A stretch of DNA of 57,664 bases from Gammaproteobacteria bacterium (GTDB taxonomy: Bacteria > Pseudomonadota > Gammaproteobacteria > GRL18): positions 8,546-66,209 of the forward strand of contig JADGEK010000014.1 in assembly GCA_016744395.1 (NCBI GenBank), read 5' to 3'. How positions within the stretch are numbered: the stretch's first letter is position 1; every line of letters begins with the position of its first letter. Below the pieces are notes generated by a model that did not search any database, was not told the DNA's origin, and saw only the letters and a program-made list of their open reading frames with translations. The translations under genes and the position numbers were made by a program. This document shows positions 1-57,664 of the stretch, piece after piece.

Positions 1-24
1 TGAATACAGGCAAGGGGATTTAAA

Positions 25-3000
25 ATGGCTATCGATAGTTTGACACCAGCAGACATAAGTGCACTGACCACTGCACAGATTGTTGCCCTGAGTACCGCAG
101 ATTTTGCGGGTATGTCAACGGATCAAATTGATGCTTTAAGTGCAACCCAATTTCGTGCAATTGAAACCAGAGATTTAGTCGTTTTAAGTTCATCTCAGCT
201 TGAAGCAGTATCGACGTATAACATAGCCTCTCTTCAGTCTGATCAACTGAGATCTTTAACCGATGGTCAAATTTCAGCCTTATCCAGCGACCAACTGAAT
301 GCTCTTTCAACCACAAGTATTATGGCGTTGCAGAACCGCCAGGTTCGTGCAATAGAAACGGATGATTTAGCATCCTTCTCAGGTTTTCAAGTGGCAGCCT
401 TTACATCATCCCAAACCGCAAGTTTGACGGGAGGGCAAATAGGTGCACTGACCAGTAACCAATTCCAGGCCTTTGAAACGGATGATATTGTTGCTTTGTC
501 AACGGGTCAGGTTCGGTTTTTATCTGCAAGCAATATTGCTGCACTGACAACGAGTCAAATGGCTGCAATGGAAACCGCTGATTTGCGTACATTAAACTCA
601 GATCAAACTGCAGCATTGAGTGTTGAAAGTATCGGAGCGTTGACGGGGTCTCAGGCCGCGGCTTTAACTGGTGCACAAATGCAGCAGTTGACCAGTACGC
701 AATTTAATGCAATGACGACGGACAACATGGCTGCCTTGAGCACAGGGCAGTTGAGATTTATTGAGACAGACGACATTGCCAGTTTATCCACCAAACAAAT
801 TGCTGCTTTAACTTCAACACAAATTGCAGGCCTGAAAGGCACACAAATCGCAGCATTGACATCAGAACAAGTCCGCTCTTTCTCTACGGGTGACATTGTC
901 AGTTTGAATGCAGGGCAAACTGCTTCATTGACTACTGATAATATTGCAGCCTTGAGCACCGCTCAAATGGTGGCCATGGAGATTGAAGACCTAAGGGCAC
1001 TGACATCTGATCAGACCGTGGCACTAACAACACAGAATGTGAATTCGCTGACCAGCGATCAGGCTGCTGCACTGACGGGTGCACAAATACAGCAGTTATC
1101 CAGTGATCAATTAAATGCTTTATCAACGGATAATGTTGCAGCTCTGACAACGGGTCAATTGAGGTTTATTGGGACTGATGATTTTGCTAGTTTGTCGACT
1201 CAACAAGTTGCTGCATTGACGTCTGCACAAGTTGCTGGCCTTACTGGCACACAGGTTGGTGCCTTTACCTCAAATCAAATTCAGGCTCTTTCAACCAATG
1301 ATATTGTCAGCCTTAACACGGGACATCTTAGCTTTCTCAGCACAGACAATATTGCTGCTCTGACAACTGATCAGATGACGGCCATGGAAACGGGTGATCT
1401 GCGTTCTTTGAATTCTGATCAGACTCAGGCACTTACAACTGAGAATGTTAATGCGCTTTCAAGTGATCAAGCCGCCGCTTTGACAGGTGCTCAAATGCAG
1501 CAGTTGACCAGTGATCAACTGAATGCGTTATCAACTGATAACATGGCTGCTCTGACAACGGGGCAATTGAGATTTATTGAAACAGATGATATTGCCAGTC
1601 TGACAACTGGAAACCTTGCTGCTTTGACCTCCGTTCAGATCGCGGGCCTTCGCGGAACTCAGGTGGGTGCATTCACCTCTGATCAATTACAAGCATTATC
1701 GACAGATGATATTGTCAGTCTTAATACGGGCCATTTCAGCTCCTTATCAACTGATAGTATTGCTGCACTGACGTCTGATCAAATGAATGCCATGGAAACG
1801 GCTGACTTGCGTTCTTTGACTTCGGATCAGATTGTTGCTGTTACTACAGAAAATATTAACTCGCTTTCTACTTCGCAGGCAGTTGCTTTGACTGGTGTGC
1901 AAATGCAGCAGCTATCAACTGATCAGTTGAATGCACTTTCAACTGACAATATGGCTGCCTTGACCACAGGACAACTAAGATTCATCCAGTCGGATGACAT
2001 TTCCAGTTTATCAACTGATAATATTGCCGCTTTAACTTCTATCCAGGTTTCAGGACTGACGGGATCTCAAGTAGGGGCGTTGACTTCTGATCAAGTGCAG
2101 GCTTTATCGACAGATGATGTAGTCAGCCTTAATACAGGGCATTTCAGCTTTTTGACAACGGATAATGTTGCAGCTCTGACATCCGATCAAATGAATGCAA
2201 TGGAAACAACTGATTTGCGTTCTTTGAATTCGGATCAAATTGCAGCGGTTAGTACAGAAAATATCAGTGCTCTTTCCAGTGCACAAGCGGTTGCTCTGAC
2301 AGGTGCTCAAATGCAGCAGTTGACCAGTGATCAACTTAATGCATTATCGACAGACAATATGGCGGCCCTGACAACGGGTCAGTTAAGATTTATTGGAACA
2401 GATGACATTGCGAGTTTGTCAACAGACAATATTGCGGCACTGACTTCAACACAAGTCGCAGGCTTGACAGGTACACAGGCAGGAGCTTTAACCTCTGATC
2501 AACTTCAGTCATTTTCAACTGATGATATTGTCAGTTTAAATACAGGCCATTTCAGCTTCTTGACCACTGATAATATTGCAGCACTGACAACGGATCAAAT
2601 GGTTGCGATGGAAGTTGTTGATTTGCGTTCTTTAAGCTCGGATCAAACCGCAGCACTAACAACTGATAATATCAATGCACTTTCCAGTGATCAGGCCGTA
2701 TCATTAACGGGCTCTCAGATGCAGCAGCTCACCAGTGATCAACTGAATGCATTGTCAACCGATAATATGTCGGCACTGACGACAGGCCAGATTAGGTTTA
2801 TTGAAACCGATAATATTTCCAGTTTGTCAACGGATAGCATTGCCGCTCTAACGTCATTACAAACTGCAGGCTTGAGAGGAAATCAGGTAGCAGCTCTGAC
2901 GTCTGATCAAATTCAGGCCTTTGCAACGCAGGATATTGTCGCATTGACGACAGGACAAATACGTTTTGTCTCAACTGATAGCATTGCAGGATTGACTACT

Positions 3001-6000
3001 GATCAGATGGTTGCAATGGAAATTGAAGATTTGCGTACTCTGAATACAGATCAGACGACAGCTCTGAGTACGGACAGTGTAGGTGCTTTAACTTCTGATC
3101 AAAGCCAATCTCTGACCAGTGATCAGTTTACGACTCTGAATACGGATCAGTTGAATGCTTTATCAACGGATAACTTTGCTCTTATTAGTAATGCAAGAAT
3201 ACAAACAATAGACACGGGTAAATTCTCAAGTCTATCCACTGAGCATATTTCTAATTTAACTTCTGATCAGACCGTCAGCTTAACGACGGATCAAATTGGT
3301 TCTTTAAGTACAGACCAAACAGTCTCATTAACCACTGATAATGTGGTTGCTTTAACAACCGATCAAATGCAGTCTGTATCGACTGATAATATTGCGGCAT
3401 TAACTTCAGATCAAATGGTGGCAATGGAAACCAATGACCTGAGAGTCTTGAGTACCGATCAGCTCAGTGCAATAACAACTAATAACATCTCTGTTCTGTC
3501 CTCTGATCAAACTCGTGGTATGAGTGTTGTTCAGATTCAGGCATTAAATACTGATCAGTTCAATGCTTTATCCACAGATAATTTGGTTGCCTTCACAGGT
3601 GATCAATACAGAACAATCCCTACCGATAGTATTGCTGCATTATCAACGGATAGTATTGCAGCATTAACGGATGAACAGGCATTTGCCTTAACCAGTGCTC
3701 AACTTAATGCATTAACAACGGCCCAGGTCGGTGCACTGACTTCCGACTCCGTTCAGGCTTTTGCAGCAATTCAGTTTAGTACACTGTCCAGTGGTCAACT
3801 TAATGCTTTGACAACAGATAATATGGCTTTGCTTTCGGGTGAACAAATTCAGCGTATTGATGATAGTGTGATGGCCAATATCACCACTGATAATATTGCA
3901 GCTTTGACTTCAGACCAAACAGCTAATTTAACTGGTGATCAATTAAGTGCAATGACTTCTAATCAGGTCAGAGCATTTGCTTCAGATGATATTGTTGCTC
4001 TAAGTCTGATACAGATGCGTTCTATGACGACGGACAATTTAGCTGCATTAACATCCGATCAGATGGCTGCAATGGAAACTCAAGACTTGCGAGTCCTGAA
4101 TACAGATCAGCTGGGTGCATTGACAACAAGCAATATAGAGGCCTTAACTTCTGACCAAATTCAGGGGATGAGTTCTACTCAGCTTGCTTCCCTGGATACT
4201 GATCAGGTTAGGGCGATTACCAGTGATAATATTGCTGCCCTATCAGAGTCTCAAGTAGGTGCTATGACTACAGATCAAGTCTCATCGCTGGCATCTGGTC
4301 AGGTGCAGGCTTTGGAGACTGATGATCTTCGTAATCTGGACTCAGCTCAATTTAGTGCTTTAACTCCAGATAATATTGGTGCCTTGACTACCGATCAGGC
4401 CCAGGCAATGACCACAGCTCAGATTGTGTCAATGTCTAGCGATCAATTGAACAGCCTGTCTACAGATAATATGGCTGTATTAACCAGTGAACAGATACAA
4501 GCCATTGAAGTGACTGATTTGGCCAATCTTTCAGATGTCAGAATTGAAGCCATGGGATCTGACCAAATTGCCAGTTTGACCACAGCACAGTTCCAGACTT
4601 TGAATTCTGATCAAATACGTTCCTTGTCAACGGATGAAATTGCAGCCTTGTCATCTGAACAACTTGCAGTCTTAACGACTGATACAATTCAGGGCTTGTT
4701 TAAAACTCAGGTTGCAGCGTTAGGTACTGATGAGATCAGCTCTTTGAGTACCGATCAAACCAGTGCATTAACTCTTGACCATATTAATAGTCTCTCATCA
4801 GACCAAACTGTGGCACTGACGACGGCACAAATAGAAGCTTTATCAAGCGATCAAATCAATGTGATCTCTACGGATAACCTCCAGGTTTTGACGTCAGGCC
4901 AGATTCAGGCCATTGAGACAGATGACATTGCTGGGATGACCACTGATAATGTGACAGCATTGACCTCTGATCAGACATCAAGCTTGACGACTGAACAACT
5001 CAGCTCTTTAAATTCAGATCAGATGCTTACTTTTGCGACGGATGAAATTGCAGCCCTTACAACCGATCAGATGGCTGGTATTACGACTGATAATGTAAGT
5101 ACTTTGACCAGTGATCAGGTTCAAGCGATTGAAACTGAAGATCTTGCAGCTTTAAATACTGATCAAATCGGGGCCATGACGACTGATAATATTAATGTTT
5201 TATCTTCGGATCAGGCAACTGCTTTGACAGGGGCACAAATTGGTTCACTTTCAAGTGATCAACTTAATGCGATAACAACTGATAATCTATCTGCTTTAAC
5301 ATCTGATCAGATTCAGGCTATTGAGACAGATGATCTGGCTGCTTTGACTACAGATAATACGACGGCATTGAACTCTGATCAAACGGCTAGTTTGACCAAT
5401 TCTCAATTAGGTGCCTTAACCTCTGATCAAGTGCAAACCTTTGCCACTGATGAGATTGCTTCATTAACCACTGATCAGATGCCTGCAATGACGACTGATA
5501 ACTTAAATGCATTAAGTAGTGATCAGTTTAGAGCAATTGAAACTGAAGATCTGCAGGCAATGAGTACTGATCAAATTACGTCACTGAGTACAGATAACGT
5601 CTCCTCTTTGACATCCGATCAAAGTACCTCGCTAAGCGGTAGCCAAATTGCTTCTTTATCCAGTGATCAATTAAATTCCATGACCACAGATAATATGTCT
5701 GTCTTAACTTCAGACCAAATTCAGGCCATTGAAGTGGCTGATCTCTCTGCTTTATCAACGGACAACACGACGGCACTGACTTCTGATCAAACTTCTAGTT
5801 TGACCACCGATCAAGTTGGAGCTTTAACAACTGATCAGATTCAAACTTTTGCAACGGATGAAATAGTCGCCTTAAGCACAGAGCAAATGTCAGTGATGAC
5901 AACCGACAATCTTAATGCATTGAACACTGATCAGTTCCAGGCCATTGAAACAGATGATCTGCGAGCATTGGATACGGATCAAATTGGCTCATTGAGCACC

Positions 6001-8319
6001 GATAACATTGCAACTTTGACTTCGGATCAAAGTGTTGCCCTAACGGGGGGGCAAATAGCAGCACTCTCCAGTGATCAGCTCAATTCAATCACCACAGATA
6101 ATATTGAGAAATTAACCACGGATCAGATTCAGTCTATTGAAGTAAGTGATTTAGCGGCACTTTCCACTGATAGCACCGCAGCACTGACTTCAGATCAAAC
6201 CGCAAGTTTGACAACCGATCAGGTGGGTGCGTTAACTTCTGATCAAGTTCAAACATTCTCTACTGATGACATTGTTGCACTGAGTACTAACCAGATCCCC
6301 GCCATGACAACTGATAACATCGGTGCCATGACCAGTGACCAGGTTCAGGCCATTGAAGTGGTTGACTTACAAGCTTTGAATACTGATCAAATTGCAGCCA
6401 TAAGTACCGATGGTATTGCTTCACTGGGTTCAGATCAGGCGGTTGCTTTGAGCGGGGCGCAAATTGCGTCACTCTCTAGTGATCAGTTAAATGCTCTTTC
6501 AACGGACAATGTATCTGAATTAACTTCTGATCAAATTCAGGCAATTGAAACAGATGACCTGGCAGCACTATCAACCGACAGCACAACTGCTCTGAACTCT
6601 GATCAAATTAGCAATTTAACGAATTCACAGTTGGGTTCATTAACTTCTGATCAAATTCAGACGTTTGCTACCGATGAAATTGCGGCTTTGACTACAGGTC
6701 AAATGTCAGGATTGACAACCGATAACTTGAATGCTCTAACCAGTGATCAGGTTCAGGCCATTGAAACTGATGACTTACAAGCTCTGAGTACGGATCAAAC
6801 CAGTTCATTAAATACGGATGGTATTGCTGCACTGACTTCGGATCAAACCGTTTCACTGAGTACGGCTCAAATAACCTCTCTTTCTAGTGATCAACTCAAT
6901 GCTTTGTCAACAGATAATGTCTCTGAACTGACAACGGCTCAGATACAAGCTATTGAAACCGATGATATGGCGTCACTATCGACAGATAGTATTACTGCTT
7001 TGGATTCTGACCAAATTGCAAGCTTAACTAACGCACAGTTAGCAGCCTTGAATTCTGACCAGATTCAAACATTTGCTACTGATGAAATAGCGGCTCTGAC
7101 CACTAGCCAAATGGCAGGTTTGACCACTGACAACCTCAATGCTTTCAGCAGTGATCAGGTTCAGGCGATTGAAACCGAAGATTTACAAGCCTTGACCACA
7201 GATCAGACCAGCTCTATTAATACGGATGGCATTGCCGCTTTGACATCTGAACAAACGGTTTCACTCAGTGCTGGACAGGTCGGCTCGCTCTCCAGTGATC
7301 AACTTAATGCTTTATCAACTGATAATGTATCTGAGTTGACTGGAAATCAAATACAAGCTATTGGAACGGATACAATGGCGGCTCTGTCAACGGATAGTAT
7401 TACAGCTCTATCAGCATCACAAATAGCGACTTTGACAGAATCTCAGGTAGGAGCTTTAACCTCTGACCAGATTCAGACTTTTGCAACGGACGAAATTGCG
7501 GCAATGGGTACTGCTCAAATAGCTGCAATGACGACGGATAATCTCAATGCCCTAAATAGTGATCAAATTCAGTCTATTGAGACAACTGACCTGCAGGCGT
7601 TAAGTAATAGCCAGATCAGTTCTTTAAGTACTGATGCTATCTCATCATTATCAGCGAATCAGGCAACTGCTTTAACAAATGATCAGATTAAATCTCTGAC
7701 CAGTGATCAGTTTAATGCCATGGGTACGGATAATGTTTCCTCACTAACAACTGCACAAATTCAAGCAATTGAAGTGGGGGATTTTTCAGACTTATCAACT
7801 GATAATATTGCTGCATTGACGACTGATCAAACAGCCAGCCTACTCAGTACACAACTTGCGGCATTAGATACTGATCAGATTCAGGCCTTTGGTACAGAAG
7901 ATGTTGTTGCCTTAACCACCACACAAATGCATCATTTGAGTAGTGATAATGTGGCTGCTATGACAACTGACCAAATACAGGCTATGGAAACACAGGATCT
8001 TCGTGAATTAAATGTCAGTCAACTGCAGGCGATAGAAACAGATGACTTGCAGGCAATGACTGCGGGTCAGATTTCAGCAATGACCTATACGCAGGTGGCT
8101 TCACTGTCCTCTGATCAAATCCAGTCAGGTATTGGAACTAGTCAGATTGATGAGTTGACTGAGAATCAAATTGAATCAATGACAACTAGTCAGGTTCAGG
8201 CTTTGACCACTGATCAAATTGTTGCAATGACGAGTGACCAGGAGTTTGCAATGACTTATGCTCAAATAAATGCAATGACAACTGATCAAACGGGTGCATT
8301 TGAAGATCGCACTGTTTAA
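25..8319 (+). CDS. Giant octapeptide-repeat protein (2764 aa)
   Basis: I do not recognise a named family. Nearly the whole protein is a run of octads of the form x-[AS]-[LMF]-x-[TS]-D-[QN]-[IVLMT], for example GALTTDQI, QAIETDDL and NALSTDNM, about 345 in a row. Octads are grouped into a 17-octad higher repeat of 136 residues. It is very rich in Thr, Ser, Asp, Gln, Ala and Leu, very poor in Lys, with no Cys or Trp that I can see, so it is strongly acidic. There is no signal peptide, membrane segment, calcium-binding nonapeptide or sorting motif, so any export would need an N-terminal-signal-independent route. The start is an ATG with a purine-rich AAGGGG 7 nt upstream. The next gene is an OGT-like glycosyltransferase, and every octad offers Ser/Thr, so it could be a glycosylated surface or filament-associated protein. 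That role is inference. Confidence 0.9.
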   Translation: MAIDSLTPADISALTTAQIVALSTADFAGMSTDQIDALSATQFRAIETRDLVVLSSSQLEAVSTYNIASLQSDQLRSLTDGQISALSSDQLNALSTTSIMALQNRQVRAIETDDLASFSGFQVAAFTSSQTASLTGGQIGALTSNQFQAFETDDIVALSTGQVRFLSASNIAALTTSQMAAMETADLRTLNSDQTAALSVESIGALTGSQAAALTGAQMQQLTSTQFNAMTTDNMAALSTGQLRFIETDDIASLSTKQIAALTSTQIAGLKGTQIAALTSEQVRSFSTGDIVSLNAGQTASLTTDNIAALSTAQMVAMEIEDLRALTSDQTVALTTQNVNSLTSDQAAALTGAQIQQLSSDQLNALSTDNVAALTTGQLRFIGTDDFASLSTQQVAALTSAQVAGLTGTQVGAFTSNQIQALSTNDIVSLNTGHLSFLSTDNIAALTTDQMTAMETGDLRSLNSDQTQALTTENVNALSSDQAAALTGAQMQQLTSDQLNALSTDNMAALTTGQLRFIETDDIASLTTGNLAALTSVQIAGLRGTQVGAFTSDQLQALSTDDIVSLNTGHFSSLSTDSIAALTSDQMNAMETADLRSLTSDQIVAVTTENINSLSTSQAVALTGVQMQQLSTDQLNALSTDNMAALTTGQLRFIQSDDISSLSTDNIAALTSIQVSGLTGSQVGALTSDQVQALSTDDVVSLNTGHFSFLTTDNVAALTSDQMNAMETTDLRSLNSDQIAAVSTENISALSSAQAVALTGAQMQQLTSDQLNALSTDNMAALTTGQLRFIGTDDIASLSTDNIAALTSTQVAGLTGTQAGALTSDQLQSFSTDDIVSLNTGHFSFLTTDNIAALTTDQMVAMEVVDLRSLSSDQTAALTTDNINALSSDQAVSLTGSQMQQLTSDQLNALSTDNMSALTTGQIRFIETDNISSLSTDSIAALTSLQTAGLRGNQVAALTSDQIQAFATQDIVALTTGQIRFVSTDSIAGLTTDQMVAMEIEDLRTLNTDQTTALSTDSVGALTSDQSQSLTSDQFTTLNTDQLNALSTDNFALISNARIQTIDTGKFSSLSTEHISNLTSDQTVSLTTDQIGSLSTDQTVSLTTDNVVALTTDQMQSVSTDNIAALTSDQMVAMETNDLRVLSTDQLSAITTNNISVLSSDQTRGMSVVQIQALNTDQFNALSTDNLVAFTGDQYRTIPTDSIAALSTDSIAALTDEQAFALTSAQLNALTTAQVGALTSDSVQAFAAIQFSTLSSGQLNALTTDNMALLSGEQIQRIDDSVMANITTDNIAALTSDQTANLTGDQLSAMTSNQVRAFASDDIVALSLIQMRSMTTDNLAALTSDQMAAMETQDLRVLNTDQLGALTTSNIEALTSDQIQGMSSTQLASLDTDQVRAITSDNIAALSESQVGAMTTDQVSSLASGQVQALETDDLRNLDSAQFSALTPDNIGALTTDQAQAMTTAQIVSMSSDQLNSLSTDNMAVLTSEQIQAIEVTDLANLSDVRIEAMGSDQIASLTTAQFQTLNSDQIRSLSTDEIAALSSEQLAVLTTDTIQGLFKTQVAALGTDEISSLSTDQTSALTLDHINSLSSDQTVALTTAQIEALSSDQINVISTDNLQVLTSGQIQAIETDDIAGMTTDNVTALTSDQTSSLTTEQLSSLNSDQMLTFATDEIAALTTDQMAGITTDNVSTLTSDQVQAIETEDLAALNTDQIGAMTTDNINVLSSDQATALTGAQIGSLSSDQLNAITTDNLSALTSDQIQAIETDDLAALTTDNTTALNSDQTASLTNSQLGALTSDQVQTFATDEIASLTTDQMPAMTTDNLNALSSDQFRAIETEDLQAMSTDQITSLSTDNVSSLTSDQSTSLSGSQIASLSSDQLNSMTTDNMSVLTSDQIQAIEVADLSALSTDNTTALTSDQTSSLTTDQVGALTTDQIQTFATDEIVALSTEQMSVMTTDNLNALNTDQFQAIETDDLRALDTDQIGSLSTDNIATLTSDQSVALTGGQIAALSSDQLNSITTDNIEKLTTDQIQSIEVSDLAALSTDSTAALTSDQTASLTTDQVGALTSDQVQTFSTDDIVALSTNQIPAMTTDNIGAMTSDQVQAIEVVDLQALNTDQIAAISTDGIASLGSDQAVALSGAQIASLSSDQLNALSTDNVSELTSDQIQAIETDDLAALSTDSTTALNSDQISNLTNSQLGSLTSDQIQTFATDEIAALTTGQMSGLTTDNLNALTSDQVQAIETDDLQALSTDQTSSLNTDGIAALTSDQTVSLSTAQITSLSSDQLNALSTDNVSELTTAQIQAIETDDMASLSTDSITALDSDQIASLTNAQLAALNSDQIQTFATDEIAALTTSQMAGLTTDNLNAFSSDQVQAIETEDLQALTTDQTSSINTDGIAALTSEQTVSLSAGQVGSLSSDQLNALSTDNVSELTGNQIQAIGTDTMAALSTDSITALSASQIATLTESQVGALTSDQIQTFATDEIAAMGTAQIAAMTTDNLNALNSDQIQSIETTDLQALSNSQISSLSTDAISSLSANQATALTNDQIKSLTSDQFNAMGTDNVSSLTTAQIQAIEVGDFSDLSTDNIAALTTDQTASLLSTQLAALDTDQIQAFGTEDVVALTTTQMHHLSSDNVAAMTTDQIQAMETQDLRELNVSQLQAIETDDLQAMTAGQISAMTYTQVASLSSDQIQSGIGTSQIDELTENQIESMTTSQVQALTTDQIVAMTSDQEFAMTYAQINAMTTDQTGAFEDRTV
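73..3744 (+). repeat. First 408-bp tandem super-repeat array
   Basis: An anchor codon triplet for the D-[DN]-[IV] motif recurs at 73, 481, 889, 1297, 1705, 2113, 2521, 2929 and 3337, each step exactly 408 bp (17 octads of 24 bp). The A-[MI]-E-x-x-D-L octad falls four octads after the anchor in each unit, which confirms the register. The units are diverged but not scrambled, and no spacing slip occurs over nine units. Confidence 0.9.
5041..8112 (+). repeat. Second 408-bp tandem super-repeat array
   Basis: The F-[AS]-T-D-[ED]-[IV] anchor recurs at 5041, 5449, 5857, 6265, 6673, 7081, 7489 and 7897, again at exact 408-bp steps. Each complete unit has an A-I-E-x-x-D-L octad at positions 4 and 12. 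The lattice ends inside the last unit, where an extra residue breaks the octad phase near 8129. The anchor offset from the first array is 1704 bp, that is four units plus three octads. The two arrays are therefore separated by a slipped middle segment (3745-5040). Confidence 0.88.
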
Positions 8320-8335
8320 CATGAATGAGTGGTAA

Positions 8336-8364
8336 TTTCAGGTTAGGTATTATCTAACCTGAAA
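8336..8364 (+). terminator. Hairpin after the giant repeat gene
   Basis: A perfect 11-bp inverted repeat has arms TTTCAGGTTAG and CTAACCTGAAA around a 7-nt loop, 16 nt after the giant gene stop. No T-run follows, so it is a weak intrinsic terminator or an mRNA 3'-end stabiliser. It separates the giant gene from the glycosyltransferase operon. Confidence 0.5.
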
Positions 8365-8472
8365 ATGTCTCAATATGTCCCACCATACGCTCTTTTCCTA
8401 TTGAATTTATGTGCTATAGTTTAGATTGAAACTTTAACGTGAATATCATAAATTCAAAAGAAGGAATTGATA

Positions 8473-10290
8473 TTGTCAATTGAAACTGATTTTACTCTAG
8501 CCATTCAAAAAGCATGGCAGGGAACTCTGGAACATACTCAATTACTTTCCTGTGCTGGGGAACTAGAAGCAAAGGGGCAAATTTCTCTCTCAATAGTACT
8601 TTATCAAACCTGGTTAAAACGAAATCAGACTGCTTTTAACCATGTTGCCTGGTTTAACCTTGGAGCCAGCCTTTTTAAAGTCAACGATCTGGATGGTACC
8701 AAAGAGGCCTATCTTCAGGCAATCCAACTGGATCCTGAATTTATTCAACCTCGATTTAATCTTGGAATGACTTATGAACGTCTTGGGATGATAGACGATG
8801 CCATTCGGGAATGGCGCTGGATTGATGATAATATATTTCCTAATCAACTAGAAAAACGTTCAATGTTATTATTGGCATTGAATAATTTGGGGCGTCTTCT
8901 GGAAACTTATGATAAACGTTACCATAGTGCTTTAGGCTATATGACCAAAAGCCTGATGCTTGAACCTAATCAACCAGATGTGCTTCATCATTGGGTGTTT
9001 CTGCGTGCAAAACACTGCGTTTGGCCAGTCTATGAAGCCTTTTCTGATGTCAATATCGAGCTCCTGCGTCAATCAACCTCAGCACTTGCAATGATTAGTT
9101 TGTCAGATGATCCGCAAATGCAGCTTACTGCTGCCTATCATTATGTCGAGAATAAGGTGCTTAACAATGTGCCTGCTTTGGCCCAACCCAGTGCTTACGG
9201 CCATAAAAAAATTCGTATCGGTTATTGTTCATCGGATTTTTGTTTACATCCGGTGGCGATGCTAACCGTTGAACTGTTTGAACTGCATAACCGGGATGAT
9301 TTTGAAATTTATGGCTACTGCTGGACAAATCAAGGAGACTCTGCTCTTCGTCAGCGTGTTATAAAAGGAATGGATCACTTTGAAACGATTCTTCATTTAA
9401 GTGATGAAGCCACAGCCAGCTTAATTCGCGAACATGAAATTGACGTTCTTATTGATTTACATGGACAAACATTAGGGGCACGTCCTAATATGTTGGCTTA
9501 TCGACCAGCACCCATTCAAATTACCTATCTTGGGCTGCCTGCAACAACAGGCTTGCCTTCAATTGACTATGTTATTGCCGATGAGTTTTTAGTCCCAGAA
9601 GAATACGCTCAATTTTATTCAGAAAAAATGATTTATATGCCAGATGTATATCAAGTCAGTGACCGACAACGAAAGCACGGCCCGATTCCAGTTCGAGAAC
9701 AGTGTCAGTTGCCTCAGGATGCTTTTGTTTTTTGTTCGTTTAATAATAATTATAAGTATACACCTGAAGTCTTTGCAAGCTGGATGAACATATTAAAAAG
9801 GGTGCCGGGTAGTGTGCTTTGGCTTTTAGCAGATAATCCCTGGTCAGAAATTAACTTAAAAAATACTGTTAAGCAGAGTGGAATAGATCCACAACGTATC
9901 ATCTTTGCTCCCAGAGTTTCCCCAGAAGATTATTTGGCCCGTTTTGCAACGGCCGATCTCTTTCTGGATACTTTTCCATTTAATGCTGGAACCACTGCTA
10001 ATGATGTTTTATGGATGGGCTTGCCTATTTTAACAATGACTGGCAAGTCATTTGCTTCACGTATGGCGGGAGCCTTGTTAACCTCTGCAGATTTGCCAGA
10101 ATTGATTACCTATAATTTACAGGACTATGAAAATATGGCTGTAACACTGGCACAAGATTCAAGTCGCTATCAATTGCTGAGAAAAAAGGTGCAAGAGGTT
10201 CGTTTGAATGGTGTTCTCTTCGATACACCTCGATTTGTTAAAAACCTCGAAGAGCGTTTATCAACTTTGGTTGCAGATCTCAGCAGATAA
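8473..10290 (+). CDS. TPR / O-GlcNAc-transferase-like protein (GT41)
   Basis: This is a soluble cytoplasmic glycosyltransferase of the OGT/SPINDLY type. Residues about 55-175 form TPR helices (NLGASLFKVNDLDGTKEAY, then NLGMTYERLGMIDDAI). The C-terminal catalytic half starts near 'IRIGYCSSDFCLHPVAML' and contains 'ILKRVPGSVLWLL', 'FLDTFPFNAGTTAN' and 'GKSFASRMAGALL', the typical UDP-sugar-binding GT-B signatures. The family transfers a sugar from a nucleotide donor to Ser/Thr of proteins. No ATG is available at the N-terminus. I chose the TTG at 8473 because AAGGA at 8461-8465 lies 7 nt upstream; an in-frame TTG at 8467 is too close to it. Candidate acceptors nearby are the giant Ser/Thr repeat protein and flagellin. 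Acceptor and donor are not shown by sequence. Confidence 0.9.
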   Translation: MSIETDFTLAIQKAWQGTLEHTQLLSCAGELEAKGQISLSIVLYQTWLKRNQTAFNHVAWFNLGASLFKVNDLDGTKEAYLQAIQLDPEFIQPRFNLGMTYERLGMIDDAIREWRWIDDNIFPNQLEKRSMLLLALNNLGRLLETYDKRYHSALGYMTKSLMLEPNQPDVLHHWVFLRAKHCVWPVYEAFSDVNIELLRQSTSALAMISLSDDPQMQLTAAYHYVENKVLNNVPALAQPSAYGHKKIRIGYCSSDFCLHPVAMLTVELFELHNRDDFEIYGYCWTNQGDSALRQRVIKGMDHFETILHLSDEATASLIREHEIDVLIDLHGQTLGARPNMLAYRPAPIQITYLGLPATTGLPSIDYVIADEFLVPEEYAQFYSEKMIYMPDVYQVSDRQRKHGPIPVREQCQLPQDAFVFCSFNNNYKYTPEVFASWMNILKRVPGSVLWLLADNPWSEINLKNTVKQSGIDPQRIIFAPRVSPEDYLARFATADLFLDTFPFNAGTTANDVLWMGLPILTMTGKSFASRMAGALLTSADLPELITYNLQDYENMAVTLAQDSSRYQLLRKKVQEVRLNGVLFDTPRFVKNLEERLSTLVADLSR

Positions 10291-10325
10291 CATTATGATT
10301 CTGATAATTAGGAGATTATAAGAGT

Positions 10326-11114
10326 ATGATTGAACTGAGTATTATTGTTCCAACTCATGCAAGACCACGAGAATTAATTCGCTGTTTAGAATCCATTAAA
10401 AGCTGTCAGTTGCGTAGCTATGAGATTTTGTTAATCTCCGATGTAAATGATCAGGACACATCCAATATTGCTAATCAATATCTGAGGGATGTCGATACTT
10501 ATATTATTCGTGGTGGGGAACCTGGACCCGCAGAAAGTCGAAACCTTGGGCTAAAAATTGCCGCAGGGCATCACATTTTGATTTTTGATGATGATGACGC
10601 ACTACCAGGTCCTGGCTATCAGGACTTTGTGGATGCGGCGATGTCCTCACCCAATGAAGTTTGTTATGGTAATGTTAATTTTTTAAAAGAAGATCGCGAA
10701 AAAGAGATTGTTTTCCCTGATCCACCAGTCTCTCATTCAGTGATTTCAAATGAGTTTATGCAGGTTTATGTAAAGAACTTTATTTACACCCAAGCTTGTA
10801 TTTTTCCATCTGAAGCTGTTCGGAATATTCAACAGGATACTCATATGCGCTCATTTGAAGATTGGGAATTCCTGTTAGCAGTTGCATCACAGGCAAGTTT
10901 TAAGCCCATTAATCTTCTAGGAGCAACTATATACAAAGACTATGTAAATACGGGTAATCGACGTAGCACAACGGATGCTGCTAAAGACTTTGAGCTGGTG
11001 CTTGATTATCTTTATGTTTACAGGCGCTGGCCAGCCCCAAATGAACAGCTGAAGGTCATGCGTTCTGAAATGATGGAGTCACAGGGATTATCTATTGCAA
11101 AACAATTTTTGTAA
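10326..11114 (+). CDS. GT2 family glycosyltransferase
   Basis: A GT-A fold glycosyltransferase of 262 residues. The N-terminus is the nucleotide-binding strand 'LSIIVPTHARPRELIRCLESI'-like segment, with 'AESRNLGLKIAAG' and then the metal-binding acidic cluster 'ILIFDDDDALP' near residue 90. The family transfers a sugar from an NDP donor onto a glycan or protein. There is no membrane segment. It follows the OGT-like gene by 35 nt with an AGGAG ribosome site, so it probably belongs to the same transcript. Its substrate cannot be read from sequence. Confidence 0.88.
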   Translation: MIELSIIVPTHARPRELIRCLESIKSCQLRSYEILLISDVNDQDTSNIANQYLRDVDTYIIRGGEPGPAESRNLGLKIAAGHHILIFDDDDALPGPGYQDFVDAAMSSPNEVCYGNVNFLKEDREKEIVFPDPPVSHSVISNEFMQVYVKNFIYTQACIFPSEAVRNIQQDTHMRSFEDWEFLLAVASQASFKPINLLGATIYKDYVNTGNRRSTTDAAKDFELVLDYLYVYRRWPAPNEQLKVMRSEMMESQGLSIAKQFL

Positions 11115-11152
11115 TGCATAGGCTAGGTAAAAATTTTTCGAAGAGAATATAA

Positions 11153-11812
11153 ATGCTAATTGATTATAAAAGATGCACTGAAATATTAAGTTGTCTTTAT
11201 GGCAGAAAGCCTGCCAAGGTTTATCATATTGGAGCACACATTGGAGAAGAAGCACAAGCTTATCATGAGAATGGTGTGACAGAGGTTTGTTGGTTCGAAG
11301 CCAACCCTCAAATCATTCCTCAATTGCAGGCTGCTATCAATACGGTTGATATGAAGCAGACAATTGTGCCCTATGCTTTATGGAATAAAAATGAGAAAGT
11401 GAAATTAAATATCTCCAGTAATTTACAGTCTTCCTCGGTCTTTGAGTTTGATAAGCACCAGAGTTACTACCCAGATATTGTTTATACTGATTCATTAGAA
11501 GTCGATGCCTTCAGACTGGATTCTTTTATTGATTTATGGGACAGTCCGCTGCCATTTTCTGACTTTGATTTTGTTAATTTAGATACTCAGGGTGCAGAAT
11601 TAGCAATCATAGAAGGTATGGGCAAGTACATTAATATTGCTAGCTTAATGGGTGTTTATGTTGAGGTGAACAAAGAGCATTTATATAAAGATATCCCATT
11701 GATTGATGAGTTGGACAAATACCTCGGAGAAAATGGCTTTGTTCGTTTACAAACAGTCTGGACCAATGCGGGTTGGGGGGATGCTCTCTATGTGCGAAAA
11801 ATTGAAGTTTAA
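11153..11812 (+). CDS. FkbM-family methyltransferase
   Basis: A SAM-dependent methyltransferase of the FkbM type (219 residues). The SAM-binding motif I is the 'YHIGAHIGEEAQAYH' segment near residues 24-38, followed by the acidic 'CWFEANPQIIPQL' loop. The family signature 'FVNLDTQGAELAIIEGMG' lies near residue 145. FkbM enzymes O-methylate sugars or polyketides and are common in surface-glycan clusters. It sits between a GT2 gene and the CDP-glucose genes, so methylation of a glycan sugar is the likely job. Position and sugar are unknown. Confidence 0.85.
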   Translation: MLIDYKRCTEILSCLYGRKPAKVYHIGAHIGEEAQAYHENGVTEVCWFEANPQIIPQLQAAINTVDMKQTIVPYALWNKNEKVKLNISSNLQSSSVFEFDKHQSYYPDIVYTDSLEVDAFRLDSFIDLWDSPLPFSDFDFVNLDTQGAELAIIEGMGKYINIASLMGVYVEVNKEHLYKDIPLIDELDKYLGENGFVRLQTVWTNAGWGDALYVRKIEV

Positions 11813-11836
11813 CATTAGATTATTCCAGGGTTTTAT

Positions 11837-12607
11837 ATGAAAGCCGTTATTCTAGCAGGTGGGTATGGGACGAGGATAAGTGAAGAAACACACTTAAGAC
11901 CCAAACCAATGGTCGAAATTGGTGGCCGTCCTGTCCTTTGGCACATAATGAAAACCTATTCACATTATGGAATAAACGAATTTATTATTTGCCTGGGTTA
12001 TAAGGGATATGTCATAAAAGAATATTTTGCTAATTATTTTTTACACATGTCTGATGTTACTATTGATTTTAATGATAATAGTATGGAGGTACATAATAAT
12101 AAAGCGGAACCATGGAAAGTGACATTAGTGGACACGGGGCAGTCTACTATGACTGGTGGACGATTAAAAAGAGTCAAAGACTATGTTGGTGATGATGACT
12201 TTTGTTTTACCTATGGTGATGGCGTTTCAGATGTCAATATACAATCACTTATTGAATTTCATCAGTCTAATAAAAGACTAGTCACATTAACGGCCACTCA
12301 ACCTCCAGGGCGCTTTGGGACTCTGGATATTGAAAAAAATAAGATTATTCGCTTTGAAGAAAAGCCAGAATCAGGTGCAGGTTGGATTAATGGCGGGTAT
12401 TTTGTCATGTCACCAAAAGTACTGGATCTTATTACTGATGATGAGACTGTCTGGGAGCAAGAACCATTAGAGCATTTGGTCAAAGAAGGGCAGGTCTCTT
12501 CCTTTATTCATAATGGTTTTTGGCAATCAATGGATACATTAAGAGATAAAAACTATCTTGATGGATTATGGAAAGATGGCAAGGCACCGTGGAAAATATG
12601 GCCGTGA
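11837..12607 (+). CDS. rfbF: Glucose-1-phosphate cytidylyltransferase
   Basis: Makes CDP-glucose from glucose-1-phosphate and CTP, the entry step to CDP-activated 6-deoxy and dideoxyhexoses. The N-terminal nucleotidyltransferase motif is 'LAGGYGTRISEETHLRPKPM', with the activating Arg and the Lys of PKPM intact. Later blocks such as 'FCFTYGDGVSDVNI' and 'TATQPPGRFG' are characteristic of RfbF rather than RfbA. The length of 256 residues matches the family (about 257). It overlaps rfbG by 10 nt, so the two are translationally coupled. Confidence 0.95.
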   Translation: MKAVILAGGYGTRISEETHLRPKPMVEIGGRPVLWHIMKTYSHYGINEFIICLGYKGYVIKEYFANYFLHMSDVTIDFNDNSMEVHNNKAEPWKVTLVDTGQSTMTGGRLKRVKDYVGDDDFCFTYGDGVSDVNIQSLIEFHQSNKRLVTLTATQPPGRFGTLDIEKNKIIRFEEKPESGAGWINGGYFVMSPKVLDLITDDETVWEQEPLEHLVKEGQVSSFIHNGFWQSMDTLRDKNYLDGLWKDGKAPWKIWP

Positions 12608-13683
12608 ATTTAGAGTTTTGGAAGAATAAAACGATCTTAATCACTGGACATACAGGATTTAAAGGAGCCTGGTTATCTTTGTGGTTACAATCCTTAGGGG
12701 CTAATGTGATAGGTTATGCTCTACAACCTCCTACAACACCCAGCTTATATGAAAAAGCAGATGTTGCTTCTGGAATGGTGCCGATTTCGGGCGATATTCG
12801 TGACTTACAGCATCTTAAAACAGTTTTTAACGAACACCAGCCAGATATTGTTTTTCACCTGGCGGCACAATCCTTAGTTCGATACTCCTATCAAAATCCA
12901 ATTGAAACCTATGAAACCAATGTGATGGGCACTCTGAATGTGTTAGAAGCCATTAGGAGTGTTAACTCTGTTCGAGCTGTTATTTTGGTGACAACCGATA
13001 AATGTTATGAAAATAAAGAATGGGTTTGGGCCTATCGTGAAAATGAAGCCATGGGGGGGCATGATCCCTATAGCAGCAGTAAAGGCTGTGCTGAACTGCT
13101 TATTGCTTCCTATCGCCATTCTTTTTTTTCAGAAGATAAGTTTGATGAACATAAAACTGCCATTGCTTCTGTCAGGGCTGGCAATGTTATTGGTGGTGGT
13201 GACTGGGCGGAAGACCGGTTAGTGCCAGACATTATACGAGCCATTCAGAGTAAAGAAATAATGACTCTTCGAAGTCCCAATGCTCTGCGTCCCTGGCAAC
13301 ATGTGCTAGAGCCGCTTTGCGGTTACATGATGTTAGCTGAAAAACTATATAACAAGGGTGTTGAGTATGCTCAAGGCTGGAATTTTGGTCCTCTAGAAGC
13401 AGATGTTAAGCCCGTTAAATGGATTGTGAAATCATTAATTGAAGCATGGGGTGATACAACGGATTGGACTCTATCAGATAATCGTGAAAATCCGCATGAA
13501 GCCAATGTTTTAAAACTGGATTGTGCAAAAGCACACCAAATGCTTTCATGGTGGCCCAGGTGGGATCTTAATACAACACTCGTAAAAATTGTTGACTGGC
13601 ACAAAGCTGAGCAGACAAAACTTTCTTTAAAGGCGGCGTGCCTTAAACAAATATCTGAATATACCCATGAGACTATTCGGTGA
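12598..13683 (+). CDS. rfbG: CDP-glucose 4,6-dehydratase
   Basis: Converts CDP-glucose to CDP-4-keto-6-deoxyglucose with bound NAD. It is a short-chain dehydrogenase fold with 'GHTGFKG' at residues 17-23 as the dinucleotide loop, 'VTTDKCY' carrying the active-site Thr/Asp, and the catalytic YxxxK in 'DPYSSSKGCAEL'. I chose the ATG at 12598, which overlaps the rfbF stop and gives 361 residues, close to the family's usual 357-360. A more upstream in-frame ATG at 12568 would add ten unconserved residues. The GTGA stop/start overlap with the next gene indicates coupling. Confidence 0.95.
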   Translation: MAVNLEFWKNKTILITGHTGFKGAWLSLWLQSLGANVIGYALQPPTTPSLYEKADVASGMVPISGDIRDLQHLKTVFNEHQPDIVFHLAAQSLVRYSYQNPIETYETNVMGTLNVLEAIRSVNSVRAVILVTTDKCYENKEWVWAYRENEAMGGHDPYSSSKGCAELLIASYRHSFFSEDKFDEHKTAIASVRAGNVIGGGDWAEDRLVPDIIRAIQSKEIMTLRSPNALRPWQHVLEPLCGYMMLAEKLYNKGVEYAQGWNFGPLEADVKPVKWIVKSLIEAWGDTTDWTLSDNRENPHEANVLKLDCAKAHQMLSWWPRWDLNTTLVKIVDWHKAEQTKLSLKAACLKQISEYTHETIR

Positions 13684-14231
13684 AATTAATATCAACGCCG
13701 ATTAATAGTGTCATGCTGATTGAAAATTCCTCTTTTTCAGATAATAGAGGCGTTTTTTCAAGAATTTTTTGTGATCGTGAATTGGAGTCAATACTTCAGA
13801 GTCGTCAAATTGCTCAAATTAATCTGTCAGAAACCCTTAAAAAAGGCAGTATCAGAGGCTTGCATTTTCAATACCCACCACATGCAGAAATGAAAATCAT
13901 ACGTTGTATCAAAGGGGCTGTTTTTGATGTTGCTGTTGATTTGCGTCAGGGCTCAAAAACTTTTTTGCACTGGCATGCAGAAATATTGTCGCCAGAAAAG
14001 AATAACGCTATGGTGATCCCTGAAGGCTGTGCTCACGGCTTTCAAACACTGGAAGAGCATTCAGAGTTATTGTATCTGCATACGGCTCATTATGAGCCAA
14101 AATCTGAAGCAAGTATCCAGTTTGATGATTCGCTCCTGGCTATTAACTGGCCCCTTGGACACACAAATATCTCAGAGAAAGATAAAAAACATTCTATGAA
14201 TATTAAAGATTTTCCGGGTATAGAATTATGA
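13680..14231 (+). CDS. Sugar 3,5-epimerase (RmlC/RfbC-like)
   Basis: A cupin-fold NDP-4-keto-6-deoxysugar epimerase (183 residues). The catalytic His is H62 in 'RGLHFQYPPHAEMK', with 'GAVFDVAVDLR' and 'IPEGCAHGFQTLEE' as the other family blocks. Classic RmlC acts on dTDP-4-keto-6-deoxyglucose. Here the neighbours are CDP-sugar enzymes, so a CDP-linked substrate is more likely, as in branched-sugar pathways. The start is a GTG overlapping the rfbG stop by 4 nt; the stop overlaps the next ATG by 4 nt. Whether it epimerises C3, C5 or both is not visible. Confidence 0.88.
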   Translation: MKLISTPINSVMLIENSSFSDNRGVFSRIFCDRELESILQSRQIAQINLSETLKKGSIRGLHFQYPPHAEMKIIRCIKGAVFDVAVDLRQGSKTFLHWHAEILSPEKNNAMVIPEGCAHGFQTLEEHSELLYLHTAHYEPKSEASIQFDDSLLAINWPLGHTNISEKDKKHSMNIKDFPGIEL

Positions 14232-15469
14232 AATGTCGTCACTGTGAACAGACACTAGAACATGTCTTTCTCGATCTTGGTTTTGCACCGCATTCTAATG
14301 CCTATCTTTCAAAAGAAGAACTATCAAAACCTGAGTTATACTTTCCTCTCAGGTTGTACGTCTGTGCGCATTGCTTTTTGGTGCAAACGGAAGACTTCGC
14401 CTGTGCTGATGAACTCTTTAAATCTGATTATGCTTATTTTTCATCAGTTTCAGTCAGTTGGTTAAAGCATGCAGAGCAGTATGCTGACATGATTATTCGC
14501 AGACTGAATCTTGATTCAAATTCCTTTGTTGTTGAAATTGCTTCTAATGATGGTTATTTGTTAAAAAATTTCATCAATAAAAACATTCCTTGCTTAGGAA
14601 TAGAGCCGACTGATGGAACAGCAGATGCAGCAGAAAAACTGAAAATTTCAGTAATAAGAGAATTTTTTGATCATACAATAGCTAAAAAACTGTCCATTGA
14701 AGGGAAACAGGCGGATCTGATCATTGCAAATAACGTTTATGCACATGTTCCTGATATTAATAATTTCACACGAGCCTTAAAAGAATTACTTAAGCCAGAT
14801 GGAACCATTACTCTTGAGTTTCCTCATTTGATGCAACTGATAAAACAAACGCAGTTTGACACAGTGTACCATGAACACTTTTCTTATCTCTCATTAACAA
14901 CAGTGGCTCAAATTTTTTTACAGGCACAGTTGAGAATATTTGATGTAGAGAAATTGAGCACTCATGGCGGTAGTTTGAGAATATATGGTTGTCACATAGA
15001 GAATACCAGAAGCAGCAGTCCAGTGGTTGAACGACTTATTAAACAAGAGCAAGAGAATGGTCTGCATGATATTCAATCTTACCTTCAATTCCAGTACCAA
15101 GCAGATGAGGTAAAAAATCAATTATTAAGCTTTTTATTAGAACAAAAACGCCTTGGAAAGACTGTTGTTGCCTATGGGGCTGCAGCAAAGGGCAATACCT
15201 TACTTAATTACGCTGGTGTAAAACCTGATTTAATTTCAATGGTTTACGATGCAGCACCTTCTAAACAAGGTAAATATTTGCCGGGTAGCCATATTCCAAT
15301 CCACTCTCCTTCTATGATGTCAGAAGCTAAACCAGATTATGTTCTTATTTTGCCCTGGAATATCAGTGACGAAGTGTTTAAGCAAAACCAGAATTTATAT
15401 CAACAAGGTACACAGTTTGTTGTTGCTGTTCCTGAGCTGCGATACATACAGGAGCCAAATAGGACATGA
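14228..15469 (+). CDS. NDP-hexose C-methyltransferase
   Basis: A sugar C-3-methyltransferase of the TylC3/EvaC type (413 residues). It has three parts: an N-terminal zinc-binding domain with Cys3, Cys6, Cys46 and Cys49; a SAM-binding domain with 'VVEIASNDGYLLKNF'; and a C-terminal Rossmann-like domain beginning 'VVAYGAAAKGNTLLNYAGV'. The family adds a methyl branch to an NDP-4-keto-6-deoxysugar. After RfbF, RfbG and the epimerase this implies a CDP-linked C-methyl branched 6-deoxyhexose, of the mycarose, virenose or yersiniose kind. The exact sugar is inference. The stop overlaps the next start by 4 nt. Confidence 0.88.
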   Translation: MKCRHCEQTLEHVFLDLGFAPHSNAYLSKEELSKPELYFPLRLYVCAHCFLVQTEDFACADELFKSDYAYFSSVSVSWLKHAEQYADMIIRRLNLDSNSFVVEIASNDGYLLKNFINKNIPCLGIEPTDGTADAAEKLKISVIREFFDHTIAKKLSIEGKQADLIIANNVYAHVPDINNFTRALKELLKPDGTITLEFPHLMQLIKQTQFDTVYHEHFSYLSLTTVAQIFLQAQLRIFDVEKLSTHGGSLRIYGCHIENTRSSSPVVERLIKQEQENGLHDIQSYLQFQYQADEVKNQLLSFLLEQKRLGKTVVAYGAAAKGNTLLNYAGVKPDLISMVYDAAPSKQGKYLPGSHIPIHSPSMMSEAKPDYVLILPWNISDEVFKQNQNLYQQGTQFVVAVPELRYIQEPNRT

Positions 15470-16299
15470 CACATATTGCTGTAACTGGGGCAGGAGGCTT
15501 TATAGGGCGACACCTTTTGGCAGCCTTGAATGCTCACAATGACATTGATGTGACGGCAATTATTCGCCCTGGTGGTAATAAAAATATCTTCAGTCATGAT
15601 ATACATCTGCTTGAAATAGATATCCAACAGGCTCATGATAATGCGTTTGAACAAATGGGATGTCCGGATGTGGTGATTCACCTTGCATGGCAGGGCTTAT
15701 CAGATTATCGTGCATTGCATCACTTTGAATCTGAAGTACCCATGCAGTATCAATTCTTAAAATCACTGATTCAGCAAGGTCTGAAAAACCTTCTTGTAAC
15801 AGGTACCTGCTTAGAATATGGGTTGCAATCAGGTGCCTTGTCTACAGATTTACCCACCTTACCTGTCACCGCTTATGGATTTGCAAAGGATATGCTAAGG
15901 AAACAGTTGGAATATCTTCAAAGTGTTTACCCTTATCATTTAACCTGGGCTCGGTTGTTTTATATGTATGGTGATAAACAAGCAGAGAGCTCTTTATTAT
16001 CGCAGCTTAGAAAATCAGTTGAAAATCAAGAAAAAAAATTCAAAATGTCTGATGGTGAGCAGTTACGAGATTACCTTCCTGTGGAGCATGTGGTTGAACA
16101 ATTGGTATCACTGGCACTGCGAAAAGAGAATGTTGGCATAATTAATGTATGTTCAGGTAAAGCAGTGTCAATACGAAGGTTAGTTGAACAATGGATAAAA
16201 GAAAACAACTGGAATATTGAAATGGAGCTTGGTTATTACCCGTATCCTGATTATGAGCCATTGGCATTTTGGGGTGAAAGAGAGATAAAAAAAGAGTAA
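15466..16299 (+). CDS. NAD(P)-dependent sugar reductase/epimerase
   Basis: An extended short-chain dehydrogenase of 277 residues. The dinucleotide loop GAGGFIG is at residues 8-14, 'VIHLAWQGLSDYRAL' contains the usual post-beta4 segment, and the catalytic Tyr/Lys pair is in 'TAYGFAKDMLR'. As the last gene of a coupled rfbF-rfbG-epimerase-C-methyltransferase set it is the expected 4-ketoreductase that finishes the CDP sugar. Direct homologues called simply NAD-dependent epimerase/dehydratase would be an equally valid label. Confidence 0.83.
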   Translation: MTHIAVTGAGGFIGRHLLAALNAHNDIDVTAIIRPGGNKNIFSHDIHLLEIDIQQAHDNAFEQMGCPDVVIHLAWQGLSDYRALHHFESEVPMQYQFLKSLIQQGLKNLLVTGTCLEYGLQSGALSTDLPTLPVTAYGFAKDMLRKQLEYLQSVYPYHLTWARLFYMYGDKQAESSLLSQLRKSVENQEKKFKMSDGEQLRDYLPVEHVVEQLVSLALRKENVGIINVCSGKAVSIRRLVEQWIKENNWNIEMELGYYPYPDYEPLAFWGEREIKKE

Positions 16300-16302
16300 A
16301 AC

Positions 16303-17337
16303 ATGAAAGCTAAAATTAAACCACGTATCAATTTAGATGATAGAACGCTTTTACAGGATGTCATTCCATTATCCACACCATTTGTTTTATTTGTTGATCC
16401 AGCCAGTAAATGTAATTTTCAGTGTACATTTTGTCCAACGGGTGATCGTGAATTAATAAAAAATACCGGGCGTTATCAGGGATTGCTTAAGTTTGATGTT
16501 TTTAAAAAAATTATTGATGAGCTGGCTGATTTTCCTGAGAAAATAAAAGTTTTGCGTATGTATAAAGATGGTGAACCTTTATTAAACAAAAATCTTGCCA
16601 AGATGATTGCTTATGCTAAAGAGAGCGGACATGTTCCTTATATCGATACGACCACCAACGGTACTTTAATTACGCCAGAACGAATGGCACCGATTATTGA
16701 GGCTGGCTTAGATAAAATCAATATTTCTGTGGATGGAATGAATGTTGAACAGTATCAAAAATTTACAAAGTTTGATTTTAATTTTTCTGAATTTATTGAA
16801 AATGTAAAATGGCTCTATGAAAATAAAGGGGACTGTGAAATTGCCATCAAAATTCCCCGAGAATTAATTACCCAAGCTCAGCAGCAAGAGTTCTATGATA
16901 CTTTTGGTGATTATTGTGATCGCATCTTTATAGAAAATTTTGCACCATGCTGGCCTATTTTTGATATTGAGAAACGAACGGGTTTTAAAATTACAGAAGG
17001 TATCTATCAGCAAAAAATAAGTCCCACCAATACTTGTCCTTATATCTTCTACTCCATGTCTGTTAATGCTGGCGGTGAGGTCAGTTCTTGTTTTCTTGAT
17101 TGGGAAAGGAAACTACTGATTGGTGACACACAGAAACAAACCATTTCACAAATATGGAATTCAGATTCCCTTAATAAATTAAGAATTCAACATCTTGAAG
17201 GGAAAAGGATGGAAAATCCTATCTGTTCAAAATGTGGACAGTTATCACATTGCTTGCCAGATAACATTGATGATTATGCACAAGACTTATTGACCAAAGT
17301 CAGATCATCCATTGCTCAACTTAAGCAATGTGGCTAA
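16303..17337 (+). CDS. Radical SAM/SPASM protein
   Basis: A radical SAM enzyme with the cluster motif CxxxCxxC as Cys37, Cys41 and Cys44 in 'SKCNFQCTFCPTG', and a C-terminal SPASM-like Cys-rich region ('CPYIFYSMSVNAGGEVSSC', then 'CSKCGQLSHC'). Such proteins bind extra iron-sulfur clusters and perform radical chemistry, often on peptides or sugars. It follows the reductase by 3 nt, so it is in the same operon. The substrate is unknown; in this setting a glycan or a glycan-bearing protein is plausible. Confidence 0.85.
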   Translation: MKAKIKPRINLDDRTLLQDVIPLSTPFVLFVDPASKCNFQCTFCPTGDRELIKNTGRYQGLLKFDVFKKIIDELADFPEKIKVLRMYKDGEPLLNKNLAKMIAYAKESGHVPYIDTTTNGTLITPERMAPIIEAGLDKINISVDGMNVEQYQKFTKFDFNFSEFIENVKWLYENKGDCEIAIKIPRELITQAQQQEFYDTFGDYCDRIFIENFAPCWPIFDIEKRTGFKITEGIYQQKISPTNTCPYIFYSMSVNAGGEVSSCFLDWERKLLIGDTQKQTISQIWNSDSLNKLRIQHLEGKRMENPICSKCGQLSHCLPDNIDDYAQDLLTKVRSSIAQLKQCG

Positions 17338-17341
17338 ACCG

Positions 17342-18592
17342 ATGAAAATTCTACATATCATGCCACATCTTGGAGGAGGAGTTGGCAAGGCTTTGAGGAC
17401 TTTGATAGAAGGTGCATCAGGCTCACAATATCAGCATTCAATTCTTTTATTAGAAAGGCCAGAAAAAAAACAGTTTGTTGATAAAATTATTCAATCGGGG
17501 TGTCAGGTTTATACAGATGCTGATGAAATACTGATTGAGCAACTGATTATTAATACGGATATCGTCCAGTTAGAATGGTGGAATCATCCTGCCACGTTTC
17601 AATTTTTATGTCAGCATTCTATATCTGAACATCGCCTTTTAGTTTGGTGTCATGTTTCAGGTCTCAATACCCCCATAATCCCACTTAAACTGATTGAAAT
17701 CTCAGATTATTTTCTGTTTACCTCAGGTGCTTCTATGAGTGCTAAAAATGTGATGAAACTGAATAAAGACGTTTCATCAAAATTGGGGGTCGTTTCCAGT
17801 GGAGTGGGGTTTCCCAGAAAAAACAGGAGTGTATTACCCCAAAAATCTGAGATAGATTTTGGTTATATGGGGAGTTTAAATTCTAGCAAGCTTTACCCAC
17901 ACTTGATTCATTATTTGGATCAAATTCCACACAATGGATTTAAACTTAAGATTTGGGGCGATGATTTTTATAAAGATAAACTCATAGCACAATGTAATGC
18001 AATTAATAAAACCAACCTTATTGAATTTAAAGGGTATACCTCAGAGCCCTGTAAAACACTTTCAACGCTTGATGTCTTTATCTATTTGCTCAATCCAAGC
18101 CATTATGGTACTGCAGAGAACGTTCTGTTAGAGGCAATGTCAATGGGTATCGTACCCATTGTTATGAATAATCCTGCTGAAATGGCGATAGTTGACCATA
18201 ATGAAACAGGCTTAATTATTTCAAATTCGGATGAGTTTGTTGCTGCAGTTGACTATCTTATCAATTGTCCTGAAGAACGCTTACGGATGTCTGAGAATGC
18301 GTCACGAAAAATTTCTGAATGCTATTCACCTGAAATTATGTTTAACAAAATGAGTGTTTTTTATGAACAAATCATTCTTAAGCCAAAGAAAAAAATAATA
18401 TTTAAAAATGTTTTAGGAAAAGAACCTTATGAATGGTATATGGCATGTCAAGAAAATAATACGATGTATCAGAATGATGATCAAGATAATTCTTTAGAGG
18501 AAGAGACCAAAGGAAGTTTGACACATTTTCAAAACTACTTTCCAGATGATATTCAATTAGATGCTCTTTATAAAAAAAGGATGATTTTCTGA
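17342..18592 (+). CDS. GT4-like glycosyltransferase
   Basis: A GT-B glycosyltransferase of 416 residues. The N-terminus 'MKILHIMPHLGGGVGKALR' is the typical glycine-rich acceptor loop. The C-terminal half has 'DVFIYLLNPSHYGTAENVLLEAMSMGIVPIV', the GT4 donor-binding EAMSxG-type motif. I chose the ATG at 17342 because the conserved N-terminus begins there; the reading frame is open further upstream into the previous gene. Its stop overlaps the following ATG by one nt. The last 60 or so residues are extra relative to the common GT4 core. Confidence 0.86.
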   Translation: MKILHIMPHLGGGVGKALRTLIEGASGSQYQHSILLLERPEKKQFVDKIIQSGCQVYTDADEILIEQLIINTDIVQLEWWNHPATFQFLCQHSISEHRLLVWCHVSGLNTPIIPLKLIEISDYFLFTSGASMSAKNVMKLNKDVSSKLGVVSSGVGFPRKNRSVLPQKSEIDFGYMGSLNSSKLYPHLIHYLDQIPHNGFKLKIWGDDFYKDKLIAQCNAINKTNLIEFKGYTSEPCKTLSTLDVFIYLLNPSHYGTAENVLLEAMSMGIVPIVMNNPAEMAIVDHNETGLIISNSDEFVAAVDYLINCPEERLRMSENASRKISECYSPEIMFNKMSVFYEQIILKPKKKIIFKNVLGKEPYEWYMACQENNTMYQNDDQDNSLEEETKGSLTHFQNYFPDDIQLDALYKKRMIF

Positions 18593-19782
18593 TGAAAATG
18601 ATGGATTGTCCAAATAAATTAGAATCTGTTAAGTTACTCAAATCTATCGTTTCACAGAAACTTGCCACACATCCTGAAAAAGTAAATCAGCCACTGGCCT
18701 TATATGGTGCAGGTGATTTGGGAAAAATGGCAAAAAGTTATTTTGATAGAATTGGTATCCAGGTTGATTGTGTCATCGATCGAAATGCGGACTTGATGAA
18801 AAATGATCCTTTTTGGAAAGGATTGAATGTTGTATTACCCAGTGACGTTTCAAATGAACAAAAAAATCAATATATGCTTGCTGTTTGTATTGTCACAATG
18901 CCTTATATGCCATTGGCTACAAGTTTAAAAGAGCAGGGGTGGAAAACAATTGTCCCGTTTTATGATATTGCGGAGGGATATAGGGATCAACATCCACTCA
19001 GTAATGGTTGGTTTGCCAATAAACTTAAGGCAGACGAAATCAATAATATAGTTACTATTCTTAATGATGGCTGGTCTGATGATATTTCTCGAGCCCATCA
19101 TCTTCAATTTATTACATGGCGTTTAATCAGGCAAGAATGGTCTTTTGAAAAGGCTCCTGTCAACACTGAAAACCGTTTTTTTATTCCTGAGATCCTTGAC
19201 TGTCTTCATGATAATGAATCTTTTGTTGATGTCGGTGCTCATCATGGAAGAGTGAGTGAAAAATTTATTAACATCACAAAAGGGCAGTTTGATCAAATTT
19301 GGATGTTTGAACCTGACTCAAATAACTTGAAACAGCTGCAGAGCTATATCGAACAACAAGATGAGATAATTCAAAGTAAAATGCTGTCCTTTTCAAGTGC
19401 CATTGGGAAGCAATCAGATGTGATTTCTTTCTATGAAGGGTTAGGTTATGCATCGCAAATATCAACGCTTGGTCGTACTCATGTTGAAGTGATGACTTTG
19501 GATCAAATGGGCTTACATCCTTCTTTTATTAAATTACATATTGAAGGTGGAGAATTAGATGCATTAAAGGGTTGTAAAAAAACGCTTTTAAAATATCGGC
19601 CTATTATTGTACTGACTTCTTATCATAATGATGATGGAATATGGAAACTGCCCCTTTGGTTAATTAATAATTTATCAGATTATCATTATTATATGAGGCT
19701 GCACAGTTGGTCAGGCACTGGGGCTGTTATCTACTGTGTCCCCTATGAACGTAATGCAGAAAATCAGGCTGCATCAAGATGA
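18592..19782 (+). CDS. FkbM methyltransferase with N-terminal Rossmann module
   Basis: A two-part protein of 396 residues. The first 130 or so residues form a small nucleotide-binding-like module ('LALYGAGDLGKMAKSYFD', then 'CVIDRNADLM'). The second half is an FkbM-type SAM methyltransferase with 'FVDVGAHHGRVSEKFI', 'WMFEPDSNNLKQL' and 'IKLHIEGGELDALKG'. FkbM enzymes O-methylate glycans. The module resembles those of four other proteins in this window. Coupled to the flanking genes by 1-nt and 4-nt overlaps. Confidence 0.83.
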   Translation: MKMMDCPNKLESVKLLKSIVSQKLATHPEKVNQPLALYGAGDLGKMAKSYFDRIGIQVDCVIDRNADLMKNDPFWKGLNVVLPSDVSNEQKNQYMLAVCIVTMPYMPLATSLKEQGWKTIVPFYDIAEGYRDQHPLSNGWFANKLKADEINNIVTILNDGWSDDISRAHHLQFITWRLIRQEWSFEKAPVNTENRFFIPEILDCLHDNESFVDVGAHHGRVSEKFINITKGQFDQIWMFEPDSNNLKQLQSYIEQQDEIIQSKMLSFSSAIGKQSDVISFYEGLGYASQISTLGRTHVEVMTLDQMGLHPSFIKLHIEGGELDALKGCKKTLLKYRPIIVLTSYHNDDGIWKLPLWLINNLSDYHYYMRLHSWSGTGAVIYCVPYERNAENQAASR

Positions 19783-20789
19783 AATTTAGCATAGTCATTC
19801 CAAATTTCAATAATGAAAAATATCTCAATGAAGCCATTGAAAGTGCGATTACTGCATTGCCAGAAGGTCAGGGTGAAATTGTCATTGTGGATGATTGTTC
19901 AACCGATAATTCTCTGGAAATTGCCAATAAATATGCTCAAAAAATGACTGGTGTTATTAAAGTATTTCAAAATGAATCTAATCTCGGTCAGGAGTTAACA
20001 ACGAATAAATGTCTGGAATTATCAAAGGGTGATTATGCTGTTATTTTACACAGTGATGATTTAATACATGAAAATTTTTTCTTTGACCTTGCACCGTTAC
20101 TTGAACGTTTCCCCAGTGCTGTGATGGCCGTTGGAGAGCGCATAGAAATTAATGCGGATAGTGAAAAAATTCATAGCGTATCACCGTTTTATGATAATGA
20201 TTATTTCATTCCAGGAAGAGAACAGGCACGGACTTTTTTATACACAGGATTTCTACCTTGCCAGGTATTATTCAAGAGAAACAATATTTTATCCTTTGGT
20301 GGTGCGAAGAAAAATTTTATTGTAAACCTTGATGGTTTGTTATGGTTTAAGCTCGCTCTGTCGGGAGATGTTGCCTATACACAAACCAGTGTTTGCAGCT
20401 ATAGAAAACATGAAACATCAACGACCACCTCATTAAATCATTCAATTTCTCATATGTTTGAATACTATGCTACTTTGAAAGAAATGTTTAATTTTTCTGA
20501 TGAAATGGGGGTTGATTTTTCTTGTGAACGTTCAAAAGCATTTTTACGAGTATCAGAATTGTCCTTAAGATATGCAAAAGAAATTTATACATCAGGTAAT
20601 GAAGATTTAACAAAGCAATATATGTCTTTAGCTCTATCAATTAATCCAGACTCAAAAAATAGCCTGGGATATAAAGAACTTGAGAATCTGTTGAAACATC
20701 ATCTGAGTTGTAAAAAAGGATTTGCAGCCAGACAAAACAGCTACACTCCGCCAAAAGGCAGTGTACGAATTGAGACATTAATAAATTGA
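19779..20789 (+). CDS. GT2 family glycosyltransferase
   Basis: A GT-A glycosyltransferase of 336 residues with 'FSIVIPNFNNEKYLNEAI' at the N-terminus, 'EIVIVDDCSTDNSLEIA', and the metal-binding 'AVILHSDDLIHENFF' near residue 90. The C-terminal third is helical and may bind the acceptor. The start overlaps the preceding stop as ATGA, so it is in the same translational chain. The substrate is not predictable. Confidence 0.87.
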   Translation: MKFSIVIPNFNNEKYLNEAIESAITALPEGQGEIVIVDDCSTDNSLEIANKYAQKMTGVIKVFQNESNLGQELTTNKCLELSKGDYAVILHSDDLIHENFFFDLAPLLERFPSAVMAVGERIEINADSEKIHSVSPFYDNDYFIPGREQARTFLYTGFLPCQVLFKRNNILSFGGAKKNFIVNLDGLLWFKLALSGDVAYTQTSVCSYRKHETSTTTSLNHSISHMFEYYATLKEMFNFSDEMGVDFSCERSKAFLRVSELSLRYAKEIYTSGNEDLTKQYMSLALSINPDSKNSLGYKELENLLKHHLSCKKGFAARQNSYTPPKGSVRIETLIN

Positions 20790-20795
20790 TTTTAT

Positions 20796-21716
20796 ATGCT
20801 TAATAAATTAAAACTTAATTGCTTGTGGGAATCATGTAGCTCGTTAGGTGAAAGTCCTTTATGGTGCTCTGAAACTCAGACATTATTTTTTGTTGATATA
20901 AAAAAACATAAAATATTATCCTGGGCGATGGATGGAACCCAATCTCAATATTCGATGCCCAGTGAAGTAGGATGTGTTGTCAGAGGAAAGGGTAACGTAT
21001 TGTATGCAGCCATAAGAGAAGGTTTGGCTGAAGTTTCATTGAATCCATTTTCATCCAGACTAATTCTGCCTTTAGAAAGTGAACAGCCTGACAATCGATT
21101 TAATGATGGTAAATGTGATCATGAGGGCAGGCTCTGGCTGGCTAGCATGGATGATAATGAAATAGAAGCGAGTGGTGCTGTATGGAAAATCACTCAAGGA
21201 TTACAGGCAAAAAAAGTCAGTCAAGGGTTTATTGTCGGAAATGGCTTTGGCTGGAGTCCTGATGGTCGAACAATGTATTTTACTGATAGTGCTCAAAGAA
21301 AAATTTATGCCTATCCTTATAATATGAAGAAGGGCGTTATGGGTGAGCAACATGTTTTTGCAACAATCCCAGATAATAGAGGGTTTCCCGATGGCTTGAC
21401 TGTGGATGCTGATGGCTATGTCTGGAGCTGTCATTGGGATGGTGCTTGTATTACTCGCTATTCTGGCAATGGAATAATTGATGAAGTCATTGAACTACCC
21501 GTTCCCAGGCCAACCTCAGTGACATTTGGTGGAGATAATTATGAGAGTTTATTTATTACATCAGCCTCTTATGGTTTGAATAAAGCTGAATTACAAAAGG
21601 CTCCTTTATCAGGCAGCTTATTTTCATTAGATGTTGGTATAAAAGGTTTTGAAGAACCTGTTTTTTCACGGGTTAACAATGTCATAGAAGATGGTGGAGA
21701 AGATGAATTTGCTTAG
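20796..21716 (+). CDS. SMP-30/gluconolactonase-family protein
   Basis: A six-bladed beta-propeller of the SMP-30/LRE lactonase family (306 residues). Metal-ligand signatures are present: Glu in 'LGESPLWCSE', Asn/Asp in 'NRFNDGKCDHEGRLW', and Asp in 'FPDGLTVDADGYVW'. Family members hydrolyse aldonolactones such as gluconolactone. It lies inside a glycan-biosynthesis operon 6 nt after a GT2 gene, which is unusual for a sugar-catabolic enzyme. A role in processing an oxidised sugar of the glycan is possible but is inference. Confidence 0.88.
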   Translation: MLNKLKLNCLWESCSSLGESPLWCSETQTLFFVDIKKHKILSWAMDGTQSQYSMPSEVGCVVRGKGNVLYAAIREGLAEVSLNPFSSRLILPLESEQPDNRFNDGKCDHEGRLWLASMDDNEIEASGAVWKITQGLQAKKVSQGFIVGNGFGWSPDGRTMYFTDSAQRKIYAYPYNMKKGVMGEQHVFATIPDNRGFPDGLTVDADGYVWSCHWDGACITRYSGNGIIDEVIELPVPRPTSVTFGGDNYESLFITSASYGLNKAELQKAPLSGSLFSLDVGIKGFEEPVFSRVNNVIEDGGEDEFA

Positions 21717-22977
21717 TCAATTAAAGAGTAATAATAATATTATTATTTATGGTGCTGGAAAAATCGGTCACTTAATTGATCAGTTATGTCAAGAAAATGG
21801 AATTAATGTCTCTGCTATATGGGATAACAATCCAGATAAAGTACTGGAGTTTCCTGAAAAAGAACGCATTAGCAGACCCCCTAAGCTTTCAGATGGCTTT
21901 GGGGAGCACAATACTACAGAGACTTACCCGCTTTTTAATGCACTCATTATTGTGACAATGTTTTCTGCTGACACAGCGATTAAAGTCGCGGATAGTTTAA
22001 GAGCCCATGGCTTTAAAAACATACTCTACGAACGCTCTGAAATAAGCTCTTTATTAATTGACCATTGCAAAACTTTATCTCAAAATAACCAATATGAATT
22101 TGATTTAGATAAATGCTTTATTTGCCCAGCAAGAAGAGATGACCATATAGAGTGTGAAATTTTTAACCAGCAACATGGTGTCATTAAAAAAGAGACTGAT
22201 GAATTTGTCAGCTTGCCTGTTATGGGTTTTTTACTAACAACAAAGTGTAACTTAACCTGTGTTGGCTGCAATCATTTACGAGATCATTTTGATAAAGAAG
22301 ACAACATTGATTTCAGCAAAGATAATATTTTATCAGATTTAAGAAAATTATTAGATGCTGTTGATTTTATAAAATCAATTGTGATTGTCGGAGGTGAAGC
22401 TTTTATGCACCCGGATTTTGAAACCATATTGAAGAAGGTTCTGAGTTTTCCAAAAATAGGCTTTGTACAAATTATATCCAATGGCACTGTTATGCCTAAA
22501 GGAAATTCTGTTTTTGAATTATTGTCAAACTCAAGAGTCGTGGTTGAAATAAGTGGTTATGGTGAAAAGCCAGGAAGTGCCCGTGTCAAAAAACGGGATA
22601 AATTTATAAAAAAACTCAGTGAGAAAGGTATTCGGTTTCGATATGATGAGGCAGCACAATGGTTTGATTTTGGAGGTTTTCATAAACGCTCATTGACAAC
22701 AGAAGAGTTTGAAACTAACTATAAAAATTGTTGTTTTGTTTCAAATGACTTATTTAATGGACAACTTCATAAGTGCAGCAGAAGTGCGTATGGCTTATAT
22801 TTGAATAAAATAAATAATTATGAGAATGATTATGTGGATATTCGCTCAACTGAGACAAATAGGCTTAGAAAAAATATAAAAGACTTTATCAAAATGCGAC
22901 CCATGGCGTGTTACCATTGCAATGGCACAACAGGTAAAACCATACCTGCGGGCGTTCAAGTACTGAAAAAAGCTTAA
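21703..22977 (+). CDS. Radical SAM protein with N-terminal Rossmann module
   Basis: A fusion protein of 424 residues. Residues about 10-125 form a Rossmann-like module ('IIIYGAGKIGHLIDQLC', 'SAIWDNNPDKV'). After that comes a radical SAM domain with Cys182, Cys186 and Cys189 in 'TKCNLTCVGCNHL' and 'VIVGGEAFMHPDFE' for SAM binding. A terminal Cys pair 'CYHCNG' may hold another cluster. I chose the ATG at 21703, preceded by GGAGA; the ATG at 21691 is also possible and lengthens the overlap with the SMP-30 gene. Function unknown; likely glycan or glycoprotein modification from context. Confidence 0.82.
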   Translation: MNLLSQLKSNNNIIIYGAGKIGHLIDQLCQENGINVSAIWDNNPDKVLEFPEKERISRPPKLSDGFGEHNTTETYPLFNALIIVTMFSADTAIKVADSLRAHGFKNILYERSEISSLLIDHCKTLSQNNQYEFDLDKCFICPARRDDHIECEIFNQQHGVIKKETDEFVSLPVMGFLLTTKCNLTCVGCNHLRDHFDKEDNIDFSKDNILSDLRKLLDAVDFIKSIVIVGGEAFMHPDFETILKKVLSFPKIGFVQIISNGTVMPKGNSVFELLSNSRVVVEISGYGEKPGSARVKKRDKFIKKLSEKGIRFRYDEAAQWFDFGGFHKRSLTTEEFETNYKNCCFVSNDLFNGQLHKCSRSAYGLYLNKINNYENDYVDIRSTETNRLRKNIKDFIKMRPMACYHCNGTTGKTIPAGVQVLKKA

Positions 22978-23007
22978 CTGAATATTCAATCAATATGAGA
23001 GAAGACA

Positions 23008-23841
23008 ATGCAAAATAAAGAATTATTAAGTGAGCATGAAAAAAGAGTTGAGGATAATATTTTCAATATTGGAAAAGATGATGTCTTTCTTCAAGCAGGA
23101 CAGAAATGGCTTGAGTTTGCTATCAAACATGAATACGCTCAAAACTTTACCTGGCTTGGTCGTCCAATAATACAATTACCACAAGATACTTATGCAATTC
23201 AGGAACTGATATGGACTTGTAAACCAGATTTAGTTATTGAAACAGGTATTGCTCATGGAGGCTCTCTTATTTTGAGTGCTTCCATACTGGCGATGCTTGA
23301 TTATTGTGAAGCGGTTGAAAATAAACAGCCACTTATTCCTGAGGCCAGTCATAGGAAAGTACTTGGAATTGATATTGATATTCGGGCTCATAATAGAACC
23401 GCAATTGAGGCACATCCTTTATCACACAAAATTGAAATGATTGAAGGTTCTTCTATCTCGGATGATATTATTAAACAGGTCCATGATGTTGCTAAAAATC
23501 ATCATAATATTCTCATTTTTCTTGACTCTAACCATACTCATGAACATGTTTTAGCGGAGCTAAAAGCTTATGCTCCTCTTACTTCAAATTCTTCTTATTG
23601 TGTTGTATGGGATTCGGGTATAGAAGATTTACCTGAATCATTTTGTGATGATCGTCCCTGGGGTAAGAATAATAATCCCAAAACGGCGGTATGGGAGTAT
23701 TTAAACGAATTGAAGCAGACTGATGTTCGAGGTGTAGACGGTGAACTGCTTCATTTTGAGATTGATAAAAACATTGAACACAAACTGGCAGTTACTGCTT
23801 CACCAGATGGATTTCTTAAGAGAATAGTGAATGGAAAATAA
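23008..23841 (+). CDS. CmcI/cephalosporin-hydroxylase-family methyltransferase
   Basis: A 277-residue protein of the CmcI/rhamnosyl O-methyltransferase family. The SAM site is 'LVIETGIAHGGSLILSAS', followed by 'VLGIDIDIRAHNRTAI' and 'ILIFLDSNHTHEHVL', which are the family's conserved blocks. Despite the historic name, members in glycan clusters are SAM-dependent O-methyltransferases. The gene is 30 nt after the radical SAM gene and overlaps the next by 11 nt. Confidence 0.87.
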   Translation: MQNKELLSEHEKRVEDNIFNIGKDDVFLQAGQKWLEFAIKHEYAQNFTWLGRPIIQLPQDTYAIQELIWTCKPDLVIETGIAHGGSLILSASILAMLDYCEAVENKQPLIPEASHRKVLGIDIDIRAHNRTAIEAHPLSHKIEMIEGSSISDDIIKQVHDVAKNHHNILIFLDSNHTHEHVLAELKAYAPLTSNSSYCVVWDSGIEDLPESFCDDRPWGKNNNPKTAVWEYLNELKQTDVRGVDGELLHFEIDKNIEHKLAVTASPDGFLKRIVNGK

Positions 23842-24685
23842 GTTAGTCAGTATCGGTGTCCCAACTTATAACCGCCCTGAAGGATTGCGGAAAACACTTG
23901 AGTGTATCATTAAACAATCCTATAAGAATATTGAAGTGATTATTTCAGATAACTGCTCAACTGATCCCAACGTTTCACTTCTTATCAATGAATTCATGGA
24001 AAAAGACAGTCGAATAAAATACTTTCGGCATTCAGAAAATTTGGGGGGAGACTATAATTTTAAATTTTTGTTTGATCGTGCTTCCAGTGATTATTTTATG
24101 TGGGCATGTGATGATGATTATTTTGTTTCTGAAAATTTGATTGAAGAATTAATGGAACATGCAGCAGAAAACATTCTGTGCTTTAGTGATTTTGTTCGTT
24201 CAAATGATGTGAATACGCCTATTTTTTTAAATTCATATGGAAATTGTCAGTCAAAGATGGATTATATTGTGGCCTGGCTGAGTAATAGAAGTGGTCAGCC
24301 AATCTATGGATTGTATAACCTCAAATTGATGGCAGAGTGTTCCATTAAGTTTTTACTTGATCAAGACCTGGATTATTACAATGAAGGGACAATGCTTCAC
24401 AAATTATTCTTATCAGGAAAGGTAAAATTTGTTCCAAATGTTTTAATCTATTGTGATGTTAATTCGACTAAACCAAGCGCCTTCCAAATGACATCCAGCT
24501 TTATCGAATACTATGATAGAACGGTGACACTTTTTAAAGCCTCAACATTGAATGAATCAGAAAAGGATTTGGCTTTAAAGATGATACGTGCTCATAATTC
24601 AAATTACTTATATGCTTTTTATTCCTCACTGGGTCCTGAAGAAAAACAAGTTGCCTTCTTTAAAATATTAGAAAAAGGGTTTTAA
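23831..24685 (+). CDS. GT2 family glycosyltransferase
   Basis: A GT-A glycosyltransferase of 284 residues with 'VSIGVPTYNRPEGLRKTL', 'EVIISDNCSTDPNVS' and the metal-binding cluster 'MWACDDDYFVSENLI' near residue 95. The ATG overlaps the CmcI-type gene's end by 11 nt. It is the third GT2 in this operon; the number of transferases suggests a glycan of several sugars. No substrate can be assigned. Confidence 0.87.
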   Translation: MENKLVSIGVPTYNRPEGLRKTLECIIKQSYKNIEVIISDNCSTDPNVSLLINEFMEKDSRIKYFRHSENLGGDYNFKFLFDRASSDYFMWACDDDYFVSENLIEELMEHAAENILCFSDFVRSNDVNTPIFLNSYGNCQSKMDYIVAWLSNRSGQPIYGLYNLKLMAECSIKFLLDQDLDYYNEGTMLHKLFLSGKVKFVPNVLIYCDVNSTKPSAFQMTSSFIEYYDRTVTLFKASTLNESEKDLALKMIRAHNSNYLYAFYSSLGPEEKQVAFFKILEKGF

Positions 24686-24702
24686 ATTTCAGAGTATAAT
24701 TC

Positions 24703-25641
24703 ATGAATAAAAAAATATATTTCCCATCATTTGGTACGAAGCTTGGATTTGCAAATACTGCCTTTCAATATTTGTTTACAACGCATATTTCTCGTTTGTT
24801 TTCATTTGATTTAACCCTTGGGCGACTTGAAGCTGGTCAAATACCATCTGCTGCTGCTTTTCCAATAGAACTTTTTGGATTAGAAAACTATGGAGAATTT
24901 GTTCAACCAGACTGTCGTATTGATCTATCAACAGATAGACTTGATGGTTTTAATAATGATATTAGAAATATTCAGGCCTTTTTAGCGGATCCAACATTGC
25001 AAGCCTTAGAGATTTCTGGTTATTTTCAATATCATACTGCTTTAATGGCATCATCAGGCCTTCGTAAAACATTTGAAGATATTTTTTCTGCTCAGAAAAG
25101 ACAGGATAGAAGCAATAAATTCCAAACTATTCTTCATGATAATCAACAAGCTTTTACACAATTTTTTCAAAATAAAACACTTATAGTCTGTCATATTCGT
25201 TTAGGTGATTATAAGGTTTATGAAAGTCATAATATTGATTTCACATACACGGTTGATATTTCATCCTTAGTGGGTACGATTAAGGATTTTATTGATTTTA
25301 ACTATATTGAAAATGCTGAAGTTTATATTGCTTCTGATGCACCAGAGGAATGTTTATCAATTTTTCATGAAAATGGTTTAAATCCTTTTACTGTAAAATC
25401 ATTTTTTCCAGATATTGATTTAGCCAGTGGTACCTCTCTTATGTTAGATTTATCTGCAATATCAATGGCCAATGTGTTATTTGCATCCAATAGCAGTTTT
25501 TCTTTATTTGGCTCTCTTCTAAATAATGAGGATGCTCTGTTTTTCAGACCATCACCAGAAGATAAAAAAATGATTGGCTTCTTGCCATGGAATACACAAG
25601 TATTGTTAAAAAAATCAGAAATATATCCTTCAACATTGTAA
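24703..25641 (+). CDS. Fucosyltransferase-like protein (GT11-like)
   Basis: A 312-residue protein with the fucosyltransferase motif I 'HIRLGDY' at about residue 164, then 'VYIASDAPEECLSIF' and 'LFASNSSFSLFGSLL', which match motifs of the alpha-1,2-fucosyltransferase (GT11) superfamily. Those enzymes transfer fucose from GDP-fucose. The N-terminal third is poorly conserved against the family I know, so the donor could differ. Last gene of the plus-strand glycan operon, with its end 41 nt from the convergent operon's end. Confidence 0.72.
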   Translation: MNKKIYFPSFGTKLGFANTAFQYLFTTHISRLFSFDLTLGRLEAGQIPSAAAFPIELFGLENYGEFVQPDCRIDLSTDRLDGFNNDIRNIQAFLADPTLQALEISGYFQYHTALMASSGLRKTFEDIFSAQKRQDRSNKFQTILHDNQQAFTQFFQNKTLIVCHIRLGDYKVYESHNIDFTYTVDISSLVGTIKDFIDFNYIENAEVYIASDAPEECLSIFHENGLNPFTVKSFFPDIDLASGTSLMLDLSAISMANVLFASNSSFSLFGSLLNNEDALFFRPSPEDKKMIGFLPWNTQVLLKKSEIYPSTL

Positions 25642-25682
25642 ATTTGGTTTTTTATACTCCAATTATCATTATTAAAAGAAGC

Positions 25683-27383
25683 TCAGAGACATTCATTTAA
25701 TAAGATAATCTTATTAATATCGATACCTATTTCTGTTGTTAGATAATCAAATATTTCTTTTTCTCTTCCTAGTACCGTAATAATGATTTTATTATATTTG
25801 ATATTAATTAGATTTTTGGGAGAATAAACCTGAATTTTACTTATTTTTTTATCAATTAAAGTACTCGATTTATCGATTGTTGTAACTATACTTTGATCCA
25901 TGACTGATAAGAGTGTTTTTCCTAAACTGCCATTACCATAAATAATATATTGCTCTTTTTTTTGTGCTAACATACTGATCTTCTGATAGAGCTGGCTATA
26001 CTGTTTCGAAAAATGAAGGGATTTCTGCTTTAAAATTGGAGTGTGAATTTGGGCAATACTATCAGTAAGCTTTTCAAATAATACATCCATATCGATAGTT
26101 TTCCCATCGTGACTGTCGTTGTTTTTAATGAACTTATTATCAGAGTTATTTTTGGGCGTTTGATGTATGGATGTGAATAGCTGATAGTAAGCGGTTGCCT
26201 GGTGTTTGGATTGGTATTTTTTTTCGATTAATTTTCTGCCATTGAGCCCACATTGTTTTCTTCGCTTACTATTTTTTACAAGTGTTAAAATAGCTTTTGC
26301 TAGTTCTTTTACATCTCCTTTAGGAACAAGGCAACCTGTTTTATTTGATACTACGTCTGATATTCCTCCTGTATCAAAAGCAATAACAGGAGTTTCACAA
26401 GCCAGAGATTCAAGCATGGTATTGGGTAGGTTATCTTCTAAGCTGGGCAAAATGAATATATCTGCTGCACAATAAGCTTGGTTCAATTGTTCTGAGCCAG
26501 AAAGATAACCAAGGTTAAAATAGTCAATTTCAAAGTCATATTGTTCTTTTTTTCCAAAAAAGATAATTGATACCTTTTCTTTTTTAAGTACCTCTTTAAT
26601 TAACTTAATGCTACTGATTAACTCTTTAAAGCCCTTACGTTTTTCCTTGAGATCAGAAACTCCAAACAAAAGGCTGATTCCATTTGTCTTTATCCCAAGT
26701 GATGATTTAGCCTCTCTCTTGTTTAGAACTTTAAATTGACTTAAATTAATTCCGTTAGGAATGACTTCAATTCTTTTATTATTAAACAGAGCACTTTTTC
26801 GGGCTTGCTTTGCAAGCCATTGACTTGGTGTGACAATTGTTAAATTAGAAGATTTGAATATGTGTTTTTTTAATTCCAGATTTTGAGAAACTAAAGACTC
26901 AGGATCAGAATCTAATTGAGGACATTTAGAGCAGTGAGTTATAAAATATTCACACCCTGCACTGAAATGACATCCACCTGTAAAAGCCCGCATATCATGT
27001 AATGTCCAGACAATAGGGATATTCATTTTAACAATTTCAAATAAATTTTTAAGTGAAATAAATCTCTCTACCCAATGTAAATTGATAATATCATACTGTC
27101 TTAATAATTGAACATCGGAGTCAGAATTGGTAAAAGAAAATAAGGTATTTGATAGGGAGCTTCTAATGTTAGGAAGGTAATCATCATTAATACATTGATC
27201 AATTGATTCTTTTGAATCTATTTTACTCTTTGTTTTAATAAAATCATTATTGTTTGAAGTGTTAAACTTAACAATGTAATGGATGTTTGTATCACAGTAC
27301 TTATAATAGCCACTATATAATCGTGAGGCAGCTATAGCAGCACCGCCCTGGTGGTCTGTTGTTGATAGAATAGATACTTTCAT
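25683..27383 (-). CDS. GT4 glycosyltransferase with C-terminal Rossmann module
   Basis: A 566-residue fusion. The N-terminal part is a GT4 transferase: 'TTDHQGGAAIAASRLY', 'PIVWTLHDMRAFTGGCHFS', and the donor-site block 'LPNTMLESLACETPVIAFD' with 'GGISDVV'. After residue about 430 a separate module follows with 'YIIYGNGSLGKTLLSVM' and 'IITVLGREKEIFDYL'. The neighbouring 165-residue gene is a stand-alone copy of that module. Last gene of the minus-strand operon, 4 nt after the upstream member. Confidence 0.85.
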   Translation of the reverse strand: MKVSILSTTDHQGGAAIAASRLYSGYYKYCDTNIHYIVKFNTSNNNDFIKTKSKIDSKESIDQCINDDYLPNIRSSLSNTLFSFTNSDSDVQLLRQYDIINLHWVERFISLKNLFEIVKMNIPIVWTLHDMRAFTGGCHFSAGCEYFITHCSKCPQLDSDPESLVSQNLELKKHIFKSSNLTIVTPSQWLAKQARKSALFNNKRIEVIPNGINLSQFKVLNKREAKSSLGIKTNGISLLFGVSDLKEKRKGFKELISSIKLIKEVLKKEKVSIIFFGKKEQYDFEIDYFNLGYLSGSEQLNQAYCAADIFILPSLEDNLPNTMLESLACETPVIAFDTGGISDVVSNKTGCLVPKGDVKELAKAILTLVKNSKRRKQCGLNGRKLIEKKYQSKHQATAYYQLFTSIHQTPKNNSDNKFIKNNDSHDGKTIDMDVLFEKLTDSIAQIHTPILKQKSLHFSKQYSQLYQKISMLAQKKEQYIIYGNGSLGKTLLSVMDQSIVTTIDKSSTLIDKKISKIQVYSPKNLINIKYNKIIITVLGREKEIFDYLTTEIGIDINKIILLNECL

Positions 27384-27387
27384 ATAG

Positions 27388-27885
27388 TCATAAGTTTAAA
27401 TTAAATTTGAATATTTTTGAATCATCAATCAGACATTTATTTTTTAAATAATTTTCAATTTCAGTTTCTCTGCCTAAGACCATAATTAATAGGCAATCAT
27501 AATCATATTTATGTAAATCTTCAGGGAGGCAAGTGTCGGAATGAACTGCTTTGTCTGCAATGGCAATAATTTTTTTGTCAAATAAATGTTTGACCATTTG
27601 AGTGACAATTCCATTGCCATAGAGAACTATTTTTTGATGATTATTTTTAATTTCTTCTATCTGAGTATACATTTTATTAAAAATCTTTGAAGTATCAAGG
27701 TTTGAATTGATTTCACTTTTTAATAATAAGTGTTTTTCCAATAATTTCCTGTTTGGAATGAGCGTATCCAACAAAGCAATAAAAGAGGTATCATTTAACA
27801 ATTCATTAACATCAGATTTATCATTGAGTTTTTGTTGTATTTTTTCTAAATTTTTTTTTAAAAAAACCTGTTCAGAATTTAACAT
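27388..27885 (-). CDS. Stand-alone Rossmann-module protein
   Basis: I do not recognise a named family. The first half is predicted helical and Lys/Leu-rich. The second half contains 'IVLYGNGIVTQMVKHLF' and 'LLIMVLGRETEIENYL', which closely parallel the C-terminal module of the adjacent glycosyltransferase. This suggests a Rossmann-like nucleotide or sugar-nucleotide binding domain. It overlaps the pyruvyltransferase-like gene by 7 nt. It may work with, or have split from, the neighbouring GT4 protein. Confidence 0.72.
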   Translation of the reverse strand: MLNSEQVFLKKNLEKIQQKLNDKSDVNELLNDTSFIALLDTLIPNRKLLEKHLLLKSEINSNLDTSKIFNKMYTQIEEIKNNHQKIVLYGNGIVTQMVKHLFDKKIIAIADKAVHSDTCLPEDLHKYDYDCLLIMVLGRETEIENYLKNKCLIDDSKIFKFNLNL

Positions 27886-29030
27886 AGTTTTAAGTCTTTG
27901 AGTGATTGAACGTAAAGTGTCTTTGCATTCAACAATAAATTTTCTGAGTAAACAAATTTATTGTCAATGTGCTTAATAAAATTATCAGGTATTAATTCTC
28001 TTTGTAGTTTAATGTGTCTTTCCTGATAAAAAGAATCTGTGTCAATATCATTGATAAATGAATTAATCTTTCCTGAATCAGGTTCAGTATAATCTAAAAT
28101 AAAGTTCTTTCCGTTGAGTAATGTTTGTAGTAATACTGAATGAAATCTCATACCAATACTCAGTAAAGATGATTGATAAATAAGCATCGTTTCCTGTAGT
28201 GATAAATTTTTATTTTGAACAATCAAGTTATCTTTGTTTAGTTTGAGTGCTATTTCGTTCAAAAAAAGCCGGTCATCATTACCTATGTGAAAGTAATGCA
28301 TTGGAACTAATTGTATCTCACTCTCTGAATACTGTTCAGAGAGAGTTTTTACAAATTCATATAAATTATTATTAATACTACTGGATAATTTTTTATGGCT
28401 GTACTCATTTGGGAAGCTTCTTAGATTTAAAGCAATATGTTTGTTATAACTTGTATTACTTACGTCTAATTGTCTGACTGCTTCAAAGGAAGGATCAATA
28501 CTAATTTTAACTTCCATATTGTTAAAAGTGAGATTAAATTGGTTATATATTTTACTTAGAAATTCTTTTGAATAGGAATCACGTAAAATAATAAGATCAC
28601 TTACTTGAGTAATTTCTAATACTGCTTTCTTATGTTGAATGTTGAATAATGGGCCAATACCACAACCTAAGATTGCTGATTTTTTCCCCAATAACTTAGC
28701 TCGTTTAAAGGCATATTCAATCATATAGAGTTCATCAATATGCATTAATGGCCCTCCACCCATGACAACCAAATCTGCTTGTCTAATATGGTGATCTAAT
28801 TCTATAGAATGGGTTGAATCAAATAGTGAAATAGTAATATCATGAGCTAGGAACTGTTTATAAAATGAATTATCTTCATCCAATGTCCTTTCAGAAAAAA
28901 AGGGGTTAAGACTTCCTAGAAAAATATCACACTGGTTGAATGCCTGGAAAAAAAAGGATAAAAGACCTGCAAAAATGGCTCGATCTCCAATTGTTTCAGT
29001 GCCGTACCAGCCTAACACTAGAATTTTCAT
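27879..29030 (-). CDS. Polysaccharide pyruvyltransferase-family protein
   Basis: A 383-residue protein of the polysaccharide pyruvyl transferase/CsaB-like superfamily. The N-terminus 'ILVLGWYGTETIGDRAIF' matches the usual 'N-x-GD' start, 'LVVMGGGPLMHIDELY' is the central glycine-rich block, and 'SIGMRFHSVLLQTLLNGK' is the C-terminal H-block. Members add ketal pyruvate to sugars from phosphoenolpyruvate. It overlaps the radical SAM gene by 4 nt. Substrate not visible. Confidence 0.83.
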   Translation of the reverse strand: MKILVLGWYGTETIGDRAIFAGLLSFFFQAFNQCDIFLGSLNPFFSERTLDEDNSFYKQFLAHDITISLFDSTHSIELDHHIRQADLVVMGGGPLMHIDELYMIEYAFKRAKLLGKKSAILGCGIGPLFNIQHKKAVLEITQVSDLIILRDSYSKEFLSKIYNQFNLTFNNMEVKISIDPSFEAVRQLDVSNTSYNKHIALNLRSFPNEYSHKKLSSSINNNLYEFVKTLSEQYSESEIQLVPMHYFHIGNDDRLFLNEIALKLNKDNLIVQNKNLSLQETMLIYQSSLLSIGMRFHSVLLQTLLNGKNFILDYTEPDSGKINSFINDIDTDSFYQERHIKLQRELIPDNFIKHIDNKFVYSENLLLNAKTLYVQSLKDLKLC

Positions 29031-30073
29031 AATAATTTGGCTTTAATTCTGTAAACATCCATTACAATTTTTCTTGATGCTTCATATTCCAGATAAATTA
29101 ACCGGTCTGTATCCAGTACAATACCAGCATAATCATGTATACAGCTATCACACTTGTGATCTAAAATTCTTTGACGATAGTCTAGATTGTTTTTATTGAA
29201 AAATATGTCTTCGCCTTTGTTAACCCTTAAGCTACCAATTTTATTACTCTCTACAGCACAATAAAACAAGTTGCCACTACTATCAAGTGTGACTCCATCC
29301 TTTTTCCAGGAACAACCAGATAAGCGTCTTGGTTTGTCACTATTAAGCCAATAAAAGATTGAAAAATATTTAAATTTTTCTTCTGAATTAATAGCGTTTT
29401 GCATCTTGTAATGGAAGAATTCTTTAGCTGTTTGCTTATTTTTATTGTATTTAACAGAATAATTGTCGACCAGAAGATCACTTCCAATTCTCTTGTTTTC
29501 TATACCCAGTCGATATTTTATTTGAAGGTTATTGACCTTTGAGAATGAATCCAGTTCCATTAAATGATCAATATTTTGATCAACAACTGTACATCCAATA
29601 TCAAAACTATGACAATATATTTCCTGATTTTCAGTGATTTCATTAATAGTATAGAGCGTTTTGTGAAATACATTTTTGATACCTCGTACGCTATCGTGTA
29701 TGTTTCCTACACCATCTAATGATATTGAAATGTGAAAGCCTATTGCATTCTTTTTACACATCTGAAAAATTTGTCTGCAATGCTTTAGTAGCCGTTTTGA
29801 ATTAAACCCATGGCTGATAATATTAATAGTTTTTAGTGATGGTAATTTTAAAATTTGTTCTATATATTGAGGTAAATCCTTTACCAGACTGGGTTCTCCA
29901 CCGTTAATACCCACTGATTCTACTTCTTTGAACAACGGATCAAGCATGTGTTTAGAAAATTCTTCTAGTTTATAGTCATCGCTAAAATCCATATTCCAGA
30001 CATTGCACATAACACAACGTGAATTGCATTTTTTTGTGATGGGTAATTGTATAACCTTAGGGTAATTATTCAT
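29027..30073 (-). CDS. Radical SAM protein
   Basis: A 348-residue radical SAM enzyme with Cys16, Cys20 and Cys23 (CxxxCxxC in 'KKCNSRCVMCNVW') and 'VGINGGEPSLVKDLPQYI' as the SAM-binding segment. A C-terminal 'CDSCIHDYAG' plus 'GCSWKKDGVTLDSSGNLFYC' resembles a SPASM/twitch auxiliary-cluster domain. It overlaps the oxygenase gene upstream by 8 nt and the pyruvyltransferase-like gene downstream by 4 nt. This is the third radical SAM protein in the glycan region. Function unknown. Confidence 0.84.
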   Translation of the reverse strand: MNNYPKVIQLPITKKCNSRCVMCNVWNMDFSDDYKLEEFSKHMLDPLFKEVESVGINGGEPSLVKDLPQYIEQILKLPSLKTINIISHGFNSKRLLKHCRQIFQMCKKNAIGFHISISLDGVGNIHDSVRGIKNVFHKTLYTINEITENQEIYCHSFDIGCTVVDQNIDHLMELDSFSKVNNLQIKYRLGIENKRIGSDLLVDNYSVKYNKNKQTAKEFFHYKMQNAINSEEKFKYFSIFYWLNSDKPRRLSGCSWKKDGVTLDSSGNLFYCAVESNKIGSLRVNKGEDIFFNKNNLDYRQRILDHKCDSCIHDYAGIVLDTDRLIYLEYEASRKIVMDVYRIKAKLL

Positions 30074-30953
30074 TATTTTTGTAAAAATTAGAGATTAAAT
30101 CTACTTTTTTATAGTTTCCTGAATACTTAGATGGACCCTGCTTAAACCATAAATTACCGTATATCTGGTTTCTTTGATATTTCAAGTGATCATAGTGTAA
30201 TTTAACTGCATGCAGTGTATCAAAACTGGGTTTAAAGAGAATAATACTATTATTTATATTTGTTTCTTTTACAGTTTTACACCAATTCCAGGGGATCCAA
30301 CAAGTATCTACCTCTGTGTTGTATTGCCAAAAATCATAGAGGTATTTGCGTTTATCTTTTAATTTCATGATATGTGTATGTAGATGCTGTGCTTCCATTT
30401 CAGATGATGTATAAATATTGATCATGTAGGTCAGAGCCTTACCCCTGGTATCACAATGTGGACTGATTTCATAACCATGTAAGTTTTTTTGAATTGAAGT
30501 TTGGATATCTAGCAAGTTGGAATCCTGTAGATCGAATTTTTCCAACAAGCAATTCATAAAGTCTGAACTGGTAAAGAAATTCATGAGCTCTTGTATGAAT
30601 TCTGATCGATATTGCTTAAGTCTTAGCGTTAAACCATAACCTTCAATGATTTCTTTTCCATATCCTTCAATTAAATTTCTATCAAAAGTTTCTTCAGGAT
30701 GATTAATGTACTCGATGTATTTTTCTATTGAGGTAATACAGCCAGGGAAGAATTGTGCTTCATAGCCAATTGATGTTAAATCATCGATCAAAGCTTCAAT
30801 ATTATTAAATTCATCTCTAATGATTTGTTTATCTGAAATTATTTTTTCAAAGTGTTTTTTATTAAAGAAATTATTTATACTGATGTGCTTGAAGGGATAT
30901 TTATCAAAAGAATGATTGCTGATTTTGTCCAATAAATAATTAAAATCGCTCAT
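30066..30953 (-). CDS. 2-oxoglutarate/Fe(II) oxygenase-like protein
   Basis: A 295-residue protein with the facial-triad pattern of Fe(II)/2-oxoglutarate oxygenases: His166 and Asp168 in 'ISPHCDTRGK', and a distal His248 in 'SFDTLHAVKLHYDHLK'. The basic residues just after the distal His fit 2-oxoglutarate binding. It could hydroxylate a sugar, lipid or amino-acid side chain of the glycoconjugate. An 81-nt gap precedes it, the widest in this operon. Confidence 0.68.
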   Translation of the reverse strand: MSDFNYLLDKISNHSFDKYPFKHISINNFFNKKHFEKIISDKQIIRDEFNNIEALIDDLTSIGYEAQFFPGCITSIEKYIEYINHPEETFDRNLIEGYGKEIIEGYGLTLRLKQYRSEFIQELMNFFTSSDFMNCLLEKFDLQDSNLLDIQTSIQKNLHGYEISPHCDTRGKALTYMINIYTSSEMEAQHLHTHIMKLKDKRKYLYDFWQYNTEVDTCWIPWNWCKTVKETNINNSIILFKPSFDTLHAVKLHYDHLKYQRNQIYGNLWFKQGPSKYSGNYKKVDLISNFYKNNE

Positions 30954-31034
30954 TATCTTTCCTGTTTAATTGGGTTTATCAATGTATTAACTATATTAAG
31001 ACTGAATTTTAGATGGCTTCTTTATCTAATGCTA

Positions 31035-31889
31035 TTATTTTGGGTTAAAGAAATAATATTGTTGCCTATCATACTCAATATTGTAATTTAGAGTATTTTT
31101 TTCATGAAAAATAATCGGTTCTTCAATTATATTAATATTGAATTTATCTGTTTTTCCACAATGAACGCCACTGGAATCAAACCCAATATTTTTCACGAGC
31201 GTTTTTTTAGGTTTAAGCACATACATATTATTTTTAATTAAGTGAAAAACTACTTTATAATCACCAGCATCCAGTTGACCTTCGTAAATTCTTTTTAAAC
31301 CGAGATGTAGAGTAGGGTGAATATTTCTTATCTTTCTTGATAATGCATCATTGTCTAATTCAAGAAAGGCGTTGTTATTTTTAATGGCTGACATTGGGTT
31401 TCTATTTTTCCAGGTAGCCCAACCCCAACTATTAAAAAGAAAACTGATAAATAAATTCTGATGTTCATTTGAATCAAAGTTTATTGGCACATTAAAAGCA
31501 CTAATAGAAAATATGCGTTTATCATTCTCAAACTTTACAAGTGAATCATTAAGATATTTTAGAAAAAACTTTGACGTAATAATATCATCTTCCAGAAAAA
31601 TTGCTTTACCATATGTATTTAGTAAATAATTTAGACCTTCACGGCAATTATTAATCCGATCATTCGTTTTTCGTTCAACAATATTAATTTCTTTAAAACC
31701 AGAAATAGTTTTTAAAAAATTTCTCAGTTCATTTACTGTGGCTTCATCATCTTTTTGTGGTGCATCTGAAAAAATATACAGTACAGAGTCTTTAGCAAGG
31801 ATATTCTGTTTCAAAGCATGTATGGTTTGTTTTAGATGATGCAGTCTGTTGTAGGTACAGACTCCTATAGGAGCAAAATTATTATCCAT
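31035..31889 (-). CDS. Glycosyltransferase (GT-A, GNT-I-like)
   Basis: A 284-residue GT-A protein: 'APIGVCTYNRLHHLKQTI' at the N-terminus, 'YIFSDAPQKDDE' and the metal-binding 'AIFLEDDIITSKFFLKYL' near residue 100, then 'FNSWGWATWKNR'. This pattern is seen in GT2/GNT-I-type enzymes in LPS and flagellar glycan clusters. No membrane segment. It lies between a methyltransferase and an oxygenase gene. Confidence 0.8.
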   Translation of the reverse strand: MDNNFAPIGVCTYNRLHHLKQTIHALKQNILAKDSVLYIFSDAPQKDDEATVNELRNFLKTISGFKEINIVERKTNDRINNCREGLNYLLNTYGKAIFLEDDIITSKFFLKYLNDSLVKFENDKRIFSISAFNVPINFDSNEHQNLFISFLFNSWGWATWKNRNPMSAIKNNNAFLELDNDALSRKIRNIHPTLHLGLKRIYEGQLDAGDYKVVFHLIKNNMYVLKPKKTLVKNIGFDSSGVHCGKTDKFNINIIEEPIIFHEKNTLNYNIEYDRQQYYFFNPK

Positions 31890-31911
31890 GTTTTAAACAC
31901 TTATTGTTTTA

Positions 31912-32673
31912 TTATAATTGATGTTTAATGGCCTCTACATAAAAAGTTTGATTTTTACGGCTAAGCATATCAATATCATCGATAAAATCTGTTTCTGAGA
32001 TATTTTCTTTATGAAAACCAGATAGGATTAATAAATTATGAATTTTGATGTAATCCATTACTATTTTATGTTCACCAAATTCATAGACACCTCGATTAAT
32101 TAAATCCATATAACAGATTAATGATTCTGGTATTTCAAACTTGTCACTGAGTAATGACTTGATTTCATTTACTCTTGAAAAGTCTTTCTTATAATAATTT
32201 GTAAAAAGCTTTTCAAAAAATGGAATACCTAAACGTAATGTGCCCCCAGGTTCTAATATTCTAAAACAATCTTTTAGATGTTTTAATAATTCTTTATGCT
32301 CCAGGTGTTCAACGAAATGAGAACTATAGATATATTCAATGCTATTATCTGGAATATTGATATCATATCGGACATCAAGAAAGATATTTGCTGAATTATT
32401 GAGATCAATGTTTACAAAATCAAGTTTAATATCATTACCAGAGCCAAAATGAATTTTTTTTGATTCTTTCAGACAATTATGAAGTTGATTGTCATTATTA
32501 TATTTATGTAAAGAGCGTGTTTTTATATTAAATTTCAGACTGGAACATAGCTTTTCAATGGGTTCTATAGATTGATATTTGTTTTTTAAGGTTGCCTCTA
32601 TATTGTCAATCATATCTAAAATATTGAGTATATCAGCATCTTGTTTATGAACTTGTGTCATGTCATTTTTCAC
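31912..32673 (-). CDS. Class I SAM-dependent methyltransferase
   Basis: A 253-residue methyltransferase. The SAM region is 'KIHFGSGNDIKLDFVNIDL', with 'SIEYIYSSHFVEHLEHKELL' and 'CFRILEPGGTLRLGIP' as motif IV/post-IV. The N-terminal 60 residues are helical. It belongs to the Methyltransf_11-like group often found in sugar or polyketide clusters. The substrate is unknown. Confidence 0.82.
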   Translation of the reverse strand: MKNDMTQVHKQDADILNILDMIDNIEATLKNKYQSIEPIEKLCSSLKFNIKTRSLHKYNNDNQLHNCLKESKKIHFGSGNDIKLDFVNIDLNNSANIFLDVRYDINIPDNSIEYIYSSHFVEHLEHKELLKHLKDCFRILEPGGTLRLGIPFFEKLFTNYYKKDFSRVNEIKSLLSDKFEIPESLICYMDLINRGVYEFGEHKIVMDYIKIHNLLILSGFHKENISETDFIDDIDMLSRKNQTFYVEAIKHQL

Positions 32674-32688
32674 TGTTTAGTCCTGATT

Positions 32689-33393
32689 TCAGCATTGATT
32701 TTCATTGCGTGCTTTTTCTGCAATGACGTAGTATAAATGTCGGACTTTTTCATCCAATTCATCACTAATCTGACCAATCTTACTTATTTTTGCTGTTTTG
32801 ATGTTTGAAAATAGATTTTCAATATCTTTAGATGTATTTGCTACTCTTATAATAATGTCTTTCTTACATTGATGATCATTATTACTAATGATTGAATTTC
32901 CATTATCTAAGGTTTTAGAATTTTTTAGGATAAAATGATTTTCACCAACAAATGACGCAACAAATACACCACCATTCTTTAACAATCTAAAGGATTCATT
33001 CAAATTGTCAACTATAGTATCCTGCTGATTATTAATATAATAAAGTGAATTTACACCAACTACATAGTCAAAAGAGCTATTATCTAATGGTATATTATTT
33101 GATAAACATTGAATGAAATTATTTTTTGGAAATGCTTTGATCAATTTTTCAACTTGGGCTGAAGAAATTTCTGTACCAGAGGCACTTAGTCCCAACTGAT
33201 TAAAAAAATGAATATGTCGACCATTTCCACAACCAATATCTAATATCTTTTTATTCGTAAAATCATAATTTTTTAAAATTTTGCAGGGACGTTGCGATAA
33301 AAAAATACGCGCGATAAAGCTTTCGGGCACCAGTGGTTTTAGATTATTTTCATTTAAATAAAAATTGCCCCAGGATTCAGTATTTTTTTTCAT
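32689..33393 (-). CDS. Class I SAM-dependent methyltransferase
   Basis: A 234-residue methyltransferase with motif I 'KILDIGCGNGRHIHFFN', an acidic motif II ('GTEISSAQVEKL'), and 'FDYVVGVNSLYYINNQQ' followed by 'FRLLKNGGVFVASFVGE'. A typical small-molecule or glycan methyltransferase. The motifs are clear and the end of the protein is lower in conservation. Target unknown. Confidence 0.85.
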   Translation of the reverse strand: MKKNTESWGNFYLNENNLKPLVPESFIARIFLSQRPCKILKNYDFTNKKILDIGCGNGRHIHFFNQLGLSASGTEISSAQVEKLIKAFPKNNFIQCLSNNIPLDNSSFDYVVGVNSLYYINNQQDTIVDNLNESFRLLKNGGVFVASFVGENHFILKNSKTLDNGNSIISNNDHQCKKDIIIRVANTSKDIENLFSNIKTAKISKIGQISDELDEKVRHLYYVIAEKARNENQC

Positions 33394-33405
33394 AATAGAG
33401 ACACC

Positions 33406-34005
33406 TTAGTAAAAATAGGAAAAATTAAAGACTCTAATGTTTTTCAATTCTTCTGTTTGATAGCCAAGATGCATATGTGAGCGATTGATGTTAAACCATT
33501 CGTGATAGTAAGCTAAATCAAATATTAGTCCATCATCATTGATGCAGGTTATTTTGTTATCAAAACTATCCCATAAATATTCTATGACAAAAAAGCTTTG
33601 ATCTTTATTGAGTAAACTATTGATGTGGGATAAATCTTTGCCGTCATTACCTAATTCAGCAATATAATCTGCATGGATTAAAATAACTTCATGACTGAGG
33701 ATACTCTCTTTTAGAGAGAGGTTATTTTCTGATGTCAGTTTAAATACATCAGAAATATAATCCTGGTATCTTTTACGATCTTCATAGGGGGTTATATTAT
33801 ATTGATTTAGCTGAAAGAGGGGAGATGTCTTACCTCCTATTTCAAGGATACTGGACTTTGATAGGCCCTTTGACTCCAAAAAAAAGGATAAGTCTTTAGC
33901 AATATTAAAAAAATTGATGACAAATTTGTTTGGTATTAATCCATAACGGGTATGCTCATCAATTAGGGGGCATAATTCTTTATCATATTGAGGTGGTACT
34001 AACAT
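33406..34005 (-). CDS. Methyltransferase-like hypothetical protein
   Basis: I do not recognise a firm family. The segment 'SSILEIGGKTSPLFQLNQ' looks like a weak SAM motif I, but the later motifs are not clear. I chose the ATG at 34005, giving 199 residues and a 4-nt gap from the preceding gene. An in-frame TTG at 34029 would overlap that gene by 20 nt. It lies between an oxygenase and a methyltransferase gene and shares the operon's tight packing. Confidence 0.62.
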   Translation of the reverse strand: MLVPPQYDKELCPLIDEHTRYGLIPNKFVINFFNIAKDLSFFLESKGLSKSSILEIGGKTSPLFQLNQYNITPYEDRKRYQDYISDVFKLTSENNLSLKESILSHEVILIHADYIAELGNDGKDLSHINSLLNKDQSFFVIEYLWDSFDNKITCINDDGLIFDLAYYHEWFNINRSHMHLGYQTEELKNIRVFNFSYFY

Positions 34006-34009
34006 ATTT

Positions 34010-34720
34010 TTATTCTCTATTAATATCAAATAAAGGGTAAATAACTCTCAAAAAACCAAACGAAGAGAGAGTATTTACATCTGAGACTTCATGAGGTATA
34101 GAATAACGCCAATAAATTAGATCACCTTTATTTAACTTGATATCTTTACCAAAGATTTGATAGTGTGTTTTTTCTTCGTTCCATAGCTTAAAACCTCCTT
34201 CATCATAATCTTTTCCATAATCAGATAAAATTAACGTTGCCTGGATCCTTGTTGGATCAAAAGTATGATCGCCTGTTGGATCAGGACGATACTCCTGAAA
34301 AAAATCAGCATGTTGTTTAACCACCTTATCAGGAGAAATGGTCTTACACACACGGTATTGAAGTGCCATACCTGTTGATTCGTGTAGACCATAATATAGA
34401 GGATGTCCCTCAATTTGATTGCGCATCATTTGTATCAAGTAAGAGCTTTCATGGAGAGCTTCATCAATTGGTCTATTCCAAATTTGTGTACAATAAGAAA
34501 AATCATCCATGGTCGGTTTATTGTATACGTATTTGGGTGATCCTGGTTTAATATGAGTATTTTTAATAAACTCATGAAAGTTATGGGAAATATTTGTTTG
34601 CCAATTCTTTCTAATTAATTCTGTTCGTTTTGTATCTAGGAAATTCTTTACAATATAATATCCAGGTGATGAATAAATATTTTTTTTAATGATAGAAAGC
34701 TCATTTGTATTAAATAACAT
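34010..34720 (-). CDS. Fe(II)/2-oxoglutarate oxygenase-like protein
   Basis: A 236-residue protein with a clear facial triad: His137 and Asp139 in 'VVKQHADFFQEY', His210 in 'YWRYSIPHEVSDV', and an Arg 15 residues later that could bind 2-oxoglutarate. 'LILSDYGKDYDEGGFKLW' between them is typical of this fold. Likely hydroxylation of a glycan or its carrier; substrate unknown. Tightly packed with both neighbours. Confidence 0.74.
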   Translation of the reverse strand: MLFNTNELSIIKKNIYSSPGYYIVKNFLDTKRTELIRKNWQTNISHNFHEFIKNTHIKPGSPKYVYNKPTMDDFSYCTQIWNRPIDEALHESSYLIQMMRNQIEGHPLYYGLHESTGMALQYRVCKTISPDKVVKQHADFFQEYRPDPTGDHTFDPTRIQATLILSDYGKDYDEGGFKLWNEEKTHYQIFGKDIKLNKGDLIYWRYSIPHEVSDVNTLSSFGFLRVIYPLFDINRE

Positions 34721-34730
34721 TTTTGCCTCA

Positions 34731-35468
34731 TTAACTTTTAATAATAATCGCTTGACCTGTTGGTAACTCTAATATGTTTTGCTTGCGTTCTTGTAACCAT
34801 GGAAGTTCATGCTGCATTTGTGCTTTGTGAGAAGAAAGACCAAAATCATCGAGAACAATAACTCCCCCGACAGAAATTTTGTCCCATAAGTGGTTAAGTG
34901 CAGCAATTTCAGCTTGATATGAATTCATGTCAAGATGTAAAAATGCCACTTTTTTTAGCTGTGCTTTTATAAGTGAATGAGGCACAATACCTTGTTTTAT
35001 TATTACATTCTCAAATCCCTTAAATCTGAATTTAATAAAATCATAAAGTCCAGTTTTATTGTGCTCTGCTTTATTTATTGGTGATAAATGTGATTGCTTT
35101 TGATCGATTCCTTCAAAAGTATCAAATAAATAGTAATTTCTATCAGATATTGTTTCTTGTAAATATTTGAGTAAGAAATAGGATTTAAAACCTCTGAATA
35201 CACCACACTCAATAAAGTCACCTTTAACTCCCAGTGCCATTTTACTCGCCCATACAAGATTATGCATTCTCCATGCCATGCCTTGATATACTTCAGAAGT
35301 TGCAGTTGCATTTAAGATTTTGTAAAAGTGTTCATCTTCAAAAAAATGCATATTTTTGTTGGCGATCATCATTTCATCACCAATAAAAAAATTGTCACAT
35401 TGAGAGGAAATAAAATCAACCGAGTTCTTAAGTTTTTTTTGTATAAAAATATTTTTGGCTTTAATCAT
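34731..35468 (-). CDS. TylF/MycF-type O-methyltransferase
   Basis: A 245-residue macrocin/mycinamicin O-methyltransferase family protein. 'DFIECGVFRGFKSYFLLKYL' is the SAM-binding block; 'LFDTFEGIDQKQS' and 'VAFLHLDMNSYQAEIAALN' carry the metal and SAM acidic residues; 'GGVIVLDDFG' follows. Members O-methylate deoxysugars, which fits the deoxysugar pathway at 12-16 kb. One nt separates it from the sulfotransferase stop. Confidence 0.87.
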   Translation of the reverse strand: MIKAKNIFIQKKLKNSVDFISSQCDNFFIGDEMMIANKNMHFFEDEHFYKILNATATSEVYQGMAWRMHNLVWASKMALGVKGDFIECGVFRGFKSYFLLKYLQETISDRNYYLFDTFEGIDQKQSHLSPINKAEHNKTGLYDFIKFRFKGFENVIIKQGIVPHSLIKAQLKKVAFLHLDMNSYQAEIAALNHLWDKISVGGVIVLDDFGLSSHKAQMQHELPWLQERKQNILELPTGQAIIIKS

Positions 35469-36449
35469 TTAATATCTCTGTTTAGAAAGTTCAATTATTT
35501 GATCTAAATCAATAATATATTGTTCAATTATCGGGTGGTCAGTTCTTTCTTTTAATTGTTGTTTTAAATCATTTTGTATCTGAGTATATGCTTCAATAAG
35601 ACTAAAATCTATCATTTGAATGCATGAAGGATCAGTTTCTTTTCCTTCTGGAATTTTCTCTTTTCGAATTTTCCTTTTTTTTGATGTACTGTATTTTTTA
35701 TCATTATCAATGTCAAAAAAGGCCCTGTGCTTTTCTATTCGATCAAAAAAAGAGTGGTCATCTTTAAATTTATAATTATTCTTATAAATATGTGTAATAT
35801 CTGAATCGCTGATTGAGCGATTTAATTGAGGTGTTTGTTTTAATTGAATATTGAGAAATTGATTTAAGTTATAGAGGAAATTATCTTCTAAAAATAAGAC
35901 GTTTAATTGACTATTTTGAAATAAAGAATGAAAGTGGCTGCTAAAACGATGAATTAATAAGTCTTTGAAAAAAGAAATATCTTTGTAGGTGTAAATGTCT
36001 TGCAAAAAATTTACAAAACTAATAGATGAACCTAATAATACCCATTCCTTATACAGAGATTTTAGTAAGATTAATGGATGTTTATAAATGAAAAGATACT
36101 CTGTATTACTTGGAAATATTGAACCAATAAATTTTAATTTAAGATGGGTGGGGAGATCCCAGGGTAAAAATCTTAATGAAATACTTTCAGATGAAAAAAT
36201 AATTGTCTCTTTTTTTGAATGAGAAATATATGAATGTATTAAGTCTTTATAAAAGACTTCTTCATCACATGTAAATCTCAAATTATTATCAAATAATCTG
36301 GCAAACTCCTTATTTGAATAATAAAATTCCTTAGCATCAGGAATGAAGCCAACATAGTCAATAGTGTTTTGGCTTGATAAAGCAAGTTGAAGAGAAGTAC
36401 TTGCACATTTTGGTAAGCCAAGGTGTAGGATGACACGTTTTTTTTTCAT
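35469..36449 (-). CDS. Sulfotransferase-family protein
   Basis: A 326-residue protein with an N-terminal 5'-phosphosulfate loop: 'ILHLGLPKCASTSLQLAL' (PKCASTS at residues 13-19), and a later 'YLFIYKHPLILLKSLYKEW' that fits the 3'-phosphate-binding segment. This is the PAPS-binding pattern of sulfotransferases. The middle and C-terminus are AT-rich and diverged. If active it would sulfate a sugar of the glycan. The family call rests mainly on the two motifs. Confidence 0.72.
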   Translation of the reverse strand: MKKKRVILHLGLPKCASTSLQLALSSQNTIDYVGFIPDAKEFYYSNKEFARLFDNNLRFTCDEEVFYKDLIHSYISHSKKETIIFSSESISLRFLPWDLPTHLKLKFIGSIFPSNTEYLFIYKHPLILLKSLYKEWVLLGSSISFVNFLQDIYTYKDISFFKDLLIHRFSSHFHSLFQNSQLNVLFLEDNFLYNLNQFLNIQLKQTPQLNRSISDSDITHIYKNNYKFKDDHSFFDRIEKHRAFFDIDNDKKYSTSKKRKIRKEKIPEGKETDPSCIQMIDFSLIEAYTQIQNDLKQQLKERTDHPIIEQYIIDLDQIIELSKQRY

Positions 36450-36452
36450 TCT

Positions 36453-37385
36453 TTAAGCTTGCTTATAGGGGGGGAAGAATGAGTCAAACCATTCATTTGA
36501 AAAATTTCTATTGGCCAGTTTCACTGCAGTGTCACAATTCAGTACTCCCTTAATGATCTGACATCGATGCTCTTGAGTCCCAAGTCTTAGTTTAAATTGA
36601 GCCAGATTATCATTTTCACTAATTCCACCTCCTAGAAATAATCTTCTAAAACCTTTTTGTTTAAAATACTTCATTGCCTCCCAAATAAGAAGCCTTATGC
36701 TGTCACTCATTTCAAGGCTATTAGCCCCATATAAGTAATCGACATCATTATTCTGATTAAATCCAAAGAAACCACCAGATAAAAATGTGTCATTTTTTCT
36801 TAATTCAAGGTATTTGATTCCACTAAGTTTAGAAAAACCAGAAAATTGTTCAGGACTGAAAAGATAATTGTTTGAAAATGAATTTGTAACTGAGATTCTA
36901 TGATAGTTTAAATGAAACTCACTACTGACTATATCCTCAGATATTGTGTAACATGTTGATTTAATAGCCTTATTAAGCCTTTGTCGAGCATCTCTTTTTT
37001 TGTTTTTTCTCAGTTCATCCAATGAGAGGGTTAGGTTAAAAAAATAGTTGGTACGATAGTGTTCAGTGTTAATCAAAGGTGAGCTTGAGTGATTAATACT
37101 ATTCTTAGTTTGAACATAACAACAAATGGCACTGGTTTTCCTTAATCCCTGATATATTTTATGCAGTTCAACCTCATTCAAATAATTTAAAGATTCCTGA
37201 AAATTGATAGGGGTAATTAAATCAAAGTGACTTGTATTAGAGATGAAGCTTTTTATTAAGGGGATAGATGTTTCACTTGAATCAATATTTAAAAACAAGT
37301 AGTCCTTAATTCCGAGTAAGTCTAAATACTCAGGGCTGGCCTGGTAAGTAGCATATTTAGGCTTAGTGAGGGTTATTAGTGCCAT
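36453..37385 (-). CDS. GNAT/FemAB-like acyltransferase
   Basis: A roughly 310-residue protein of the GNAT superfamily, FemAB-like: 'GIKYLELRKNDTFLSGGFFGFN', then 'LLIWEAMKYFKQKGFRRLFLGGG' and 'QFKLRLGTQEH' towards the C-terminus. Enzymes of this type acylate an amino group of a sugar or peptide with an acyl-CoA or aminoacyl-tRNA. It fits an aminosugar made by the nearby DegT aminotransferase. The ATG at 37385 has an AAGAAG 6 nt ahead; the ATG at 37391 overlaps the upstream gene more. Confidence 0.66.
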   Translation of the reverse strand: MALITLTKPKYATYQASPEYLDLLGIKDYLFLNIDSSETSIPLIKSFISNTSHFDLITPINFQESLNYLNEVELHKIYQGLRKTSAICCYVQTKNSINHSSSPLINTEHYRTNYFFNLTLSLDELRKNKKRDARQRLNKAIKSTCYTISEDIVSSEFHLNYHRISVTNSFSNNYLFSPEQFSGFSKLSGIKYLELRKNDTFLSGGFFGFNQNNDVDYLYGANSLEMSDSIRLLIWEAMKYFKQKGFRRLFLGGGISENDNLAQFKLRLGTQEHRCQIIKGVLNCDTAVKLANRNFSNEWFDSFFPPYKQA

Positions 37386-38175
37386 GTTCATCTTCTTGGT
37401 TGCGCTTATAAAATCTCTTTTCTTCAGGTTTGTAAAATTCCTGAATGGTCTCAGGTATTATTGCATTATAGCCAAGGGTTTGTTTGAGTTCTTCCGAAAT
37501 GGTATGTTGAAAATCTAAGCCAAAAGCTCTAGGATAGTTTAAAGCTTGTTTAATAAAAGGGCGTGTAAATAAAGGCGTTATAATTTCGACTGCTTTGTCC
37601 GTTTTATTTACGCCAGCAGCATGCCATATATTAGCATCAAAAATTAGTACATCGCCTTTTTTTGCCGTGGCTCGGACGGCATTATTAAAAAAATATTCTT
37701 TATCAGGATTGATTGTTTCTTTATGGCTCCCTGATAACATCCAGGTTGCACCAGATTCTTCTGTTGCATCATCTAAAACGATGAGTGTATTGAGCATTAA
37801 ACGCTGTCCAAAGGTGAAAGTATAAAACTCTCTATGAATTCTTTGAGTATAAACGTATTCACTCTTAGGCATTTTTGATGAGGCACCCATGGTGTATAAA
37901 ATGTATTTTCCACCAAAATAATACTCAATGAACTTATGTAAAGGATTTGGATCGATCAGTTTTAACATATCTGGGCACATTAAGATGGTATGATGAGTTG
38001 CATTTTTTGTACCATCGCTGATGCCTGCATCTTCTTGTATTCCAGTGAATTTATTTTTTACCTTCTCATATTCTTGTTTTACTCCATCAATTTGCTCACA
38101 AGAATACACATTTTCCACTTTAATAAATCCATTATTATCAAGCTCCTCTAACATTTTTTCAAAATTTAAATTCAT
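37363..38175 (-). CDS. Phytanoyl-CoA dioxygenase (PhyH)-family protein
   Basis: A 270-residue Fe(II)/2-oxoglutarate oxygenase of the PhyH family. The metal pair is His114 and Glu116 in 'QRIHREFYTF' (His-x-Glu instead of His-x-Asp) and the distal His185 in 'DANIWHAAGVN'. 'VLDDATEESGATWMLSGSHK' is the conserved block between them. It probably hydroxylates a substrate of the glycan pathway; no specific substrate can be read. Confidence 0.8.
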   Translation of the reverse strand: MNLNFEKMLEELDNNGFIKVENVYSCEQIDGVKQEYEKVKNKFTGIQEDAGISDGTKNATHHTILMCPDMLKLIDPNPLHKFIEYYFGGKYILYTMGASSKMPKSEYVYTQRIHREFYTFTFGQRLMLNTLIVLDDATEESGATWMLSGSHKETINPDKEYFFNNAVRATAKKGDVLIFDANIWHAAGVNKTDKAVEIITPLFTRPFIKQALNYPRAFGLDFQHTISEELKQTLGYNAIIPETIQEFYKPEEKRFYKRNQEDEHGTNNPH

Positions 38176-38193
38176 ATTGTTAATTTCCTGATG

Positions 38194-38883
38194 TTATATT
38201 AAGGTATATTTATTGAGCATAATCTTTGTTTCATCAATATTGTTAAACATCAATATATCAATTATGGACAAAGAGGGTACAAATTGATTGTCAAACTGTT
38301 TATATTTCTCAAATTCAGTTTTCATAAAGCTTAATTCAATTCTTTCCTGTTTAAATGCATGCTTATTATAGAGGGATTGACCATTTATTAAATTGATATA
38401 ATATTTTGCTTTTAAGGATTTTGCAACATCAATAATTTTGTCTTGAGCCTTTAAATGCTTGTTTTTTTCGATTTTACTGGAATAAATGATTTTTGTTTTG
38501 ATTTGTAAATAATCTGCTATTGTTTTTATTGACATAGCAAGAAAGTTGGCTAAGTTTTGTTCTCTCTGTTTTAGAATTTCCTCGATGATAGGGAAGCATG
38601 TATCAAAATAAGGTGCTTTTTTATAAGACATCTCGATTGTTTTTAATAGTTTCTTGGAATTGCTTCCTATTGATATCTCATTGATGAGATTGTTTTGGCT
38701 GGCTTTTAGTAACTCAAGAGTGATCAGTTTTGAGTGACTATTTATCAATATTGTATTTCTATTAATATAACCTTTTTTTTTAAAATTGACATCATCAAAA
38801 ATGACAAAAACATCAACCGCATTGAGAAGTTGCCAATAGCCTATATAAGGAAAAAAATAGGGTTGCATTATTGCTAGTTTCAT
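38194..38883 (-). CDS. WbqC-family protein
   Basis: A 229-residue WbqC-like protein. 'LAIMQPYFFPYIGYWQLLNA' and 'DVFVIFDDVNFKKKGYINRN' are the family's characteristic N-terminus. WbqC proteins are found in O-antigen and flagellar-glycan clusters beside DegT aminotransferases; their reaction is not well established. The start codon overlaps the aminotransferase stop by 4 nt, which supports a joint step. Confidence 0.86.
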   Translation of the reverse strand: MKLAIMQPYFFPYIGYWQLLNAVDVFVIFDDVNFKKKGYINRNTILINSHSKLITLELLKASQNNLINEISIGSNSKKLLKTIEMSYKKAPYFDTCFPIIEEILKQREQNLANFLAMSIKTIADYLQIKTKIIYSSKIEKNKHLKAQDKIIDVAKSLKAKYYINLINGQSLYNKHAFKQERIELSFMKTEFEKYKQFDNQFVPSLSIIDILMFNNIDETKIMLNKYTLI

Positions 38884-39953
38884 AAGCAGCTTTTAATAAT
38901 ATTAATTATCTTTGTTTGATCTTTTTTGGCCAAACCAGGGTAAATTGGCAAAGATAATATTCGATTAGAAATATTTCTTGATGTCTTACAGTATTGTTTA
39001 GGTTCAATATAAGGAAGGCTATCAAGTGAAGGGTAAAAATATCGTCTAGGAAATATTTTCTGTTTGTTTAAAGCATTATTAATTTTTAAAGCCTCCTTAT
39101 TACTTTTTAGAATAATAGGATAATAACTGTAATTTTTTGAATATTCTTTATTCATTTTTTGAACTTGTACGAAATCATTTAATTCTTGCTGGTAATAGTG
39201 ATCGATTTCCTCCCGTTCAGACAGTATTAACTGAATATCATCAAGAACACATAAGCCCATTGCAGCTTCAAATTCATTCATCTTAGCATTACTTCCAAGC
39301 TCTGGAATTGATTCAGGGCTTTCTATTCCAAAATTTCTGAGATACCTAGCCTTCTCAACCAATGCATCATCATTGATGATAAGAGCACCACCTTCGATAC
39401 TATGAAATAATTTTGTTGCATGAAAACTCATGGTTGAAATGTTGCCTTGTTTTAAAATACTTTCACCTTTTTTATTGACACCAAAGGTATGTGCGGCATC
39501 GTATATCACTTTCAGTTTATATTTTTTTGCAATAGCCTTTATTTTTTTGATGTCACAAGCATTTCCAAACACATGTACTGGTAAAATAGCAGACGTATTA
39601 GGTGTTATTGATTCTTCAATCTTACTTGTATCAATATTCAGTGTATTTTTATCAATATCAACAAAAATAGGCTTTAGTCCATTGGTAATTAATGAACTGG
39701 TTGTTGCAACAAATGAGAAGGGTGTTGTAATAACATAGCCTTCTAAATCTAAACTCCGATACGCTAACTCAAGTGCTGATGTCCCACTGGAAACGAGGAC
39801 AATGTTTTTAACACCAAGATAATCGGCAAGCCGGTTTTCTAACTCTTTGACTAAAGGGCCGTCATTGGTAATCCAACCACTCTTATAGATTTTGTCGATA
39901 TAACCTTTATATTTTTTTTTATTTGGTAAATAGGTTTTTGTGATGTTAATCAT
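38880..39953 (-). CDS. DegT/DnrJ/EryC1 sugar aminotransferase
   Basis: A 357-residue PLP-dependent aminotransferase. The catalytic Lys is K181 in 'STMSFHATKLFHSIEGGAL'; 'VSSGTSALELAYRSL' binds the cofactor phosphate and 'VIYDAAHTFG' holds the Asp that contacts the pyridine nitrogen. It converts a keto-sugar nucleotide to an aminosugar, or acts in pseudaminic/legionaminic-type synthesis. It sits between maf and wbqC. No dehydratase, NeuB or CMP-transferase for a nonulosonic acid is seen in this window. Confidence 0.88.
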   Translation of the reverse strand: MINITKTYLPNKKKYKGYIDKIYKSGWITNDGPLVKELENRLADYLGVKNIVLVSSGTSALELAYRSLDLEGYVITTPFSFVATTSSLITNGLKPIFVDIDKNTLNIDTSKIEESITPNTSAILPVHVFGNACDIKKIKAIAKKYKLKVIYDAAHTFGVNKKGESILKQGNISTMSFHATKLFHSIEGGALIINDDALVEKARYLRNFGIESPESIPELGSNAKMNEFEAAMGLCVLDDIQLILSEREEIDHYYQQELNDFVQVQKMNKEYSKNYSYYPIILKSNKEALKINNALNKQKIFPRRYFYPSLDSLPYIEPKQYCKTSRNISNRILSLPIYPGLAKKDQTKIINIIKSCL

Positions 39954-39955
39954 GG

Positions 39956-42900
39956 TTATGTCTGTGAGAAACCTTCTTTATTCTTTATTGTATTTAATTG
40001 CTTTATAGCTAATAAATTTTCGGGATCCAATTTTAAAATTTGTTGATAGATAAACTCTGCACCATCAATGATATCCTGCGACTCGTAAAGTTTTGCCACC
40101 TTAAATAGAATGGCTGTATCAGATGAATTAAAGTCCAGATATTGTGTATATATTTCTAATGCATCTTTATAATTTTTAGTGAGCAGATAAAGTTCTGCCA
40201 ATTGTGGTAAATAGTCGGGTGAAATTTCTGAAAGAAGCGTGAGTGTATTATGAGCATATTCAATTAAATTATTTTCTAAAGTAATGAAAGCAATACGTTT
40301 TAAAGCGCTCTCTATCGTTTTAGAGCTGTCAGCCTGACCATATTCATCTATTGCAAGCTCAACCTCATTATTTAACTCATATCGATATCCTGAGGCAAGA
40401 TGGTAGTAGGAGGTTTCATAGGTATTGCTTTTTTGAAGTAAGGCAATGCCATCAATGATTCTTGTAATTGCATTCACATCCTTTAATAAAAATAAATTGT
40501 ATAGTTTTATTTCCAGGCCATCAAATTTGGAGCTATTGGAATCATGTCCATTGTCTGAAAATATTCCATGACTGGTTTTTATATGACTTGCAGTAATATC
40601 ATGGGCTGTTTTATTAGAAAAAATAATTTGTTTCTTATCGCTATAGAGTCCAGGATTTTTTTTCTGAAGTTTTATGACTCTTCTAAAGTGATGCTCTAAT
40701 CCATTTTGCATCATAATAATGGAAAAGTGTGTCGCTTTCTTTCTTTCATTTTTGTTTTGAAAATATTCATGATAGACAGCCTTTCTATTTTTAAAGACAG
40801 GATGAAAATTGGAGAGCTTATCCAGTAGGATACTATCGGTATTATTTAATAAGTGACGATTAATTAGATCATCAGTGAGTTTTACTTGATTTTCTTCAAG
40901 CAACCTTGATTCTATTCGGTTAATCGCAGTAAAAACATATCGGGTCAATTGCTTTTGACCGACTGTTAATGCGTCATCATTACAAAAAAATCCTTGTTCA
41001 TTTTTAAATTGTTTAGATAATAGTATTAAATTGAATGAATCATTAGTTTCCAAATTAGTTTTTAGTTTTTTATAAATTATATTTAGTTCAGTTAATACTG
41101 AATGATAGTGTTTTTCTACAAGTTGGTTTCTTTCATTTATTTCTTTTTGTTGTTGTATAAATTCTTTGACATCATCTTGTCTTTCTGGAATAGATAAGTC
41201 ATTTAATGAGACATTCTTTATTCCGTAGGTTTTAAAAGAAATTGAGATAGGTGTATTTATATCTAATTGTGTGTGGCTTATGAATTCTTTTAGTTCTTTT
41301 GTATTCTCAGATAACACATTTTGACTTAGGAAAATAATTTGTTTTTTTATCCCTATATATTGAGCAATGTGAATTAAATCAAGGGCATCATTTGTTGTTG
41401 TATTTAAGTAACAGTTTGAATTTAATTTACTTTTCCATGGAAAAAGTTCACCAGTGTATAAACTAATACCTAGCCAATTACCTGTTATTTTAGGCAAAAA
41501 GGAGTTTTTTCTTATTAAAAGACTTTCATGCTCATAATTCATAATTGCTTTGTCAGTCTCAAATGTTGCTTCATTTGAGCTGTTGGCAATAAAAATATCA
41601 GGTTTTATGCCAGTTGAAAAAATTTCTTTGGCTAGAAAACTTAAGGCAATAACGATATAGTTGTTCTGGTTTTGTTCAATCCATTCTCTATGATTTTGTA
41701 ATGATTCAATATCCGTTAGAATTAATGCTGACTTTTCTTTAAAGTACTGTTCTAGAACAGTAATTGGTGTATGGTTTTCAGTAATATTTGCTATTTGATT
41801 TATTATTTTCTTAAGGTTGTTTGCTGTTTTTAGTTCTTTTTGTAATGTATTATTTATTCTGTAGTGTCTTTGAATATAGGTGTCAGGTTGCTCATCTACT
41901 ATTAAGGTGTTTTTAGGTGTAATTAATAAATCTGAATTATTTTTTGAGGTGATATAAAGTCTTCTTGTTTGGTAGTTTTCATCGTTTTGTAATATAAGCA
42001 AATAAAGCGAAATATTATGTAGTCTATCAATATCAGTCCTTCCGAGGGAATGATCTTTTTTGTGAAATGTTGAGTAGAGATCTTTGCTGCTTTTTATCGT
42101 ATCTTGCTTATCAGATTCTAAGTTGCTTAAATATATTAATTGTTCCCTTTTTACTTTTTCACTATACGTTTTTATGTTTTTGTTAAGATTATTCTTTTGG
42201 TTTTCAATTTGTCTGTCCAACAAGTATGATTTATCAAATTTATTTAAATGTCTTTTTATTAAATCATCATCAATAATTAATTTTTTATTCTCTAATAATC
42301 GAATTTCTGTTCTATTGATGGCCGTAAAAATATGGCGAGCTAATTCAATAGCACCAGTTCTTAATGCTTTGTAATAAGTATCACCAGACTGTTTTATTTC
42401 TTCATTAGTCCAGCTACGATCTTTATCAGGATTTAAAAAATACAGAAATTCATGAATGCCAAACTTTTTGGAAAGATCAGTAAACGGTTTTAATGATTTA
42501 TTTTCCAGCTCTTTTTCAAGTTTATCCATTTTAAGTTTGAACTTAAAATTTTCACTAGGGTTGTCTCCTGCAAAAAACTTGTCATTATATGCTAATGCCT
42601 TATTAGCTAACTCCTCAATTTTATTGACTTTGAAATTGACTTGGTTAAGTTCTTTCAATATTTTCTGGTAGTGTCGTATTTTAAATTCAGAATTTTCATT
42701 TTGTAAAAATTGATTTTTCAGAAACTCAGAAATTCCAGTGTTTTTAGTTTCTACATGAATGTTTTCAAGGGAAATGTATTCTACATTGATCATTTTTACT
42801 GAATTAGGGGAAGGGTTATAAACTTTACCACCATGTTCTATGGCAAGTTCTGCTAATTTTTCAATGGTTTCAATCGCTTCAAAATAGGCGGAGTTTGTTT

Positions 42901-44020
42901 CTGCCTTGTTTCCATTATTGGTAATCACTGTTTGAGATATAGAGTTTATCTCAGGTCCTGCATCATGTTCATTACTGGCAATGGCATGAGTAAAGCCCTC
43001 TGGACTGTAGCAGAGGTCAACACCAAAAAGAATTTGTTCTTTTATACCCATTTTTATTGCATATAATATGGCTGAATTAGTCACTGTAGGACCGACACCA
43101 CTCAAGTTTTCTATATTAAGAGGTGTTTTCCATGGAAAGAGATCACCCATATATAAGTTAATACCTAGCCAATTACCCAAGATCATCGGTGATAAATGAT
43201 ATTGATGGACTAATAAACTTTCTTTTTCATAATTAAAAACTTCTTTACTGGCTTCAAAGTTAGCAGGGTAGGGGTCAACTGAAATGAAAATATCGGGTTT
43301 TATTTTTGTTTTAAGTAGCCTTCTGGCAATGCGGGTGACTGCAATGACAATGTAGTGTTCCTGGTTTTTCTCAATCCATTCAATGGAATCATCAAGAGAA
43401 GGACCTCCTGCTAATATAAGGGCTGATTTTCCTTTGAAGTAATTTTGAAGCAGAATTGCTGGAGTATGATTTTCAGCAAGATTTTCTAATTGTTTTTGAG
43501 TAAAAGTTTTACTGCCTAATTGTGACTGATACTGCCAGATAAGGTGATTAGCTTTATCTTCAATGGCCTGTGAAAGAAAAATATATTCATTTAAATGATA
43601 ATATTGTGCAGCAAAGGACTTAACTCTCTTGACCTTATTAATGGTAAAGTAGATTTCCAAACCTATTTTTTTTGCTTCTTCTTCCCAACACTCTTCTGTA
43701 CTGACAATAATTCTTTTTTCGCCATCAAGATTGTACTGGCTTTTTGTCTGTTCAATGACTTCAGGAAAGTCAATAAAGACATAGGCACTGCCTTTTTCTG
43801 GTGGTGTTTTTAATAGTTGCTTCACCATCATGCCAGAATCTGTACCCGTAATAATGTAAAGTGTGTCATTTTTATCAAAGGTATCATCAAACTCTTTTAG
43901 AAAGCTGGTTTTATAACCGAGCTGCTCAAAATTCCGTCTATTGATAGAAAAAAGGTATTTATCGCTAAACTGATTTTCAATTAATGTACCTAATTGCGTC
44001 TCAATGCTTAATTTAATCAC
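39956..44020 (-). CDS. Maf-type flagellin glycosyltransferase, internally duplicated
   Basis: A 1354-residue protein of the motility-associated factor family (DUF115/MptE-like), which transfers nonulosonic acids or other sugars to flagellin Ser/Thr. The first Maf domain begins near residue 185: 'SALILAGGPSLDDSIEWIE', 'FISVDPYPANFEASKEVF' and 'GVGPTVTNSAILYAI'. A second copy about 560 residues later reads 'SALILTDIESLQNHREWIE' and 'FIANSSNEATFETDKAIM', so the Gly-Gly-Pro-Ser and acidic motifs are lost. The last 150 residues look like TPRs ('YHLASGYRYELNNEVELAI'). Usual length is about 600-700, so this is a duplicated form. The GTG start has no good ribosome site. First gene of the operon, divergent to flagellin. 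Confidence 0.9.
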   Translation of the reverse strand: MIKLSIETQLGTLIENQFSDKYLFSINRRNFEQLGYKTSFLKEFDDTFDKNDTLYIITGTDSGMMVKQLLKTPPEKGSAYVFIDFPEVIEQTKSQYNLDGEKRIIVSTEECWEEEAKKIGLEIYFTINKVKRVKSFAAQYYHLNEYIFLSQAIEDKANHLIWQYQSQLGSKTFTQKQLENLAENHTPAILLQNYFKGKSALILAGGPSLDDSIEWIEKNQEHYIVIAVTRIARRLLKTKIKPDIFISVDPYPANFEASKEVFNYEKESLLVHQYHLSPMILGNWLGINLYMGDLFPWKTPLNIENLSGVGPTVTNSAILYAIKMGIKEQILFGVDLCYSPEGFTHAIASNEHDAGPEINSISQTVITNNGNKAETNSAYFEAIETIEKLAELAIEHGGKVYNPSPNSVKMINVEYISLENIHVETKNTGISEFLKNQFLQNENSEFKIRHYQKILKELNQVNFKVNKIEELANKALAYNDKFFAGDNPSENFKFKLKMDKLEKELENKSLKPFTDLSKKFGIHEFLYFLNPDKDRSWTNEEIKQSGDTYYKALRTGAIELARHIFTAINRTEIRLLENKKLIIDDDLIKRHLNKFDKSYLLDRQIENQKNNLNKNIKTYSEKVKREQLIYLSNLESDKQDTIKSSKDLYSTFHKKDHSLGRTDIDRLHNISLYLLILQNDENYQTRRLYITSKNNSDLLITPKNTLIVDEQPDTYIQRHYRINNTLQKELKTANNLKKIINQIANITENHTPITVLEQYFKEKSALILTDIESLQNHREWIEQNQNNYIVIALSFLAKEIFSTGIKPDIFIANSSNEATFETDKAIMNYEHESLLIRKNSFLPKITGNWLGISLYTGELFPWKSKLNSNCYLNTTTNDALDLIHIAQYIGIKKQIIFLSQNVLSENTKELKEFISHTQLDINTPISISFKTYGIKNVSLNDLSIPERQDDVKEFIQQQKEINERNQLVEKHYHSVLTELNIIYKKLKTNLETNDSFNLILLSKQFKNEQGFFCNDDALTVGQKQLTRYVFTAINRIESRLLEENQVKLTDDLINRHLLNNTDSILLDKLSNFHPVFKNRKAVYHEYFQNKNERKKATHFSIIMMQNGLEHHFRRVIKLQKKNPGLYSDKKQIIFSNKTAHDITASHIKTSHGIFSDNGHDSNSSKFDGLEIKLYNLFLLKDVNAITRIIDGIALLQKSNTYETSYYHLASGYRYELNNEVELAIDEYGQADSSKTIESALKRIAFITLENNLIEYAHNTLTLLSEISPDYLPQLAELYLLTKNYKDALEIYTQYLDFNSSDTAILFKVAKLYESQDIIDGAEFIYQQILKLDPENLLAIKQLNTIKNKEGFSQT

Positions 44021-44342
44021 TTCCAGTACCTGTTTTTTGACGGTATTATGCTTTATTATCTTTCCTTAATAAACATAGCATAATTTATGCCAAATGGATT
44101 TGTAGGTAGGGCATTGATAGAAAAGTAACTAAATTAATAAAAATTCAATTTTTTTCTAAAGAAAAATTAATCGACGACGCTAATGTGTTCAAGAGGCGGT
44201 GAATATTCCACTTTTTCTAGAAATAGAAAAACCGAGAGTATATCCGCATAGAAAAGTTCTCCACAATTCGATGCTTTGTATGCAATGTTGTTGTATTTAA
44301 GCAGTTACAGGATCGGTGGGGCATATCACAGGAGATTTTATC
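44021..44342. promoter_or_regulatory. Divergent maf-flagellin control region
   Basis: This 322-nt region must hold the flagellin promoter on the plus strand and the large minus-strand operon promoter. I see two A/T palindromes of the same kind: TTTTTCT/AGAAAAA with a 2-nt loop (44151-44166) and TTTTTCTA/TAGAAAAA with a 4-nt loop (44212-44231). There is also a broken inverted repeat (44046-44058 with 44067-44083) near maf. No clear sigma-28 or sigma-54 match was found here. A ribosome site AGGAG lies at 44330-44334. Confidence 0.55.
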
Positions 44343-45173
44343 ATGGCACAAGTCATTAACACTAATGTTCCATCATTATCAGCACAAAGTAATTTAAACC
44401 GTACGAATTCTGGTCTTACCCAGGCCCTTGAAAGACTCTCATCAGGTAAACGTATTAATAGTTCAAAAGACGATGCGGCTGGTTTAGCCATTGCCTCACG
44501 TTTTACTGCTCAAATACGTGGCTATAACCAGGGTACACGAAATGCAGCGGATGCAATTTCTTTAGCACAAACAGCAGAAGGTGCTTATGATGAAATTTCA
44601 GGCAACTTACAACGTATTCGTGAACTCGCCGTTCAGTCTGCAAATGCAACTAATAGCTCGACTGACCGTAAAGCTCTACAGACAGAAGTAGGACAACTTC
44701 AAGCTGAAATTAATCGAGTTGCAGAAACTAAATTTAATGGTGTAGCTGTTATTGGTAGTAGTGCGACTACGTTTACTTTCCAGGTAGGGCCTGATAATGG
44801 CACCAATGATAAAATTGATATTGCAACAACGGGTCTTTCGTCATTAACTAACTATGCTGAAGCAGTGAATACAGGTACAGTGAGTAATGCAACCGCTGCG
44901 GGCACGCTTATTGGTAATATCGATAACTTCTTGCAGGCTGTTAATACTGAAAGGGCGACTTTAGGTGCCGTTCAAAACCGTTTTGAATCCGTTATTCGTA
45001 ATGGTGAAAATGTAGCTGAGAACTTAAGTGCATCTCGTAGCCGTATTGAAGATGCTGATTTTGCTGCAGAAACTGCTAATTTGACTAAGTACCAAATTTT
45101 ACAACAAGCTGGCACATCGGTCTTGTCCCAGGCTAACGCTTTGCCCCAAAGTGTGCTAGGCTTATTAGGATAG
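44343..45173 (+). CDS. fliC: Flagellin
   Basis: The filament subunit, 276 residues. The N-terminal D0/D1 ('MAQVINTNVPSLSAQSNLNR', 'RINSSKDDAAGLAIASRF', 'AQTAEGAYDEISGNLQRIRE') and C-terminal D1/D0 ('RFESVIRNGENVAENLSASR', 'SVLSQANALPQSVLGLLG') are intact. The centre is only about 70 residues of Ser/Thr/Asn-rich sequence, so the exposed D2/D3 domains are absent. Short flagellins like this are commonly O-glycosylated on the remaining Ser/Thr, which fits the adjacent glycan operons. I chose the ATG at 44343 with AGGAG 8 nt upstream. Confidence 0.96.
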   Translation: MAQVINTNVPSLSAQSNLNRTNSGLTQALERLSSGKRINSSKDDAAGLAIASRFTAQIRGYNQGTRNAADAISLAQTAEGAYDEISGNLQRIRELAVQSANATNSSTDRKALQTEVGQLQAEINRVAETKFNGVAVIGSSATTFTFQVGPDNGTNDKIDIATTGLSSLTNYAEAVNTGTVSNATAAGTLIGNIDNFLQAVNTERATLGAVQNRFESVIRNGENVAENLSASRSRIEDADFAAETANLTKYQILQQAGTSVLSQANALPQSVLGLLG

Positions 45174-45180
45174 AGGATGA

Positions 45181-45222
45181 AAATCCCTATTGAGCAAAGT
45201 GATTTGAACGATAGGGTTTTTT
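45181..45222 (+). terminator. Intrinsic terminator after flagellin
   Basis: Arms CCCTAT (45185-45190) and ATAGGG (45211-45216) flank a loop that holds a second small stem (CAAA with TTTG). A run of six T follows. It lies 8 nt after the flagellin stop and just before flaG, so it probably lowers expression of flaG and later genes relative to flagellin. Confidence 0.75.
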
Positions 45223-45235
45223 AAGGAGCATAATT

Positions 45236-45727
45236 ATGGCTGATTTTAATATGAATACCAAGTTGCTGGAATTAAATGCAATTAATGGATTCGTACGTGA
45301 AAATCTGGTTCAACCTCTTCAAAAAAGTCAAAAAGTAGATACTAAAGTAGATAATAAAGGTGATGTTGATGGTATTCAACGGCAAGAAATTGCCTCTGAA
45401 CCCTATCAGTCAGATGTTGCCAATGAAAAGGAAATGCCCAAGGAAGAGTTGGATGATACAATTCGTGAGTTGAATGATTCTTTACAGAATGTTCAGAAAA
45501 ATCTTGAGTTTAGCATCGATAAAGACGCTGGAAGGATCGTTATCAGTGTGAAAGATAAACTAACGGATGAGGTGCTCAGGCAAATTCCATCAGAAGAGGT
45601 TCTTGAGTTGGCTAGAAACTTGCATAACGTAAGTATCAGTCTAAATTTGAATATCAGTGAGCGTAATAGCGAATCATACTCTTCCCAGTCTCCAGCTGAA
45701 GGAGTGTTCTTAAAAACCAGTGTCTAA
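45236..45727 (+). CDS. flaG: FlaG-family protein
   Basis: A 163-residue FlaG protein. The conserved C-terminal domain reads 'ELNDSLQNVQKNLEFSIDKD', 'AGRIVISVKDKLTDEVLRQI', then 'PSEEVLELARNL'; the N-terminal half is variable and charged. FlaG influences filament length in polar-flagellum bacteria. It is placed between flagellin and fliD as in Pseudomonas and Vibrio. It starts from ATG with AAGGAG at 45222-45227, right after the terminator T-run. Confidence 0.9.
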   Translation: MADFNMNTKLLELNAINGFVRENLVQPLQKSQKVDTKVDNKGDVDGIQRQEIASEPYQSDVANEKEMPKEELDDTIRELNDSLQNVQKNLEFSIDKDAGRIVISVKDKLTDEVLRQIPSEEVLELARNLHNVSISLNLNISERNSESYSSQSPAEGVFLKTSV

Positions 45728-45803
45728 CGCACTATGTAAATTATATCAGGTAGACTTGGAATATTAAATTTCAGTCTGGCCTGGGTCTATTGGAGGAGAT
45801 AAT

Positions 45804-47165
45804 ATGGCAGGTCTGTCCCTTGGAGGCGTCAACCTTGATGTACAAGGGCTTGTTGCTCAATTGATGCAGGTTGAAAGTGCTCCTCTAACACGTCTTCAAG
45901 AAAAAGAAAGTGAATATCAGTCACAACTGAGTGCTTTTGGACGTTTAAAAAGTGCTTTGTCTTCTTTTCAAACGTCAATGGGGCAACTAGCTTCACTTGA
46001 TAAGTTTGAAACCTATAAAACATCCACATCAGAATCCAGTACTGATCAAAGTTATACTGCAACTGTCAATAGTGATGCGGCTGCTGGAAATTTTGATCTT
46101 CAAGTGACTCAACTGGCTCGTTCAACAAAGTATGGCTCTGATAGTAGCAATGCTTTCGCTGATACTAATACAACGGCTCTTAGTACTTCTGGTTCACCAT
46201 TGACCATTAATGTGGGTGCCACAGCCATGAATGTAAGTGTTGATGGTTTAACCCTTGAAGGGGCTCGGGATGCTATTAATACTGCGGCAGAGGCAAATGG
46301 CTTGTCTGTTTCTGCATCCATTGTTTCAACTCAATCTAATGAACATTTTATTGTCATTACAGGTATTGAAACAGGTACTGACAATGCGGTTACTATTGAT
46401 GATGGTGCTGCAAAGACGGCGCTAAGACTGGGAACTGGTACAGCAATGGAGATTCAATCTGCACTGAATTCAAATGTTGTGGTTGATAATCAATACACCA
46501 TTTCAAGTTCTAGTAATACAGTAGAAGACGCGATTTCAGGAGTGACTTTAAATTTACTTAAAGAGTCTACTGCGACCAGTAAAATGACTATTGAAGTGGA
46601 TGCTGCTAAGGCAAGAGAAAGTATTGACGGTTTTGTCAGTGGTTTTAACACGCTATTAAGCACGATTAATGCTTTAAAAGAGAGTGGTCTAGAAGGTGAT
46701 AGTAGTTTAAATCGAGTGTTATCTAGTATTCGCAGCGAATTTAATACTAGTGCAGGTCTAAGCAGTTCATTTAACTTCCTTTCAGAAGTGGGTATCACTT
46801 CTGATGCCGAAACGGGAGAATTAAAACTGGATAGTACTAAACTTGATGAAGCCGTAGCAAATGATTATGCAGGTATTTCTGAGCTTTTTGCTAATGACAG
46901 TAACGGTATTGCATTTCGTCTGGAAAAAAAAATGGACGATTATTTAAGCTTTGATGGTCTGATTGAAATCAGAGAAGAAGGTCTGCAAACTCGAATTGAT
47001 GATAACGAAGATGCTCAATTAAGAATGGAGTACCGTTTGGGGCTTATTGAAGCGCGCTATTTAAAGCAATTTGGCGCCCTGGATACTCTAATTTCACAGT
47101 CTAATGCCACCAGTTCTTACTTAACACAGCAACTTGCAAATTTACCTGGTTTTTCTAGTAATTAA
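45804..47165 (+). CDS. fliD: Flagellar hook-associated protein 2 (filament cap)
   Basis: A 453-residue FliD, the filament cap that helps flagellin fold at the tip. The N-terminal block is 'GVNLDVQGLVAQLMQVESAP'; the C-terminus has 'RIDDNEDAQLRMEYRLGLIE' and 'ALDTLISQSNATSSYLTQQL'. The Ser/Thr/Asn-rich middle is the variable domain. The GGAGGAG ribosome site is strong. Normal length for a gammaproteobacterial FliD. Confidence 0.95.
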   Translation: MAGLSLGGVNLDVQGLVAQLMQVESAPLTRLQEKESEYQSQLSAFGRLKSALSSFQTSMGQLASLDKFETYKTSTSESSTDQSYTATVNSDAAAGNFDLQVTQLARSTKYGSDSSNAFADTNTTALSTSGSPLTINVGATAMNVSVDGLTLEGARDAINTAAEANGLSVSASIVSTQSNEHFIVITGIETGTDNAVTIDDGAAKTALRLGTGTAMEIQSALNSNVVVDNQYTISSSSNTVEDAISGVTLNLLKESTATSKMTIEVDAAKARESIDGFVSGFNTLLSTINALKESGLEGDSSLNRVLSSIRSEFNTSAGLSSSFNFLSEVGITSDAETGELKLDSTKLDEAVANDYAGISELFANDSNGIAFRLEKKMDDYLSFDGLIEIREEGLQTRIDDNEDAQLRMEYRLGLIEARYLKQFGALDTLISQSNATSSYLTQQLANLPGFSSN

Positions 47166-47167
47166 GC

Positions 47168-47194
47168 TACAGAAAATTTAATATGAGCCGATAA
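47168..47194 (+). promoter_or_regulatory. Sigma-28 (FliA) promoter before fliS
   Basis: A perfect -10 element GCCGATAA at 47187-47194 is preceded, 15 nt upstream, by TACA (47168-47171), one base off the -35 core TAAA. The spacing fits the FliA consensus exactly. It lies just after the fliD stop and would drive fliS-fliT late in flagellar assembly. Confidence 0.75.
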
Positions 47195-47217
47195 TAACTA
47201 TAAGACACACAGTTATT
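47193..47217 (+). other. Leader hairpin before fliS
   Basis: Arms AATAACT and AGTTATT flank an 11-nt loop. It overlaps the -10 region and would fold in the 5' leader or at the end of the fliD transcript. No run of T follows at once, so it is not a clear terminator. Confidence 0.35.
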
Positions 47218-47244
47218 ATTCAATTTATTTAAAGGATATTTTTT

Positions 47245-47703
47245 ATGAATTATGCAAATAATCATGCAGCAATGAATAAATATGCCCAAGTGGGGAATCA
47301 TAGTTCAGCTGCTTTTGCAAATCCACATCGTTTGATTCAAATGCTGATGGAAGGTGCGCTTGAAAAAATATCCAAAGCTAAAGGCTTTATGCAAAATGGG
47401 AATATTTCAAAAAGAGGTGAGCATATCAGTTGGGCCATTTCAATTATTGAAGGCTTGAGAGTGAGCTTGGATCACAGTCAGGGTGGTCAGATTTCAGAAA
47501 ATCTGGAATCTTTATACATTTATATGATAAGCCAGTTAACTCAGGCTAATTTAAAGAGTTCAAGTGAGATACTGGATGAAGTTTCGGGGCTATTAATTGA
47601 TATTAAGTCGGGTTGGGACGCTATTCCTCAGGACATTATTGAGGAACATGCAAAAAGTACAGCAGGTGTTCAACCTAAATCATTAGCCAGTGCTAAAATT
47701 TAA
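47245..47703 (+). CDS. fliS: Flagellin export chaperone FliS
   Basis: A 152-residue FliS that keeps flagellin unfolded for export. 'ANPHRLIQMLMEGALEKISK' is the family motif near residue 28, with 'SWAISIIEGLRVSLDHSQGG' and 'LSSLYIYMISQL'-like helical segments after it. Located after fliD as usual and behind its own sigma-28 promoter. Confidence 0.94.
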   Translation: MNYANNHAAMNKYAQVGNHSSAAFANPHRLIQMLMEGALEKISKAKGFMQNGNISKRGEHISWAISIIEGLRVSLDHSQGGQISENLESLYIYMISQLTQANLKSSSEILDEVSGLLIDIKSGWDAIPQDIIEEHAKSTAGVQPKSLASAKI

Positions 47704-47737
47704 TGATTGCTTTTTTAATGAATAGAATAAATATTGT

Positions 47738-48064
47738 ATGAATGAGACTAGAGAATCTGAACTTAATCAATTGTTAGATATGAGTCAAAAAATGCTTGGC
47801 TTAGCAGATAAAAATGACTGGGATGATTTTACAGAATTAGAAAACAACAGAAAAAAAGTAATGTATTCTTTTTTTGAGTCACCTCTTATCGATGAGAGCT
47901 CTGCGGAAGACTCGGAAAAAATTGAACAAATAATAAAAAAAGTTTTGTTAATTAATGAGCAAATCGAAAAAAAAGCTCAACAGAATAAATGCACTCTTGC
48001 ACGGCAATTACAGGGGATGAAAAAAAAGCAGAATGTTCATTCTGCTTATCTTCAAAATAAATAG
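47738..48064 (+). CDS. fliT: FliT-like export chaperone
   Basis: A 108-residue, highly helical and charged protein 34 nt after fliS. The position, size, and pattern ('LDMSQKMLGLADKNDWDDFT', 'LENNRKKVMYSFFE') fit FliT, which is poorly conserved in sequence. FliT chaperones FliD and can modulate the flagellar regulator. The name rests partly on context. Confidence 0.72.
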   Translation: MNETRESELNQLLDMSQKMLGLADKNDWDDFTELENNRKKVMYSFFESPLIDESSAEDSEKIEQIIKKVLLINEQIEKKAQQNKCTLARQLQGMKKKQNVHSAYLQNK

Positions 48065-48067
48065 TCT

Positions 48068-48101
48068 AAAAAAGTAGAGACAAGGCATGCCTTGTCTCTA
48101 C
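48068..48101 (-). terminator. Perfect-palindrome terminator of fliW
   Basis: A perfect 28-bp palindrome (48074-48101; arms begin GTAGAGACAAGG) is followed on the minus strand by six T. This is a textbook intrinsic terminator for fliW, 28 nt after its stop. On the plus strand it could also shield the end of the fliS-fliT message, but no T-run follows there. Confidence 0.85.
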
Positions 48102-48129
48102 GCTCACATCATTTTCAATTCTTATGTGG

Positions 48130-48615
48130 CTACTGATTTTCAACGACAGGTATGTTTAAGAAAATATCATAATCTAAATCTTTAATAGAACGTTGGATGC
48201 CTCTTAATGAATTTAAGTTAATAAACAGAGGCTCAGTGATATTTGCATTCACCAAGGTGAGTCCTTCCTTTTCCAAATGAGTCTTCGATGTGTTGTCTTT
48301 AATAATAACCATCATGGCTATTTCATCTGAATTTTGCGAATCTAACAGCTCATAATCTTCATCAGGTAATGAAACTTCATAATAAAAATTGGCCAGAGCA
48401 GGGTCAAAAATTGAATAAGCAATATTCGGCTGTTCTATAGATTGTAACCAAAAAACAACGGGGGTCTCTTGAGAGTCATCGTCTTCTTTATGGAACAGCT
48501 TAAAATCCTTTAGGTGGGCATTCCTCTCGTTGTTTAGGAGTAAGCCATTAGGGAAATGTAAAATAGTATCTTGTTCAACTTCTTGTGAGCCAAAGCGAGT
48601 TGTTTCAATTTTCAT
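48130..48615 (-). CDS. fliW: Flagellar assembly factor FliW
   Basis: A 161-residue FliW. Family blocks: 'MKIETTRFGSQEVEQDTILH', 'FPNGLLLNNERNAHLKDFKL', 'FWLQSIEQPNIAYSIFDPAL', and 'ANITEPLFINLNSLRGIQ'. FliW binds flagellin and also CsrA, relieving CsrA repression of flagellin translation in Bacillus and Campylobacter. It is a little longer than the usual 130-150. It is convergent to fliT and divergent to fleQ; no csrA is visible in this window. Confidence 0.92.
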   Translation of the reverse strand: MKIETTRFGSQEVEQDTILHFPNGLLLNNERNAHLKDFKLFHKEDDDSQETPVVFWLQSIEQPNIAYSIFDPALANFYYEVSLPDEDYELLDSQNSDEIAMMVIIKDNTSKTHLEKEGLTLVNANITEPLFINLNSLRGIQRSIKDLDYDIFLNIPVVENQ

Positions 48616-49005
48616 TCTAAACCTATTAAAAAGTGAGAGTTGTTTAACTAAAGAGTTTAATCAATCTGGCCTGATTTGAATTAAAGTCAATAAAAGTGAA
48701 TAAAAAAACAAGTTAAGTTTGATAAGTTGTTATTTTATAAAATTATTATTACTTATAACTTACAATCTGTCAAAAAGGAAGCCTATAGTCAGTAAATATA
48801 AATTGAATGCCTTTTATTTAATACAAATAAAGGAAGAAAGTGGCATTTTTTTGACTAATAACAAAAAATTGACTTTACATCTTTGAAAAATACGCTATAT
48901 TTCCCATAGATAGATAAGAGATTATTAATATTGGTGTTTGTTTATTGTCTTACCACCTTAAGCTTGTAGAGAAATGACAATAAATTGACAATAATGAGGT
49001 TCTAA
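48616..49005. promoter_or_regulatory. Divergent fliW-fleQ intergenic region
   Basis: A 390-nt AT-rich stretch with no coding sequence. A possible sigma-70-type promoter for fleQ has TTGACT at 48869-48874 and TACGCT at 48891-48896 (16-nt spacer). GAGG at 48996-48999 sits 6 nt before the fleQ GTG. No sigma-28 or sigma-54 signature was seen. Confidence 0.35.
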
Positions 49006-50148
49006 GTGGTTGCCGATCAAAATAAAATGACTTTAGATGATACTTTTGTAGGTGAAAGTGTTGTTATAAAACAAGTTAAAAAATTAATTCTTCAAGTGGC
49101 AAAAAGTAATGCTAATGTTTTGATCCTGGGTGAATCAGGTACAGGTAAAGAAGTAGTGGCCAGTTGCCTGCATCAACTGTCCAAACGCAGTAAAATGCCT
49201 TATGTACCCGTAAACTGTGGTGCTATACCCAGAGAGTTATTAGAAAGTGAGTTATTTGGTCATGAAAAAGGTGCTTTTACAGGTGCTTTGACTTTGCGCA
49301 AGGGGCGATTTGAAATGGCTCAGGCGGGGACTCTATTTCTCGATGAAATTGGAGATATGCCACTTTCAATGCAAGTCAAGATTTTGCGTGTTTTGCAAGA
49401 AAGAATATTTGAGAGGGTAGGGGGGAATAAAAGTCTTCAGGCAGATGTCCGAGTCATTGCTGCAACCCATCGCGATCTTGAAGATGAAGTGAAAGCGGGT
49501 CATTTTAGAGAAGACTTATTTTACCGACTGAATGTTTTTCCTATTGAAATCCCTGCTCTTCGAGAAAGAGTTGAGGACATTCCTTTGTTATTTTGTATGT
49601 TGAATGAACGTATGAAAGAAGATATGGAGAGTTCAGTACAATTAACCCCAGAAGCAATGGCATCGATAATGCAACACTCCTGGCCTGGTAATGTCAGAGA
49701 ATTGTCTAATCTGGTTGAACGTCTTGGTATAATGTTTCCTGAAGAGCCTGTGGAATGGGATGATTTACCCGAAAAATACCAATATGACATTTCTCAAATT
49801 GATGAGCTACCACAGACCATCGTCTCTCCCACTGGGAATGATGATAATGAATCAGACAGAGATGAGATTGTAGAAAATGAAAATAAAGGGGCCAGTGAAT
49901 CTAACCTGGATGTCGAAGCAACAGGAGAGAGCAGTGTCAGTTCACATATGCTTGAGCCTTCAAATTTGCTGCCGAAAGATAATTTTGACTTAAAAGATCA
50001 TATGGCTAACCTTGAATATTCTTTAATACAGCAGGCTTTGAAGGAGTCTGATGGTGTTGTCGCACATGCTGCAAAACGCTTGAATATGCGAAGAACGACA
50101 CTGGTTGAGAAAATGAAAAAATATGAAACGATGTTTGGCGAAGGATAA
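49006..50148 (+). CDS. fleQ: Sigma-54-dependent flagellar master regulator, short FleQ
   Basis: A 380-residue enhancer-binding protein. The AAA+ domain has Walker A GESGTGKE (42-49), GAFTGA (89-94) for sigma-54 contact, and '[20 protein letters not shown]' (Walker B). The C-terminal helix-turn-helix '[20 protein letters not shown]' is FleQ-like. Typical FleQ is about 490 residues; the N-terminal receiver-like domain is absent. A TAA stop directly precedes the GTG start, which has GAGG 6 nt upstream, so the short form is real in this sequence. Residues known for c-di-GMP binding in Pseudomonas FleQ appear replaced. The last 31 nt before the final codon form attL of an integrated element. Confidence 0.9.
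50112..50142 (+). repeat. attL direct repeat (fleQ 3' end)
   Basis: A 31-bp sequence starting A-ATGAAAAAATATG and ending GGCGAA, inside fleQ. The same 31 bp recur at 54037-54067; the base on each side of the repeat differs. Only Gly and the stop come after it, so the element adds one residue to fleQ. Confidence 0.88.
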
Positions 50149-50269
50149 GATGAGGCTGGTTGAAGCAGCTTTATCGCCTGAAATGATACTGAAACCCCTT
50201 TATTAAGCCAGTTATAAGGTTTGAAAATTATACCTTTCTGCTTCAAGGTACATCATCTTACTGCACATA

Positions 50270-50324
50270 AAAAGTCACCCAAGCAGCACACAAAATCTTA
50301 TAAGCTATAATTTGGGTGACTTTT
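50270..50324 (+). terminator. 13-bp inverted repeat, possible fleQ terminator
   Basis: Arms 50270-50282 and 50312-50324 are perfectly complementary (core AGTCACCC/GGGTGACT) with a 29-nt loop; the right arm ends TTTT. It is 121 nt after the fleQ stop. It may instead bind the element's recombinase or directionality protein, since a short arm-type repeat lies in its loop. Confidence 0.5.
50284..50293 (+). repeat. Arm-type repeat candidate, left
   Basis: CAGCACACAA occurs here, 142 nt inside attL, and again at 53990-53999, 38 nt inside attR, in the same orientation. Short identical direct repeats flanking the core sites are typical of integrase arm-binding sites. The match is short, so the call is tentative. 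Confidence 0.4.
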
Positions 50325-50414
50325 GTACTATGTTTACCTTATAGAAATACAAAAGCCCCAGTGCTACCAACACATGAGGCTTTCTAACAAGAATTATTAT
50401 ATGAGGTAATAATC

Positions 50415-51237
50415 ATGTCTAAGAATATTATAGCACCCGCCAATGGTTTTACCGATACCTTCCTAAAAACCTGAAATCTGAAGAAAAAGAGTACTGCATC
50501 TCAGATAAAGGATGTAAGGGTTTACGAATTAGAGTTCGTAAGAACAAGTCAAAAACATTTCTATCCACTATTTATATTGATAGTAAACGTAAAGTATTTA
50601 CCGTTGGTCATTATCCTGATACGTCCTTGGAAGATGCAAGAAAACTTCTGCTTGATATGAAGGCCAAAGCTAAAAACGGAAATTTGGTTACAGACAAAGA
50701 GCGTAAAGCTAAGGAACTGGCTGAGAAAAAGTCTAAGGACGCTCAGGAGCTTGCTGATTCAATAAAATATGGTGAGCCTCATACACAAGCAGGGTTCTAT
50801 TTTTCAGCAAGATATTCAGATGATGAAGTTATGGACTGGTTTGAAAGTGCTGGTTATCCAGTCCCTGAATATTTATTGCCAAAACACCTTAAAAGTATGT
50901 CAATTTCTAACACAAATAATCAAAAAAAAGAGATAACAGATAAGGATAAGACTAGAATTGAAATCCTTGATAAGGAAATTGAATATATTGCTAATAAGTT
51001 AAAACAAACAGATCAATATCTTCCTGAAAATAAAAAAGGAAGAACAGTAATACCTTTAAAACCTTCAGAGCTTTCTTCTCGACTATATGAAAGAGACAGT
51101 AAAGTATTTTCACTGTTAAAGACAGAAAAAATAAGGAAAAATTGCCAGAAAAAACATTTTGGAAGTTGCAAAAAAATTATATTTTAGCAAGCCATCGAGA
51201 ATTACAAAATAAAGATTACGGAGGCTGCAAAACCTAA
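50415..51237 (+). pseudogene. Frameshifted Arm DNA-binding-domain protein
   Basis: The ATG has GAGG 8 nt upstream and begins M-S-K-N-I-I-A-P-A-N-G-F. The frame ends early at a TGA (50472-50474), but adding one A to the A-run at about 50466-50470 joins it to 'NLKSEEKEYCISDKGCKGLR', 'IRVRKNKSKTFLSTIYIDSK' and 'RKVFTVGHYPDTSLEDARKL'. That is the Arm DNA-binding domain of tyrosine integrases. Near 51127 one more A in another A-run would let the end read on through 'EKLPEKTFWKLQKNYILAS' to a TAA at 51235. Repaired length is about 274 residues; no R-H-R-Y catalytic domain follows. Two homopolymer-run defects could be real decay or sequencing errors. Confidence 0.75.
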
Positions 51238-51426
51238 TATTGTCTTTTTAAATCAATATGATTCGTGTGTTTTGCAGGACGTAAATTTCCGTCCTGTAAT
51301 TCACTTCCTTCCCTGATACTCCCTATTTAAAATCCCTAGTATTTGAACCATAACATCCTGATTCACGCTAAGCAGGCCATTGGTGATTCAGGTTTTCTTA
51401 AACCTAATGTTATGGAGATTTAATCA
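51238..51426 (+). other. Short non-coding gap inside the element
   Basis: No gene. A small hairpin with arms CAGGACG and CGTCCTG is at 51275-51296, and a 6-bp stem AGGTTT/AAACCT at 51390-51405 just ahead of the next gene. 'TGGAGAT' provides a ribosome site. Confidence 0.4.
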
Positions 51427-51717
51427 ATGAACTTTGATTTCCTAAATGGACCTCCCGTTACCATCAAGGTAAACGGTGGTTCTCGCTCAAAATTAGGGCG
51501 TGATATTGATGCAGAACTATTTCCTTCAGCAGATGTTGAACCAGAGAGAAATGGAGATATGCGTCAATGGTTAACATTTACACTGGAAACGTTTACCAAA
51601 TTGTTAAAGCAGAAGTTTACAAGACGTGAAGCTGTAAAAATTATCAACTTGGTTCGTAATGGTGCTTCAAAGGATGATGCTATTACAGAAGCTTTAAGTA
51701 ATAGAGAGGCCGCTTAA
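51427..51717 (+). CDS. Small protein of the element, unknown function
   Basis: A 96-residue protein with no recognised family. Charged N-terminal half ('IKVNGGSRSKLGRDIDAELF'), then helical 'LTFTLETFTKLLKQKFTRRE' and 'AVKIINLVRNGASKDDAI'. The last part resembles a three-helix DNA-binding shape but the evidence is weak. It is directly followed by the next gene (1 nt), so the three small genes form one unit. Confidence 0.7.
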   Translation: MNFDFLNGPPVTIKVNGGSRSKLGRDIDAELFPSADVEPERNGDMRQWLTFTLETFTKLLKQKFTRREAVKIINLVRNGASKDDAITEALSNREAA

Positions 51718-51718
51718 A

Positions 51719-52045
51719 ATGAAAAATCAAAGCGCGAGCCCAGCCACCACAACTGAGCACACAGTAGAACAACACGTTGATTCAATTGTAGCAAAAATCG
51801 ATTCTACATGCACTCATAATCAACGTTTAGCCATTCTCAAGCAACTCCGTGAAAATGGCCCAACCTCAATCCTTGCTTTTCGTGCAATGGGCATTATGGC
51901 ACCAGCGCCAAGAATCTTTGAGCTACGAGCCAAAGGTTACAACATTGATACAGTTGCATTTCCTGAAACTGACAGTGCTGGTGTTTCACATAGAGGCACA
52001 GCTTTATACGTTCTTAAACCATCAGTTGATACGGAGGTGATTTAA
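51719..52045 (+). CDS. Winged-helix DNA-binding protein
   Basis: A 108-residue protein with the helix-turn-helix pattern 'HNQRLAILKQLRENGPTSIL', 'AFRAMGIMAPAPRIFELRAK', 'GYNIDTVAF'. It matches the small winged HTH proteins (HTH_39 type) found in phages and genomic islands. Likely a regulator or excision factor of the element. It overlaps the next start by 1 nt. Confidence 0.78.
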   Translation: MKNQSASPATTTEHTVEQHVDSIVAKIDSTCTHNQRLAILKQLRENGPTSILAFRAMGIMAPAPRIFELRAKGYNIDTVAFPETDSAGVSHRGTALYVLKPSVDTEVI

Positions 52046-52362
52046 TGCGCACCCAAAGCCTTTTCTACTCAAGATTCTGGCTTGGTGGTTCTGGTAATGA
52101 AATCAGAAAAAATGGTAGTGATGCAATTGTCACTGCCATTTATCTGGCAACTTGCCCAGGTTCGCACATGTCTGGAATTTATTATTGTCCTATTCCAATA
52201 ATCGCTGATGAAACTATGATCTCTGAAACAAGAGTGAAAAAAGTTTTAATCATTCTTGAGAATTTAAATTTCATCAAATATGACCATGATTCTAAAGTTG
52301 TTTGGGTAACAACTATCCTGACACAGGGGGATTGGGGCACAATTAATTTCAATGCTTACTGA
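52045..52362 (+). CDS. Phage replication-like small protein
   Basis: A 105-residue protein resembling the N-terminal part of phage replication/winged-helix proteins: 'SLFYSRFWLGGSGNEIRKNG', 'AIVTAIYLATCPGSHMSGIY', 'RVKKVLIILENLNFIKYD'. The C-terminal replicase or helicase-loader part is absent. Coupled to the upstream HTH gene. Function inferred from resemblance only. Confidence 0.6.
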   Translation: MRTQSLFYSRFWLGGSGNEIRKNGSDAIVTAIYLATCPGSHMSGIYYCPIPIIADETMISETRVKKVLIILENLNFIKYDHDSKVVWVTTILTQGDWGTINFNAY

Positions 52363-52541
52363 ACACTCGCCTGTTTGGGGTGCAATTGTACCTCCCTATA
52401 ACAGACAAGTATAATAATTATCTATGCACTTATTGATGCATGAATTTATTTATCTGTTTGTAACGTATTGTTAATATGGAGTTAAATGTGTTATCTTTCT
52501 TTTGTTATCTATGCGATTGTCTATTACTTGGAAAATAATTT
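52363..52541 (+). promoter_or_regulatory. Control region before the HipA-like gene
   Basis: Non-coding. TTATCTATGC occurs at 52418-52427 and 52505-52514, and TGTTATCT at 52489-52496 and 52503-52510. These repeated short words could be operator sites for the fused HTH of the next protein. No clear -35/-10 pair. Confidence 0.35.
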
Positions 52542-53852
52542 ATGGCATTATCTATACGTGAATGTTTGGAGCGAGGGCCAGCGACTTCAAAAGAAATACA
52601 AGCTGCAACTGGCTTAGGTCAAACAACAGTGTCTCGCCAATTGAGTCGCATGGGTGACTGTGTTATCAGGTTGCAGAACAGAAGACCTCCTAATTATGTC
52701 TTAACCGCCAATGCTTTTGGGGCTGATGATAAGCTTCCACTGTATATGATTGACGCATATGGTCACAATACAATTGTGGCAAACTTGAGACCTTTGGCTC
52801 ATGGTGGTTTCTTTGTTGAACAATTTACAGGTATGCCTAGTGTTTTGTTAGGTGAACAAGGTGATGGTTTATATGATGATTTACCATATTTTTTAAGTGA
52901 CCTTGCACCACAAGGATTTATTGGTCGTCAGATAGCTGCTGAAATAGCTGCTCAGTCTGATGATTTTCCAACTGACCCAAGATATTGGAATGTAGATCAT
53001 ATTGGCCGATATTTAATATCTAATGGTGATGATTTGCCAGGGAACTTTAAGTTTGGTCAGCAAGCACATTTGCGTGTTAGGCGTAAGCCTGTTGCAGTCA
53101 ACTCAGATGATTATCCTGCTCTTGCTGACAGGGTGCTTAGTGGCGAAGTTCCAGGCTCATCGGCTGGTGGTGAACAACCTAAATTTACAGCGTTTAGTGT
53201 GGAGCGTTCGGCACATGTCATTGTGAAGTTTTCTCCAAAAGGTGACAGTGATGTTGCGCGGAGATGGCGAGACATATTAATTACTGAGTTTCATGCCACT
53301 GAAGCAATACATGCACAAGATTTTCCTGCAGCAGAAACCAGGCTAATTGAAGTTGATGATAGACTTTTTTTAGAATCGCAAAGATTTGATAGATCTGGGG
53401 AGTATGGACGAATGTCCATGATCTCACTTCAATCAGTAGATGCAGAATTTATAGGGTTAGGAAGTGATTGGCCACAAGTATTACAAGCTTTGTCTCAAAA
53501 AAGCCTGGTGAGTGGACAGCATGTTTTTGATGGAATATTTCTCTGGGGATTTGGTCGCCTCATAAATAATACTGACATGCATTTAGGTAATTTAAGTTTG
53601 GCAATAGAAGGAAATGTATTTAGGTTATTACCGATCTATGATATGTGTTCCATGGGCTTTGCTCCGAGGGGAGGGGAAGTTTTACCTTATGACTTCACTC
53701 CACCAGACCTGACAGCTTTAAGTGAGACAATGCTGCAGAGTGTCATTAGCATGGCAAGGGATTTTTGGGATAGGGTCGCAAATGATGATAGAATTTCAGT
53801 AGATTTTAAAGATTATTTGAGCAATGGAAACCCTCTTGATCAACTCCAATAA
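52542..53852 (+). CDS. YjjJ-like HipA-family kinase with N-terminal HTH
   Basis: A 436-residue HipA-family Ser/Thr kinase. The N-terminal 55 residues are a winged HTH ('PATSKEIQAATGLGQTTVSR'). The kinase core has the glycine-rich 'SSAGGEQPKFTA' near residue 205, a Lys in 'HVIVKFSPKGDS', the catalytic loop 'LINNTDMHLGNLSLA' near residue 345, and 'PIYDMCSMGF' as the metal-binding motif. HipA kinases phosphorylate tRNA synthetases and arrest growth; E. coli YjjJ has the same HTH-kinase layout. No separate HipB-like antitoxin gene is next to it, so the fused HTH may take that role. Cargo of the fleQ element. Confidence 0.88.
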   Translation: MALSIRECLERGPATSKEIQAATGLGQTTVSRQLSRMGDCVIRLQNRRPPNYVLTANAFGADDKLPLYMIDAYGHNTIVANLRPLAHGGFFVEQFTGMPSVLLGEQGDGLYDDLPYFLSDLAPQGFIGRQIAAEIAAQSDDFPTDPRYWNVDHIGRYLISNGDDLPGNFKFGQQAHLRVRRKPVAVNSDDYPALADRVLSGEVPGSSAGGEQPKFTAFSVERSAHVIVKFSPKGDSDVARRWRDILITEFHATEAIHAQDFPAAETRLIEVDDRLFLESQRFDRSGEYGRMSMISLQSVDAEFIGLGSDWPQVLQALSQKSLVSGQHVFDGIFLWGFGRLINNTDMHLGNLSLAIEGNVFRLLPIYDMCSMGFAPRGGEVLPYDFTPPDLTALSETMLQSVISMARDFWDRVANDDRISVDFKDYLSNGNPLDQLQ

Positions 53853-53989
53853 TAAAGACTTAATGATGACGATTCTGTGGCAAGGTGTCTAAGTTTTAGT
53901 AGTTTATCTAAAGGGAGCAGTGATGGAGGGTTGTCAGAAAATTGACGAAAGTAAAATAGAGTGTTTAGTTAAATAAAAGTCATACAAAA

Positions 53990-53999
53990 CAGCACACAA
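53990..53999 (+). repeat. Arm-type repeat candidate, right
   Basis: Second copy of CAGCACACAA, same orientation as the left one at 50284. It lies 38 nt inside attR. Confidence 0.4.
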
Positions 54000-54036
54000 T
54001 AAGGGGGAGTGATCTTAAGTTGTTGAAATTTAATAT

Positions 54037-54067
54037 AATGAAAAAATATGAAACGATGTTTGGCGAA
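54037..54067 (+). repeat. attR direct repeat (original fleQ end)
   Basis: The second 31-bp copy. Read in the fleQ frame it encodes the native C-terminus and is followed at once by TAA (54068-54070), so before integration fleQ ended here, 164 nt ahead of fleS. Confidence 0.88.
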
Positions 54068-54180
54068 TAAATATAGAGACGTTATTTTGTTATAGCCAAA
54101 AAATGTCACTCTCTACAAAAGACAACTTCTTAAATATAAAAAACTTGTAAGTAACTGATAATAAATATAAAAATAAAGTT

Positions 54181-54196
54181 TGGTTTACTTTTTGCT
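54181..54196 (+). promoter_or_regulatory. Sigma-54 promoter of fleSR
   Basis: TGG (54181-54183) and TTTGCT (54191-54196) give the obligatory GG-N10-GC spacing (GG at 54182-54183, GC at 54194-54195). It is 38 nt before the fleS ATG. In Pseudomonas, fleSR is activated by FleQ with sigma-54, which fits. Confidence 0.72.
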
Positions 54197-54234
54197 TTAG
54201 TGTTTGTATAGAAATATAAATGCTGGAGTAAATT

Positions 54235-55389
54235 ATGAGTTTGGCTGCAATTCTGGAAACTGCATTAGCAGAAAGATCAATTCCTACTTTCGAAGTGACT
54301 GAGACTGAGCGAGTACATTCCTCTTCTCAACAATCACCTCTACATGAATCAATTACCGAAACTCGTTTAAAAGCGTTGTTAAAAGCCTTGCCTGCAGGAG
54401 TTATTGTATTAGATGGCAAAGGCTTGGTTCAAGAATGCAATCCAGCAGCCATTGAATTATTAGACGAACCATTGATTGGTCTTGCCTGGCGTTCGGTGAT
54501 TGATCGAGCTTTTGATCACAGTCGAGTCTCTGGTCAGGATTCGGTGACAAAGAAAGGTCAAATTGTCAGTATTTCAACTTGTCCTCTAGGAGAAGGTGTT
54601 CCAGGGCAAATTATTTTATTACAAGATGTTACTGAAAAACGTCAGTTACAGACAAAATATGATCAACAAAATCGATTGGCTTCCATGGGCCAAATGGCAG
54701 CACAATTAGCGCATCAAATCAGAACTCCTATTTCAGCAGCCTTGCTTTACGCCTCACACTTAAAATCGCCTCAATTAGATGATGAAAAACGCCTACGCTT
54801 TGCAGACAAAATATTGACACGTATTCAGAGTCTTGAACAATTGATTAATGACATGCTGTTGTTCTCAAAAAGTGGTATGGAAAACCGTGAAAGCATTTTA
54901 GTCGAACAGTTATTGAATGAACTCGAACAAAATATTGTTATCGAAGAAGATAAGCAAAATATTAATATTGTTTTTGAATACACGGCTAAGGAAGACTTCT
55001 ATATTTCAGGTAACCGAAATTTGTTAGTGAGTGGTTTAATTAATTTAGTGAATAATGCAGTTCATGCAGTAGATACGCAGCTTGGAAGTGTTTTTATTAA
55101 AGTGTCACAACCCATTAAAGGGGCGATTGATTTCAGTATTCATGACAATGGTATGGGAATTAATGCAGAGGACGTGAGCCAAATATTTGAGCCTTTTTAT
55201 ACAACAAAACAAAACGGTACTGGACTGGGCCTCGCAGTTGTAAAAGCTATAGCCAATGCTCATGAGGGTGAACTCTGGTTAGACAGTTCTTCTGCATCAG
55301 GTTGTGTTTTCAGGATGCGTATTCCAACCCAAATTCAATCCATATCGAAAAATAAAAGAATTGGTAGAATGGAGATATCAAAATGTTAA
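54235..55389 (+). CDS. fleS: Flagellar sensor kinase FleS
   Basis: A 384-residue soluble histidine kinase. A PAS domain (about 45-130, 'LPAGVIVLDGKGLVQECNPA'), the phospho-acceptor His160 in 'AAQLAHQIRTPISAALLYAS', and the ATPase motifs 'NLVNNAVHAVD', 'DNGMGI' and 'GTGLGLAVVKAI' are all present. No membrane segment, as expected for FleS. It phosphorylates FleR to switch on class III flagellar genes. The stop overlaps fleR by 7 nt. Confidence 0.94.
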   Translation: MSLAAILETALAERSIPTFEVTETERVHSSSQQSPLHESITETRLKALLKALPAGVIVLDGKGLVQECNPAAIELLDEPLIGLAWRSVIDRAFDHSRVSGQDSVTKKGQIVSISTCPLGEGVPGQIILLQDVTEKRQLQTKYDQQNRLASMGQMAAQLAHQIRTPISAALLYASHLKSPQLDDEKRLRFADKILTRIQSLEQLINDMLLFSKSGMENRESILVEQLLNELEQNIVIEEDKQNINIVFEYTAKEDFYISGNRNLLVSGLINLVNNAVHAVDTQLGSVFIKVSQPIKGAIDFSIHDNGMGINAEDVSQIFEPFYTTKQNGTGLGLAVVKAIANAHEGELWLDSSSASGCVFRMRIPTQIQSISKNKRIGRMEISKC

Positions 55390-56837
55390 CCACAAAGAAA
55401 ACAAATCCTCAGGCCCCTTTAATTTTGGTTGTTGAAGATGATGAGGCCTTACGTGAAGCACTGGTCGATACTCTGGATATGGGTGGTTATAATGTGCTTG
55501 AAGCCGATAATGGACGTTCAGCTTTGGATCATTTATCACAGGATGAATTTAAAGAAATTGATATTGTCATCAGCGATGTTCAGATGCCTAAGATGGATGG
55601 TCATCAATTACTCAAACAAATAAAGCGTCATTATGATATTCCTGTGTTATTAATGACCGCCTATGGCACGATTGGTAAAGCGATTGAAGCAATGAAAGAT
55701 GGGGCTGTTGATTATCTGGTGAAACCTTTTGAAGCTGAAGTTCTTGTTTCAGTGGTCAGTCGTTATGCAGGCAAGAGTGTTGATGATCATCAGATGATTG
55801 CCCAGTCTGCCAGTATGCAGAAAATTGCTCAATTATCCAGGCGAGTGGCGGCCAGTGATGCCACTGTTATGATTGGTGGTTCAAGTGGTACGGGAAAAGA
55901 AGTGTTAGCTCGCTATATTCATAATAATTCCAATCGAGCTGATAAACCTTTTGTGGCCATTAATTGCGCGGCCATTCCAGAAAATATGTTAGAAGCAACA
56001 CTCTTTGGTTATGAAAAAGGCGCTTTTACAGGAGCCTACAAAGCATCTGCAGGTAAGTTTGAACAAGCTCAAGGTGGTACTTTATTATTGGATGAAATTT
56101 CTGAAATGGATCTGGGCTTACAGGCAAAATTGTTGCGAGTCTTACAAGAAAAAGAAGTCGAACGCCTGGGAGGACAGGAGCTTATTCCTTTGGATGTTCG
56201 AGTTTTAGCAACCTCTAACCGAAATATGCACCAACAAGTGAAAGAAAATAAATTTCGCGAAGACTTGTTTTATCGCTTAAATGTTTTTCCCATTACAATT
56301 CCTGATTTGAAAGATAGGAAAGAAGATATTATTCCTCTTGTAGAGCATATCATTAATAAAATGGCCAAACAAAATGGCTGTGAAATTCCTCAATTGTCTC
56401 CAGAAGCAAAACACAAATTAATGAACCATGTCTGGCCTGGTAATATCCGTGAAATGGACAATGTTATCCAACGTGCTTTTATTTTGCATATTGATAATAT
56501 TATTACACCAGAAGACATGCCTATGGAAATGGCCTCTGAAGGATTTGCAGTGACAGATGACCCCCAATCTGCAGCTCAAGTCATGCAAACACCTAGTGAT
56601 GTAAAGGCTGAAACTGTGAATAGTTCCAAGTCATCTAAGAGTGGCTCAAATCTGAATGATGAACTACGTGGTCGAGAGTTTGACAAAATATTAGAAATAC
56701 TGCACTCCACGATGGGGAATCGCAAGATGGCTGCCGAGCAGTTAGGCATTAGCCAAAGGACTCTGAGATACAAGTTAGCCAAAATGCGGGATGGCGGGAT
56801 TGTCGTTCCAGGTGGTTTTGGCGCGAAAACTGCTTAA
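55383..56837 (+). CDS. fleR: Sigma-54 response regulator FleR
   Basis: A 484-residue response regulator. Receiver domain with acidic pair Glu18-Asp19-Asp20 and phospho-acceptor Asp65 in 'IVISDVQMPKMDG', and 'KPFE' Lys. AAA+ domain with Walker A variant GSSGTGKE (the usual Glu is Ser), GAFTGA and 'GGTLLLDEISEMDLGLQAKL'. C-terminal HTH 'MAAEQLGISQRTLRYKLAKM'. Activates hook-basal body class III genes such as fliE-fliF in Pseudomonas-type hierarchies. Overlaps fleS, so they are coupled. Confidence 0.95.
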   Translation: MLTTKKTNPQAPLILVVEDDEALREALVDTLDMGGYNVLEADNGRSALDHLSQDEFKEIDIVISDVQMPKMDGHQLLKQIKRHYDIPVLLMTAYGTIGKAIEAMKDGAVDYLVKPFEAEVLVSVVSRYAGKSVDDHQMIAQSASMQKIAQLSRRVAASDATVMIGGSSGTGKEVLARYIHNNSNRADKPFVAINCAAIPENMLEATLFGYEKGAFTGAYKASAGKFEQAQGGTLLLDEISEMDLGLQAKLLRVLQEKEVERLGGQELIPLDVRVLATSNRNMHQQVKENKFREDLFYRLNVFPITIPDLKDRKEDIIPLVEHIINKMAKQNGCEIPQLSPEAKHKLMNHVWPGNIREMDNVIQRAFILHIDNIITPEDMPMEMASEGFAVTDDPQSAAQVMQTPSDVKAETVNSSKSSKSGSNLNDELRGREFDKILEILHSTMGNRKMAAEQLGISQRTLRYKLAKMRDGGIVVPGGFGAKTA

Positions 56838-56917
56838 GTATGTATTGAATGTGGTAATTGAGCTAAAAGGTCCGATTTTTGACACTTTGAGCAATGGGTA
56901 AAAAAGGGGAATATTTT

Positions 56918-57274
56918 ATGAGTAATGATATTAATACTTCAAGCATGATGCTGAAAATGCGTTCCATGAGTGATATGGCTGCTTCTAAAGTCAGTCCTTT
57001 ACCAATTAATAATGAAGGTTTACCTGGAGTTAAAGGCTCAAATGAGCAAACGGTTGAATTTGGCAGTCTGTTGAAGTCCGCTTTGCAGCAAGTGAATAGT
57101 ATTCAGCAAACTTCTGCTGATTTAAGAAATGATTTTATTTCTGGAAAAGAAGGTGTCAATTTAGCTGAAGTGATGATTGCTTCTGAAAAATCCAGCGTTG
57201 CTTTTGGTGTGACACTTGAGATTAGAAATAAATTACTAAAGGCTTATCAAGAAGTCAAAACAATTCGGGTTTAA
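56918..57274 (+). CDS. fliE: Flagellar hook-basal body protein FliE
   Basis: A 118-residue FliE, the MS-ring/rod junction protein. 'EFGSLLKSALQQVNSIQQTS', 'AEVMIASEKSSVAFGVTLEI' and 'RNKLLKAYQEVKTIRV' are the conserved C-terminal part. I chose the ATG at 56918 with AGGGGA 7 nt ahead; the ATG at 56894 adds eight unconserved residues. It begins the fli basal-body operon, 33 nt before fliF. Confidence 0.93.
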   Translation: MSNDINTSSMMLKMRSMSDMAASKVSPLPINNEGLPGVKGSNEQTVEFGSLLKSALQQVNSIQQTSADLRNDFISGKEGVNLAEVMIASEKSSVAFGVTLEIRNKLLKAYQEVKTIRV

Positions 57275-57307
57275 TTAGTTTGTATGGGTTGAATGGAGTA
57301 GTGACAA

Positions 57308-57664
57308 ATGGCTGAAGAAGCACAAAATAAAAATTCAATGATGGCACTACAGAATATCAGTGAATATCCCTTATTGAGACAAGTTGGATTAATGGTAGGG
57401 CTGGCTGCCAGTGTTGCTTTAGGGGTTGCTATTGTTTTTTGGTCGCAGTCACCCGATTACACCACCTTATATGCAGAGTTACCTGATACTGAACTTTCAC
57501 AGGTGGCTGATGCATTAAAGCAAAGTAAGATTAAGTATAAAATCAGTGCAGGAAATATCATGGTGCCTGCCAATGATATGGAAAAAGCACGTATGCAGTT
57601 GGCTGCTCAAGGCCTGCCAAATATCAAACCAGAAGGTTTTGATATCTTAAATGAAGAACAAAGT
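57308..57664 (+). CDS. fliF: Flagellar MS-ring protein FliF (partial)
   Basis: The first 119 residues, open at the window edge. After a cytoplasmic start, a membrane segment runs about residues 26-45 ('VGLMVGLAASVALGVAIVFW'), followed by 'PDYTTLYAELPDTELSQVAD' and 'IMVPANDMEKARMQLAAQG', which are the FliF ring-building motif. FliF forms the MS ring that anchors the basal body. The rest lies outside the window. Confidence 0.94.
   Translation, partial: MAEEAQNKNSMMALQNISEYPLLRQVGLMVGLAASVALGVAIVFWSQSPDYTTLYAELPDTELSQVADALKQSKIKYKISAGNIMVPANDMEKARMQLAAQGLPNIKPEGFDILNEEQS

Follow-up and report, generated by a model that had tools for sequence, protein, structure and literature searches.

A giant ALTTAQ-repeat protein with an exact 17-octad super-repeat and a neighboring TPR-GT41 glycosyltransferase as its proposed partner

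The window analyzed here, i.e., the whole stretch of 57,664 nucleotides taken from contig JADGEK010000014.1 of a gammaproteobacterial genome, opens with a giant repeat ORF that is followed on the same strand by a glycosyltransferase gene and a sugar operon, and the ALTTAQ locus lies at the far end of a glycan island linked to flagellin. The features concerned are:

25-8319, + strand: giant ALTTAQ-repeat protein (2764 aa, 345 octads, 288 kDa; PF20080, 1703 bits)
73-3744, + strand: first array of nine units of 17 octads, all in one phase; conservation is good in units 2-7, while units 1, 8 and 9 have diverged
3745-5040, + strand: irregular central octads with a phase change (marker spacing, three-genome alignment, AF2)
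5041-7896, + strand: second array, seven 17-octad units
7897-8316, + strand: diverged C-terminal end, one marker kept, slip at residue 2704
8467-10290, + strand: TPR plus GT41 (SPINDLY/OGT-like) glycosyltransferase, 607 aa, 147 bp downstream of the ALTTAQ gene; proposed partner (PF13844, 300 bits; TPR_1 and others; co-occurrence)
10326-11114, + strand: glycosyltransferase family 2, next in the operon (next also in G013)
11153-11812, + strand: FkbM-type methyltransferase (order equal in G013, as for the four genes below)
11837-12607, + strand: sugar-1-phosphate nucleotidyltransferase
12568-13683, + strand: nucleotide-sugar 4,6-dehydratase/epimerase family
13680-14231, + strand: dTDP-4-dehydrorhamnose 3,5-epimerase family (PF00908)
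14228-15469, + strand: sugar C-methyltransferase (PF08421/PF08484)
39956-44020, - strand: candidate Maf-type (MptE-like) flagellin glycosyltransferase, 1354 aa
44316-47703, + strand: flagellin, FlaG, FliD and FliS (context)

A 100-N scaffold gap (L033 8446-8545) directly precedes the window; since the window begins right after it, the promoter region of the ALTTAQ gene is missing from the assembly, and with the gap lying upstream no convincing sigma-28 or sigma-54 promoter was found ahead of the gene. Elsewhere in the glycan island (16303-30073) lie several radical SAM (SPASM) proteins and a CsaB-like polysaccharide pyruvyl transferase, and the Maf-type protein beside flagellin (39956-47703) is a second, separate candidate for flagellin glycosylation. 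Between the flagellar sigma-54 regulators (51719-53852), a HipA_C kinase-type gene accompanied by two small ORFs (108 and 105 aa) suggests that a toxin-antitoxin system was inserted into the flagellar cluster.

A single octad frame spans the giant ORF, interrupted once by a slip of one residue close to the C-terminus (residue 2704), and the 345 octads counted agree with the roughly 345 given by a first-pass annotation of this DNA. The consensus by position is D-Q-I-x-A-L-T/S-T/S, and the protein is acidic (pI 4.05), contains 28% Ser plus Thr, and has neither Cys nor Trp. Amino acid identity was 0.597 at a lag of 136 residues, 0.558 at 272 and 0.517 at 408, against ~0.32 at the remaining octad lags. 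For the null, octad order was shuffled 2000 times and the maximum over lags of 2-39 octads was taken, giving a mean maximum identity of 0.339 (sd 0.004; top value 0.359). Peaks at 408, 816, 1224 and 1632 bp in the DNA autocorrelation and a period of 408 from TRF bore out the 408-bp super-repeat that the first-pass annotation had proposed, i.e., 17 octads or 136 aa. The E-x-x-D octad also keeps its place, as claimed: the marker recurs every 136 residues both in the first array (residues 183, 319, 455, 591, 727, 863, 999 and 1135) and in the second (1703, 1839, 1975, 2111, 2247, 2383, 2519 and 2655), and all 33 of 33 markers fall in a single octad phase, with the spacing inside a 17-octad unit often split 8 + 9.

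The arrays themselves are somewhat less uniform than had been supposed. Nine units had been placed at 73+408n and their anchors hold; however, mutual identity is 63-81% among units 2-7 whereas the first unit and the last two match the others at just 40-56%. Similarly, seven of the eight units placed at 5041+408n are good, but the eighth keeps the marker alone (24-28% identity). The two anchor series are homologous (52% identity when compared unshifted, 39% at the best other shift), and the arrays are out of phase by 72 bp, i.e., 3 octads. Markers in the intervening center are spaced 27, 10 and 8 octads apart, a net shift of 3 octads. Since this irregular center is gap-free and conserved across three genomes, it is not a product of decay.

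Comparison of units within the window gave pS values of 0.59-0.91 (random octad pairs, 0.72) and, among well-conserved units, pN values of 0.09-0.28. The protein of G000, the genome of the window, and its homologue in G013, which are of equal length and align without gaps, are 75% identical overall and up to 87% in the center, with a pS of 0.74 and a pN of 0.15. From the saturated synonymous sites and the low pN it follows that the order is ancient and has been maintained by selection on the protein, and the saturation between units rules out recent slippage or assembly duplication. When G004 is aligned, the offset moves in two jumps, from -1 to +271 and then to +543 aa; therefore each of the two arrays differs by exactly two whole units. 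Unit-number variation, for which the first-pass annotation had recommended a search of related genomes, thus exists, and whole 136-residue units do duplicate, G004 having two fewer in each array. Units 4-6 of G013 were copied more recently (pS 0.37-0.51). The super-repeat is real, exact, and under selection.

The earlier statement that no described family matches this protein did not survive profile searching, since the octad is that of Pfam PF20080 (ALTTAQ_rpt), whose score of 1703 bits, in 88 stretches, far exceeds the curated cut-off of 26.4; the Pfam model does not, however, cover the 17-octad order. All 82 PF20080 matches in the genome lie within this ORF, and a search of the ORF with NCBIfam profiles returned no match. 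Sequence matches to CAAP1, HTH_25 and LRR/TLR were treated as composition-driven. No paper about the family turned up in literature searches for the octad, ALTTAQ, PF20080 or HeliScrew, and the text matches of one search were chance strings; as far as found, then, the repeat family is catalogued yet without description. The gene occurs in three of the 16 genomes of the genus (G000, G004 and G013), and PF20080 in 5 of 274 sampled genomes of the class and 28 of 398 of the phylum (about 7%). ALTTAQ genes also reside on plasmids of Rhizobium, Shinella, Cereibacter, Pseudomonas, Rhodovastum and others, while no relatives were found in the phage collection. Upstream of the ALTTAQ gene in G013 is a gene resembling, by eye, an IS66 transposase (L036 334-1863), which is consistent with mobility of the module.

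The predicted fold is helical throughout. AlphaFold2 (AF2) modeling of four units, with an input of 22 paralogous and orthologous rows, placed a helix of 4-6 residues in nearly every octad (pLDDT 94.7; pTM 0.74), which would fit the superhelix or solenoid that the first-pass annotation had suggested. The irregular center, modeled from three sequences, showed an equal helical pattern (pLDDT 92.4); since it folds like the arrays in these models, the solenoid is predicted to run on through the phase change as one continuous alpha-solenoid of stacked mini-helices. Foldseek and VIA-align matches to the model were weak (Z ≤ 7.4, with ARM proteins and mesothelin among the best), and since Z < 8 may mean merely a common arrangement, they exclude nothing. 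Beta-solenoids, including the ice-nucleation octapeptide (AGYGSTxT type), were rejected: no such Pfam match was obtained and the AF2 model is all-helical. Among solved structures, PDB 9zem (HeliScrew4, a 120-aa protein) aligns to one unit over 116 of its 120 residues (E = 9e-19).

Why the unit should be 17 octads long is suggested by more distant homologues. The grouping does point to a superhelix or solenoid, as first proposed, but the further idea that 17 octads form one turn of fixed length sits poorly with the periodicity of the family, ~3.39 (alias 2.43) octads. Homologues with other block lengths were drawn from Duganella sacchari (L039), G138, G253, G652, G631, G672, several f206 genomes, and plasmid copies. 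Outside the genus, blocks measure 7, 10, 17, 24 or 27 octads, and the strongest lags are mostly 7, 10, 17, 20, 24, 27, 34, 44, 51, 54 and 61 octads. The mean autocorrelation spectrum of 15 ORFs from outside the genus, not all of them phylogenetically independent, peaked at 0.295 per octad, i.e., 3.39 octads (value 0.265; 99.9% null, 0.107), with a second peak at 0.412 per octad, or 2.43 octads, the aliased second harmonic of the first. Marker spacings in the homologues (17, 10 and 7; also 5, 12 and 27) were best fitted by 2.43-2.44 octads, with a score of 0.77, which none of 1000 null draws reached (null mean, 0.31). Four f206 proteins (L047, L048, L049 and L053) gave no clear 3.39 peak. In a scan of repeated-octad backbones, the most compact of the solutions free of clashes had 3.39 octads per turn and a rise of ~4-5 Å per octad, and other good solutions lay at 2.5-4.0 octads per turn; being crude, with the helix fixed, linker torsions varied and scoring ad hoc, the scan is supportive only. 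Seventeen octads equal 5.0 x 3.4 or 7.0 x 2.43. At such a periodicity the unit would comprise five (or seven) turns and is probably not a single one, as judged from the sequences. We infer that one super-repeat completes a whole number of turns and that selection protects angular register, a reading of the 17-octad unit that would be new here. The 8/9 marker split in the genus does not fit half-turns, and those spacings correspond to whole turns at neither 3.39 nor 2.43.

The gene immediately downstream (8467-10290) combines the Glyco_transf_41 catalytic domain with TPRs, as expected of GT41 enzymes. A GT41 gene adjoins the ALTTAQ gene in most loci examined: it comes directly downstream on the same strand, at a distance of about 80-230 bp, in the window and in G004, G013, Duganella, Rhodovastum, G652, G631 and two Pseudomonas plasmids. 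In three further genomes (G253, G331 and G321) it is placed behind or across from T1SS genes. No GT41 was found near the ALTTAQ gene of G138, nor anywhere in the genomes of the carriers G476, G479, G555 and G672. Within the genus, GT41 is confined to the three ALTTAQ carriers among 16 genomes, one copy each, a co-occurrence with a probability of 1/560 if the genes were independent. In G013 the sugar-operon order is kept in a different genomic setting and the ALTTAQ ORF is intact, while the GT41 frame holds one in-frame stop (L035 9037-10851 = G013:C3:31037-32851); with this stop and no recognizable T1SS, G013 may be losing the module, unless a sequencing error accounts for the stop. Flagellated members of the genus without ALTTAQ are also without GT41, which bears indirectly on whether the enzyme modifies flagellin in the manner of FlmG. 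Since GT41 in the genus occurs solely in ALTTAQ carriers and is absent from flagellated non-carriers, the ALTTAQ protein, not flagellin, is the likely substrate. The repeat protein may accordingly be one that its neighboring GT41 O-glycosylates, a pairing that would be new here.

The route of export is suggested by relatives rather than by the window, where the genes tested are glycan and flagellar ones and no T1SS genes were found. They do occur on other contigs of G000 and elsewhere in G004, while no recognizable T1SS pair was found in G013 (about 99% complete). T1SS genes adjoin the ALTTAQ gene in G138, G253, G652, G331, G321 and both Pseudomonas plasmids. The homologues of G138, G253, G652, Duganella and Pseudomonas end in a DxNGDG domain, which is absent from the window protein, G004 and G013; G331 and G321 have T1SS next door without it. 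At the C-termini of L037, L038, L039, L041, L042 and L044 an LDLNGDGI...GSELFG domain is conserved, which looks uncatalogued, since Pfam gave just a marginal Dockerin match. The features that mark T1SS giant adhesins (adjacent ABC transporter, HlyD and TolC; a C-terminal Ca-binding/secretion domain) were not found for the window protein. We nonetheless infer export and a surface role, and consider the chances evenly balanced that the protein is a giant, exported, O-glycosylated alpha-screw surface fiber.

Such a fiber could be built as follows. Each octad would form one short helix (about D1 to L6) plus a two-residue Thr/Ser cap, and the 345 octads would stack into a single continuous alpha-solenoid, a screw of mini-helices that we roughly estimate to be 135-190 nm long. 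The screw would advance ~3.4 octads per turn (sequence alone allows the alias of 2.43, too), and at that pitch neighbors around it would come back at every 17th octad. A duplication of that length would keep each helix on its own face and be accepted, and others would not; a super-repeat of exactly 17 octads, varying by whole units, would then result. The TPR-GT41, made together with the ALTTAQ protein, would probably sugar-coat the Ser/Thr caps in the cytoplasm with sugars from the downstream operon, and the coated protein would then be exported to the cell surface to serve as an adhesin, a coat, or an S-layer-like fiber.

Less likely, in our judgment, the 17-octad order could merely record how a 136-residue ancestor was duplicated in tandem, without structural pitch, the block lengths of relatives being independent accidents. 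The whole-unit indels between G004 and G000 and the recently copied G013 units would be expected of such a history, as would the parts of array 1 in which units within a genome resemble each other more than their orthologues. However, distant homologues with blocks of 7, 10, 17, 24 and 27 octads have one frequency in common, far above the null, and the units of the window, although all synonymously saturated, have nonetheless kept position-specific residues.

The location of the locus raises two further alternatives, both improbable in our judgment. Caulobacter FlmG, a 596-residue TPR plus GT-B enzyme, O-glycosylates flagellins (PMC7591256) and is close in size to the 607-aa GT41 here, which might therefore be a FlmG-like flagellin glycosyltransferase of the flagellar island whose closeness to the repeat gene is incidental; the window is indeed a flagellin-linked glycan island, and in G004 a flagellin is the divergent neighbor. 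Yet the flagellated G005, G007, G009 and G012 gave no GT41 match, GT41-ALTTAQ pairs also occur away from flagellin (Pseudomonas plasmids, G652 and Duganella), and the enzyme that adjoins flagellin in the window is the Maf-type one. Alternatively, the ALTTAQ protein might exit via flagellar type III export and decorate or span the flagellum. The direct adjacency to flagellin in G004 and the flhA/flhB/fliI genes beside the ALTTAQ gene on the Rhodovastum plasmid keep this rival in consideration, together with the placement of the locus at one end of the window's flagellar island and the lack of a recognizable T1SS in G013; set against these are the T1SS genes adjoining the ALTTAQ gene in several other genera, the failure to find a sigma-28 type promoter upstream, and the absence of the gene from most flagellated members of the genus. 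Less probable still is a cytoplasmic scaffold that is never exported. The protein has no apparent signal peptide and no export genes lie alongside its gene in the genus, but the association of its gene with glycan genes and, among relatives, with dedicated T1SS argues otherwise, as does its Cys-free, acidic composition, which is typical of secreted fibers.

Taken as a whole, the glycosylated-screw reading is a tentative one, and we put it somewhat below an even chance: one screw pitch common to ALTTAQ proteins of several proteobacterial groups would quantize internal duplications to 7, 10, 17, 24 and 27 octads, 17 being the lock-in number in this genus, and the ladder of Ser/Thr caps would be the substrate of a dedicated TPR-GT41, together amounting to a class of giant, O-glycosylated, alpha-helical surface fiber that had not been described before. 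If this is true, DNA sequence alone, through its super-repeat, reveals how steeply a protein superhelix is pitched, and selection accepts duplications solely when angular register is kept. It would also name a likely natural substrate for the widespread, mostly orphan TPR-GT41 enzymes of bacteria and provide protein designers with a natural 345-helix version of a screw of which a small solved protein already exists.

Several known systems share parts of this architecture. Pfam's ALTTAQ family shares the octad and matches along the whole protein, but its model covers only 38 residues, fewer than five octads. HeliScrew4, whose likeness is judged by sequence and entry name, has an octad sequence of like kind but just 15 octads vs. 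345 here. Armadillo/HEAT and mesothelin-type alpha-solenoids are similar in overall architecture, with short helices stacked; however, their repeats are multi-helix units of ~40 residues rather than octads. T1SS giant adhesins of the LapA and MpAFP type are, like the ALTTAQ protein, giant, repetitive, Cys-free and acidic, and T1SS genes adjoin several ALTTAQ relatives; they are built of Ig-like or RTX repeats, whereas the ALTTAQ protein is predicted to consist of alpha mini-helices and its gene has no adjoining T1SS here. Similar in gene arrangement is HMW1A/HMW1C (PMC10507012), where, as here, the gene for a giant surface protein lies beside that of a cytosolic GT41-type enzyme. HMW1A, however, is a beta-helical two-partner-secretion adhesin in contrast to the alpha fold predicted for the ALTTAQ protein, and HMW1C is an N-glycosyltransferase, whereas the GT41 described here carries TPRs, as OGT and FlmG do.
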